Shown here: positions 1 to 41,226 of the stretch, piece after piece
Numbering within the stretch: the first letter of the stretch is position 1
How the letters are laid out: each line of letters begins with the position of its first letter
Source: an uncultured Bacteroidales bacterium
GTDB taxonomy: Bacteria > Bacteroidota > Bacteroidia > Bacteroidales > Paludibacteraceae
NCBI GenBank assembly: GCA_900321605.1
Contig: ONWR01000028.1
Coordinates: 1-41,226 of the forward strand
Length of the DNA stretch: 41,226 bases
Direction: 5' to 3'
Translations under genes and position numbers: made by a program
The notes under the pieces: generated by a model
Databases searched by the model: none
What the model was told of the DNA's origin: nothing
Seen by the model: the letters and a program-made list of their open reading frames with translations, nothing else

Positions 1-530
1 AGAGCCGTCCGATGGAGTTCTCCCTGACGAGCGAGCAACGTGCGCGTTTGGGACAACATTTAGAAACGGCTTATCCTGCGCTGATGCAGTTATTAGACGT
101 GAATTTTCACTCCGTCGTCCTGCGTATGGCGGTGCATATAGAGCGTATCGCCATGATACTCACGGCGCTTCGCTTGGAGCAAGGAGTAAAGACCGCTTCG
201 CTAAAGGACAATAGACTAATTTGCTCCGACTCTGACTACGCCACCGCCGAACTTATCGGGAATAAGCTTATCCTCCATATGGCTGCGGCGTACAGGATGA
301 TTAAGGGTGCTGAGGAAGTGAGTGTACCGAAAGTACAGCCGCTGGATCAACGTAAGATGTTGCTGAGTATGCTACCTGAAGAGTTTGAGAGCTATAAGTT
401 GGTAGAAGAAGGAAAGTCGCAAGGAATACCAGCCAGAACGGTAGCGAGATGGAACGATAAATGGGTAGAAGAAGGTGTTGTTGTGAAGATCAGACAAGGT
501 CATTATAGGAAATTAACTGCTGCAGTATAG
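1..530 (+). CDS. DUF3987-type protein, C-terminal part (5' end outside window)
   Basis: The reading frame is already open at the left edge (first full codon at base 3), so the Met at base 12 is internal and this is the last ~175 residues of a longer protein. The segment HIERIAMILTALRLEQG followed by CSDSDYATAELIGNKLILH resembles the C-terminal helical part of DUF3987 (primase/helicase-like) proteins common in Bacteroidales mobile and accessory DNA. The final ~50 residues contain a helix-turn-helix-like stretch (GIPARTVARWNDKWVEEG) that may bind DNA. Its biochemical role is not established. The family call rests on recognition of this C-terminal pattern only, because the N-terminal part is not in the window. 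Confidence 0.6.
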   Translation, partial: SRPMEFSLTSEQRARLGQHLETAYPALMQLLDVNFHSVVLRMAVHIERIAMILTALRLEQGVKTASLKDNRLICSDSDYATAELIGNKLILHMAAAYRMIKGAEEVSVPKVQPLDQRKMLLSMLPEEFESYKLVEEGKSQGIPARTVARWNDKWVEEGVVVKIRQGHYRKLTAAV

Positions 531-602
531 CAGTTACCCTCGTTAATCAATAATGAATCAACAAGGAATATCTAAGGAATAACTAAAGATTTGCGGCTTT
601 AA

Positions 603-836
603 GAGCAGCAATGTATAAAAAAAACACATGGCAAGAATGGCAAAAATGGCAAAAGTTTTGCCACTTATGCCACTTTTGCCACAGCAAAAAATCAATACAT
701 CTATCGTGATAAGTCTCATCCTCGTTTTATGGAGATGTACGAACGTTGGCGCGCTCAACTGAGTTCCGTCGAACCTTGCAAGCAGTTCCCAAACTTTGTG
801 AGAGCGGTGTTAGCAAGCGAAAAGAGTCCGAATTAA
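603..836 (+). pseudogene. Unrecognised open-frame remnant ending in a terminator
   Basis: One frame is open from just after a stop (600–602) to TAA at 834–836. It lacks a start codon until Met at 729, which would give a 35-residue peptide. The frame reads through a Gly-Lys-Asn repeat (GKNGKNGKSFATYATFATAK) encoded by the phased repeat at 629–681, then a more protein-like stretch (SHPRFMEMYERWRAQL). The stop lies in the loop of an intrinsic terminator, which suggests the 3' end of a once-real gene. I do not recognise the family. It may be the tail of a truncated gene from the same accessory element as the DUF3987 protein. Confidence 0.3.
629..681. repeat. 9-nt phased inverted repeat (TGGCAAAAN / NTTTTGCCA)
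   Basis: Three copies of a TGGCA-led 9-mer on the left face three copies ending in TGCCA on the right. The innermost pair is TGGCAAAA-G-TTTTGCCA. The array can fold as an imperfect hairpin of about 26 bp in DNA or RNA. It lies 99 bp after the DUF3987 stop codon and inside the open frame at 603–836. Confidence 0.6.
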
Positions 837-850
837 CGGGCTCTTTTCTA
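820..850 (+). terminator. Intrinsic terminator of the remnant at 603–836
   Basis: AAAAGAGTCCG (820–830), loop AATTAA, then CGGGCTCTTTT (837–847) pair over 11 positions with one G·T wobble, and the right arm ends in a T run. The loop contains the stop codon of the upstream open frame. Confidence 0.6.
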
Positions 851-901
851 TTTCCCATTTCTAATCTCCCTTCGTTCGAACGATCGGCTTCGCCGTATGG
901 G

Positions 902-922
902 TCATTTATCATTTACCATTTG
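902..922. repeat. Heptamer array (TCATTTA)
   Basis: Two exact TCATTTA units and a third variant (CCATTTG) stand in register. The array coincides with the point where the ADP-ribosylglycohydrolase-like frame on the minus strand stops being homologous-looking. Confidence 0.5.
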
Positions 923-995
923 ACCTTGTACGTTGTAGATCTTGCCTGAACTCGTAGATGCTGCCTACGGTGTCGCCAATCAATGCTCCTAACAT
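909..995 (-). pseudogene. ADP-ribosylglycohydrolase N-terminal fragment (28 codons)
   Basis: On the minus strand a Met at 995 begins MLGALIGDTVGSIYEF, which matches the highly conserved N-terminus of ADP-ribosylglycohydrolase (DraG/ARH) proteins, where the GDxxGS stretch helps form the metal-binding site. The frame continues for only 28 codons and ends at 909 inside a heptamer repeat array. Full-length family members are about 250–300 residues, so this is a truncated remnant. It lies 106 bp downstream of the HIRAN gene on the same strand, so it may once have been the last gene of that cassette. The call rests on about 16 residues. Confidence 0.5.
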
Positions 996-1101
996 AATGG
1001 TGTGGTGTTTTTAATAAACCGTGGCGAGAGAGGTTTGCGCACTACACGGCGCTCCTCTTCGCGCACGTGAGCAAGCTAAGATGGAGTCTCTAAACGGACC
1101 A

Positions 1102-1446
1102 TCAGGCTTGTTCTTGTTTTCTACGTTTGAGATAAATAACGATACTTACCTGTTGCTCGGGGTGAGCGGTCGGGTCTACCGATTGGATACGAGCTTCGAA
1201 AATATCGGAGTATCCTAAATCAAGAAACATCGCGATTGTCTCATTCAGTTGACGCGGGATATATCCAATATGTTTCTTGTTGAAGAAAATGGCAACGGCT
1301 TTGTGGTCGTGGACATTCTCGTCTTCTCGCACGAGTTGTACCTCTTTACCGATTTTCAGTTTATCAAAAACCTCACATCCCTCATTGTACGTAAACGCTG
1401 CGACGTGGCAGCTCAGGAAATGCTCCTTGTCAGATTTAATCTTCAT
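1102..1446 (-). CDS. HIRAN-domain protein
   Basis: This 114-residue protein is essentially one HIRAN domain. The domain core is visible as a central segment with VREDENVHDHKAVAIFF, then HIGYIPRQLNE, then a C-terminal strand. HIRAN domains bind single-stranded DNA 3' ends or damaged DNA and often accompany SNF2-type helicases; HLTF/Rad5 are the known eukaryotic examples. It is the last intact gene of the minus-strand cassette, separated from the WYL gene by 125 bp that carry its own promoter block (1498–1561). The start is supported by GGAGGT a few bases upstream (complement of 1451–1456), a strong ribosome site that is unusual in Bacteroidota. It may recruit or regulate the cassette helicase; this is inference. 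Confidence 0.8.
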   Translation of the reverse strand: MKIKSDKEHFLSCHVAAFTYNEGCEVFDKLKIGKEVQLVREDENVHDHKAVAIFFNKKHIGYIPRQLNETIAMFLDLGYSDIFEARIQSVDPTAHPEQQVSIVIYLKRRKQEQA

Positions 1447-1497
1447 AATTACCTCCGATTTTAAAGGGTTTTACATGCGTGATTTTTTAAATTCAGT

Positions 1498-1561
1498 GCA
1501 AAGGTACTACCAACTGTGTGACACTTGAAGTCCGAAGGCGCAAAAAAATGTCAAAAAAATG
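1498..1561 (-). promoter_or_regulatory. Promoter/operator block of the HIRAN gene (copy A)
   Basis: On the minus strand TACCTTTGC (complement of 1498–1506) matches the Bacteroidota -7 box TAnnTTTG. Upstream of it lies a TGTCACA core and a CCTTCGGAC segment, followed by two A/T runs. The whole 64-nt block recurs upstream of the DUF6361 gene at 8629–8692 with 50 of 64 positions identical. A shared operator for the WYL-domain regulator encoded next to it is the simplest reading. Confidence 0.65.
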
Positions 1562-1571
1562 CATTTTTTCT

Positions 1572-2489
1572 TTATAAGTACATTTTTTGCATGTTTTCGG
1601 CTTCTATTTTGAACTGATTTCGGAGAGAGGCGGGTTCGAGGACTTCGAGGGTTGAACCGAACTTACGGAGTTCTTGGATGAAGTCGTACGTAGGTGCAAC
1701 GAAGAATGTGAAATAGCAGAATCCGTCTTCCGTTTTGAGTTCAGTCTGCGAGTGGTGGAGCGGCAGGGAGCGCATAAAGTTGGCATCGTACTCGGTAAGG
1801 CGCACAACGATCTTCTCCGGTTCGGTGATAGTACGATCGACACCGTACTGATTTTTGAAGAAGTCCTTGGCGTGGAACTTACGCGGGATGTCGTAGCTTT
1901 TATCGACGATGACGAGTTCTTTCATTCGGTCGAGGGCATAGACGCGGGGTTGGTCTTCCTCAGGATGGTCAGCGGGTTTGCCGACGAGATACCACCGACG
2001 TCTGCACACTTTGAGGCAGTACGGTGCGAGAAGGAAGGAGTGTGGTTCGGTACGCTTGTAGCCCTGATAGGTAGCGTATAGTTGACGCTTCTCCTTCATG
2101 GCACTGACGATGGTGGAGAGATACCGCGAGCCATCGGAAGTCTCTTCGAAGATGATTCGGTCTTTCATGTCACCGGCGAGATTGACCATGTTGCTGACGG
2201 CGTAGGTGTCCACAAGCCAAGCGCGCAGTCCGTTGCCGTCGAGGTCGCCTCGTTCCGCGATGGAATAGAGGTTGGTGGTGCGGTCACAAACAATCTCGAT
2301 GCCGAATAGTTCGGCGATATCCTCGCGATGGCGGTGGAGATTGCGTTTGCCGTACTCGCGTTCATGCTTGTCGTTGTAGTGCGATTGCTCCCAGCGTTTG
2401 TCGATCTGCGAGAGCGAAATCTGTTTGGCGGAATAGACGGTGTCCAAGAGCCAGAACAAACGATGGAAGAGTTTAATTTGTGCTGCCAT
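1572..2489 (-). CDS. WYL-domain transcriptional regulator
   Basis: The 305-residue protein has an N-terminal winged-helix-like region (about 1–75, with paired basic helices such as YGKRNLHRHREDI), a WYL domain at about 130–200 containing the signature RRRWYLVG (W166-Y167-L168), and a C-terminal WCX-like extension. WYL domains are ligand sensors in bacterial regulators and are frequent in phage-defence loci, where they often repress the system. Its start overlaps the end of the helicase gene by 17 nt, so it is translated as part of the same operon. It is the obvious candidate to bind the duplicated promoter block at 1498–1561 and 8629–8692; that link is inference. Confidence 0.85.
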   Translation of the reverse strand: MAAQIKLFHRLFWLLDTVYSAKQISLSQIDKRWEQSHYNDKHEREYGKRNLHRHREDIAELFGIEIVCDRTTNLYSIAERGDLDGNGLRAWLVDTYAVSNMVNLAGDMKDRIIFEETSDGSRYLSTIVSAMKEKRQLYATYQGYKRTEPHSFLLAPYCLKVCRRRWYLVGKPADHPEEDQPRVYALDRMKELVIVDKSYDIPRKFHAKDFFKNQYGVDRTITEPEKIVVRLTEYDANFMRSLPLHHSQTELKTEDGFCYFTFFVAPTYDFIQELRKFGSTLEVLEPASLRNQFKIEAENMQKMYL

Positions 2490-5400
2490 GATTCTTATTG
2501 TAGGGACTTAAGTCGATTAACAGTTTATGCATATTTTCGGGTTGGATCTTGCCTTTGAGCAGTTCGAGCAGTTCTTCCTGACGCGGCTGTCCCATGGTGA
2601 GACGATAGAGCGAGAGGATGTCGATGAGGTGCTGGTAGCGGCTCTGGTCGAGGCTCATGGGGTACATGGGGACGATACGTTCGATCCATTCGAGGACGCC
2701 GTCTTCTTTGTGCTCTGCAACTACCTCACGCGGCAAGCACCAGAAAGGCACGAGGTCGGAATAGCCGAGGTGTTGCCATGTCTCTTTGGCTTGTGCGAAC
2801 ATATCATTCCACGCGAAATGGTCGGGGAAGAGATGAGCAATGTTTCGCCGGATTGCAAGGCACTTGTAGCGGTTGATTCGTCCTTCCCGTTGCTCCATGT
2901 CTACCGGATTGGAGGGAAGGTTCCAGTGCATTATCTTACGGCTATAGCGATGGAAGTCGAGTCCTTCCTGACCGACAGAAGTGGTAGCGAGAACGAACGG
3001 CCGGAAAGGCGAGTTGAACGCCTGTTGCAGGCTCATGTTGTGCTGCACGGACTGGTCGTTGGATTGCACTTTTCCGTTGGCGTAGTCATAGGCGTAGAAA
3101 CGGTGCATTGCCATCTTCTGCTGGTAGTGCTCTTCCTTGGGTTTGCAGAAGGATTCGGTAGTATCGATATCGACGGTAGAGACACCGACGAAAGACTGCG
3201 ACATAGCTTCTGCGACACGCTTGGCGTACTCGGGATGGTGGATGTTCTCTTCGATGGTGTGTGCGAACTCATTGAGGACCGATTGGAGATTTCCCATGAC
3301 GCAATATTCGAGCACACGCTCGTAGTAGTTGACGTCTTTGAGATGGGAGCATCGGTCGACGATGGCAGCACTCTCGCGGTTGTTAAAGAGGGAGACGAAG
3401 CCGGTTGCCACTTGTTCGGCGAGGGCTTGGTTGTGAAGGACGCGATAAAGGCAGACACCCGGAGCAGCGATAGCCATGTGCGCGAGGACACGGACGACAC
3501 GCTGTGTGATAGGCGGTAGCGCCGTTTGGGGTTCTCCTTCGAGGGCACGGATGATACGGAGCACACCGGCACTTCCGGTTGGTGCTTCTGGGTCTATGTC
3601 GAGCGATTGGGTATCGAGATAGATCTGATCTTCGAGCCGCTTGATGACGGACGCGAGGTCACGGACGCCTTCGGTGTAGAAGGTCTGCGGGTCGTAGAGA
3701 TTGGCGAGATAGGTGCTGGGGTACTTGAGCAGCGTTTGGTCGAGTTGGTGCTTATCTTTCTTGCCGACGATATCGACGAGACGCTGAGCGCCTTGCTTGG
3801 CTTTATAACTGGTGCCAGGAAAGACGACGGAGATGTTGCGTTGCTCACTCTCGTAGCTGAGCATGATGGCCAACATACGTGGCACCATCTCCCATGAGGA
3901 GAAGACGAGGACCTTGGAGAAGTCTTTGTTTTTGGCAAAGACGTTGGAGGCGGGCACGTCGTAATACGGATGAGAGGCAGGCACCCACAGGAGCAGTTCG
4001 GACTGACGTCCGAAGAGGTCGCGCTTGATATAATCGAGCCGTGCGTTGTTGGCGGCTATGGGTTTGTAGGAATAGACATGGTGTCCTTTGAGCAGCAGCC
4101 GTTGTGTCACGGAGCCAATGGGCAGCGGTTTGGCATGCTTGCGCTGCGTGGGGTCGTAGGCTCGTTCGATGAATTTCTTCTCCTTGTAATGCTGCATGAA
4201 AGAGAGAAGATAGGGAGAGGACTTGACGTACTCGATAGAGAGGTGTCCAGGGTTCTCGTTGAGTTCTTCTCCGGCTTTATCGAGCAAGTGCTGCATCTGA
4301 CAATAGGAGAGGATGTCTCCTTCGGAGATAGGCACGGATTCGTTTTCGGTGACAGACTGGATGAGACCTTCGTTGAGCCGTTCGGTACGGCACATGACTT
4401 CGTACATGGTGTCTTCTGCCGTTTTCTTCTTGGCGACGAGGATATCGAGTTGCTCGGCTTCGAGATGGGAGAGGCTGCGGGAGTAATCTTCCCAAACGGT
4501 GTTGAATCGTGCTTGTCCGTTATTGAGGAAGCGCATTAGTTTCATGAAGTCCTCGTACTGCTCGTCACAATTCTGTTCGTTGATCTCTTCGAGCGTCGTG
4601 TAAGGTTTGTAAGGCGTTGCGGAGAGAAGGAGCACGTACGGGATGTTGGCCTCGAAGAAGAAGCGGTGAGCAATCATAGATTCCTCGGTAGAGAGGTCGG
4701 AATTGATCAGGTTGCTGAACCGCTGGAACTCATCCATGATGACGAGGTCGGGTTCGAGTGCGTCGAGACTTATCTGCGCGAAGATAGTGCGAAGCGTGTT
4801 GATGACGCGAATCATGTCAGCATTGACCCATTGTGGGTTGGTAGCAATGCGGATGAGGTCATCGATGAGTGACGCGGGTAGATGGTTTTGCAGTTTGACC
4901 TGCATGTCGGCGATGTAGTTGTCGCCTACGGCGAGGACGCGGTCTTCATACCACCGGACATCCCGATCCCAAGACTTGTTAGAAACGTAGTTCTGGAGTT
5001 GGAAACGTTTGTATAGTTCGGATTGGTATGGCGCGAGTGCTTCGATACGACGGATGTGTGCGTACATAAGCGCACGTTCGTTTTTACTACCGCTACCGCC
5101 TTGGACGGAGAAGGACGTGGCCGGAGTAATCGGCACAAGGAGCGTTCTCATCTCGCCGTTCTGGTAGGCTTCGGTGGCGCGGAGGTTCGCCATCCGTTCT
5201 TCGAGGACGAGGTGTTGCATGGAGAGACGGCTGTCGGAGATACGGAGCACGTCGTCGGATTTATCGACCAGTTTGTAGATATTCTGGCGGATGATATTTT
5301 GGTTGGAGCAGACATATACGATACGATAATCGTCATCTTGCACGTCCTTGCGGAGCGTACGCACTTCATCGATGATCGCACGTGCCATGATGGTCTTGCC

Positions 5401-5508
5401 CAGTCCGACTTCGTCGGAGAGGAGTACGCGCTTCTGCTCATTCTCAGAACGGTTCTTGAAGATCTCAATGATGCGCTTGACTGTGTGTGCTTGGAAGTTC
5501 TTTAGCAT
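2473..5508 (-). CDS. SNF2/DEAD-like superfamily 2 helicase
   Basis: This 1011-residue protein has all main SF2 motifs: Walker A in LLSDEVGLGKTI (about 30–40), motif II as DEFQ (259–262, variant of DEAH), motif III SAT (296–298), and a C-terminal helicase lobe with TTSVGQEGLDFH and QREGRINRY (about 842–881; arginine finger region). It should couple ATP hydrolysis to translocation on duplex DNA. The DEVGLGKT form and long inserts resemble SNF2-like helicases of defence systems rather than housekeeping helicases. It overlaps the PLD gene by 7 nt and the WYL gene by 17 nt, implying translational coupling and a common complex. Confidence 0.85.
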   Translation of the reverse strand: MLKNFQAHTVKRIIEIFKNRSENEQKRVLLSDEVGLGKTIMARAIIDEVRTLRKDVQDDDYRIVYVCSNQNIIRQNIYKLVDKSDDVLRISDSRLSMQHLVLEERMANLRATEAYQNGEMRTLLVPITPATSFSVQGGSGSKNERALMYAHIRRIEALAPYQSELYKRFQLQNYVSNKSWDRDVRWYEDRVLAVGDNYIADMQVKLQNHLPASLIDDLIRIATNPQWVNADMIRVINTLRTIFAQISLDALEPDLVIMDEFQRFSNLINSDLSTEESMIAHRFFFEANIPYVLLLSATPYKPYTTLEEINEQNCDEQYEDFMKLMRFLNNGQARFNTVWEDYSRSLSHLEAEQLDILVAKKKTAEDTMYEVMCRTERLNEGLIQSVTENESVPISEGDILSYCQMQHLLDKAGEELNENPGHLSIEYVKSSPYLLSFMQHYKEKKFIERAYDPTQRKHAKPLPIGSVTQRLLLKGHHVYSYKPIAANNARLDYIKRDLFGRQSELLLWVPASHPYYDVPASNVFAKNKDFSKVLVFSSWEMVPRMLAIMLSYESEQRNISVVFPGTSYKAKQGAQRLVDIVGKKDKHQLDQTLLKYPSTYLANLYDPQTFYTEGVRDLASVIKRLEDQIYLDTQSLDIDPEAPTGSAGVLRIIRALEGEPQTALPPITQRVVRVLAHMAIAAPGVCLYRVLHNQALAEQVATGFVSLFNNRESAAIVDRCSHLKDVNYYERVLEYCVMGNLQSVLNEFAHTIEENIHHPEYAKRVAEAMSQSFVGVSTVDIDTTESFCKPKEEHYQQKMAMHRFYAYDYANGKVQSNDQSVQHNMSLQQAFNSPFRPFVLATTSVGQEGLDFHRYSRKIMHWNLPSNPVDMEQREGRINRYKCLAIRRNIAHLFPDHFAWNDMFAQAKETWQHLGYSDLVPFWCLPREVVAEHKEDGVLEWIERIVPMYPMSLDQSRYQHLIDILSLYRLTMGQPRQEELLELLKGKIQPENMHKLLIDLSPYNKNHGSTN

Positions 5509-7331
5509 AGCCGTTCGAGTTGTTTAATGATGGATGTAAATTTGTCTAACATCTGCGCGAAGTCTTGCGGCACGACGTTGGCGCCGAGTCGGTTGACGAG
5601 TTCGTTGACGTCACGTATCATGCGCGGAGAGGAGTACGCAACACGGAGCAGTTGCTCGTATATCTGTGGGTAGTTCTGCGCCTGTTGAGCAGAGGATGAA
5701 CCGCCGTTTTCGGACGCGAGGAAATCTTGCATGGAAAGCATCTCGACGGGGTCGTCGGAGAGCATCAAAGCGACGTAGTTCATGAATTTCTCGCGGGTGT
5801 CCACGACACTTTGGTATATCCAGTTGTCGCGCATGGCTGGCATGCCGTTGGTGGGCACTTTGCAGAGGGCGCGTTTGGATAGTTCGCCGTCCCGGATCTC
5901 GAGCACATAGAACTCGGAGAGGTGGAGACGGTAGATGTCGGTGAGCCGCATTTCTTTGTCCCAAGGGATAGTCTGGTCGCACTGGAGCGGTCGGAGCGTG
6001 ATACCGAAATCGGTCAGTTCACGCTTGAGTTCACGCTTGGCTTGCTGAATGTATTTCTGCGTAGTTGCCAGCGAGATGTCGTATAGTTCGTTGGTCTTAC
6101 CGGGCGTGATGGTGGCGGACTTGATAGCACGCATAGCATATTTGAGCGCGTGTTCGAGACCGAGTTCACGTTGTCGTTGTTCGGTGGTGTCGATAGCTGT
6201 CGGTTCTGTGATACGGACGTATCGATTCTCGTTGCCAAGTATCTCATCACGCATGGCGAAGAATCGTTCTCCTCGTGTCTGCCGGAATTGGAAAGCGACC
6301 GTCATCTCGGTGTTGCGATGGAAAGCGTTGTTAGTGGCATTGGCAGAACCGAGGTAGAGGAAATGTCCGCGTCTGTCACCGGTCCAGCACTGGGTGAGAT
6401 ATAGTTTGGCGTGGAGGTTGACCGGCGTGACGGTGTTGTCGAGCATCGTGTCGTTAACCGCATAGACCTCGTCGAAGGTGTCGAGCACTTCCTGGGAGAT
6501 ATTCTCACTGCGCGTGACGAGGACTTTGTAGGAGTCTTTGATGCGTCGTGCGGCGAGGTGCTGGAGCATAGCGGTGTCCACAAAGGGAGAGACTATCATG
6601 AGTCGTTCGGAACGCGCGAGGATGTCCTTGAGGGACGGTGTGTCGGGCGCTTGGTGACCGAACCAGACGGGGAAGAAATCGTAGGCATCGTCGATGAAGG
6701 GTTCGTCCATGTCGAATCGTTCGATACGAAGGATATCGTCGGTCATGCGAAGCACTTGCTGCTTCTTGTCGCCTGCCGGGAGTTGGTCAGCGAGGTTTGT
6801 AAGGAACCACTGAAGGGACTGGTGACGACGAGCGTTCTTGCTGCGTCTGCCTTCTGAGAGTAGTCTGCCGCGCATGCTGACGATGACGTCGATGTCGTCG
6901 CTATAGGTCAGATTGCGGCTGAGGATGAGGAGCCGGATCTGCTCTTCGTTATTGTCGTTTATTTCGCGGATGACCCACATCTTCGGATGGAAGTTAGCGG
7001 TCATCTTGTCGTTATCGACGACCTCTTGAATACTGGATTCGAAGAGGGAGTAGATGGTCTGGCTGTTCTGCGGCACTTGGATCCCGCCTTTGTTGCAGAA
7101 CAAGATGAAACGGTCACTGCCTCGACGGATGGATTCGAGCAGGTAGGCGGGCGACTGGCGAATAGTTTCGTCGAACTCGCCGAGCATGCCGAATGCCATG
7201 GGGACGGAGAGGAGTCCTTCGAAACTGAGCGAATAGGTAACGCCTATGGCGAAGTCCACTTCAAAGCCCGGTGAGGGTTGCAACAGGTCGCTATAAAGCA
7301 GGTCTTTTAATGTATCTCTTCGTTGGGACAT
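5502..7331 (-). CDS. Phospholipase D-fold nuclease
   Basis: The 609-residue protein carries two HxK catalytic motifs, as expected of a two-lobed PLD enzyme: FHPKMWVI (H115, K117) followed by LILSRNLT, and NLHAKLYL (H307, K309) followed by YLGSANATNNAF and a trailing acidic residue (RNTEM). PLD-fold nucleases cut DNA without metal; DrmC of DISARM is a known defence example. The C-terminal ~250 residues are unassigned. The gene overlaps the upstream DUF6361 gene by 25 nt and the downstream helicase by 7 nt. With the helicase it forms a plausible translocase–nuclease pair. PLD assignment is sound; DNA as substrate is inferred from context. Confidence 0.82.
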   Translation of the reverse strand: MSQRRDTLKDLLYSDLLQPSPGFEVDFAIGVTYSLSFEGLLSVPMAFGMLGEFDETIRQSPAYLLESIRRGSDRFILFCNKGGIQVPQNSQTIYSLFESSIQEVVDNDKMTANFHPKMWVIREINDNNEEQIRLLILSRNLTYSDDIDVIVSMRGRLLSEGRRSKNARRHQSLQWFLTNLADQLPAGDKKQQVLRMTDDILRIERFDMDEPFIDDAYDFFPVWFGHQAPDTPSLKDILARSERLMIVSPFVDTAMLQHLAARRIKDSYKVLVTRSENISQEVLDTFDEVYAVNDTMLDNTVTPVNLHAKLYLTQCWTGDRRGHFLYLGSANATNNAFHRNTEMTVAFQFRQTRGERFFAMRDEILGNENRYVRITEPTAIDTTEQRQRELGLEHALKYAMRAIKSATITPGKTNELYDISLATTQKYIQQAKRELKRELTDFGITLRPLQCDQTIPWDKEMRLTDIYRLHLSEFYVLEIRDGELSKRALCKVPTNGMPAMRDNWIYQSVVDTREKFMNYVALMLSDDPVEMLSMQDFLASENGGSSSAQQAQNYPQIYEQLLRVAYSSPRMIRDVNELVNRLGANVVPQDFAQMLDKFTSIIKQLERLC

Positions 7332-8536
7332 ATGGCATTGCGGATTTCGGTGATTACTTGATAGACGATCTCATCCCAGCGGAAGGTCATGACGCGTGGT
7401 TCGGACATGTCGTAGGCGCGATATTTGGGATTGTTGATCTTGTTGCGACCTTGTTTGATCTGCTTCTCACGATGACGGATGAGGGAGTCCAGTTGGGGCA
7501 TCTCGTTCTTGGTAAGCAGCTTGGCAGCGTTGCGGCAGAACTGGTGGACAGTGGGTTCGTTGGTGCGCGTCCATACATGTTCGAGGACGGCTTCCATCCG
7601 GCTGCTGTCGAGTATTTCGGGGTGCTGTTCGAGCCAGTCGTGCATGAGGCCGTCGTAATGGGCGGTCTGGTCGGCGTCTTCCTTGCCAAGGAAGAAGAGG
7701 TAACGATAGCGCAGGTGCATGTAATACGCCCAGTTGGAGAAATGGAGCGCGAGGCGATACTGCTTTTGGAAATGCGTGGGCAGGTCTTGCCAGAAGGGCG
7801 ATAGTGCAGCGTAGTTAGGTGCGACAGATGTGTTCTCGTGGAGGAGGTACGCGAGGAGCGAATCCTTGCTGTTCGGCGAGAGTTCGATATGGCGCTTGAT
7901 AAATTGCGCTTCGCGTTCGGTGAGATTGACTTGGAGCATCTCGCCGCGGTCAAAATCGTAGTGCTCGCCACAAGTGGCGAAGAGTTGATCCATGCCGGTC
8001 TGTTCGTCAGCGTCGGCGCCGTTCTCGATGTTGGTGAGACGCGTGGGCAGTTCTGAGAGCTTGCGTGAACGCTCGAAGATGAGTTGTTCCAGATTGCCGT
8101 TACCGCGTATCATGTTATAGGTACGTAAGCCGGTCTGATAGATGTAGGTCGGGTCATAACGGACGAACTTCGTTTCGTCGTTCTTAGCAGCCTCCAACAT
8201 ACTACTGCCGGTGATACCATTACGGTCTTCCTGCGTGTTCGCTCCATTGCAGAGCATATCGGTCAGGCGGATCTCCCAGTGGATGATTTGGCGGTGCACC
8301 TCTTCGCGGCTGCGATAGCGCAGTTTGGCGGCTTCGTAGTAGAGCGAAGGCAGCACGGCGAAGTATTTGGCGCGGCGCTGCAAGGTGGACATGCCCGGGA
8401 ACATCTCGTTAGCGAAAGCATCGCGGATACGACCGAGACCAAGCTCGTCGATGGCGGTCTGGTCGCGCACCATCTGCAGCACTTTCATGACTCGCTGACG
8501 CTCCTCTGTGTTGAATGTGACGTAGCCTATTTGCAT
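7307..8536 (-). CDS. DUF6361 family protein
   Basis: From Met at 8536 the protein starts MQIGYVTFNTEERQRV and continues with DELGLGRIRDAFANEMFPG and STLQRRAKYFAVLPSLYYE, a pattern I recognise as DUF6361, a family of unknown biochemical function found beside helicases and nucleases. Length is 409 residues. An in-frame Met at 8632 exists, but it falls inside the promoter block, and the extra 32 residues are low-complexity, so the start at 8536 is preferred. It is the first gene of the cassette and overlaps the PLD gene by 25 nt. Its place suggests a core component, perhaps sensing or DNA binding; no catalytic motif is visible to me. Confidence 0.75.
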   Translation of the reverse strand: MQIGYVTFNTEERQRVMKVLQMVRDQTAIDELGLGRIRDAFANEMFPGMSTLQRRAKYFAVLPSLYYEAAKLRYRSREEVHRQIIHWEIRLTDMLCNGANTQEDRNGITGSSMLEAAKNDETKFVRYDPTYIYQTGLRTYNMIRGNGNLEQLIFERSRKLSELPTRLTNIENGADADEQTGMDQLFATCGEHYDFDRGEMLQVNLTEREAQFIKRHIELSPNSKDSLLAYLLHENTSVAPNYAALSPFWQDLPTHFQKQYRLALHFSNWAYYMHLRYRYLFFLGKEDADQTAHYDGLMHDWLEQHPEILDSSRMEAVLEHVWTRTNEPTVHQFCRNAAKLLTKNEMPQLDSLIRHREKQIKQGRNKINNPKYRAYDMSEPRVMTFRWDEIVYQVITEIRNAICPNEEIH

Positions 8537-8567
8537 GGTACTTTGTTTTAGTAGCAATTTTGCGGGT

Positions 8568-8598
8568 GCAAAAATACAAAAATTATTTGATATACGCA
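8568..8598 (-). promoter_or_regulatory. Possible second promoter of the DUF6361 operon
   Basis: On the minus strand TATTTTTGC (complement of 8568–8576) matches the -7 consensus, with a TTG about 20 nt upstream. It lies closer to the gene start (8536) than the conserved block at 8629–8692, so transcription may start at either site. Confidence 0.35.
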
Positions 8599-8628
8599 AG
8601 TTTTTCTGTGTATTTTTCGAAAAACGCT

Positions 8629-8692
8629 GCAAAGATAATACCTACCATGTGACATTTGAGGTCTGAAGGTAAGAAAAAATGCAAAAAAAATG
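8629..8692 (-). promoter_or_regulatory. Promoter/operator block of the DUF6361 operon (copy B)
   Basis: On the minus strand TATCTTTGC (complement of 8629–8637) is a good -7 box. The upstream sequence contains the same TGTCACA core, the CCTTCAGAC segment and paired A/T runs as copy A at 1498–1561. The identical spacing of these parts over 64 nt indicates a conserved regulatory unit rather than chance. Confidence 0.65.
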
Positions 8693-8787
8693 AAAATTGT
8701 AAGAAAAACCGGCATGCCATGCCGAAACAATAGATAAAAGAAAGACCCAGGATACAATCTCTGGAAATGGACGAAGGAGGGCAGGAA

Positions 8788-8807
8788 CTCTGCGGGACAT
8801 CGCAGAG
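8788..8807. repeat. Perfect 7-bp hairpin in the cassette–rpsL gap
   Basis: CTCTGCG (8788–8794) and CGCAGAG (8801–8807) flank a 6-nt loop. The surrounding stretch 8700–8890 holds no gene that I can support; a 60-codon open frame ending at 8882 has no start codon and no recognised similarity. Confidence 0.5.
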
Positions 8808-8895
8808 CACTTGACCGGCGCGCATATATACAGATATAACATTATAGAATTTCTCGCGGGCCCGCATGTGAAGACACCGTAGGTAGAATCCCCCT

Positions 8896-8947
8896 TAAAC
8901 AGCCAAATTGGTTCCTCACATCGATGTTATCGATGTAAACAGCCAAA
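8896..8947. repeat. 12-nt direct repeat TAAACAGCCAAA, 40 nt apart
   Basis: TAAACAGCCAAA occurs at 8896–8907 and again at 8936–8947. Between them lies the palindromic CATCGATG followed by ATCGATG. The arrangement resembles a pair of protein-binding sites, but no factor can be named. Confidence 0.45.
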
Positions 8948-8966
8948 ATCACTTACACGCCGCAGG

Positions 8967-9052
8967 GGCTTGCGGAGCGGGCAGGCCCTCGATGTTAGTA
9001 TGCAGGGTTGGTAGTTGGGGCTGATACTATATCGAGGGGCGCTCCGCAAGCC
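8967..9052. repeat. Long two-part hairpin (86 nt)
   Basis: GGCTTGCGGAGCG (8967–8979) is perfectly complementary to CGCTCCGCAAGCC (9040–9052). Inside it CCCTCGAT and TAGTAT pair with ATACTA and ATCGAGGG, leaving a loop of about 22 nt. The left arm has a small unpaired GGCAGG bulge. The fold could act as DNA (a mobile-element end or recombination site) or RNA. No coding frame explains it. Confidence 0.65.
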
Positions 9053-9080
9053 AGTGTTGGCATATCGTGGAGAGATGCCG

Positions 9081-9111
9081 CGGATAATCTAATCTGCCTA
9101 ATGATTATCCG
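9081..9111. repeat. Perfect 9-bp hairpin CGGATAATC / GATTATCCG
   Basis: The arms at 9081–9089 and 9103–9111 are exact complements around a 13-nt loop. It sits just downstream of the 86-nt hairpin and just upstream of a polypurine tract. There is no T run, so it is not a standard terminator in either direction. Confidence 0.55.
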
Positions 9112-9237
9112 ATGGGAGAGAGACGAGGAAAAGGAGAGAGAAGAGCAGCAGGAGAGAGGAAGAGAGAAGAGAAGAAGAAGAGACCCCAAAAGAGACCCCC
9201 AAAATGACAAGCAGAGATGGCAAAAGAGAAAAAAATG
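9112..9237. other. Polypurine tract upstream of the rpsL promoter
   Basis: The plus strand is almost entirely G and A for about 70 nt (repeats of GAGA, GAAGAAGA), then continues purine-rich to about 9237. An open frame exists here but encodes only charged low-complexity residues and is not credible as a gene. Such tracts can form triplex or other non-B DNA. Confidence 0.5.
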
Positions 9238-9266
9238 AAGAAATTTTGCATTTTATTGCTAATTTA

Positions 9267-9298
9267 TTTGGTCATGTCAAAAAAAAGTCGTACCTTTG
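9267..9298 (+). promoter_or_regulatory. Main promoter of the str–S10–spc–alpha operon
   Basis: TTTG (9267–9270) and TACCTTTG (9291–9298) match the Bacteroidota sigma-factor consensus with a 20-nt spacer. Transcription should start near 9305, giving a leader of roughly 120 nt before rpsL. No comparably clear promoter was seen further inside the operon. Confidence 0.8.
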
Positions 9299-9323
9299 CA
9301 CGCTTTTTCGCGATATGCCCTGC

Positions 9324-9343
9324 CTCACACGTACGTATGTGAG
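9324..9343 (+). promoter_or_regulatory. Leader hairpin upstream of rpsL
   Basis: CTCACA (9324–9329) and TGTGAG (9338–9343) pair around CGTACGTA in the 5' untranslated leader. It may take part in autogenous control of the str genes, but I cannot match it to a known ribosomal-protein leader motif. Confidence 0.35.
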
Positions 9344-9424
9344 ATAAAATCAAAAGAACAAACAAGGGCTGAGCGGTAGAAAGCACGGAACATTTATAAA
9401 CAAATTTAATTAACAAACAACAAA

Positions 9425-9805
9425 ATGCCTACAATTCAACAATTAGTTAGAAAAGGAAGAGCAGAACTGCTGGACAAGTCGAAGAGCCCGGCTCTTGACA
9501 GTTGTCCGCAACGTCGTGGCGTTTGTGTACGTGTTTACACAACGACCCCGAAGAAACCTAACTCCGCAATGCGTAAGGTTGCACGTGTGCGCCTCACCAA
9601 TGCTAAGGAAGTCAACGCTTACATCCCGGGAGAGGGACACAACTTGCAAGAGCACAGTATCGTAATGGTACGTGGTGGTCGTGTAAAAGACCTGCCGGGT
9701 GTTCGTTATCACATCGTTCGTGGTACATTGGATACCGCAGGTGTGGCTAACCGCCTCCAACGCCGCTCTAAATACGGAGCTAAGCGTCCGAAAGCTAAAA
9801 AGTAA
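9425..9805 (+). CDS. rpsL: Ribosomal protein uS12
   Basis: The 126-residue protein is full length for S12, which shapes the decoding centre of the 30S subunit. The streptomycin-contact loop [12 protein letters not shown] and the conserved [12 protein letters not shown], whose Asp is a known methylthiolation site in other bacteria, are intact. Both lysines classically mutated in streptomycin resistance are wild type. The start is the family-typical [12 protein letters not shown], preceded by an A-rich stretch with no Shine-Dalgarno site. It is the first gene of the operon. Confidence 0.98.
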
Positions 9806-9832
9806 TTTCGGTCGGTCCGAAAATTATTTTTA

Positions 9833-9860
9833 GTTGAGAGTTGAGAGTTGAGAGTTGAAA
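9833..9860. repeat. Heptamer array (GTTGAGA)4 between rpsL and rpsG
   Basis: Three exact GTTGAGA units and one GTTGAAA stand head to tail, followed by looser variants to about 9890. It occupies part of the 277-bp gap between rpsL and rpsG, genes that are usually close together. Confidence 0.75.
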
Positions 9861-9976
9861 GAAGTTCGAAAGTTGAAAGTAGAAAGTTTTTCAAAGCCAA
9901 CTTGAACAAACAACAAGCAAACAGTTCTGTAAAGACTTTTATTAACTAAATGTTCCATATTTGGGACGAAACAATG

Positions 9977-10035
9977 GGTTGAGGGTTGAGTAAGCGGCGA
10001 ACGATGTACAAAGTGACAATGTACAATGTACAAAG
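9977..10035. repeat. Mixed heptamers (GGTTGAG, GTACAAT) before rpsG
   Basis: Two GGTTGAG units lie at about 9978–9991. A second family, with GTACAAA/GTACAAT units, spans about 10006–10035. The same GTACATT-type family recurs before rplQ. Confidence 0.55.
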
Positions 10036-10082
10036 GTAAGCTACTGAAGTAATCGACAACCAAAATTAAAATTATTGAAACA

Positions 10083-10559
10083 ATGAGAAAAGCAAAACCG
10101 CAAAAACGAGTTATTCTGCCGGATCCGGTGTACGGAGAGGTAATGGTGGCTAAATTTGTGAACCACCTCATGCTCGATGGTAAGAAAAACACCGCATATG
10201 GTGTGTTCTACAGCGCACTCGGCGCAGTAGAGGCTAAGGCAAAGAACGAAGAGAAGAGCGCGCTCGATATCTGGAAACAAGCTCTGGATAACATCACCCC
10301 GCTCGTAGAGGTTAAATCGAAGCGTATCGGTGGTGCAACCTTCCAAGTACCGACGGAGATCCGTGCTGACCGCAAGGAGTCCATCGCAATGAAGAACATG
10401 ATCGCTTTCGCGCGCAAACGTGGCGGTCACTCTATGGCTGAGAAACTCGCTGCTGAGATCATGGATGCATACAACAACCAAGGTGGTGCCTTCAAACGTA
10501 AAGAGGATATGCACCGTATGGCTGAAGCTAACCGCGCATTCGCACACTTCCGTTTCTAA
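10083..10559 (+). CDS. rpsG: Ribosomal protein uS7
   Basis: S7 (158 residues, normal length) nucleates assembly of the 16S rRNA 3' domain and lies near the E site. Conserved blocks seen are MRKAKPQKR, the [15 protein letters not shown] helix, the [14 protein letters not shown] beta-arm and the C-terminal [20 protein letters not shown]. It follows rpsL after an unusually long 277-bp spacer filled with tandem repeats, and precedes fusA by 22 nt. In Escherichia coli S7 is the translational repressor of this operon; no matching site was identified here. Confidence 0.98.
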
Positions 10560-10581
10560 TGGACAAAAAGATTGATAAACA

Positions 10582-12696
10582 ATGGCAAAACATGATTTGA
10601 AATTAAACCGTAACATCGGTATTATGGCCCACATTGATGCGGGTAAGACCACTACGTCTGAGCGTATTCTGTTCTACACCGGTCTGACCCACAAAATTGG
10701 TGAGGTACACGATGGTGCGGCTACCATGGACTGGATGGTTCAGGAGCAGGAGCGTGGTATCACTATCACCTCTGCAGCTACTACTACCTACTGGAACTAT
10801 GCGGGTAACAAGTACAAGATTAACCTGATTGACACTCCGGGGCACGTGGATTTCACGGTAGAGGTAGAGCGTTCGCTCCGTATCCTCGATGGTGCTGTGA
10901 TGGCGCTCTGCTCGGTAGGTGGTGTTCAGCCGCAGTCCGAGACCGTTTGGCGTCAGGCAGATAAATATAATGTACCGCGCCTGTGCTACGTGAATAAGAT
11001 GGACCGTTCCGGTGCTAACTTCTTCGACGTAGTACGTCAGATCAAAGAGGTGCTCGGTGCTACTCCGTGTCCTATCCAGATTCCTATCGGCGCTGAGGAG
11101 ACCTTCAAGGGTGTCGTTGACCTCGTGAAGATGAAAGCTATCCTCTGGCACGATGAGACCATGGGTGCTGAATATGTAGAGGAAGAGATTCCGGCTAACC
11201 TCCAAGCAGAGGCTGAGGAGTGGCGTGACAAGATGCTGGAGACAGTATCGGAGTTCGATGACACCCTCATGGAGAAATACTTCGACGATCCTTCGACGAT
11301 CACTGAGGATGAGATCCGCGTAGCTATCCGTAAGGGTACGCTCTCGATGAAAATCTTCCCGGTTATCTGCGGTTCGTCCTTCAAGAACAAAGGTGTACAG
11401 ACCATGCTCGATGCAGTCTGCGCTTACCTGCCGAGCCCGCTCGATACGCCGGTTATCAACGGTACCAACCCGAACACCGATGCACCGGAGGTTCGTCACC
11501 CGAACGATGAGGAGCCGCTCTGCGCATTGGCATTCAAGATCGCTACCGATCCGTATGTAGGTCGTCTCTGTTACTTCCGTGTGTACTCGGGTCACCTCGA
11601 TGCAGGTTCATACGTTTACAACCCGCGTTCGGGTAAGAAAGAGCGTATCAGCCGTATCTTCCAGATGCACTCGAACCACCAGAACCCTGTTGAGACCATC
11701 CTCGCGGGCGATATAGGCGCAGGCGTAGGATTTAAGGATATACGCACGGGCGATACCCTCTGCGATGAGAACAAACCTATCGTACTCGAGTCCATCGAGT
11801 TCCCGGCACCGGTGATCGGTATCTCTGTAGAGCCGAAGAGCCAAGCTGACCTCGACAAACTGGGTGTAGGACTTGCTAAGCTCGCAGAAGAGGATCCGAC
11901 CTTCACCGTGAAGACCGACGAGCAGACAGGTCAAACTGTTATCTCCGGTATGGGTGAGCTTCACCTCGAGATCATCATCGACCGTCTGCGTCGTGAGTTC
12001 AAGGTAGAGTGTAACCAAGGTCGTCCGCAGGTTGCTTACCGCGAGGCTATCTCTGCTCCGGTAGAGTTGCGTGAGGTTTACAAGAAGCAATCCGGTGGTC
12101 GTGGTAAATTTGCAGACATCATCGTTCGCGTTGAGCCGGCTGACGCTGACTTCCCGGGCGGTCTGCAGTTCGAAGACATCGTCAAAGGTGGTAACGTGCC
12201 TAAGGAGTACATCCCGTCGGTTCAGAAAGGTTTCGAGACCGCAATGAAGAACGGTGTGCTCGCAGGTTATCCGCTTGACAGCTTGAAGGTAACCCTCATA
12301 GACGGTAGCTTCCACCCGGTTGACTCCGACCAGTTGTCCTTCGAGATCGCTGCACAGATGGCGTTCAAAGAGGCTTGCGCTAAAGCTAAACCGGTACTCA
12401 TGGAGCCGATCATGAAGATCGAAGTGGTTACTCCGGAAGAGTCCATGGGTGATGTCATCGGCGACTTGAACAAACGTCGTGGTCAGGTAGAAGGTATGGA
12501 TACCAGCCGCACCGGTGCGCGCATCGTGAAGGCGCACGTGCCTTTGGCAGAGATGTTCGGTTACGTAACCGCTCTCCGTACCATCACCTCCGGTCGTGCT
12601 ACGAGCTCCATGGAGTTCAGCCACTATGAGGCAGTAAGTTCTTCTATCGCTAAAGCAGTTCTTACTGAAGTAGGCGGTAGAGTAGACTTAGTCTAA
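10582..12696 (+). CDS. fusA: Translation elongation factor G
   Basis: The 704-residue GTPase drives ribosomal translocation and recycling. G-domain motifs are complete: AHIDAGKTT (G1), RGITI (G2), DTPGH (G3) and NKMD (G4). Domains II–V follow, including GMGELHLEI of domain III and the domain IV/V region ending [20 protein letters not shown]. It lies 22 nt after rpsG. No tuf gene follows, as is usual in Bacteroidota; instead rpsJ begins about 200 nt later, joining the str and S10 clusters. Confidence 0.98.
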
Positions 12697-12707
12697 TCGA
12701 CGAGCGC

Positions 12708-12733
12708 GTATGTGCGCAAACGTGCGCACATAC
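12708..12733 (+). other. 10-bp hairpin after fusA
   Basis: GTATGTGCGC (12708–12717) and GCGCACATAC (12724–12733) are perfect complements around a 6-nt loop, 11 nt after the fusA stop. There is no T run, so it is more likely an mRNA-stabilising or processing element than a terminator. ACGTACAC-type repeats follow to about 12777. Confidence 0.55.
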
Positions 12734-12808
12734 ACGTTCATTAAAATAACACGTACATACACACGTACACACGTGTGACTTTGAGTACGGCAAAAAAACA
12801 ACAACCCC

Positions 12809-12863
12809 GGTAGGGTAGCGGGTCATTCAAGCAAATGACTCTTTGGAAGGTCTGCGCTCTACC
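12809..12863 (+). promoter_or_regulatory. Structured leader upstream of rpsJ
   Basis: An outer helix can form between GGTAGGGT (12809–12816) and GCTCTACC (12856–12863), with two G·U pairs, enclosing a perfect inner hairpin GTCATT-CAAGCA-AATGAC (12822–12839). It ends 34 nt before the rpsJ start and may be a regulatory mRNA structure of the S10 part of the operon. The right side resembles a tRNA D-arm on the opposite strand, but no tRNA folds here. Confidence 0.4.
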
Positions 12864-12897
12864 AAGTATTAACAAAATAAAAACATTATTACTAATT

Positions 12898-13203
12898 ATG
12901 AGTCAAAAAATTCGTATCAAACTGAAGTCTTTCGACCACAACTTGGTGGATAAGTCTGCAGAGAAGATCGTTAAGACCGTAAAGGCAACCGGTGCCGTAG
13001 TGAGTGGCCCAATTCCACTGCCGACACACAAACGCATCTTTACCGTTAACCGCTCTACCTTCGTTAACAAGAAGAGCCGTGAGCAATTCGAGTTATCGAG
13101 CTACAAGCGTCTGATCGACATCTACAACTCCAACAACAAGACCGTTGAGGCCCTCATGAAATTAGAGCTCGCTTCGGGTGTTGAGGTAGAAATCAAAGTT
13201 TGA
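12898..13203 (+). CDS. rpsJ: Ribosomal protein uS10 (transcription factor NusE)
   Basis: The 101-residue S10 acts in the 30S head and, as NusE, in antitermination with NusB. Start [20 protein letters not shown] is the family N-terminus; an in-frame upstream Met at 12835 would add 21 unconserved residues through the structured leader and is rejected. [17 protein letters not shown] and the C-terminal SGVEVEIKV are typical. It heads the S10 cluster, 201 nt after fusA. Confidence 0.97.
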
Positions 13204-13221
13204 TGAGTATCCGAACCATTT

Positions 13222-13282
13222 CCCACGGAGAGTGATACCGGAATATCGAAATATCGGGAACCCGAAAACGTTAACCCGTGGG
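13222..13282 (+). other. Inverted repeat in the rpsJ–rplC gap
   Basis: CCCACGG (13222–13228) and CCGTGGG (13276–13282) can close a stem that contains a second small palindrome, TCGGGAACCCGA (13254–13265). The 135-nt gap may therefore form a branched mRNA structure before rplC. No known leader class is recognised. Confidence 0.4.
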
Positions 13283-13338
13283 CGAGAATGGAGGAGAAGT
13301 AACATTAATTAACATTATTTAAAAAACTAAGCAAAACA

Positions 13339-13956
13339 ATGCCAGGTTTATTAGGAAAAAAGATCGGAATGACTTCCGTCTTTGGTGCCGACGGCAAAAA
13401 CATCCCGTGCACCGTTATTGAGGCAGGTCCTTGCGTAGTGACTCAGCTCAAGACCGTTGAGAAAGACGGTTACAAAGCAGCTCAGGTTGGCTTTATGCAC
13501 AAGAGCGAGAAGCACACGAACAAGGCAGAAGCAGGCCACTTCAAGGCCGCAGGCGTAGAGCCGATGCGCCACTTAGCAGAGTTCGAGTTCGACGGAGAGC
13601 TCACTCTGGGTCAAACAATCACAGCAGCTGATCTCTTCGAAGAGGGAATGTACGTTGACGTTATCGGAACCAGCAAGGGCCACGGTTTCCAAGGTGTCGT
13701 TAAACGTCATGGTTTCGGTGGAGTAGGTCAGTCCACACACGGTCAGGACGACCGTCTGCGCGCACCGGGTTCTGTAGGTGCATGTGCTTACCCGAGCCGT
13801 ATTTTCCCGGGTACCCGCATGGCCGGACAGATGGGCGGTGACCGCATAACGGTTCAGAACCTCGTCGTACTGAAAGTGATCCCTGAGTACAACTTGATCA
13901 TGGTCAAGGGTAGTGTACCGGGTGCAAAAAATTCAATCGTCATTATTAACAAGTAA
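13339..13956 (+). CDS. rplC: Ribosomal protein uL3
   Basis: L3 (205 residues) is an early-assembly 50S protein whose extension reaches the peptidyl-transferase centre. It starts [15 protein letters not shown]. The central segment [19 protein letters not shown], with [16 protein letters not shown] and [10 protein letters not shown], is the conserved loop, including the glutamine that is methylated in other bacteria. It is followed by rplD after 6 nt, indicating coupled translation. Confidence 0.98.
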
Positions 13957-13962
13957 TTAGTT

Positions 13963-14592
13963 ATGGAACTTAGTATTTTGAATCAAGCCGGTAAAGAGAC
14001 CGGAAAGAAGATTGCTCTGAATGACGCTATCTTCGCAATCGAGCCTAACGACCATGCTATCTACTTGGACGTTAAGCAGTTCTTGGCAGCACAACGCCAA
14101 GGCACAGCAAAGGCAAAACAGCGTAGCGAGAATGCTCACTCGACCCGTAAACTCGGTCGCCAGAAAGGTGGCGGAGGTGCACGTCCGGGTGATCTGAAGT
14201 CTCCGGTTCGCGTAGGTGGTGGTACGATCTTCGGTCCGGTACCTCGTGACTATGACTTCAAGCTCAACAAGAAAGTTAAACAACTGGCTCGTAAGAGTGC
14301 TCTGTCGCTCCGCGCTAAACAGAATGAGTTGCTCGTATTGGACGCTCTCAACTTCGACGCACCGAAGACCAAAGCTATGGTAGAGGTTCTCAACAACCTC
14401 AAAGTAGAGGGTAAGAAAGTGCTGTTCGTAGTAGCAGACGCTAATCTCAACGCTCGCAAGTCCGCCGCTAACATTCAGCGTGTGAACGTAGTGAACGTAA
14501 ACGAGCTCAACACCTACACAATCATGAACTCGAATGTTGTAGTTCTGACCGAAGCATCGGCTGCTGCAATCGAGGCAACTTTAAACGCATAA
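13963..14592 (+). CDS. rplD: Ribosomal protein uL4
   Basis: L4 (209 residues) lines the constriction of the nascent peptide exit tunnel with its extended loop, visible as [18 protein letters not shown] followed by [12 protein letters not shown]. The remainder gives the globular Rossmann-like part ending in [17 protein letters not shown]. It sits 6 nt after rplC and 12 nt before rplW. In E. coli L4 represses the S10 operon; no equivalent hairpin was identified here. Confidence 0.98.
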
Positions 14593-14598
14593 GGAGGT
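14591..14598 (+). promoter_or_regulatory. Strong Shine-Dalgarno site for rplW
   Basis: AAGGAGGT overlaps the rplD stop codon and ends 6 nt before the rplW ATG. This is a textbook site in a clade that mostly does without one, so it stands out from its neighbours. Confidence 0.75.
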
Positions 14599-14604
14599 AG
14601 AATT

Positions 14605-14895
14605 ATGGCAATTATTATTAAACCGATCGTCACTGAGAAGATGACCGCCGCCGGCGAGAAGCTGAACCGTTACGGTTTCGTAGTAGCTCGCAATGCCAAC
14701 AAAGTTGAGATCAAGAAAGCGGTAGAAGAAATGTACAATGTTCAAGTTACGGATGTGAATACCCTGATCCGTGCTCCGAAAGTTAAACAGCGCTGGACCA
14801 AGTCCGGTCTGCTCAAAGGTGCACAGCAGGCATATAAGAAAGCCATCGTAACATTGGCAGAAGGTGAAACAATTGATTTTTATAGCAATATCTAA
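14605..14895 (+). CDS. rplW: Ribosomal protein uL23
   Basis: L23 (96 residues) surrounds the tunnel exit and docks trigger factor and SRP. It starts [45 protein letters not shown] is the conserved core, with an Rp-rich loop [11 protein letters not shown]. It is preceded by one of the few perfect Shine-Dalgarno sites in this operon and followed by rplB after only 2 nt, so translation of the two is probably coupled. Confidence 0.97.
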
Positions 14896-14897
14896 AA

Positions 14898-15722
14898 ATG
14901 GCTGTACGTAAATTTAAGCCCACAACACCGGGGCAGAGACACAAAGTTATAGGTGCGTTCGAGACAATTACCGCGAGCGCTCCTGAGAAATCACTTGTGT
15001 TTGGTAAAACCAAAACCGGTGGTCGCAACAACGTCGGTAAGATGACGATGCGCTACATCGGTGGTGGTCACAAACAGAAGTATCGTGTAATTGACTTTAA
15101 GCGCAATAAAGATGGTGTTCCCGCAGTAGTTAAAACTATCGAGTACGATCCGAACCGTTCGGCTCGCATCGCCCTCCTATTCTACGCTGACGGTGAGAAG
15201 CGCTATATTCTTGCACCGAATGGACTGCAAGTTGGTCAAACTGTAATGTCGGGAGAGAACGCTGCTCCTGAAGTAGGAAATGCACTGCCGATGTCAGTAA
15301 TTCCATTAGGAACACTGATTCACAACATCGAGCTTCGTCCGGGTCAAGGTGCCTGCATGGTACGTTCCGCCGGTACGTTCGCTCAGTTGTCGAGCCGTGA
15401 GGACAAGTACGCTATCATCAAGTTGCCTTCAGGTGAGCTCCGCAAGGTACTCGCAGCTTGCAAAGCAACGGTTGGTGTAGTAGGTAACAGCGATCACGCT
15501 TTGGAGAAGAGCGGTAAAGCAGGTCGTAGCCGTTGGCTCGGTCGCCGTCCGCGCAACCGTGGTGTCGTTATGAACCCTGTAGATCACCCGATGGGTGGTG
15601 GTGAAGGCCGTCAGTCCGGTGGTCACCCACGTAGCCGTAAGGGTCTGCTCGCTAAGGGTTACAAGACACGTCATCCGAAGAACCAGAGCAACCAGTACAT
15701 TATTGAAAGACGTAACAAATAA
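14898..15722 (+). CDS. rplB: Ribosomal protein uL2
   Basis: L2 (274 residues) is needed for subunit association and peptidyl-transferase function. The conserved C-terminal block [13 protein letters not shown] contains the essential histidine, and the N-terminal [11 protein letters not shown] and the [28 protein letters not shown] segment are typical. It follows rplW after 2 nt and precedes rpsS by 23 nt. Confidence 0.98.
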
Positions 15723-15745
15723 CCTATTAAAGTCACATTAACATT

Positions 15746-16015
15746 ATGAGTCGTTCATTGAAAAAAGGACCGTTTATCAACGTTAAGTTGGAAGACAAGG
15801 TGTTGGCTATGAATGAGTCCGGCAAGAAAGAAGTTGTCAAGACTTGGAGCCGCGCATCTATGATCTCCCCTGACTTTGTAGGTCACACAATCGCAGTTCA
15901 CAATGGAAACAAATTCATTCCTGTTTATGTAACAGAGAACATGGTAGGACACAAACTCGGAGAGTTCGCTCCGACTCGTACCTTCCGCGGTCACTCGGGC
16001 AATAACAAGAAGTAA
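15746..16015 (+). CDS. rpsS: Ribosomal protein uS19
   Basis: S19 (89 residues) lies in the 30S head beside S13 and contacts the A-site tRNA region. [19 protein letters not shown] and [20 protein letters not shown], then [13 protein letters not shown], are the family hallmarks. It uses the ATG in the ACATTATG context common to this operon. It lies between rplB (23 nt) and rplV (40 nt). Confidence 0.98.
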
Positions 16016-16055
16016 TCCATTGAAATCCAATTAACATTTAAAATTCCAGATTAAA

Positions 16056-16463
16056 ATGGGTGCAAGAAAACATAACAGCGCTGAAGCAATGAAAGCCGCT
16101 CGCAAAGAGCAGTATTTTGCTAAAGCAAACAACATTCCTACCAGCCCGCGTAAGATGCGTCTCGTAGCAGACATGGTTCGCGGCATGGAAGTGAATCGTG
16201 CACTCGGTGCGCTGCATTTCTCCACACGTGAGGCAAGCCGCGCGCTCGAGAAGCTCCTGAAATCTGCTGTAGCTAACTGGGAAGTAAAAACCGGTAAGAA
16301 AGCAGAGGACGAAACTCTCTATGTAACGAAAATCATGGTTGACGGCGGTATGGCGATCAAGCGTATGCTGCCCGCTCCTCAGGGTCGTGCTTATCGTATC
16401 CGCAAACGTTCCAACCACGTTACTATATTTGTAGATACTAAAAATACTAACGCTGAAAAGTAA
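16056..16463 (+). CDS. rplV: Ribosomal protein uL22
   Basis: L22 (135 residues) reaches into the exit tunnel opposite L4. After a lysine/alanine-rich N-terminal extension typical of Bacteroidota come [24 protein letters not shown] and the beta-hairpin [28 protein letters not shown], where macrolide-resistance changes occur in other species; no insertion or deletion is evident. It is followed by rpsC after 8 nt. Confidence 0.97.
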
Positions 16464-16471
16464 TTTAGATT

Positions 16472-17215
16472 ATGGGACAGAAAATTAATCCTGTAGCAAA
16501 CCGTCTGGGCATTGTCCGCGGTTGGGACTCCAACTGGTTTGGAGGCAAGAATTACGGAGATACGCTGCTTGAGGATAGCAAGATTCGCGAGTACCTCAAC
16601 GCTCGTCTCGCAGAGGCTAGTATTTCCCGTATCGTTATCGAAAGAACTCTGAAACTTGTGACTGTTACTATCTGCACCGCTCGCCCCGGTTTTATCATCG
16701 GAAAAGGTGGAGAAGAGGTTGACAAATTGAAGAAGGAACTCCAGAAAATTACCCATCAGGATGTGCAGATCAACATCTTCGAGGTAAAACGTCCGGAATT
16801 GGACGCTACCATCGTAGCAAACAAGATCGCACGCCAGTTGGAAGGTAAGATCGCTTACCGTCGTGCTGTGAAAATGGCTATTCAGTCCACCATGCGTATG
16901 GGCGCTGAGGGTATCAAGATTCAGGTATCCGGCCGTTTGAACGGTGCCGAGATGGCGCGTAAGGAGATGTACAAAGAGGGTCGTACCCCGCTGCATACAC
17001 TCCGCGCTGACATCGACTACTGCCACGTAGGTGCTATCACCAAAGTAGGTGTGATCGGTGTAAAGGTATGGATCTGTCGTGGAGAAGTGTATGGTAAGAA
17101 GGACTTGGCTCCTAACTTCTCGCAGAAGCAAGAAGGTGGCCGCCCCGGCATGGATCGCCGTGAGGGTGGACGCGGAGAGCGCAAAGGTAACTTCCGCCGC
17201 AACAAGAAACAATAA
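16472..17215 (+). CDS. rpsC: Ribosomal protein uS3
   Basis: S3 (247 residues) forms the mRNA entry site with S4 and S5 and has an mRNA-unwinding role. The KH-domain motif [14 protein letters not shown] is present; the second domain includes [22 protein letters not shown] basic, glycine-rich C-terminal tail ([19 protein letters not shown]) extends the protein, as is common in this phylum. It is 8 nt after rplV and 27 nt before rplP. Confidence 0.98.
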
Positions 17216-17242
17216 TGTTTAACCGATTTGTAGATTAGAATC

Positions 17243-17674
17243 ATGTTACAACCTAAGAAAACTAAATTCCGCCGTTGCCAAAAAGGCCGCATCAAAGGTT
17301 TCGCTCACCGCGGTCAGGAACTGGCATTCGGTTCGTTCGGTATCAAGAGTATGGGTACCGTATGGTTGACCGGTCGTCAAATCGAGGCAGCACGTATCGC
17401 AGTAACCCGTTATATGCAACGTCAAGGACAAGTTTGGATCCGTGTTTTCCCGGACAAACCGATCACCAAGAAACCGTTGGATGTACGTATGGGTAAGGGT
17501 AAAGGTGCTCCCGAAGGATTCGTAGTTCCATTGGAGCCCGGTCGTATCATCTTTGAGGTAGAGGGCGTAAGCTACGATGTAGCTAAAGAGGCACTTCGTC
17601 TCGCAGCTCAAAAGCTACCGATCACCACTAAATTTGTCGTAAGACGCGATTACGACGCAACACAAAATGCATAA
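17243..17674 (+). CDS. rplP: Ribosomal protein uL16
   Basis: L16 (143 residues) organises the A-site region of the 50S subunit and is a late-assembly protein. It starts [44 protein letters not shown] and [14 protein letters not shown] are the conserved segments near which the hydroxylated arginine of other species lies. It is followed by rpmC after 9 nt. Confidence 0.98.
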
Positions 17675-17683
17675 TTAAGGATT

Positions 17684-17878
17684 ATGAAAACAGCTGAAAT
17701 TAAAGAATTAACAACTCAAGAGATCCAAGAGCGTCTCGCTTCCGAGAAAGAAGCTCTGGTTCGTATGAAGTTAAATCACAGTATTTCTCCGCTCGATAAT
17801 CCGTTGCAGATTAAGGCTGCGCGTCGCAATATCGCTCGCCTTGCAACGGAACTTCGTGCCCGTGAAATTAACAAGTAA
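17684..17878 (+). CDS. rpmC: Ribosomal protein uL29
   Basis: L29 (64 residues) is a two-helix protein at the tunnel exit next to L23. MKTAEIKELTTQEIQERL, then LKL-type MKLNHSISPLDNPLQIKAARRNIARL, fit the family, whose normal length is 60–70 residues. It is flanked tightly by rplP (9 nt) and rpsQ (15 nt). Confidence 0.95.
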   Translation: MKTAEIKELTTQEIQERLASEKEALVRMKLNHSISPLDNPLQIKAARRNIARLATELRAREINK

Positions 17879-17893
17879 AAAACGACAAAGACA

Positions 17894-18148
17894 ATGGAAA
17901 GAAATCTTAGAAAAGAGCGCGTTGGCGTAGTTGTTTCCAATAAGATGGAGAAGACCATCGTGGTCGCTGTCCGTTGGAAAGAGAAACACCCCATCTATGG
18001 CAAGTTTGTCAATAAAACTCGCAAGTTCCATGTTCATGACGAGAAGAATGAGGCTGGTATCGGCGATACCGTACGCATCATGGAGACCCGTCCTTTGAGC
18101 AAGACCGTGCGTTGGCGTTTAACTCAAATTATCGAAAGGGCTAAGTAA
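17894..18148 (+). CDS. rpsQ: Ribosomal protein uS17
   Basis: S17 (84 residues) is a primary 16S-binding OB-fold protein. [19 protein letters not shown], the [18 protein letters not shown] loop and [18 protein letters not shown] are all conserved. The protein has normal length and ends 2 nt before rplN, indicating translational coupling. Confidence 0.97.
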
Positions 18149-18150
18149 TT

Positions 18151-18516
18151 ATGGTACAGCAAGAATCTCGTCTCACAGTATGTGACAACTCCGGTGCTAA
18201 GCAAGCACTCGTGATCCGCGTTCTTGGTGGTACCAAGAAGCGTTACGCATCCCTCGGCGATACTATCGTAGTAGCCGTTAAGGGCGTTATCCCTTCGTCT
18301 GACATGAAAGATGGTACGGTTAGCCGTGCTATCGTAGTGCGCACGAAGAAAGAGGTACGTCGCGCTGACGGAAGTTACATCCGTTTTGATGACAACGCAT
18401 GCGTTCTCGTCAACAACGCCGGTGAACTCCGCGGCAGCCGTATCTTCGGCCCGGTCGCTCGTGAGTTGCGTCAAACAAATATGAAAATTATTTCTCTGGC
18501 ACCTGAAGTGCTCTAA
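18151..18516 (+). CDS. rplN: Ribosomal protein uL14
   Basis: L14 (121 residues) forms an intersubunit bridge and is the target of the silencing factor Rsf[52 protein letters not shown] and [13 protein letters not shown]-like [13 protein letters not shown] are present. It lies 2 nt after rpsQ and 20 nt before rplX. Confidence 0.98.
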
Positions 18517-18536
18517 TCATCTAAAAAATTACAAAA

Positions 18537-18845
18537 ATGGCAAAACTTCATATCAAAAAGGGTGACACCGTTTATGTAAACGCAGGTGCTTCGAAGGGTC
18601 AGACCGGCCGTGTGCTGGAAGTGATCGTTGACAAGCAACGCGCTATCGTAGAAGGCGTTAACATGGTATCCAAGAGTACCAAGCCCAACGCAAAGAATCC
18701 GCAAGGCGGAATCGTTAAACAGGAAGCTCCTATCCACATCTCTAACCTCAACGTCGTTGAGAACGGCAAACCGGTTCGCGTTGGCCGCGTAGAGAAGGAT
18801 GGCAAGCTCGTTCGTGTATCTAAAAAAACTGGTAAGGAGATCTGA
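18537..18845 (+). CDS. rplX: Ribosomal protein uL24
   Basis: L24 (102 residues) initiates 50S assembly. The KOW motif is seen as [20 protein letters not shown], followed by [14 protein letters not shown] and the [16 protein letters not shown] segment. Its stop lies 2 nt before the rplE ATG, so the pair is probably translated together. Confidence 0.97.
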
Positions 18846-18847
18846 TT

Positions 18848-19390
18848 ATGAATACAGCAAGTTTGAAACAAGACTATCAGGAGCGCATCGTGCCTATCCT
18901 GATGAAGGAGTTCAACTACACTACCGTAATGCAGTGCCCGAAACTCCAGAAGATCGTCCTCAACCAGGGTCTGGGCGAGGCTGTAGCTGACAAGAAGATC
19001 ATCGAGGTAGCTCTCCAAGAGATGACTGCTATCGCTGGTCAGAAAGCCGTAGCTACCGTTTCGAAGAAAGATATCGCTAACTTCAAGGTTCGTAAACAAA
19101 TGCCCATCGGCGTATGTGTTACCCTCCGCGGCCAGCAGATGTATGAGTTCCTCGAGCGTCTCGTTCGCGTTGCTCTGCCTCGTATCCGCGACTTCAAAGG
19201 TATCAACAACAAGATGGACGGCCGTGGTAACTACACCTTGGGTATCACCGAGCAGATCATCTTCCCTGAAATTAACATTGATAACATCACCAAACTGCTG
19301 GGTATGAACATCACGTTCGTTACTACAGCTAAAACCGATGAGGAGGGCTTCGCGCTCCTTCGTGAGTTTGGTTTACCGTTTAAAAAGTAA
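18848..19390 (+). CDS. rplE: Ribosomal protein uL5
   Basis: L5 (180 residues) binds 5S rRNA and contacts P-site t[42 protein letters not shown], and the C-terminal [18 protein letters not shown] and [17 protein letters not shown] are the conserved segments. It is full length and 8 nt upstream of rpsN. Confidence 0.98.
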
Positions 19391-19398
19391 TTCAGACT

Positions 19399-19668
19399 AT
19401 GGCAAAAGAATCAATGAAAGCCCGCGAGGTAAAACGCGCTAAATTGGTTGCTAAATACGCAGCTAAACGTGCGCAACTCCTCAAGGATGGTGACTATGTA
19501 GGGCTCCAAGCCCTCCCGAAAAACGCAAGTCCGGTACGTCTGCACAACCGTTGCAAAGTGACCGGTCGTCCGAAAGGATACATGCGCGCATTCGGTCTCA
19601 GCCGTATTCAATTCCGCGAGATGGCTTCCAAAGGCCTTATCCCGGGAGTAAAGAAAGCGAGCTGGTAA
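19399..19668 (+). CDS. rpsN: Ribosomal protein uS14, zinc-free form
   Basis: S14 (89 residues) is a late 30S-head protein. This is the long form without the CxxC zinc ribbon of the short paralogue; the conserved C-terminal half reads [20 protein letters not shown] then [25 protein letters not shown]. It follows rplE by 8 nt, but the next gene, rpsH, is 193 nt away across an 11-nt tandem repeat. Confidence 0.97.
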
Positions 19669-19708
19669 AACAAGAATCGATAGGGATACAGTAGGGCTAA
19701 TCCCGACA

Positions 19709-19761
19709 GTCAACCGACGGTCAACCGACGGTCAACCGACAGTCAACCGACAGTCAAAGCC
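19709..19761. repeat. 11-nt tandem repeat (GTCAACCGACR) between rpsN and rpsH
   Basis: Four full units and one degenerate fifth unit (GTCAAAGCC) stand in exact 11-nt register. This period differs from the 7-nt period of most other gaps. Just before rpsH, CCCGACAGGCGGG can form a small hairpin. Confidence 0.75.
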
Positions 19762-19861
19762 AAGATCGGTGTGGTGATAAGCCCGCTGTAAGCCCAGACG
19801 ATAAGTTAACTTTATTAAATATTGTCCCGACAGGCGGGATTAATTTAACAACAACAAAACA

Positions 19862-20257
19862 ATGACAGATCCTATTGCAGATTACCTCACTCGATTGAGG
19901 AATGCTATCAAAGCCGGCCACCGTGTGGTTGAAGTTCCGGCTTCGAATCTGAAGAAAGAGATCACTCGCATCTTGTTTGAGAAAGGTTACATCCTTTCCT
20001 ACAAGTTCGTTGAGGATGGTCCTCAGGGCACTATCAAGATTGCCCTCAAGTATGATCCGGTTAACAAAGTTAACGCGATCAAGTGTTTGAAACGTGTATC
20101 CACCCCGGGTTTGCGTAAGTACGTTGGTTACCGTGATATGCCGCGCGTATTGAACGGTCTCGGTATCGCTATCCTTTCCACTTCGAAAGGCGTGATGACC
20201 AACAAAGAGGCTCTTGGCCAGCAGCTCGGTGGTGAAGTATTGTGCTATGTTTATTAA
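19862..20257 (+). CDS. rpsH: Ribosomal protein uS8
   Basis: S8 (131 residues) binds the central domain of 16S rRNA and represses the spc operon in E. coli. MTDPIADYLTRLRNAIKAGH, the PGLRKYVGYRDMPRVLNGLG loop, and STSKGVMTNKEALGQQLGGEVLCYVY at the C-terminus fit the family. It follows a repeat-filled gap and is 15 nt upstream of rplF. Confidence 0.98.
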   Translation: MTDPIADYLTRLRNAIKAGHRVVEVPASNLKKEITRILFEKGYILSYKFVEDGPQGTIKIALKYDPVNKVNAIKCLKRVSTPGLRKYVGYRDMPRVLNGLGIAILSTSKGVMTNKEALGQQLGGEVLCYVY

Positions 20258-20258
20258 T

Positions 20259-20265
20259 AAGGAGG
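20259..20265 (+). promoter_or_regulatory. Strong Shine-Dalgarno site for rplF
   Basis: AAGGAGG ends 7 nt before the rplF ATG. With rplW and the HIRAN gene this is one of only three clear sites of this kind noticed in the window. Confidence 0.7.
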
Positions 20266-20272
20266 AACAGCT

Positions 20273-20830
20273 ATGTCAAGAATTGGAAAACTTCCTATCG
20301 CAATTCCTGCCGGAGTAACGGTAACCGTTAGCCCGGAGAATGTAGTGACCGTAAAAGGTCCGAAAGGTGAGCTCTGCCAGGCAGTTGATCCCCTGATTTC
20401 TGTAAACGTAGAAGACGGCGTATGCCACGTTACTCGTCCGAACGACGAGAAAGAGTGCCGCGCTAAACACGGTCTGTACCGCGCTTTGATCCACAACATG
20501 GTTGTAGGTTGCAGCGAGGGTTACAAGAAAACGCTTGAGCTCGTCGGTGTTGGTTATCGTGTTGAGTTGGCTCAGCCGAACGTGCTGAACTTCTCTCTCG
20601 GTTATACGCACCCCATCTATCTCGGCTTGCCGAAAGAGGTGAAAGTAGAGACCAAGTCGGAGCGTAACCAGAACCCGTTGGTAATGTTGGAGTCCGCTGA
20701 CAAGCAGCTTCTTGGCCAGATTTGCGCTAAGATCCGCTCGTTCCGCAAACCGGAGCCGTACAAAGGCAAGGGTGTTAAGTTCCAAGGTGAAATCGTTCGT
20801 CGTAAAGCTGGTAAGTCGGCTGGTAAATAA
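20273..20830 (+). CDS. rplF: Ribosomal protein uL6
   Basis: L6 (185 residues) lies near the factor-binding site of the 50S subunit. MSRIGKLPIAIPAGVTVTV, VKGPKGEL, GYKKTLELVGVGYRV and the C-terminal RKPEPYKGKGVKFQGEIVRRKAGKSAGK are typical of its two similar domains. It is 15 nt after rpsH and 19 nt before rplR. Confidence 0.98.
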   Translation: MSRIGKLPIAIPAGVTVTVSPENVVTVKGPKGELCQAVDPLISVNVEDGVCHVTRPNDEKECRAKHGLYRALIHNMVVGCSEGYKKTLELVGVGYRVELAQPNVLNFSLGYTHPIYLGLPKEVKVETKSERNQNPLVMLESADKQLLGQICAKIRSFRKPEPYKGKGVKFQGEIVRRKAGKSAGK

Positions 20831-20849
20831 TTAGAAAGGAAACAAGATT

Positions 20850-21194
20850 ATGATTAAGAAAATTGCACGTCGCCTTAAGATTAAGGCATCTATCCGCACC
20901 AAGGTGTCGGGAACTGCAGAGCGTCCGCGTCTGACCGTGTTCCGTTCTAACAGCCAGATTTACGCTCAGGTGATCGATGACCTCGCAGGCAAGACCCTCG
21001 CAAGCGCATCTTCGCTCGCTATCAAGGACAAACTGACAAAGACCGAGAAAGCTGCTGAGGTAGGTAAACTCATCGCTGCAGCTGCTCAGAAGGCCGGAGT
21101 CAACGAAGTAGTATTTGACCGTAACGGATACCTCTATCACGGTCGCGTTAAAGCCCTCGCTGACGCAGCTCGCGAGGCTGGTCTCAAATTCTAA
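20850..21194 (+). CDS. rplR: Ribosomal protein uL18
   Basis: L18 (114 residues) binds 5S rRNA with L5. The basic N-terminus, [15 protein letters not shown]-like sequence ([20 protein letters not shown]), [19 protein letters not shown] and the C-terminal [26 protein letters not shown] are conserved. It lies 14 nt upstream of rpsE. Confidence 0.97.
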
Positions 21195-21208
21195 TAACTG
21201 ACGATATT

Positions 21209-21715
21209 ATGCAAAGAGTTAAAACAACACAAGACCTCGAGCTCAAGGAGCGTCTGGTCGCTGTCAACCGCGTAACGAAAGTTACCAAAGGTGGACGTAC
21301 CTTCACTTTCGCAGCTATCGTAGTTGTTGGAAATGAAGATGGAATTGTAGGTTACGGTTTGGGTAAAGCAGGTGAGGTGGCTGCTGCTATGCAGAAAGCT
21401 ACCGAGGCTGCTAAGAAGAACCTCATTCAGGTACCTGTTCTCAAGGGCACTATCCCTCACGAGCAGTATGCTAAGTTCGGTGGTTCCCGCGTTTACATCC
21501 AGCCTGCTACGCACGGTACCGGAGTAAAAGCCGGTGGTGCTATGCGTGCCGTACTGGAGTCCGCAGGTATTCACGACGTCTTGGCTAAGTCCAAAGGTTC
21601 GTCGAACCCCCACAACCTCGTGAAAGCTACTATCCAAGCGCTCGCAGAACTGCGTGACGCTCGTACCGTAGCCGCTAACCGTGGCGTTAGCCTTTCTACA
21701 GTGTTTAATGGTTAA
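21209..21715 (+). CDS. rpsE: Ribosomal protein uS5
   Basis: S5 (168 residues) is part of the mRNA entry helicase and affects fidelity. Visible are [20 protein letters not shown], the loop [21 protein letters not shown] [17 protein letters not shown], and [20 protein letters not shown], then [19 protein letters not shown]. No ram- or spectinomycin-type change is obvious. It is 17 nt upstream of rpmD. Confidence 0.98.
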
Positions 21716-21732
21716 TAAATTCTTCTACAACT

Positions 21733-21909
21733 ATGGCAAAGATTAAAATTCAACAAGTACGCAGTACTATCAAATGTCCGAAGGTGCAGAAGGAGACCAT
21801 GATTGCTCTCGGTCTGCGCAAAATGAACGCTACCGTTGAGCACGAAGCTACCCCGGCTATCCTGGGTATGGTAGAGAAGGTAAAGCACCTTGTTAAAGTT
21901 ATTGACTAA
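21733..21909 (+). CDS. rpmD: Ribosomal protein uL30
   Basis: This 58-residue protein is easily missed because of its size. The translation begins MAKIKIQQVRSTIKCPKVQK and continues with ALGLRKMNATVEHEATPAIL and a final MVEKVKHLVKVID, which is L30 throughout. L30 is a small 50S protein in domain II/V of 23S rRNA. Its place between rpsE and rplO is the canonical one. Confidence 0.95.
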   Translation: MAKIKIQQVRSTIKCPKVQKETMIALGLRKMNATVEHEATPAILGMVEKVKHLVKVID

Positions 21910-21932
21910 TCCCTAAAATTTGTAATTACATC

Positions 21933-22379
21933 ATGGAATTGAATAATCTTACCCCTGCAGCAGGATCGGTAAAGACCGCTAAGCGTGTCGGCCGTGGTGC
22001 AGGTTCGGGCCTCGGTGGAACTTCTACCCGTGGTCACAAGGGTGCTAAGTCGCGCTCCGGTTACAGCAAGAAAATCGGTTTCGAGGGTGGTCAGATGCCT
22101 ATGCAGCGTCGTCTGCCTAAGTTCGGCTTCAAGAACATCAACCGTGTGGAGTACAAAGCTATCAACCTCTCGACCCTTCAGCAGCTTGCTGAGGCTAAGA
22201 AACTGGAGAAGATCGGCTTGATCGAGCTCCACGAGGCTGGTTTCATCTCCAAAACCCAACTCGTTAAGATCTTGGGTAACGGCGAACTGAAAGCTAAACT
22301 GACCGTTCAGGCTAACGCTTTCTCCAAGAAAGCTGAAGAGGCTATCGTAGCTGCCGGCGGCACCATCGAGAAAATTTAA
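21933..22379 (+). CDS. rplO: Ribosomal protein uL15
   Basis: L15 (148 residues) is an rRNA-penetrating 50S assembly protein. The glycine-rich N-terminal half (KRVGRGAGSGLGGTSTRGHK then GYSKKIGFEGGQMPMQRRLP) and the globular C-terminal half ending AFSKKAEEAIVAAGGTIEKI match the family. It precedes secY by 31 nt. Confidence 0.98.
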   Translation: MELNNLTPAAGSVKTAKRVGRGAGSGLGGTSTRGHKGAKSRSGYSKKIGFEGGQMPMQRRLPKFGFKNINRVEYKAINLSTLQQLAEAKKLEKIGLIELHEAGFISKTQLVKILGNGELKAKLTVQANAFSKKAEEAIVAAGGTIEKI

Positions 22380-22386
22380 AATTATT

Positions 22387-22404
22387 ATGAATCATAAAAA
22401 ATAA
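22387..22404 (+). other. Five-codon mini-ORF before secY
   Basis: ATG AAT CAT AAA AAA TAA lies between rplO and secY and ends 6 nt before the secY ATG. It could be a chance ATG or a short upstream ORF affecting secY initiation; nothing else supports function. Confidence 0.2.
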
Positions 22405-22410
22405 ATTTTT

Positions 22411-23751
22411 ATGAAATTCGTAGAAACTATTAAAAATATCTGGAAGATCGAGGATCTCCGAAACCGTCTGCTGACCACGGCTTTGTTCGTGCTCATCTAT
22501 CGTTTCGGATCGTTCGTCGTTCTCCCGGGTATTGACCCTACAGCCTTGTCTGCTCTGCATAATCAGACAGCAGGTGGTCTGATGGCGTTGTTGGATATGT
22601 TCTCCGGTGGAGCCTTCTCCAATGCGTCTATCTTCGCGCTGGGTATCATGCCTTACATCTCTGCATCCATCGTGATACAGCTGCTCTCTATCGCAGTGCC
22701 GTATTTCCAGAAGATGCAGAAGGAGGGTGAGTCCGGACGTCAGAAGATGAACCAGATCACACGCTATCTGACTGTGGCTATTCTGCTCTTCCAAGGACCG
22801 AGCTACCTCGTGAACTTGGCAGTACAGATGGGCCAAGCAGGTCAGCCTTTGGCTATCGGATTCAACTGGTTCACTATCTCATCGACCATCCTGCTTTGTG
22901 CAGGCTCCATGTTCGTGATGTGGCTTGGTGAGCGTATTACCGACCGCGGTGTAGGAAACGGTATTTCCTTCATCATCTTGATCGGTATCATTGCGCGTCT
23001 CCCGGGTGCTCTCGTTCAGGAGTTCTCCAGCCGTCTCAACGACGCCGGAGGTGGTCTGATCGTGTTCCTCGCTGAGATCGTGATCCTGCTCCTCGTCTTC
23101 GCTTTTGCGATCATGCTGGTTCAGGGTACACGTCGTATTCCGGTGCAATACGCAAAACGTATCCAGGGTAACAAGCAATACGGTGGCGTTCGTCAGTACA
23201 TCCCTCTCAAGGTCAATGCTGCTAACGTAATGCCGATCATCTTTGCTCAGGCTATCATGTTCATCCCTATCGCTATCGTAGGCTTCCGTGCTTCGGAGAG
23301 CAATGCCTTCGTTCAGGCGTTCATGGATAACAACGGCTTCTGGTACAACTTCGTATTCGCACTGCTGATCATCGCCTTCACCTATTTCTACACCGCGATC
23401 ATCATCAATCCGGTTCAGATGGCAGAGAACCTGAAGCTGAACAACGGATTCATTCCGGGTGTGAAACCGGGTAAGAAGACGGCTGAGTATATTGACACTA
23501 TCATGAGCCGCATCACCCTGCCGGGTTCGATCCTGCTGGCTATCATCGCTATTCTTCCGGCGATCGCTCGCCTGTTAAATGTGTCGATGGGCTTTGCACA
23601 GTTCTTCGGCGGTACCTCGTTGCTCATCATGGTAGGTGTTATATTGGATACTTTGCAGCAGATCGAGAGTCACCTCCTCATGCGTCACTACGACGGATTC
23701 TTTGAGTCCGGTATGCGCATCAAAGGTCGCTCCGGTGCTATGGCCTACTAA
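22411..23751 (+). CDS. secY: Protein translocase subunit SecY
   Basis: SecY (446 residues) is the channel of the general secretion pathway in the inner membrane. It starts KFVETIKNIWKIEDLRNR, has about ten hydrophobic spans, the plug-region signature GGAFSNASIFALGIMPYISA, and the cytosolic loop GGVRQYIPLKVNAANVMP. The C-terminus has LLMRHYDGFFESGMRIKGR. It sits in its usual position after rplO; map follows after 96 nt of AT-rich heptamer repeat. Confidence 0.98.
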   Translation: MKFVETIKNIWKIEDLRNRLLTTALFVLIYRFGSFVVLPGIDPTALSALHNQTAGGLMALLDMFSGGAFSNASIFALGIMPYISASIVIQLLSIAVPYFQKMQKEGESGRQKMNQITRYLTVAILLFQGPSYLVNLAVQMGQAGQPLAIGFNWFTISSTILLCAGSMFVMWLGERITDRGVGNGISFIILIGIIARLPGALVQEFSSRLNDAGGGLIVFLAEIVILLLVFAFAIMLVQGTRRIPVQYAKRIQGNKQYGGVRQYIPLKVNAANVMPIIFAQAIMFIPIAIVGFRASESNAFVQAFMDNNGFWYNFVFALLIIAFTYFYTAIIINPVQMAENLKLNNGFIPGVKPGKKTAEYIDTIMSRITLPGSILLAIIAILPAIARLLNVSMGFAQFFGGTSLLIMVGVILDTLQQIESHLLMRHYDGFFESGMRIKGRSGAMAY

Positions 23752-23808
23752 TCGTCAATGAATAATGATTAATAAATATCTGCGGAGTAGTCACAATGAC
23801 GCTTTTAA

Positions 23809-23846
23809 AAAATATTAATTATTCATTATTAATTATTAATTACTTA
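23809..23846. repeat. AT-only heptamer-like repeat (ATTAATT) before map
   Basis: AATATTAATTATTCATTATTAATTATTAATTA-type sequence fills the space up to the map start, with ATTAATT and ATTATTA units. The same AATTAAT family recurs before rplQ. Confidence 0.55.
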
Positions 23847-23847
23847 G

Positions 23848-24633
23848 ATGATTTTTCTCAAGACAGACGAAGAAGTAGAACTCATGCGGGCAAGCAACAT
23901 CCTGCTTGGTAAGACCTATGCCGAAGTGGCAAAGGCTATCAAGCCGGGTGTTACTACCGCCCAACTGGATAAGATAGCGTACGAGTTCATCATGGATAAT
24001 GGCGGACGTCCTGCCTGCCTTGGTTACGAGGATTATCCCGCTACCCTCTGTACTTCGGTCAACGAAGTGGTGGTACACGGCATCCCCTCCGACAAGGTGA
24101 TCTTAAAAGAAGGCGACATCATCTCCATCGATTCCTCGATCGAACTCAACGGCTGGCACTCGGATTCCGCTTATACCTTCCCGGTAGGAGAGGTGAGCTC
24201 CGAAGTGATGAAACTGCTCAAGACCACCAAGGAGGCGCTCTATCTGGGCATCGAACAGGCGGTGACGGGCAAACGCTTAGGAGATATCTCCTTCGCTATC
24301 CAGAACCATTGCGAAAAAGCCGGTTACGGCGTAGTACGCGAGTTCGTGGGACACGGTATCGGACGTGATATGCACGAGGATCCCGAGGTATGCAACTACG
24401 GTCGGCGTGGTAACGGTATCGTCCTCAAATCCGGTATGACCATGGCTATCGAGCCGATGATCACACTCGGAAGACGCAATGTCCTCATCGAGGACGACGG
24501 TTGGACAGCACGCACCATCGATCGCAAACCCGCAGCCCACTACGAACATAGTATATGCGTTCGAAACGGCAAGGCGGAGATCTTATCCACTTTTGACTAT
24601 ATCCGGGAAGTCCTGGGAGACAGATTTATCTAA
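23848..24633 (+). CDS. map: Methionine aminopeptidase, type I
   Basis: This 261-residue cytosolic enzyme removes the initiator methionine. All five metal ligands are identifiable: Asp in DIISIDSSI, Asp in GWHSDSAYTF, His in VGHGIGRDMHEDPEV, Glu in MAIEPM and Glu in HYEHSICV. The substrate-contact His in VVHGIPS is present. Length matches the short bacterial type without a zinc-finger extension. Its place between secY and infA is standard. Confidence 0.97.
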   Translation: MIFLKTDEEVELMRASNILLGKTYAEVAKAIKPGVTTAQLDKIAYEFIMDNGGRPACLGYEDYPATLCTSVNEVVVHGIPSDKVILKEGDIISIDSSIELNGWHSDSAYTFPVGEVSSEVMKLLKTTKEALYLGIEQAVTGKRLGDISFAIQNHCEKAGYGVVREFVGHGIGRDMHEDPEVCNYGRRGNGIVLKSGMTMAIEPMITLGRRNVLIEDDGWTARTIDRKPAAHYEHSICVRNGKAEILSTFDYIREVLGDRFI

Positions 24634-24655
24634 AATCATCTAAATAACAAAAAGT

Positions 24656-24874
24656 ATGGCAAAACAAGACAGCATCGAAGTGGACGGAACGGTAGTTGAG
24701 GCATTATCCAACGCTATGTTCCGCGTGCAACTCGAGAACGGACCGCTCATCATCGCTCACATCTCCGGTAAGATGCGTATGCACTACATCAAGATCCTTG
24801 CCGGTGACCGTGTCAAAGTAGAAATGAGCCCCTACGACCTGACCAAAGGACGTATCTCGTTCCGCTACAAGTAA
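24656..24874 (+). CDS. infA: Translation initiation factor IF-1
   Basis: IF-1 (72 residues) is a single OB-fold that occupies the 30S A site during initiation. [40 protein letters not shown] and [23 protein letters not shown] match the family along the whole length. It lies 22 nt after map; rpmJ follows across 103 nt of tandem repeats. Confidence 0.98.
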
Positions 24875-24890
24875 TTATTAATCGGGATGA

Positions 24891-24955
24891 AGGAATAAGG
24901 AATAAGGAATAAGGACAATTTAGTCTCGACTCCTGACTCCTGACTCCTGACTCCA
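24891..24955. repeat. Two heptamer arrays (AGGAATA and CTCCTGA) before rpmJ
   Basis: Three AGGAATA-type units occupy 24891–24914. After a 12-nt break, four overlapping CTCCTGA/GACTCCT units occupy about 24926–24955. The two unit families are different although adjacent. Confidence 0.75.
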
Positions 24956-24977
24956 AAAGAAAAACAAAGTTTTTACT

Positions 24978-25094
24978 ATGAAGGTAAGAGCATCAATCAA
25001 GAAGCGCAATGCAGACTGCAAAATTGTACGTCGCAAAGGCCACTTGTATGTAATCAACAAGAAGGATCCTAAAATGAAGATGCGTCAAGGATAA
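24978..25094 (+). CDS. rpmJ: Ribosomal protein bL36, zinc-free form
   Basis: The 38-residue protein starts [20 protein letters not shown] and ends [13 protein letters not shown]. It is bL36 by sequence and by position between infA and rpsM. Of the four zinc ligands of the classical form only one Cys (C14) remains; the other positions are occupied by Ala, Asn and Met. It is therefore the zinc-independent form, which is usual for this phylum. Confidence 0.95.
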
Positions 25095-25129
25095 GCGTAA
25101 TCTTTAATTAGAATCAACCACTTCTTAAA

Positions 25130-25507
25130 ATCAATTATTTTGTCGGTGTAGATATACCGCAAAACAAATGTGGCGAAGTCAGCTTGACTTATATCTACGG
25201 AATAGGTCGTTCAAGCGCAAAGAAAATTCTCGCAGAGGCAGGCATTGACCCAAGCATCAAGGTAGAGAATTGGACGGATGACCAAGCAGCTAAAGTCCGT
25301 GAGATCATCGGTGCTAAATTTAAAGTAGAAGGTGATCTTCGTTCGGAAACACAATTGAACATCAAACGCTTGATGGATATCGGTTGTTACCGTGGTGTAC
25401 GCCACCGTATCGGTCTTCCGGTTCGTGGACAGAGCACCAAGAACAACGCCCGTACGCGCAAAGGACGTAAGAAAACTGTTGCAAATAAGAAAAAGGCAAC
25501 GAAGTAA
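25130..25507 (+). CDS. rpsM: Ribosomal protein uS13, start codon not canonical
   Basis: S13 sits in the 30S head and contacts both tRNAs and S19. The conserved body reads [20 protein letters not shown] then [11 protein letters not shown], and ends in a basic tail with [20 protein letters not shown]. The conserved N-terminus begins before base 25142, yet between the in-frame stop near 25109 and the TTG at 25184 there is no ATG, GTG or TTG in frame. Starting at TTG 25184 would delete conserved residues, so I place the start at the ATC at 25130–25132, giving 125 residues, close to the expected length. A sequencing or assembly error in the first codons is the alternative. Confidence 0.8.
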
Positions 25508-25542
25508 TTAATTAACAACCGAGTTTGAGCCATCTGCGGAGT

Positions 25543-25575
25543 CTCTTGACTCTTGACTCTTGACTCTCGACTCTA
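25543..25575. repeat. Heptamer array (CTCTTGA) between rpsM and rpsK
   Basis: Three CTCTTGA units and a CTCTCGA variant stand in register. The unit resembles, but is not identical to, the CTCCTGA array before rpmJ. Confidence 0.75.
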
Positions 25576-25594
25576 AATAAATTCATCAAGTATT

Positions 25595-25984
25595 ATGGCA
25601 AAGAAAGCTATTGCAGCAAAGAAGCGCGTAGTGAAGATCGAGGGCGTTGGCCAGCTTCACGTGATGTCTTCTTTCAATAATGTAATCGTTACGGTTGCTA
25701 ATGGTGACGGCCAGGTTATCAGCTGGTCTTCCGCTGGTAAACAGGGCTTCCGTGGCAGCAAGAAAAATACTCCGTACGCAGCGCAAATGGCAGCAGCTGA
25801 CTGCTGCAAGGTCGCATTCGACCTCGGTCTGCGTAAGGTTAAAGCATACGTTAAGGGTCCCGGACAAGGACGTGAGTCGGCTATCCGTGCCTGCGTAGCC
25901 GCAGGTATCGACGTAACAGAAATCGTTGATGTTACCCCGATGCCGCACAACGGTTGCCGTCCTCCGAAACGTCGTCGTGTCTAA
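25595..25984 (+). CDS. rpsK: Ribosomal protein uS11
   Basis: S11 (129 residues) forms the 30S platform around the Shine-Dalgarno duplex. [55 protein letters not shown] and the C-terminal [17 protein letters not shown] are diagnostic. It follows rpsM by 87 nt and precedes rpsD by 173 nt, both gaps being repeat-filled. Confidence 0.98.
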
Positions 25985-26003
25985 GTTAACGTTAATTAAT
26001 TAA

Positions 26004-26134
26004 GTACGAAGGACCAATGTACCATGTACGAAGGATTTACGAAGGAAATTAAGGACGAAGGTCGCCTAGCGTAAATCGTACATAAACTAAATCGTACATA
26101 AATCGTACATCGTACATCGTTAAATCGTACATAA
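26004..26134. repeat. CGTACAT-type repeats between rpsK and rpsD
   Basis: The first half has looser TACGAAGGA/ATGTACGAAGG units. From about 26074 onwards AATCGTACAT recurs five times, including two exact consecutive CGTACAT heptamers. The entire 173-nt gap is built from such units. Confidence 0.65.
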
Positions 26135-26157
26135 AAAAATGTAAATTTTTTAAAGTT

Positions 26158-26763
26158 ATGGCAAGATATATTGGCCCAAAATCTCGCATCGCACGCCGTT
26201 TCGGCGAGGCTATCTTCGGCGAGGATAAGGTGCTTGCAAAACGTCCGTATGCACCCGGACAACACGGCGTTAACCGTCGTAAGAAAAATTCTGAGTATGG
26301 TACTCAGTTGGCTGAGAAGCAGAAGGCTAAATACACCTATGGTGTACTCGAGAAACAGTTCCGCCTCCTCTTCGCTAAAGCTGCTCGTACCAAAGGTATT
26401 ACCGGTGAGATCCTGATTCAGCTTCTCGAGTGCCGTCTCGATAACATCGTTTATCGTCTCGGTATGGCACCGACCCGCGCTGCTGCTCGCCAGCTCGTTT
26501 CCCACCGTCACATCACTGTGGACGGCAAGGTAGTGAACATCCCTTCCTACGAGGTTAAACCCGGTCAGGTGGTAGCTGTTCGCGAGAAAGCTAAATCGCT
26601 TGAGGTAATCAACGAGTCCCTCCAAGGCTTCAACCACGCTAAGTATGGCTGGCTCGAATGGAATGAGGGCGAGAAAGCCGGTAAGTTGCTCAATGTTCCT
26701 GCTCGCGCAGAGATCCCGGAGAACATTAAGGAGCAATTGATCGTTGAGTTGTACTCTAAATAA
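26158..26763 (+). CDS. rpsD: Ribosomal protein uS4
   Basis: S4 (201 residues) is a primary assembly protein and autoregulator of the alpha operon in E. coli. [17 protein letters not shown] and [19 protein letters not shown] give the N-terminal part; the S4 RNA-binding domain is [20 protein letters not shown] then [19 protein letters not shown]. It has normal length for the form without the N-terminal zinc site. It is 11 nt upstream of rpoA. Confidence 0.98.
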
Positions 26764-26774
26764 TAAATAAATTC

Positions 26775-27767
26775 ATGGCAATATTAAATTTCATCAAACC
26801 TGACAAGGTGATAATGTTGGATTCGAGTGCGAACAAAGGTATCTTTGAGTTTCGTCCACTCGAGCCGGGGTACGGAATTACGATAGGCAATGCTATCCGT
26901 CGTGTGCTGCTCGGCAGCCTCGAGGGATACGCTATCTGCTCTGTCAAGATCAGCGGTATTGATCATGAATTTGCTACGATCCCCGGTGTAATCACTGACG
27001 TTACCAACTTGATCCTCAACCTCAAACAGATGCGCTTCCTCCATAAGGAGGGTATCGAGGAGCAGACCGAAACGGCTAAGCTCCACGTACGCAAATCCAA
27101 AGCGTTCATGGCAGGTGAGTTCAACACAGTGCTGCAGAACTTCGAGGTGCTCAACCCCGAACTCCAACTCGCAGAACTCGATGACTCGGCTGACTTCGAG
27201 ATTGAGATCACCATCAACAAGGGTCGCGGATACGTGCCCGGTGATGAGAATCGTAAGAAGGACGATCCTATCGGTACCCTCGCTATCGATTCTATCTACA
27301 CCCCGATCCGCAACGTCATGATTTCGGTTGACCAGTATCGTGTCGAGCAACGTACCGACTACGAGAAACTCACCATTGAGATTACCACGGACGGTTCCAT
27401 TGCCCCCCAACAGGCACTAACCGAAGCCGCTAAGATCCTCATCTACCACTTCATGCTCTTCTCCGACGAGCGTATCGTTCTCGAAGAGGAGACCAAGAAG
27501 AACAGCAACGCACTCGACGAAGAGATGCTGCGTATGCGTCAGCTCCTCAACCAGAAACTGCAAGACATGGACCTGTCTGTGCGTGCACTCAACTGCTTGA
27601 AGGCTGCCGAGGTAGAGACTCTTGGCGAACTCGTTAAGTACCACCGCGCTGACCTGCTCAAGTTCCGCAACTTCGGTAAGAAATCGCTCACCGAACTTGA
27701 CGAACTGCTTGAGCGTAACGGCCTCGCCTTCGGTATGGACATCTCGCGCTACAGAGCGCTGGATTAA
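26775..27767 (+). CDS. rpoA: RNA polymerase alpha subunit
   Basis: The 330-residue protein has both domains. The N-terminal assembly domain includes [20 protein letters not shown] and [15 protein letters not shown]. The C-terminal domain (about 255–330) includes [20 protein letters not shown] and [20 protein letters not shown], with the Arg equivalent to E. coli R265 that contacts UP elements. It lies 11 nt after rpsD and 72 nt before rplQ. Confidence 0.98.
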
Positions 27768-27836
27768 CAATTAATAATTAATAATTAACAATGGCAGTGT
27801 CCTTTGTACATTGTACATTGTCAAATTGTACATTAA
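27766..27836. repeat. Heptamer arrays (AATTAAT, TTGTACA) between rpoA and rplQ
   Basis: AATTAAT units begin at the rpoA stop codon (27766–27790). After a 12-nt break, TTGTACA/ATTGTAC units fill 27803–27836 up to the rplQ start. Confidence 0.7.
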
Positions 27837-27839
27837 ATT

Positions 27840-28325
27840 ATGCGTCACAATAAGAAATTTAATCACCTTAGCCGCAAGGCCAACCATCGCGCTGCGATGC
27901 TGTCCAATATGGCTTGCTCGCTGATCATGCACAAGCGTATCAGCACAACCCTCGCTAAGGCTAAAGCGCTCCGTATCTACGTTGAGCCGATCCTCACTCG
28001 TGCTAAAGAGGATAACATGAACAACCGTCGTTTGGCTTTCTCCCTGCTCAAACAGAAAGAGGTCGTTACCGAACTCTTCCAGAATGTAGGCGAGAAGATC
28101 GCTAACCGTCCCGGTGGTTACACCCGTATCCTCCGCACCGGTTTCCGTCTGGGCGACGCAGCTGAGATGTGTATCATCGAGCTCGTAGATTACAACGAGA
28201 ACATGCTCAAGGAGACCAAGAAAGCAGCCAAGAAAGCTACCCGTCGTGCCGGTAAAAAAGCCGTTAAAGAGGCTGTAGAAGAGGTTGCTGCCGAGGCTGC
28301 TCCCGAAGCTCCCGCTGCTGAGTAA
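27840..28325 (+). CDS. rplQ: Ribosomal protein bL17
   Basis: L17 (161 residues) lies near the tunnel exit. The family core is [40 protein letters not shown] and [20 protein letters not shown]. Beyond about residue 125 there is a Lys/Ala- then Glu/Ala-rich tail ([20 protein letters not shown]), longer than in E. coli but common in this phylum. It is the last ribosomal gene of the operon. Confidence 0.98.
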
Positions 28326-28333
28326 AAACCTTT

Positions 28334-28367
28334 CGTAATAACGTCATTACGTAATTACGTCATTACG
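28334..28367. repeat. 8-nt tandem repeat (ACGTCATT / ACGTAATT) before aspS
   Basis: Three 8-nt units alternate between ACGTCATT and ACGTAATT, preceded by a partial unit. It is one of only two arrays in the window whose period is clearly not 7. Confidence 0.7.
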
Positions 28368-28386
28368 AGCAATTCGTTAAAAAACT

Positions 28387-29763
28387 ATGTTTTTGGATGT
28401 AACGAAACATAATGAAAACGTGACAGATCTCGCCAACGCTAAGGTTGGCGAATCTGTTTCTGTTTCCGGCATGATCCACAACGTCCGCGTGACCAAATGG
28501 GGCGGCTTCATCGTCCTCCGTAAGTCCCGCGGTTTGCTGCAGGCAGTAGTCTCCAATGAGAGCTCGAAGTTCTTCGACGAAGCCGGCAACGAGATCGCGA
28601 TGAACGACCTCTGCCGCGAGATGGCGATCACCCTCACCGGTACCGTCAACGAGGCGAAGATCAAAGACCCCGCTGCGTTCTACAACACCATTGAGATCGC
28701 TGTTGCTGAGGTCCGCGTATTGAGCCGTCCGACTACCGCCGAAGTGGTGGATATGAACGCCCTCAAGTTCGGTGACGAGGAGACCCTTCTCCGTTATAAG
28801 TTCGACAACCGTCAAGTGACCCTTCGCAACCCGCGCGACATGGCGATCCTCAAGGTGCAGAGCACTATCGCTCGCGCTTTCGGGGAGTTCCTGTCTGCGA
28901 ACGGCTTTACCCAGATCTTCACCCCGAAGATTGTGTCCGAGGGTGCAGAAGGCGGTGCGAACGTCTTCAAGATGGATTATTTCGGCAAGCAGGTCTATCT
29001 CGCGCAGTCCCCGCAGTTCTACAAACAGATCGGCGTCGGCGTCTATGAGCGCGTCTTCGAGATTGCTCCCGCATACCGCGCAGAGAAACATGCGACCTCC
29101 CGTCACCTCAATGAGTATATCTCCCTCGATGTGGAGATGGGCTTCATCAAAGGTCAGGAGGATGTCATGACCCTCGAAGCAGCCCTGCTGCGTCATATCA
29201 TCGCTACAGTAGAGAAAGACTGCGCGCACGAGCTTAATCTCCTCAATGCCGTTAATCCGGTTCTCCCCGAGCAGGTACCGGCATGGAAACTGAGCGAGGT
29301 GCATGAGATCCTCTTTGAGAACCATCTCTGCGAAGCAGACCACCGCGGCGAGGATGACCTTGCGCCGGAAGAGGAGCGTGCTATCTGTAAGTACGCCTTC
29401 GAGAAATACGGTTCGGATTTCGTGTTCGTGACCCATTTCCCGTCCGAGCACCGTGCTTTCTATGCGATGGACGACCCCGAGGATCCGTCGCTGACACTGA
29501 GCTTCGACCTCCTCATGCGCGGTCTGGAGATCACTTCCGGCGGTCAGCGTATGCATAAGGAGGCCGACTACCGCGAGAAGATGCTCCGTCGTGGCATGAA
29601 CCCCGATGCGTTCCATTTCTACCTCGATACCTTCAAGAACGGTATGCCTCCTCACGGCGGCTTCGCTATCGGTCTCGAGCGTATCACGGCTTGCTTCTTA
29701 GGCATTGCCAACGTCAAGGAATGTTCGATGTTCCCCCGCGACATCAACCGCGTGGCACCATAA
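28387..29763 (+). CDS. aspS: Aspartyl-tRNA synthetase, archaeal/eukaryotic type
   Basis: The 458-residue class II synthetase has an N-terminal OB-fold anticodon domain (about 18–115), motif 2 region with YERVFEIAPAYRAEKHATSR, and motif 3 GGFAIGLERITACFLG. The segment IFTPKIVSEGAEGGANVFKM followed by YLAQSPQFYKQ is characteristic of the archaeal/eukaryotic subtype. The protein lacks the GAD insertion domain and is ~130 residues shorter than the bacterial type. Such enzymes are often non-discriminating and charge tRNA-Asn too; whether this one does cannot be told. It follows rplQ by 61 nt and ends with a terminator. Confidence 0.88.
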   Translation: MFLDVTKHNENVTDLANAKVGESVSVSGMIHNVRVTKWGGFIVLRKSRGLLQAVVSNESSKFFDEAGNEIAMNDLCREMAITLTGTVNEAKIKDPAAFYNTIEIAVAEVRVLSRPTTAEVVDMNALKFGDEETLLRYKFDNRQVTLRNPRDMAILKVQSTIARAFGEFLSANGFTQIFTPKIVSEGAEGGANVFKMDYFGKQVYLAQSPQFYKQIGVGVYERVFEIAPAYRAEKHATSRHLNEYISLDVEMGFIKGQEDVMTLEAALLRHIIATVEKDCAHELNLLNAVNPVLPEQVPAWKLSEVHEILFENHLCEADHRGEDDLAPEEERAICKYAFEKYGSDFVFVTHFPSEHRAFYAMDDPEDPSLTLSFDLLMRGLEITSGGQRMHKEADYREKMLRRGMNPDAFHFYLDTFKNGMPPHGGFAIGLERITACFLGIANVKECSMFPRDINRVAP

Positions 29764-29770
29764 TAAAAGT

Positions 29771-29800
29771 ATCGGCACAAACCCGTGCCGATATTTTTTT
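29771..29800 (+). terminator. Intrinsic terminator after aspS
   Basis: ATCGGCAC (29771–29778) and GTGCCGAT (29785–29792) form a perfect 8-bp stem with a 6-nt loop, followed by ATTTTTTT. It marks the end of the long ribosomal transcript. Confidence 0.9.
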
Positions 29801-29810
29801 CTCTTTTTTC

Positions 29811-29841
29811 TTGCATATATGCAAAAAATGTAGTAAATTTG
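29811..29841 (+). promoter_or_regulatory. Promoter of the vWA/tubulin/protease operon
   Basis: TTG (29811–29813) and TAAATTTG (29834–29841) match the Bacteroidota consensus with a 20-nt spacer, immediately after the aspS terminator. The inverted repeat TTGCATATATGCAA overlaps the -33 element and could be an operator. Confidence 0.75.
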
Positions 29842-29867
29842 CAGCCGATTTGTTAAATCGATATAAA

Positions 29868-30917
29868 ATGCAAACAAACGGTATCATGAAAAGAATCTGT
29901 ATGGGCTTGGCGATGGTGCTGATCACGTTGAGCTTATCTGTGAGCCTGTCAATGAGCGTAAGCGCTCAAGGACAGTTCAAGGACGTGCGTCAGACTTACC
30001 TCTGGGACGTGACCCTCTCGATGAAGGGGTACAACGGTGCGCCGGATATCTACAGCAAGGTGGTGGATGTGATGGTGAAGGATATAGAGTCCATCACCGA
30101 CGAGCGGACGGAGATCGTGGTGATCCCCTTCCAAGACACGCAGTACTGCGAGGTATGGCGTGAGTTCGCTACGCCTCAAGGCAAGGCGGCTATCATCCAA
30201 CGGATTCGTTCGTACGAGAACAAGAACATCACCAACACGAACATCTCCGCCCCGCTGCAATACGTGATCGATCAGGTGTTCACGTCCGACAAGATCGATA
30301 TCATGAAACTCATGACGGACGGTAATGACAATGTCAATCCGGCTCGGCTGCGTGAAGTGCTCAACCAATGGTGCGAGATAGCGAAAGAGAAAGATGCGTA
30401 TGGCTATTACATCCTGCTGACCAATGCGGCGAAGATGGATTTTGAGCTGAAAGGGATCTGTAATTTCGAGGAGGTGGATGCGTCGGATATGTTAGATGGT
30501 ATTGCGGACATTCGTCAGCTCAACAGCACGCTTAAGCAAGGTATTCTTATCAATATCCGCGATGAGTACGATAAACCCAAACGTCTGACCTTCAAGATCT
30601 ACTCCGGTGACGGTAATATACCTGCCGGTTTCAAGATGCACTATAAGACCCTGCCCAACGACTATGTGGAGGTGGATGAGATAGCGGAGATGAATGCCGA
30701 TAACTCGCTGGAGATTCATCCTAAGTTCAAGAAGACGCAGGAGGCACTGATCGCCGAACTGCCGACCGATTATCCGTACAGCGATATCGTGCTGCAATAC
30801 GAACCGACGCCGGAGATGTCGGAAGGTAAGTACGCTTTCACTCGTATTATGGATCACGAGTGTGCGTTGATGTTAGAAAACAAACCCGTTAAAACCGTTA
30901 AGATCTATGTCAAGTAA
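29868..30917 (+). CDS. Exported von Willebrand factor A domain protein
   Basis: From ATG 29868 the product has 349 residues (start at 29886 is equally possible; both follow the promoter directly). A signal peptide (RICMGLAMVLITLSLS, then MSVSAQG) predicts export across the inner membrane. The vWA fold is indicated by a metal-ion site: DVTLS (D47-T49-S51), TNTN near 122–125, and LMTDGNDN (D151). The segment after about 210 is a separate beta-rich domain. vWA proteins bind partners through a divalent cation. It overlaps the next gene by 11 nt and is the first of a four-gene set with a tubulin-like GTPase. An in-frame open reading frame extends back into aspS, but those residues are not credible. 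Confidence 0.78.
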   Translation: MQTNGIMKRICMGLAMVLITLSLSVSLSMSVSAQGQFKDVRQTYLWDVTLSMKGYNGAPDIYSKVVDVMVKDIESITDERTEIVVIPFQDTQYCEVWREFATPQGKAAIIQRIRSYENKNITNTNISAPLQYVIDQVFTSDKIDIMKLMTDGNDNVNPARLREVLNQWCEIAKEKDAYGYYILLTNAAKMDFELKGICNFEEVDASDMLDGIADIRQLNSTLKQGILINIRDEYDKPKRLTFKIYSGDGNIPAGFKMHYKTLPNDYVEVDEIAEMNADNSLEIHPKFKKTQEALIAELPTDYPYSDIVLQYEPTPEMSEGKYAFTRIMDHECALMLENKPVKTVKIYVK

Positions 30918-31854
30918 AGTGGATAGTTTTAAGTTGAAAGGTAAAAGTCTCAGCTGGGCGACGATGCTCGTCTTTGTCCTCATTTTAACGGGTTGTCAAC
31001 CAAAGCACGATGAGTACTCGGTGCTGTGGGGCAAGACCGATACGTATGATAAGTTCCTTTGGAAAGAGCAGATCCCCGATACCCTCAAGCAGACCCTCTG
31101 TTTTGATTTCAACGACGATGCACGTCAGTATCTCTCCGCTCCGCTGCGGATAGGGGTGTTCAAGAAGACGGAGCACGGTCATCTCACTCCCGTGCCGACC
31201 TCCGAAGCGCAGCTGTTCGTGGACGGTAAGGCGTTGGAGAACAATATCCTCACCGTGCAGCCCACAGAGAGCGAGAAAGAGGTAGGAATCGTCTTCTCGC
31301 CCAATGCGGAGAACAAGATGCACTACTGGTATCTCAAGCCGGTGGACACGGCGGGTCTGGATCGTATCAATGATCAGGCGCAGTACGGCGCGGACGATGC
31401 GCTGATGGAGATCAAGCTGCGCAAACGGCATGTGATGAACCCCTTGGCGGAAGGGCTGATGTGGTTCGGTATAATCGTTGGCGCTGCCTTGGTGCTGTGG
31501 TTCCTGATACTAAAGAGGATGTTTTTCCCTGTCTTCCGTGTCACTCGTCTGCAACTGACGGGACCGGAACCGTATATGAGTCTTCTCAAGCTGAAGAACT
31601 ATCGTCTGTGCATTCTCTCGGCGCATCCCGAGAAACAGAGCGCGCTCAACCGTCTTTTCTGCGGCGAGATCAAGTATGAGGTCAACCCGATGTGGACAGC
31701 ACCGGTGGTGTTCGAACCCCGTGACAAGAAATCGATCCGCGTCCGTCCCGATAAGAACACGTATTCCACGGATGCACGGATCATGAAAACCAACGCTGAC
31801 TATGTGCTCGTGAACGAACTCTCAAAAACGAAAACCAATATGAGAATCTCGTAA
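30907..31854 (+). CDS. Lipobox-containing single-pass membrane protein
   Basis: The 315-residue protein has a basic N-terminus and a hydrophobic segment ending in the lipobox-like LILTGC (C30), so it may be lipidated. Residues 31–175 form a predicted periplasmic domain. A strong transmembrane helix (about 183–203, GLMWFGIIVGAALVLWFLIL) is followed by the basic KRMFF, and residues 204–315 should be cytosolic. It thus could bridge the exported vWA protein and the cytosolic tubulin-like GTPase. Translation is coupled to the vWA gene (11-nt overlap). No family is recognised; the function as a connector is inference. Confidence 0.7.
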   Translation: MSSKVDSFKLKGKSLSWATMLVFVLILTGCQPKHDEYSVLWGKTDTYDKFLWKEQIPDTLKQTLCFDFNDDARQYLSAPLRIGVFKKTEHGHLTPVPTSEAQLFVDGKALENNILTVQPTESEKEVGIVFSPNAENKMHYWYLKPVDTAGLDRINDQAQYGADDALMEIKLRKRHVMNPLAEGLMWFGIIVGAALVLWFLILKRMFFPVFRVTRLQLTGPEPYMSLLKLKNYRLCILSAHPEKQSALNRLFCGEIKYEVNPMWTAPVVFEPRDKKSIRVRPDKNTYSTDARIMKTNADYVLVNELSKTKTNMRIS

Positions 31855-31870
31855 ATCGTCCATTGACCTC

Positions 31871-31912
31871 AATCGTCAATAAATCGTAAATCGTAAATCG
31901 TCAAATCGTCAA
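31871..31912. repeat. Heptamer array (ATCGTAA / ATCGTCA) before the tubulin-like gene
   Basis: At least five ATCGTMA units, mostly in register, fill the 65-nt gap between the membrane-protein gene and the tubulin-like gene. The first related unit overlaps the upstream stop codon. Confidence 0.7.
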
Positions 31913-31919
31913 TACTATT

Positions 31920-34655
31920 ATGGCTACAAAAATCAAACGCTGCCTCTATGTAGGACTTGGTGGAACGGGTATGAACGCATTGCTTCATACCAAGAAAACA
32001 TTTATGGACACCTATGGAGAGGTGCCTCCTATGATCGGATTCTTAGGTATCGACACGGATAGCGGTGCGTACAAGAAGACGCTGACCACCGTTCGTGGTG
32101 AGGAGGTACGTCTTAGTCCGAACGAACAGTTGCCTATCCTCGTGAAGGACGCCCGTCCTATCTATGATGTGAACAGAGAGTCTTTCTCTTGGATTCCGGA
32201 GAAGAACCTGTACGCACTGACGGGTATGACCCTTGGTGCCGGTCAGGTGCGTACCAATGGTCGTTTTGCCTTCACGGTCAATTATGTGCAGGTGGCGCAG
32301 AAAGTGCGTACTATCCTTGACCAGATCTCCAACGCACGTATCCAAGCCAACGATAAATACGAGCTGTTGAGCACCAACACCGAGATCCATCTGGTCTTCT
32401 CGGTTTGCGGCGGTACGGGTTGCGGTACGTTCCTCAACATGGCGTACCTGCTCCGCAAAGAGGCTCCGCAGTGTAAGTTAACCGGCTATGCCGTGCTGCC
32501 GGATATCTTCAAATCGATGTCCCGTTCGGGTATGGCAAAGGTCGCTCCAAACGCGTATGGCGCTATCCTCGACCTCGATTATCTGATGCATATGGGGCTC
32601 GGCAGCACGCCTGTTCAGCTCGATTATATCAAGGACAGCTATGAGATCCGTGAACGTCCGTTCAACTCCGTGGTCTTCATCGATAACAAGAACGAGAACC
32701 TCGACACCTATACCCATGTGGACGAGTTGACGGAGATGATCTCCTTGGCGCTCGTCACCTCTGCCGGTGAACTGAGTTCGGCTTCCGCTTCTGTCAGCGA
32801 TAACTTGGAGAAGAACATCACCGAAGGTACGATGGACATCGAGAATAAGAAAGCGTGGGCTGCCGGTATGGGTATCTGTGAGATCTTCTTCCGCAACAAC
32901 GAGATCAGCGAGATATACGCTATCAAGGCTGCCAAGAACCTGATCGACCGTATGTTCAACTCCTGCGAGGACACCGATATCATCGTCAACGCGTGGATCG
33001 ATTCGCCGGAGGTCAATATCCGCGAGAACAACAACAGCGATCATGTCATCGATTATATTGCCGACAAGACTCCGGCATATGATCTGACCATCAATGAGGA
33101 CTCGAACGCGATGCCGGAGGTGGAGCAGTACCTGCAGATGAACAAACTCAAAGACGAGGCGGTGAACGAGAAAGTGACCGCCCTCAGTAACCGTGTGCGG
33201 GCTGAGTTGCATAAACTGATCGTGGAGCACGTCAACCGTGAGTGCGGTATCTCCACTGCCCGTAGTATCCTCGAAGCGATAGACGCTCAGGTGGATACCT
33301 TCCTCAGCGAGATGAAAAAAGAGAAAGAGGAACTGCTCGACAAACAACCTCGTCTGCGTTCAACCCTCGAAGCCGCCGTGAGTGACCTCAAGGAGTACAA
33401 CGCTAAGTTCTTCAAAACCAAATCGACCTTGGAGGAGAAAGAGGAAGATGTCATCGCTTCGGCGAAAGACCTCTGTGTGAACCTCCGTGATGTAGCCCGC
33501 CGAGATGCGGCTACCATGGTCTTCAACACCCTCAAAGCGAACCTCCTTGCCGAGACCAATAAGATCAATATGATCGCCGAGAGCCTCTTGGCTTGCTCCA
33601 AGAAGTTCGCTGCCGACCTTGCCAAGTTGCAGAACAACGTCTCCAAAGCAGCACAGACCTTCCAGATTGACCTTGCGCAGGATATCGCTACTTCACTCAC
33701 CGTGAAGCAAGACGAGATCGTCTTCTCCGATTTCGTGCGTTCGTTGCCGGACAGCGAGAAAGTGTATCAGTTTGCCGGTTATGACGCTGATGCGATCGAG
33801 GCGTTCATCCTCCACTACACCAAGGAGCTGCCGACCGCTAAGGACTACCGCGAGATGACTATCGATCATATCATCGATAAGATGGAGCCGGAGGCGTTCG
33901 ACCGTATGATCCGTCTGGCAATCAATAAGTCGCTGCCGATGTTCCGCTATTCGTACCGCGGTCATCGACCCAAAGAGAACCCGCGTGACAGCTACTATGT
34001 CGGTCTGCCCGATAAGGCGCATAGCCGTCTCGTGACCGATGATTATTTCAAGAGACGCATCCAGAATGCGGATTGCGATTTCGCCAGCATCGGTGTGACG
34101 GATAAGATCATCATCTACCGTCAGATAGGTGTCGTTCCGGCTTATACGATCTCGTCCATCGAGGATTATCGTCGTGAGTACGAGGAGTGCAACGCCGATT
34201 GTCATATCGACTATACCTTGGAGACGCGTATGCAGCGTGAGGAGTTCTCGCTGATGCCCAAACGTGCTACGGATGACGACCTGCTCGATCTGTGGGTCAA
34301 AGGATTCATCTTCGGTCTCGTCAAAAACGAGAACGGCGAGTATCTCTTCCAGAGCCAAGAGCATGGTGACGCCTTGGATGATAACTGGGTGTCGCTCGGC
34401 AAATACCGTGACGAAGCGTTTGAGAACTTCCGCCGCTATAAGAGTTCGATCCGCAAGGAGTTCCCGGAGTTCTTTGAGCACTTGGCGAACAGCAAAGGTG
34501 CGGACGCAATGCAGGCTATCCTTGCCAAAGTGCGGACAGGTTACCTCGATACCTTCTCGCAGATCCATATGACCAAAGAGGAGATCAAGAAACACGGTTT
34601 CGAGAAGATCCGCCAACTCATCACCGACGAGATCAATCATGCGAAAGGGCTGTAA
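31920..34655 (+). CDS. Tubulin/FtsZ-like GTPase, large
   Basis: The 911-residue protein begins with a tubulin-type nucleotide fold: YVGLGGTGMNALLH (residues 10–23) matches the T1 loop of FtsZ, and VFSVCGGTGCGTFLNM (159–174) is the tubulin signature (GGGTG[ST]G) in variant form. FLGIDTDSGA (about 41–50) fits the second strand. A predicted coiled-coil stretch (about 460–525, rich in KEKEELL and TLEEKEED) follows, and the last ~300 residues are unassigned. It is cytosolic. It resembles the Tubulin_2/FtsZ-like families reported to occur with vWA proteins in a proposed membrane-remodelling system. Here vWA and a membrane protein lie upstream, supporting that setting. Polymerisation is not shown. 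Confidence 0.8.
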   Translation: MATKIKRCLYVGLGGTGMNALLHTKKTFMDTYGEVPPMIGFLGIDTDSGAYKKTLTTVRGEEVRLSPNEQLPILVKDARPIYDVNRESFSWIPEKNLYALTGMTLGAGQVRTNGRFAFTVNYVQVAQKVRTILDQISNARIQANDKYELLSTNTEIHLVFSVCGGTGCGTFLNMAYLLRKEAPQCKLTGYAVLPDIFKSMSRSGMAKVAPNAYGAILDLDYLMHMGLGSTPVQLDYIKDSYEIRERPFNSVVFIDNKNENLDTYTHVDELTEMISLALVTSAGELSSASASVSDNLEKNITEGTMDIENKKAWAAGMGICEIFFRNNEISEIYAIKAAKNLIDRMFNSCEDTDIIVNAWIDSPEVNIRENNNSDHVIDYIADKTPAYDLTINEDSNAMPEVEQYLQMNKLKDEAVNEKVTALSNRVRAELHKLIVEHVNRECGISTARSILEAIDAQVDTFLSEMKKEKEELLDKQPRLRSTLEAAVSDLKEYNAKFFKTKSTLEEKEEDVIASAKDLCVNLRDVARRDAATMVFNTLKANLLAETNKINMIAESLLACSKKFAADLAKLQNNVSKAAQTFQIDLAQDIATSLTVKQDEIVFSDFVRSLPDSEKVYQFAGYDADAIEAFILHYTKELPTAKDYREMTIDHIIDKMEPEAFDRMIRLAINKSLPMFRYSYRGHRPKENPRDSYYVGLPDKAHSRLVTDDYFKRRIQNADCDFASIGVTDKIIIYRQIGVVPAYTISSIEDYRREYEECNADCHIDYTLETRMQREEFSLMPKRATDDDLLDLWVKGFIFGLVKNENGEYLFQSQEHGDALDDNWVSLGKYRDEAFENFRRYKSSIRKEFPEFFEHLANSKGADAMQAILAKVRTGYLDTFSQIHMTKEEIKKHGFEKIRQLITDEINHAKGL

Positions 34656-34698
34656 GGACAAATTAGGTCTGTCTTCTGTCAGGCGAAGCCGGTCTAAA

Positions 34699-34740
34699 GA
34701 CTAACGACTAACGACCAACGACTAACGACCAACGACTAAC
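34699..34740. repeat. Heptamer array (GACYAAC)6 abutting a start codon
   Basis: Six units in perfect 7-nt register (GACTAAC, GACTAAC, GACCAAC, GACTAAC, GACCAAC, GACTAAC) end at 34740, exactly before the ATG at 34741. The array therefore occupies the ribosome-binding region of the protease gene. Confidence 0.9.
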
Positions 34741-37700
34741 ATGAGACATACGGTACATATCATGCTGGGCAATCATGCCGGGACGGTGCTGACGGACATC
34801 AAGAAATATGTCCTCCGGTACGGCAGTGAGGAAGAGAATATCTTCTTTAATGCTATGCTCTATCGGGAGGAAACGGACGAAGCCGTTTTCTATACCGCGC
34901 GTCCGGCAGAACAAGACGAGACGCAGTTCGTGTCCGGCATCGAGAACCTGTACCACATCTCCTTGGAGCCGTTCTATACCTTACCTGAGACGAACCGGAC
35001 GGAGTATCTGCAGGCTTGTTTTGCGGCGCTCTATAACCGGAAGATCACCATCAATAACCCGGGTGACTCATCTGCGCTCCACCTCTGTCTCTACGTACCG
35101 GTATATGAGAGCAAGTACTGGGAACGAGTGAGGGAGTTCCTCTCGGCGATAGACGCTATCCCGCAGCAGTACGAGGTGGACTTGTTCCTGCTGCCCCATG
35201 ACCTTGCCTTCCTCTTGGAAGCCGAGACCGAGACCCTGCCCGTGAAGATGGCTTCCTACCAACGGCAGACCAAGAAGACCATTGACCAGATCCTCGAAGC
35301 GAAGAAGACCTTCCGCTCCTTGCAGCACCTCGTCCTCATGCAGAACTGCAACGCCAACGGTCTCTCGCTTGACCTCAACGAGGAGAGCCTCGTCCGTATC
35401 ATCGGTGAGTTTGCCCTGCTCAGCGTCTCTCACTACAGCGAGATGTTCAATATCGCTGCGCAGGAAGCCAACCGTCCTATTCATGCCTTGGGACTCAGCG
35501 TGCTCAGTTTTGACAAGTACTATTTCGTGCAGTACCTGCTCCACAAAGCGTATATTCATATCCTCGACCGTGAGCAGGTGACCCAGAGCGAGGTGGACGT
35601 GAATAAAGTCTCGCAGATCGCCCAGAGCGTCTTGGCGCGCAATGTGAAGGTCTTCTCCCGTCTGTACGACACACATGTCAAGCCCTGCCTTGACCGTAAG
35701 ATGGATCAGAACGATATCATCGCGCAGATACACCCCGTCCTCACCGACGAGATGAGACGTATCACCGACGAGTGTCAATCGTTCATCGACTCCCCGGATC
35801 TCAGCCTGCCCGAGAAAAAAGCAACCTTGGCACAGCTATTAGGCGAAGATGACGACCTGCTCGTCGGATATGTCTTCAATAAGAAACAGCTCATCATCGA
35901 TGATTGCAGCCGTGAGGTGCTCGATCTGTTTGTGGAAGCGAATAACAAACTGTTGGAGCGGGAGAATCTGATGAGCGAAGCAGCCCTCTCTGCCGCTTCC
36001 TCAGAAGAGATACCGATGCCCGGACAACTGTTGGACGAGATCAAGAACACCAAGATCGACATGCGGGAGGCGTCGAACTATATCCGTCTCAAGACCAATG
36101 AGTTACAAGCTATCGGCGAACGGATCAACGAGCATCAAGAGAGCCGCAAACGTTTGACCGACCAAGGCTTCGTCTTTGACGACCAGACCTTCCAACTGCA
36201 ATCCGACATCGTCGAGAGACCCTTGGAAGAGGACTATAAACCGATCGGCACACCTCCTGCCAAAGCGGACTTGCGACCCCTCTTCACGCCCATCAAGAAC
36301 CAAGGTTCACTCGGGGCTTGTTCCGCTTTCGCACTCGTGGCGATATACGAGTATATCCTGCGTAAGAACAAACAGCAGGAAGCCGACCTGAGCGAGGCGT
36401 TCGTCTATTATAACGTCCGTCGCAAAGAGAATAAGCTGGATACCGACCCGGGCAGTTCGCTCTATAACGTCGTGCTGTCCATGGGGGCAGACGGGGTCTG
36501 CTCCGAGAACTTATGCCCCTATTCGGAGAATCCCGAGATGGAGCAACCGACCGAAGCGGCGTACGAAGATGCGCTCAAACGGCGGATCGTCAAGGCACTC
36601 AACGTGCAGAAGAACGTATCGCATATCAAAGCAGCGGTTTCGGACGGTTATCCCGTGGCTGTGTCGCTCAAGATATTCGAGTCCTTCGCCACCGAGGGAG
36701 GTTTCATTCCTCGACCAACGGACGAAGAGATAGAGAACGGGCAATCGGGCTATCATGCGATGGTCGTCTGCGGCTATTCGGACGAAGAGAAGATGTTCAT
36801 CGTTCGTAACTCATGGGGCACGAAATTCGGTGACCATGGGTATTGTTACATCCCGTATTCGTATTTCGAGGACTTCCTCTCGGTCGCTTGTATCGTCACC
36901 CGGATCAACGATACCGGTCTTCAAGTCAAAGGCAATGACAGCAAGGTCACCCTCTCGTTCGACATGTCCGACGCACGTATCAAAGGAGCGATCTTACGCA
37001 ACCTCATTGAGGAGGAGAAACGCCATTTGGCAAGGCTTGAGACCGTCCTGCAAACCAAAGAGATAGCGTACCATAAGATCTTCCAAGCTTTGGGTAATAA
37101 CGCTACCCGAACGACCCTCTGTGAGGGCACGATCCAACGGCTCGCCTTGGAGAAAGAGGAGCATAGGACTTCCAAAGAGAAGTTGCAGAAAGAGCGTTCG
37201 CTCAAACTCCATGAGTACAAAGTAGAGACCATCACCCACCGCATATGGTTCGGGTTGAGTATATTGGCGTTCCTGCTGATCTTCGGGGTGCTGCTCTTCG
37301 GATTCCGGATACCGGTCTCCGAACTCATCATGCAGAAGGGCGTTTGGTGGCTCATCACGCTCTTTGTGCTTGATATTACCTATTTCATCTATTGGAATTG
37401 GCAGCGTCACAGCGGCTATATCGACCTCAACGAACGCTATCTGAGCCAAATAACAGCCGAAGAACAAGCCGTGCAGCAACGTACGCATCTCATAGGCGTC
37501 TTCAAACTCCAAACCCATGTGGCGGGAATGATCATCGATTCCCTTGCGCAACTCTTCCATAACCTCCATTCGAAATACAACAGTATGCGTTCGTTCGTGG
37601 GTAACCTCAAAGGGTGGCGTGAGGAGGAGACCCAACAGGTCATGAAGGACGATGTGCGTGAGCCTTTCCTCTCGCTCATCTCGAACGCCTGTCTCGATCG

Positions 37701-38187
37701 CTATTTCGATACCTGCAAGGATGCCATAACCGCTAATATCCGTTTGGACCGCATGTTCCGCGACGCGTACCATGTGGAGGAAGAGGAGGTGATCCGTTTC
37801 AAGAACAACCTCAAACAGACCCTTGTCAAGGAGCTCTTTGCGAAGTTAGAGGGCTTCTCGATCTACCGGCATATAGTAGGGGAGAGGACGTTCGACTACG
37901 TCGAGAGGGACTACACGAACCTCGATACCTTGCTCCAACAGATGGATCTCAAGTCGAACCATTTCGTTCGTACCGAATCCACCGCTGAGACCCTTGAATC
38001 ACAGAACGCGAGTTGCAAGCTCCTGTTCATAGACACCGATTTCCAAGCGAACCGTACGCAGTGGAAAGCCATCTGCGACAAGAACTTCCAAGTAGCACCG
38101 AACTTATGCGCAGACTCTTCACCGTTCAAGATGACCCTTCTCCGCCTCGATGCCCTTGAACCCAAGGAGATAGCCATTTTAAAGTGA
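34741..38187 (+). CDS. Papain-like cysteine protease with coiled coils and two membrane spans
   Basis: This 1148-residue protein has an unassigned N-terminal region (1–~400), a helical linker (~400–490), a C1/papain-fold domain (~500–725) and a C-terminal region with two transmembrane helices (~834–853 and ~868–886) followed by a helical tail. The protease core is complete: Q521 (oxyanion) in FTPIKNQGSLGACSAF, C527, H672 in SGYHAMVVCGYS and N690 in VRNSWGTKFGDHGY. Without a signal peptide, the N-terminus and protease are predicted cytosolic, the opposite of most papain relatives. No inhibitory propeptide of the I29 type is visible. It is the last gene after the tubulin-like GTPase, and its start codon abuts a heptamer array. 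Confidence 0.82.
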   Translation: MRHTVHIMLGNHAGTVLTDIKKYVLRYGSEEENIFFNAMLYREETDEAVFYTARPAEQDETQFVSGIENLYHISLEPFYTLPETNRTEYLQACFAALYNRKITINNPGDSSALHLCLYVPVYESKYWERVREFLSAIDAIPQQYEVDLFLLPHDLAFLLEAETETLPVKMASYQRQTKKTIDQILEAKKTFRSLQHLVLMQNCNANGLSLDLNEESLVRIIGEFALLSVSHYSEMFNIAAQEANRPIHALGLSVLSFDKYYFVQYLLHKAYIHILDREQVTQSEVDVNKVSQIAQSVLARNVKVFSRLYDTHVKPCLDRKMDQNDIIAQIHPVLTDEMRRITDECQSFIDSPDLSLPEKKATLAQLLGEDDDLLVGYVFNKKQLIIDDCSREVLDLFVEANNKLLERENLMSEAALSAASSEEIPMPGQLLDEIKNTKIDMREASNYIRLKTNELQAIGERINEHQESRKRLTDQGFVFDDQTFQLQSDIVERPLEEDYKPIGTPPAKADLRPLFTPIKNQGSLGACSAFALVAIYEYILRKNKQQEADLSEAFVYYNVRRKENKLDTDPGSSLYNVVLSMGADGVCSENLCPYSENPEMEQPTEAAYEDALKRRIVKALNVQKNVSHIKAAVSDGYPVAVSLKIFESFATEGGFIPRPTDEEIENGQSGYHAMVVCGYSDEEKMFIVRNSWGTKFGDHGYCYIPYSYFEDFLSVACIVTRINDTGLQVKGNDSKVTLSFDMSDARIKGAILRNLIEEEKRHLARLETVLQTKEIAYHKIFQALGNNATRTTLCEGTIQRLALEKEEHRTSKEKLQKERSLKLHEYKVETITHRIWFGLSILAFLLIFGVLLFGFRIPVSELIMQKGVWWLITLFVLDITYFIYWNWQRHSGYIDLNERYLSQITAEEQAVQQRTHLIGVFKLQTHVAGMIIDSLAQLFHNLHSKYNSMRSFVGNLKGWREEETQQVMKDDVREPFLSLISNACLDRYFDTCKDAITANIRLDRMFRDAYHVEEEEVIRFKNNLKQTLVKELFAKLEGFSIYRHIVGERTFDYVERDYTNLDTLLQQMDLKSNHFVRTESTAETLESQNASCKLLFIDTDFQANRTQWKAICDKNFQVAPNLCADSSPFKMTLLRLDALEPKEIAILK

Positions 38188-38189
38188 GA

Positions 38190-38238
38190 GTTGGCCGTTG
38201 GTCGTTGGTCGATAGTCGTTTGTCAATAGTCGTTGACC
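38190..38238. repeat. Heptamer array (GTTGGTC)7 after the protease gene
   Basis: Seven units in register (GTTGGCC, GTTGGTC, GTTGGTC, GATAGTC, GTTTGTC, AATAGTC, GTTGACC). The consensus is the reverse complement of the GACYAAC array before the same gene, so the protease gene is bracketed by inverted arrays. From 38239 to about 38380 there is only pyrimidine-rich, then AT-rich DNA with no gene that I can see. Confidence 0.85.
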
Positions 38239-38383
38239 TAAAAAGAAGAATTTTGCCCCCTTCATCTCTCCCTCTCTCCCTTCGCATCTGTCTTCTTTTC
38301 GTGCATATTTGCGCGAACCCTCATCGTAAATCCCTGCAAAAACCCCATTATTGACGACAAAATAAATTTATTTCGCAAAATGC

Positions 38384-38414
38384 TTGCACATCTCAAAATT
38401 TTTTTGTATCTTTG
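38384..38414 (+). promoter_or_regulatory. Promoter of the short leader-peptide transcript
   Basis: TTG (38384–38386), 20 nt, then TATCTTTG (38407–38414) match the Bacteroidota consensus. The predicted transcript starts near 38421 and would end at the terminator at 38541–38573, about 150 nt. Confidence 0.75.
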
Positions 38415-38464
38415 CAGCAAATTTTAAAAAATATCAGTAGTACCAACGGTTAAGACACTACATT

Positions 38465-38539
38465 ATGATGACTCAAACAACGTCATATCAATATTTTACT
38501 ACCGGGCTGACGTCCGAGAGTAGGAGGTGTGCACGTTAG
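38465..38539 (+). CDS. 24-residue peptide of a self-contained short transcript
   Basis: The frame starts with two Met codons, reads TSYQYFTTGLTSESRRCAR at its end, and stops 1 nt before an intrinsic terminator. It has its own promoter about 50 nt upstream. The 3' part of the gene contains AGGAGGTG, a perfect anti-16S sequence, inside the Arg-Arg-Cys codons. The layout (promoter, tiny peptide, terminator) is that of an attenuator leader peptide or a small dual-function RNA. No amino-acid biosynthesis gene follows; the nearest downstream gene is a nucleotidyltransferase 265 nt away. The peptide's function is unknown to me. Confidence 0.5.
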   Translation: MMTQTTSYQYFTTGLTSESRRCAR

Positions 38540-38540
38540 A

Positions 38541-38573
38541 AAACAGAACCCTTGTAGGGTTTTGTTTCTTTTT
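38541..38573 (+). terminator. Intrinsic terminator of the leader-peptide transcript
   Basis: AAACAGAACCCT (38541–38552) pairs with AGGGTTTTGTTT (38556–38567) with one G·T wobble around a 3-nt loop, followed by CTTTTTT. Read-through versus stopping here could regulate the genes to the right. Confidence 0.85.
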
Positions 38574-38620
38574 TCGTATATATTAACCGTTTTTTGAAGT
38601 TTTGGTCCAAAAGGGCAAGA

Positions 38621-38650
38621 TTGCTGACATCATAATTGCTGACATCATAA
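38621..38650. repeat. 15-nt tandem duplication TTGCTGACATCATAA
   Basis: Two exact adjacent copies (38621–38635, 38636–38650) lie between the terminator and the MNT gene. An open frame crosses it (38602–38808), but its product has no recognisable features and overlaps the MNT start, so I treat the region as non-coding. Confidence 0.7.
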
Positions 38651-38804
38651 GAAATCAAGATCGAGTCGGGCTTGAGTCAGTGTTACATCGAGCTTATCAC
38701 GTATCTATGCGCACCCTATATATACTACGTATATATCCCGTGATTTTAAAACATGAACATAGCAAACAACATTATTATTTTGCAGGCAAATCAAAAAGAA
38801 AGGA

Positions 38805-39098
38805 ATGAAAACGACATCCGAATACATAGAAACATTGAGACAGCACGCACCAATCCTGCGTGAGCGGTTCGGTATGACTTCTATGCAACTTTTTGGCTCT
38901 ATAGCTCGCGGAGAACACAATGAGGATAGCGATGTAGATGTGTTTGTTGAGATGCCCGCAACGTTACGCGGAGTAGGTGGGGCTCATGATTATTTGGAAC
39001 AATTAACCGGGCGGCATGTGGATATGATATTAAATCATCGTAGTCTAACGCCTTTTTTCTTAAATGAAGTTAAAAGAGATGGAATTAGAATATTCTGA
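38805..39098 (+). CDS. MNT-type nucleotidyltransferase antitoxin
   Basis: The 97-residue protein carries the minimal nucleotidyltransferase motif GSIARGEHNEDSDVDVFV (GSx10DxD), the hallmark of MntA antitoxins, preceded by LRERFGMTSMQLF. MntA proteins neutralise the partner HEPN toxin by adding AMP to a tyrosine. The coding end overlaps the HEPN gene by 35 nt, the usual antitoxin–toxin coupling. An AAGAAAGG sequence lies just before the ATG. The length is normal for the family. Confidence 0.9.
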   Translation: MKTTSEYIETLRQHAPILRERFGMTSMQLFGSIARGEHNEDSDVDVFVEMPATLRGVGGAHDYLEQLTGRHVDMILNHRSLTPFFLNEVKRDGIRIF

Positions 39099-39483
39099 AA
39101 ATGTGCGTCTCGCCCGCGAAACGCTTTTGAATATACGGAAAGCGATTTCTATGTTGCTGAATTGGAATGCTGATGTAGAGAGCGTAGATGAATGGTTAAC
39201 ATCTCCTCTCGGCATGCAGAGGCTGGCAGGTAACGCTATGATGATAGAAGTCATTGGCGAGGAAGTGAAGAAAGTAGAGAAGCGTTTAGGCATGGAGTTT
39301 TTAAATCAGCGTTCCGAAATTCCTTGGCGAGATATAATGGGGATGCGAAACCACATTGCCCATGGATACTTTGATATCAATGAAGATTATGTGCTTTCTG
39401 TCATTAAGAATGACCTTGCACCATTATTAGAGGCGGTGGAGTATTTGATCAAAATCACGGACGAATACTATTTAACAGCTTAA
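39064..39483 (+). CDS. HEPN-domain ribonuclease toxin (DUF86/HepT-like)
   Basis: The 139-residue all-helical protein ends its core with MRNHIAHGYFDINEDYV. Its RNHIAHGY is the Rx4HxY motif: Arg and His are the RNase residues, and Tyr is the residue AMPylated by MntA in characterised pairs. The start at 39064 lies inside the antitoxin gene. Together the two genes form a standard HEPN/MNT toxin–antitoxin module that likely cleaves RNA when unmodified. Confidence 0.9.
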   Translation: MKLKEMELEYSENVRLARETLLNIRKAISMLLNWNADVESVDEWLTSPLGMQRLAGNAMMIEVIGEEVKKVEKRLGMEFLNQRSEIPWRDIMGMRNHIAHGYFDINEDYVLSVIKNDLAPLLEAVEYLIKITDEYYLTA

Positions 39484-39539
39484 TGATGAGAAACGAATAG
39501 CAAACAACAATATTTACTAACTTAAAATTTAAAAACATT

Positions 39540-39749
39540 ATGAGTATAGTAGAAAGACGGGAAAATAAGATGATAGAAAAAATGGTGGGTAAACTATCGT
39601 CTGGTTATCTCTCGGCTCGACGTGCGAATATCCCGGTAACTGTGGTTCGCGGAGAAACAATATACAGAGTGACTAAAGAGGGAAAAACGGCTATTGGTTC
39701 TGTTGCTCCAAAAGTTAAAGTCAATTTAAGAACGGTGGTTCTAAAATAA
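39540..39749 (+). CDS. Small putative antitoxin upstream of a zeta-type kinase
   Basis: This 69-residue basic protein (MSIVERRENKMIEKMVGKLS at its start, VVRGETIYRVTKEGKTAIGS in the middle) has no family that I recognise. Its stop lies 3 nt before the zeta-like gene, and its size and position are those of an antitoxin in a toxin–antitoxin operon. The motif RGETIYRV resembles RANTIYNV in the 31-residue product at 40879, suggesting related small proteins in this island. The antitoxin role is inferred from context only. Confidence 0.55.
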   Translation: MSIVERRENKMIEKMVGKLSSGYLSARRANIPVTVVRGETIYRVTKEGKTAIGSVAPKVKVNLRTVVLK

Positions 39750-39752
39750 ATT

Positions 39753-40505
39753 ATGGCGAAGCGTCTGCGTATAATAGCAGGGCCTAATGGCTCAGGAAAG
39801 TCTTCGGTATATGCCGATCTCCTGAAAACAAAAACTTTTCACTGGGGTGTTTTTGTGAATGCAGATGAGATTGAAAAGCAATTGAGAGAGAAAAAGTTTT
39901 TGAATGTTACTACCTATGGGATTGATAATTTGAATTGGGATGATTTTTTGTCTGAATATGTGCCATTTGTGGAACAAAAAAAAGGTATATGCAAAGCTGA
40001 TAATTTACTTTATAGAGACCATTCGATTATCGTGATAGATGGAGAAAAAGTAGATTCCTATTTGGCATGTCATGTGGCTGATTTTATTAGAAGAAAATTA
40101 TTGGATAAAAAAGGGAATGTGACTTTTACTATAGAAACGGTTATGTCACATGAAAGCAAGTTGAATTTTATGCGTGCAGCCAAGGAGAAAGGTTTTAAAG
40201 TGTATTTGTACTATGTCTCTACTTCTTCTCCTGAGATTAATGTGGGGCGTGTGGCTACGCGAGTGCAAGAGGGAGGACATGATGTGCCGTTAGATAAGAT
40301 TCGATCACGTTATTATCGTTCGTTAAAGCAATTACGAGATGCTATTCTTTTATCAGATAGAGCCTATATTTTTGACAATAGCGAAAATAAGTATCAATGG
40401 GTAGCGGAATATGATGCTGAAAGCGGACAAATGATTTATAAGAGTGACGAAGTCCCGTCATGGGTGATAGAATATGTTAATAAGCCAAAACTATCAAAAC
40501 TTTAG
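39753..40505 (+). CDS. Zeta toxin-like P-loop kinase
   Basis: The 250-residue protein starts with a Walker A motif in RLRIIAGPNGSGKSSVYADL (G10–S17), followed by VNADEI, TIETVMSH and INVGRVATRVQEGGHDVP with a later KIRSRYYRSLKQL. These features match the zeta-toxin/COG4185 predicted ATPase family, whose toxic members phosphorylate UDP-N-acetylglucosamine or other small substrates. Codons are markedly more AT-rich than in the tubulin operon, fitting recent acquisition. Pairing with the preceding 69-residue protein suggests a toxin–antitoxin unit; kinase activity is not proven. Confidence 0.8.
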   Translation: MAKRLRIIAGPNGSGKSSVYADLLKTKTFHWGVFVNADEIEKQLREKKFLNVTTYGIDNLNWDDFLSEYVPFVEQKKGICKADNLLYRDHSIIVIDGEKVDSYLACHVADFIRRKLLDKKGNVTFTIETVMSHESKLNFMRAAKEKGFKVYLYYVSTSSPEINVGRVATRVQEGGHDVPLDKIRSRYYRSLKQLRDAILLSDRAYIFDNSENKYQWVAEYDAESGQMIYKSDEVPSWVIEYVNKPKLSKL

Positions 40506-40560
40506 CAACAAATCAAACGAATATAATTAACTTTTTGTTTAACTTTAAAATATAAACATT

Positions 40561-40647
40561 ATGAAAAAATTAAACTATTTCTATCCCTGCTGATGCTGAT
40601 AGCATTCAGCGTGGGCAATGAAAAAGGAATGGTTTTAGGCTTATAAA
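40561..40647 (+). pseudogene. Degenerate signal-peptide-like ORF, copy 1 (frameshifted)
   Basis: The ATG at 40561 is followed by a frame that stops after ten codons. One frame over, the sequence reads KIKLFLSLLMLIAFSVGNEK and continues to MVLGL and a stop, a typical secretory leader. A single missing base after the ATG explains the frameshift, as comparison with copy 2 at 41028 shows. It lies 55 nt after the zeta-like gene. Confidence 0.5.
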
Positions 40648-40689
40648 ACGACGATTTAAGTGACAAAATAAAAATAACTGCAAAAATAT

Positions 40690-40720
40690 TTGCAAATATC
40701 AAAGATATTTTGTAACTTTG
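40690..40720 (+). promoter_or_regulatory. Promoter of the tiny overlapping gene pair
   Basis: TTG (40690–40692) and TAACTTTG (40713–40720) with a 20-nt spacer match the Bacteroidota consensus. The palindromic ATATTTGCAAATAT overlaps the -33 element and may serve as an autoregulatory operator, as is common for toxin–antitoxin units. Confidence 0.7.
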
Positions 40721-40753
40721 CATGCAAAAACAAAACATAAATAATTAAGCACT

Positions 40754-40882
40754 ATGGAACAGAAAAGATTTCAGGATTATTCCGATGCAGAGTTCAAAGC
40801 TGCTTTATTGGCGACAATGAATCTCAAAAAGGAATGGATGGCTTCTGTGGATAAGCGCGAAAAAGAATTAGGGTTGAGATGA
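40754..40882 (+). CDS. 42-residue putative antitoxin-like protein
   Basis: The product begins MEQKRFQDYSDAEFKAALLA and ends KREKELGLR: a short, charged, helical protein. It has its own promoter 34 nt upstream and ends in ATGA shared with the next ORF, the classic coupling of small toxin–antitoxin operons. I recognise no family. The function is inferred only from size and layout. Confidence 0.5.
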   Translation: MEQKRFQDYSDAEFKAALLATMNLKKEWMASVDKREKELGLR

Positions 40883-40974
40883 AGCTGTCTGTAGATAATA
40901 TCAACAAGAAGTCTCCCTATTGGGTGATTCAATTAAAACGTGCAAATACTATTTACAACGTTCAGCCTAAATAA
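40879..40974 (+). CDS. 31-residue ORF overlapping the 42-residue gene
   Basis: The ATG lies in the ATGA overlap with the preceding gene. The product starts MKLSVDNINKKSPYWVIQLK and ends RANTIYNVQPK; its last part resembles RGETIYRV of the 69-residue protein at 39540. It may be a tiny second partner or the truncated remnant of a longer gene. It is too short for a family call. Confidence 0.4.
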   Translation: MKLSVDNINKKSPYWVIQLKRANTIYNVQPK

Positions 40975-41027
40975 GGAAAATTAACGATTTAACAAACAAT
41001 ATTATTAACTATTAAAACTCAATAATT

Positions 41028-41126
41028 ATGAGAAAAATTAAACTATTTCTATCCCTGCTGATGGTTTAGATAGTCGGCGTGGGGAAATGAGAGAGGAATG
41101 GTTTTATGCTCATAAATGAGATGAAG
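41028..41126 (+). pseudogene. Degenerate signal-peptide-like ORF, copy 2 (nonsense)
   Basis: From ATG 41028 the frame reads MRKIKLFLSLLMV and then stops at TAG. The DNA is nearly identical to copy 1 (40561) over about 28 nt (AAATTAAACTATTTC, then TATCCCTGCTGATG), and related sequence such as GGAATGGTTTTA persists further on. The two copies are dead in different ways, one by frameshift and one by nonsense mutation. Confidence 0.5.
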
Positions 41127-41131
41127 AATTA

Positions 41132-41226
41132 ATGAAACAGACAAAATCCATAGTCGTAAAAGGAACTGCTATCAATGTACTATTAGACATGAACCAGAAT
41201 GATTATATCTGTTTAACGGATATGAC
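41132..41226 (+). CDS. KilA-N domain protein, N-terminal part (cut by window end)
   Basis: The frame starts MKQTKSIVVKGTAINVLLDM and continues NQNDYICLTDM before the window ends. The pattern of a short strand, a linker and DYIxLTDM is the opening of KilA-N domains, DNA-binding modules found in phage and mobile-element proteins and frequent in Bacteroidales. Only 31 residues are visible, so the call is provisional. It continues the accessory character of the right edge. Confidence 0.65.
   Translation, partial: MKQTKSIVVKGTAINVLLDMNQNDYICLTDM

Follow-up and report, generated by a model that had tools for sequence, protein, structure and literature searches.

The window, a stretch of 41,226 nucleotides from an uncultured Bacteroidales bacterium, harbors four co-directional neighbouring genes on the + strand, which encode an exported vWA protein, a linker, a GTPase and a protease protein. 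The four genes are a conserved unit in some gut and rumen bacteria. The gene unit and its domains, the catalytic residues, the vWA-linker fusions, the hydrophobic segments and the constant adjacency of protease and GTPase genes were all observed directly. The explanation we prefer, at slightly less than even confidence, is a mixed tubulin-like assembly that carries its own protease and is linked to a sensor spanning the envelope. The predicted domains suggest a machine akin to a bacterial cytoskeleton and connected to proteolysis.

Gene order and the first three proteins

The unit comprises the vWA gene (29886..30917), the linker gene (30907..31854), the GTPase gene (31920..34655) and the gene for the protease protein of 1148 residues (34741..38187). 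The vWA start is placed at the second Met, the one used by most homologues; 29868 is also in frame. The vWA and linker genes overlap by exactly 11 nt, and the following gaps are 65 nt between linker and GTPase and 85 nt between GTPase and protease protein. The order vWA-linker-GTPase-protease occurs in 18/18 distinct loci whose contig extends far enough upstream, window included, which is far beyond chance. The four-gene arrangement of the original prediction is confirmed.

The genes to the left, rpoA, rplQ and asnS by eye, resemble housekeeping genes. AsnS ends in a terminator-like stem at 29765–29798. A promoter-like element read from the sequence, TTG...TAAATTTG (29811..29841, + strand), is located 26 nt 5′ of the in-frame ATG at 29868 and fits what we take to be the Bacteroidetes promoter consensus. 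A scan limited to promoters of the sigma-70 type found 7 against 8.0 expected. The Rfam scan of the window gave no match. Toxin-antitoxin-like genes are located downstream of the unit, within about 1–2 kb.

The vWA protein has a signal peptide, recognised by eye and by hydropathy, and a MIDAS-like site, DVTLS ... TDG. The metal site D-x-T-x-S ... TDG is present in 14/14 aligned sequences, window included, and the Pfam VWA match (E 1.3e-4, 22.7 bits) is slightly under the cut-off of 23.8. The linker carries a lipobox, LTGC, whose Cys30 is invariant in 9/9 aligned sequences, and a single TM segment, residues 179–210, between a periplasmic part of about 150 residues and a cytosolic part of about 105. 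An exported vWA protein and a membrane protein bridging both sides, as predicted from the sequence before, agree with these features. Because vWA and linker are one fused polypeptide in three of the 18 four-gene loci (L004, L027 and L028), and also in the protease-less relative L048, the bridging role of the linker is supported.

Judged by Pfam, on which the membership rests, the GTPase belongs to Tubulin_2 (PF13809) and the tubulin superfamily, with E 5.2e-49 and 167.8 bits against a cut-off of 27. The T1 loop GLGGTG (31953..31970) and the T4 loop CGGTGCG (32406..32426), both on the + strand, were read from sequence and alignment. The GTP-binding signature GGGTG(S/T)G is present as a variant, CGGTGCG here, GGGTGCG in L006 and AGGTGSG in L023. 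The tubulin-like GTPase with a variant signature and T1 loop, as first proposed, is upheld by the Pfam match and both loops. In the protein, an N-terminal tubulin domain is followed by long helices (coiled coil) and then by a C-terminal region. Its structure model, built from an 8-sequence alignment, has a mean pLDDT of 55 and is poor over residues 1–320; the long helices at 412–570 exceed pLDDT 80, and their coiled-coil assignment comes from the model. The fold-comparison (VIA) rows span these helices only. An ordinary FtsZ-type match is found elsewhere in the genome (G000:C30, PF00091, E 1.5e-43).

The protease protein and its N-terminal domain

The papain (C1) domain covers residues 506–704 of the fourth protein (36256..36852, + strand; PF00112, E 3.4e-19), and its nearest solved chain is 3ois. 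The active site is complete, with Gln521, Cys527, His672 and Asn690, and these four residues are invariant in 19/19 sequences at pairwise identity down to 24%. The complete Cys-His-Asn protease that had been predicted is therefore present, together with Gln521. A TM hairpin, assigned by hydropathy only, spans residues about 830–887 (37228..37401, + strand). Its hydrophobic segments lie at about 835–853 and 867–885 in the window protein, the second being weaker, and hydropathy finds two such segments in 19/19 homologues, window included. The earlier term cytosolic protease overlooks this hairpin; rather than a soluble cytosolic enzyme, the protein is predicted to be anchored in the membrane. 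A viral-contig scan for this protein gave no match.

Two relatives, L029 and L048, encode a shorter protein in the protease slot that has neither protease nor TM segments. The protease and the hairpin therefore look inserted. The C-domain, about residues 925–1148 (37513..38184, + strand), is in part shared with the slot protein of L029.

The N-domain covers about residues 1–330 (34741..35730, + strand). The likeness of this domain to a second tubulin-like domain was overlooked in the original prediction. That it is a degenerate Tubulin_2-like domain without the phosphate loop is moderately supported by profile comparison. Against a 36-sequence Tubulin_2 profile it scores 38.9 (E 2.2e-4), whereas comparisons with 13–24 sequences per side gave E 0.04–0.06 only; significance thus came only with the larger Tubulin_2 set. 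None of 100 column shuffles (maximum 20.9) and none of 100 shuffles in 15-column blocks (maximum 31.6) reached the score, and six control profiles (two vWA, papain, the C-domain and two lineage-B proteins) scored 15.8–20.1. With 21 Tubulin_2 sequences from outside its own lineage the N-domain gave E 6e-4 over 177 columns, and with those of its own lineage only E 0.05. Slot proteins of other lineages align to Tubulin_2 as well (L056, E 7e-4; L029, E 2.1e-3), and so does an 11-sequence set of lineage-B type, with E 1e-4, or 3e-4 when lineage B is removed from the Tubulin_2 side.

The Pfam search of the N-domain gave no match. The T4 phosphate loop GGTGxG is missing; the window protein has LYVPVYES at this place, and by eye none of 15 aligned sequences has such a Gly-rich loop there. 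The element order S4-H4-S5-H5-S6 is identical in the models of the N-domain and the GTPase, the latter being of low confidence in this part. The model of the protease protein, likewise from an 8-sequence alignment, has a mean pLDDT of 48. No tubulin or FtsZ chain is among the fold-comparison matches listed, a result that carries no weight either way with models of such low confidence.

Occurrence in related genomes

The long protease protein was found in 16/358 same-family genomes, and the GTPase gene adjoins it in 16/16. In the 16th, G860, a contig end cuts the locus and leaves a 241-residue GTPase fragment; the long copy of G115 is also cut at a contig end and covers profile positions 6–897. 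Tubulin_2 occurs in 34/150 same-family genomes (33 above cut-off), and 27 of these 34 do not have this protease. Independent occurrence of the four genes had been named as evidence against a common system: every long protease copy found adjoins the GTPase gene, so that for the protease protein this evidence did not appear, but the GTPase family is found without the protease in 27/34. The protease is therefore a clade-specific part and not the core.

The gene-4 profile matched 99 of 150 genomes at E 0.001, 7 with the long protein and 92 others, and 12 of 295 genomes at E 1e-40, namely the window and 11 others. The other gene-4 matches cover the papain part only (about positions 490–780), except two short C-terminal ones (G082 and G115), and all of these were left out of the unit count. 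Beside asnS the unit is missing in 10/10 congeners over the stretch compared (4 to 12 kb). The sequence after asnS varies among them, so that the comparison says little about an empty site, and one ORF (L063) weakly matches the gene-4 profile (E 7.2e-6).

In the sister lineage B (L032–L042), 7 of 11 loci have, in place of the papain protein, another protein that is anchored at its N-terminus and bears an HExxH motif, and HExxH is retained in 7/7 aligned downstream proteins. An active transglutaminase-like thiol protease was considered as the papain replacement in this lineage and rejected. The position that we presume to be the nucleophile is Cys in only 1/10 of the sequences aligned, the other nine having Ser, Tyr or a further residue there (first domain copy), although the domain is above the Pfam cut-off in one of three members scanned (L038). 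The HExxH protein appears the better candidate for the lineage-B protease, probably on the outer side.

Interpretation and comparison with known systems

In the trans-envelope explanation, the vWA protein would use its metal site to bind a ligand or a component of the wall outside the inner membrane, and would dock on the linker lipoprotein at its outer part; the one TM helix of the linker would relay the state to the cytosolic part. On the cytosolic side, the tubulin-like GTPase would assemble with a degenerate tubulin-like protein as the second subunit, which is without a phosphate-binding loop, is tethered to the membrane by the hairpin and in this clade bears the papain protease. Assembly or disassembly of the GTPase could then place, cluster or unmask the protease beside its substrate. 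The signalling from vWA through linker to GTPase, the co-assembly and the control of the protease, the first and last of them already proposed in the original prediction, are inferred steps.

The alternative to which we give most room, though we think it unlikely, is that the N-domain has another Rossmann-type fold, for example dead C11/caspase-like or small-GTPase-like. There would then be no tubulin pair, just a GTPase gene beside a membrane protease. However, the Tubulin_2 match falls on S6-H7-S7 for the profile and for most single sequences, and it exceeds those of the two vWA controls, which are Rossmann-like themselves. The N-domain also has no C11 Pfam match and no invariant His-Gly or Cys, which we take to be the C11/caspase-like catalytic pattern. 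Next in rank, and again improbable, is the membrane-remodelling view of Makarova and Koonin (2010). Together with vWA and envelope proteins, the tubulin-like protein would give the inner membrane its shape or organisation, and the papain enzyme would be an accessory that trims a structural component or removes subunits, its cleavage not being the output. In favour of this view are the family and the vWA partner, which are those of that work (PMC2875224), the protease-less slot proteins of L029 and L048, and the HExxH substitution in lineage B; the undecayed papain residues in 19/19 argue against it, and in the mapped loci no envelope or vesicle gene is constantly beside the four genes (by eye).

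We regard a conflict system as the least likely reading. Here invasion or envelope damage, by phage or competitor, would cause assembly, and the protease would cut host proteins, leading to arrest or death. The patchy presence of Tubulin_2 and of the protease form among same-family genomes, the lack of the unit beside asnS in the congeners and the toxin-antitoxin-like genes downstream are compatible with it, as are the tubulin, extracellular vWA and TM protein sets of Kaur et al. 2020 (PMC7159879). Yet at E 0.001 none of the four proteins has a PADLOC match, and only the GTPase gives weaker ones, of coiled-coil type (best PbeC, E 0.0049); no P-loop GTPase or GAP1 match was found among the four, and the left neighbours are housekeeping-like. 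A broader form of the preferred trans-envelope explanation ranks between remodelling and conflict, and is doubtful. In it, the GTPase and a nucleotide-dead, membrane-anchored pseudo-tubulin with papain would make a two-part tubulin system, set by the vWA protein via the linker, that switches intracellular proteolysis; such a partner would be a general feature of the Tubulin_2 operons of Bacteroidota, the enzyme grafted onto it varying by clade.

No function had been tested when Tubulin_2/FtsZl1 was described in 2010, and none was found since in the open-access literature. A conserved set in which vWA and linker can be fused, the protease is intact and a degenerate tubulin may be the partner would give the family a concrete biochemical read-out, cleavage. 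If true, a tubulin-family assembly would control an enzyme, not shape or DNA segregation.

The pairing of FtsZl1/Tubulin_2 (PF13809) with vWA, which the original prediction took as known, was described by Makarova and Koonin (2010, PMC2875224), who viewed the two proteins as a membrane-remodelling system; GTP-dependent polymerisation of the family is left open there. The main text of that paper does not mention protease, peptidase or papain, though the paper's Additional Files may list Bacteroides neighbours. No link between Tubulin_2 and papain was found in the open-access PMC literature, and neither linker nor protease turned up there as part of the system.

The papain domain resembles family C1 (PF00112) in its full Gln-Cys-His-Asn site and differs in being embedded in an 1148-residue protein with a TM hairpin. 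Kaur et al. (2020, PMC7159879) proposed conflict systems for tubulin/vWA gene sets of Firmicutes and Actinobacteria, the Firmicutes versions having two tubulin genes. Pfam matched none of the present four proteins to GAP1, to the zinc-ribbon GTPase or to FNIII. The present unit is like the GAP1-N2 systems (PMC7159879) in its tubulin-domain protein with a coiled coil, its vWA outside the membrane and its TM partners; unlike them, it has a papain domain instead and a Bacteroidales host. With FtsZl1/Tubulin_2 as described in PMC2875224 it shares the T1 and T4 loops of an N-terminal tubulin domain, coiled-coil-type helices, an adjoining vWA partner and an ordinary FtsZ in the same host, but the unit here also includes the linker lipoprotein and a papain protein that bears the TM hairpin and whose N-domain may be a degenerate tubulin domain.

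Gene organization and conservation of the unit

In the window, asnS and its terminator-like stem are followed by four co-directional genes on the plus strand. The product of gene 1 (nt 29886–30917) is an exported vWA protein; it carries a signal peptide, and its metal site reads D-x-T-x-S ... TDG. Gene 2 (nt 30907–31854) overlaps gene 1 by 11 nt. It encodes a linker whose lipobox holds Cys30 and whose single TM helix separates an outer from a cytosolic part. The overlap, the signal peptide, the vWA metal site and the lipobox/TM protein with domains on both sides had been noted originally and are present. Gene 3 (nt 31920–34655) encodes a Tubulin_2 GTPase (PF13809, E 5.2e-49). Gene 4 (nt 34741–38187) encodes a protease protein. 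Its papain domain spans residues 506–704 (PF00112, E 3.4e-19), with 3ois as the best-matching solved chain (E 3.9e-27), and a hydrophobic hairpin lies at residues ~830–887. The host genome also carries an ordinary FtsZ-type gene, on a different contig.

The four genes form a unit. We searched 358 genomes of the same family with a gene-4 profile built from 12 proteins, taking E 1e-90 or better as a match. Of the sixteen genomes that match, 15 cover almost the full profile; in G115 the match stops at profile position 897, the end of the contig. PF13809 adjoins gene 4 in 15 of the 16, and in the 16th, at a contig end, a 241-aa piece of gene 3 does. Loci L005, L007 and L008 bring the distinct gene-4 loci to 19. 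The original prediction proposed a search for co-occurrence in the order vWA, linker, GTPase, protease, and this order is found in 18/18 loci with enough upstream contig. Genes 1 and 2 are a single open frame in three of these 18 (L004, L027, L028). The same fusion occurs in L048, a relative that lacks the protease and belongs to another family. The vWA protein and the linker therefore likely touch directly.

The dependence is one-sided: every long gene 4 found lies beside the GTPase gene, and Tubulin_2 often occurs without gene 4. The family sample of 150 genomes has Tubulin_2 in 34 (33 above the cut-off), the order in 14/295 (10 above) and the phylum in 13/395 (10 above); some of the weak matches may be ordinary FtsZ. 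Independent occurrence, which would have spoken against the predicted operon, is thus not seen for gene 4 (GTPase gene adjoining in 16/16) and is seen for Tubulin_2, with gene 4 present in 7 of the 34 family genomes and missing from 27.

Downstream of the unit, nt 38190–38240 of the window hold a short run of near repeats, GTTGGTCG-type words by eye. At nt 38805–39483 a nucleotidyltransferase-like ORF (GSIARG motif, by eye) overlaps a HepT-like gene (PF01934, E 3.7e-15), a probable HepT/MNT toxin-antitoxin pair. At nt 39540–40505 lies a possible second toxin-antitoxin-like pair: a small ORF and, after it, a zeta-toxin-like/AAA_33 P-loop protein (PF06414, E 1.7e-6). A small lipoprotein-like fifth gene (109–137 aa) directly follows gene 4 in L006, L024, L025, L026 and L071–L074; no such ORF of at least 100 aa follows it in the window.

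The protease protein, its topology and its history

Gln521, Cys527, His672, Asn690 and Trp692 are invariant across the 19 gene-4 proteins, although pairwise identity among them goes down to 24%. The predicted Cys-His-Asn protease is hence complete, and judged from its sequence it looks functional. Two hydrophobic segments lie C-terminal to the papain domain in 19/19 (19-residue mean hydropathy >1.2), the second scoring 1.49 in the window. None of the 19 has a hydrophobic N-terminus: within the first 45 residues, no 19-residue mean exceeds 1.05. Because of this, and because the hairpin brings the chain back to the side it came from, most of gene 4 is expected to lie inside. The vWA protein and the outer part of the linker would be outside, and the GTPase and the papain domain inside. 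The prediction of a cytosolic protease agrees with the expected position of the papain domain, but the protein also has a putative membrane hairpin in 19/19.

In relatives L029 and L048 the protein encoded after the GTPase gene is shorter, 689 aa and 770 aa long, and contains no papain domain and no hydrophobic segment. The version in L048 matches the profile of the gene-4 N-domain (residues ~1–330) at E 1.9e-5 in a four-sequence search, and has no match to the C-domain (residues ~925–1148). In L029 it is the C-domain that is matched (E 2e-8), and not the N-domain profile (E 0.14). The simplest history is that an older two-domain protein received the papain domain and the hairpin as insertions; their loss in L029 and L048 is a possible alternative. 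By these sequences, the protease is probably a late part of the system. In G115, where gene 4 ends near the contig edge, a separate 253-aa open frame on another contig (C45, nt 3344–4063) matches the C-domain.

Sister systems and a candidate tubulin-like domain in gene 4

Lineage B (L032–L042) starts with vWA and a Tubulin_2 protein of about 1100 aa. Its third protein (about 845–940 aa) has a hydrophobic hairpin and resembles gene 4 around the TM region (pairwise E 4e-4). Next comes a multi-TM protein with a transglutaminase-like domain, mostly catalytically degenerate, and 7/11 loci have an N-terminally anchored HExxH protein. In L038 the multi-TM protein (nt 12145–14808) carries the transglutaminase-like domain twice, the second copy with GDC at the presumed nucleophile (by eye).

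Among window-type relatives, G867 and G992 have an extra tubulin-domain-only gene 3′ of the four-gene unit (L071 nt 14003–15202, 399 aa; L072 nt 13646–14863, 405 aa; T4 = GSTGSG), adjoining a gene for a TM-type protein. In G905 a second full-length Tubulin_2 gene (933 aa; L076 nt 6502–9303) lies downstream, about 3.4 kb from the protease gene. In view of these genes and the sister systems, it may be common for one system to have several tubulin-like chains.

We consider it fairly likely that the gene-4 N-domain is a second tubulin-like domain. By eye, it repeats the order of the GTPase elements, with a motif such as QNCNANGLSL at the Tubulin_2 position of DNKNxxG or SNxNENGLS. Narrower profiles match weakly (E 0.04–0.06). 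Against a profile of 36 diverse Tubulin_2 domains the N-domain gives E 2.2e-4 and a score of 38.9, reached by 0/100 column shuffles (maximum 20.9) and 0/100 block shuffles (maximum 31.6). Six control profiles, including two for vWA, score 15.8–20.1; a seventh, from the lineage-B protein at the gene-4 position, scores 31.8 and is itself a candidate relative. The E value is 6e-4 (177 columns) against 21 Tubulin_2 proteins of other lineages and 1.6e-3 (180 columns) when only lineage C is used. The N-domain's own lineage gives E 0.05 by itself and 8.7e-3 when lineage C is added.

Single N-domains exceed the best of 60 shuffles in 12/19 and do not in 7/19. The four top-scoring ones (window, L002, L003, L075) are closely related to each other, but several weaker ones align at the same place, as do the single gene-4-position proteins of L056 (E 7e-4) and L029 (E 2.1e-3). 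A set of 11 lineage-B-type proteins from this position gives E 1e-4; lineage-B sets score weakly with most subsets of the Tubulin_2 proteins. The single proteins of L053, L057 and L048 and three single lineage-B proteins show no clear excess over their own 25 shuffles. The gene-4 and GTPase models share the order S4-H4-S5-H5-S6, where the GTPase model is of low confidence, but the matches listed in a fold search with the gene-4 model include a C11 protease and small GTPases and no tubulin.

The N-domain has no T4 loop, so it should not bind GTP phosphates in the usual way. In FtsZ and tubulin the next subunit completes GTP hydrolysis at the site. A partner that has no nucleotide site might, we infer, cap the GTPase, dock on it or alternate with it, and bring protease domains together.

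Comparison with known systems

The pairing of vWA with Tubulin_2 and the membrane-remodelling idea come from Makarova and Koonin 2010 (PMC2875224), in whose main text a term search found no protease, peptidase or papain. The vWA link is repeated in PMC5898192. Kaur et al. 2020 (PMC7159879) count tubulin and vWA sets from Firmicutes and Actinobacteria as conflict systems, and describe Firmicutes versions with two tubulin genes. A 2023 superfamily study treats Tubulin_2 as a sparse divergent group (PMC9871819). In listings of open-licence PMC papers, no study of the linker, of the papain-TM protein or of a degenerate tubulin partner was found. The vWA-Tubulin_2 pairing is known, and the linker, the papain-TM protein and the possible degenerate tubulin partner appear to be new within this literature.
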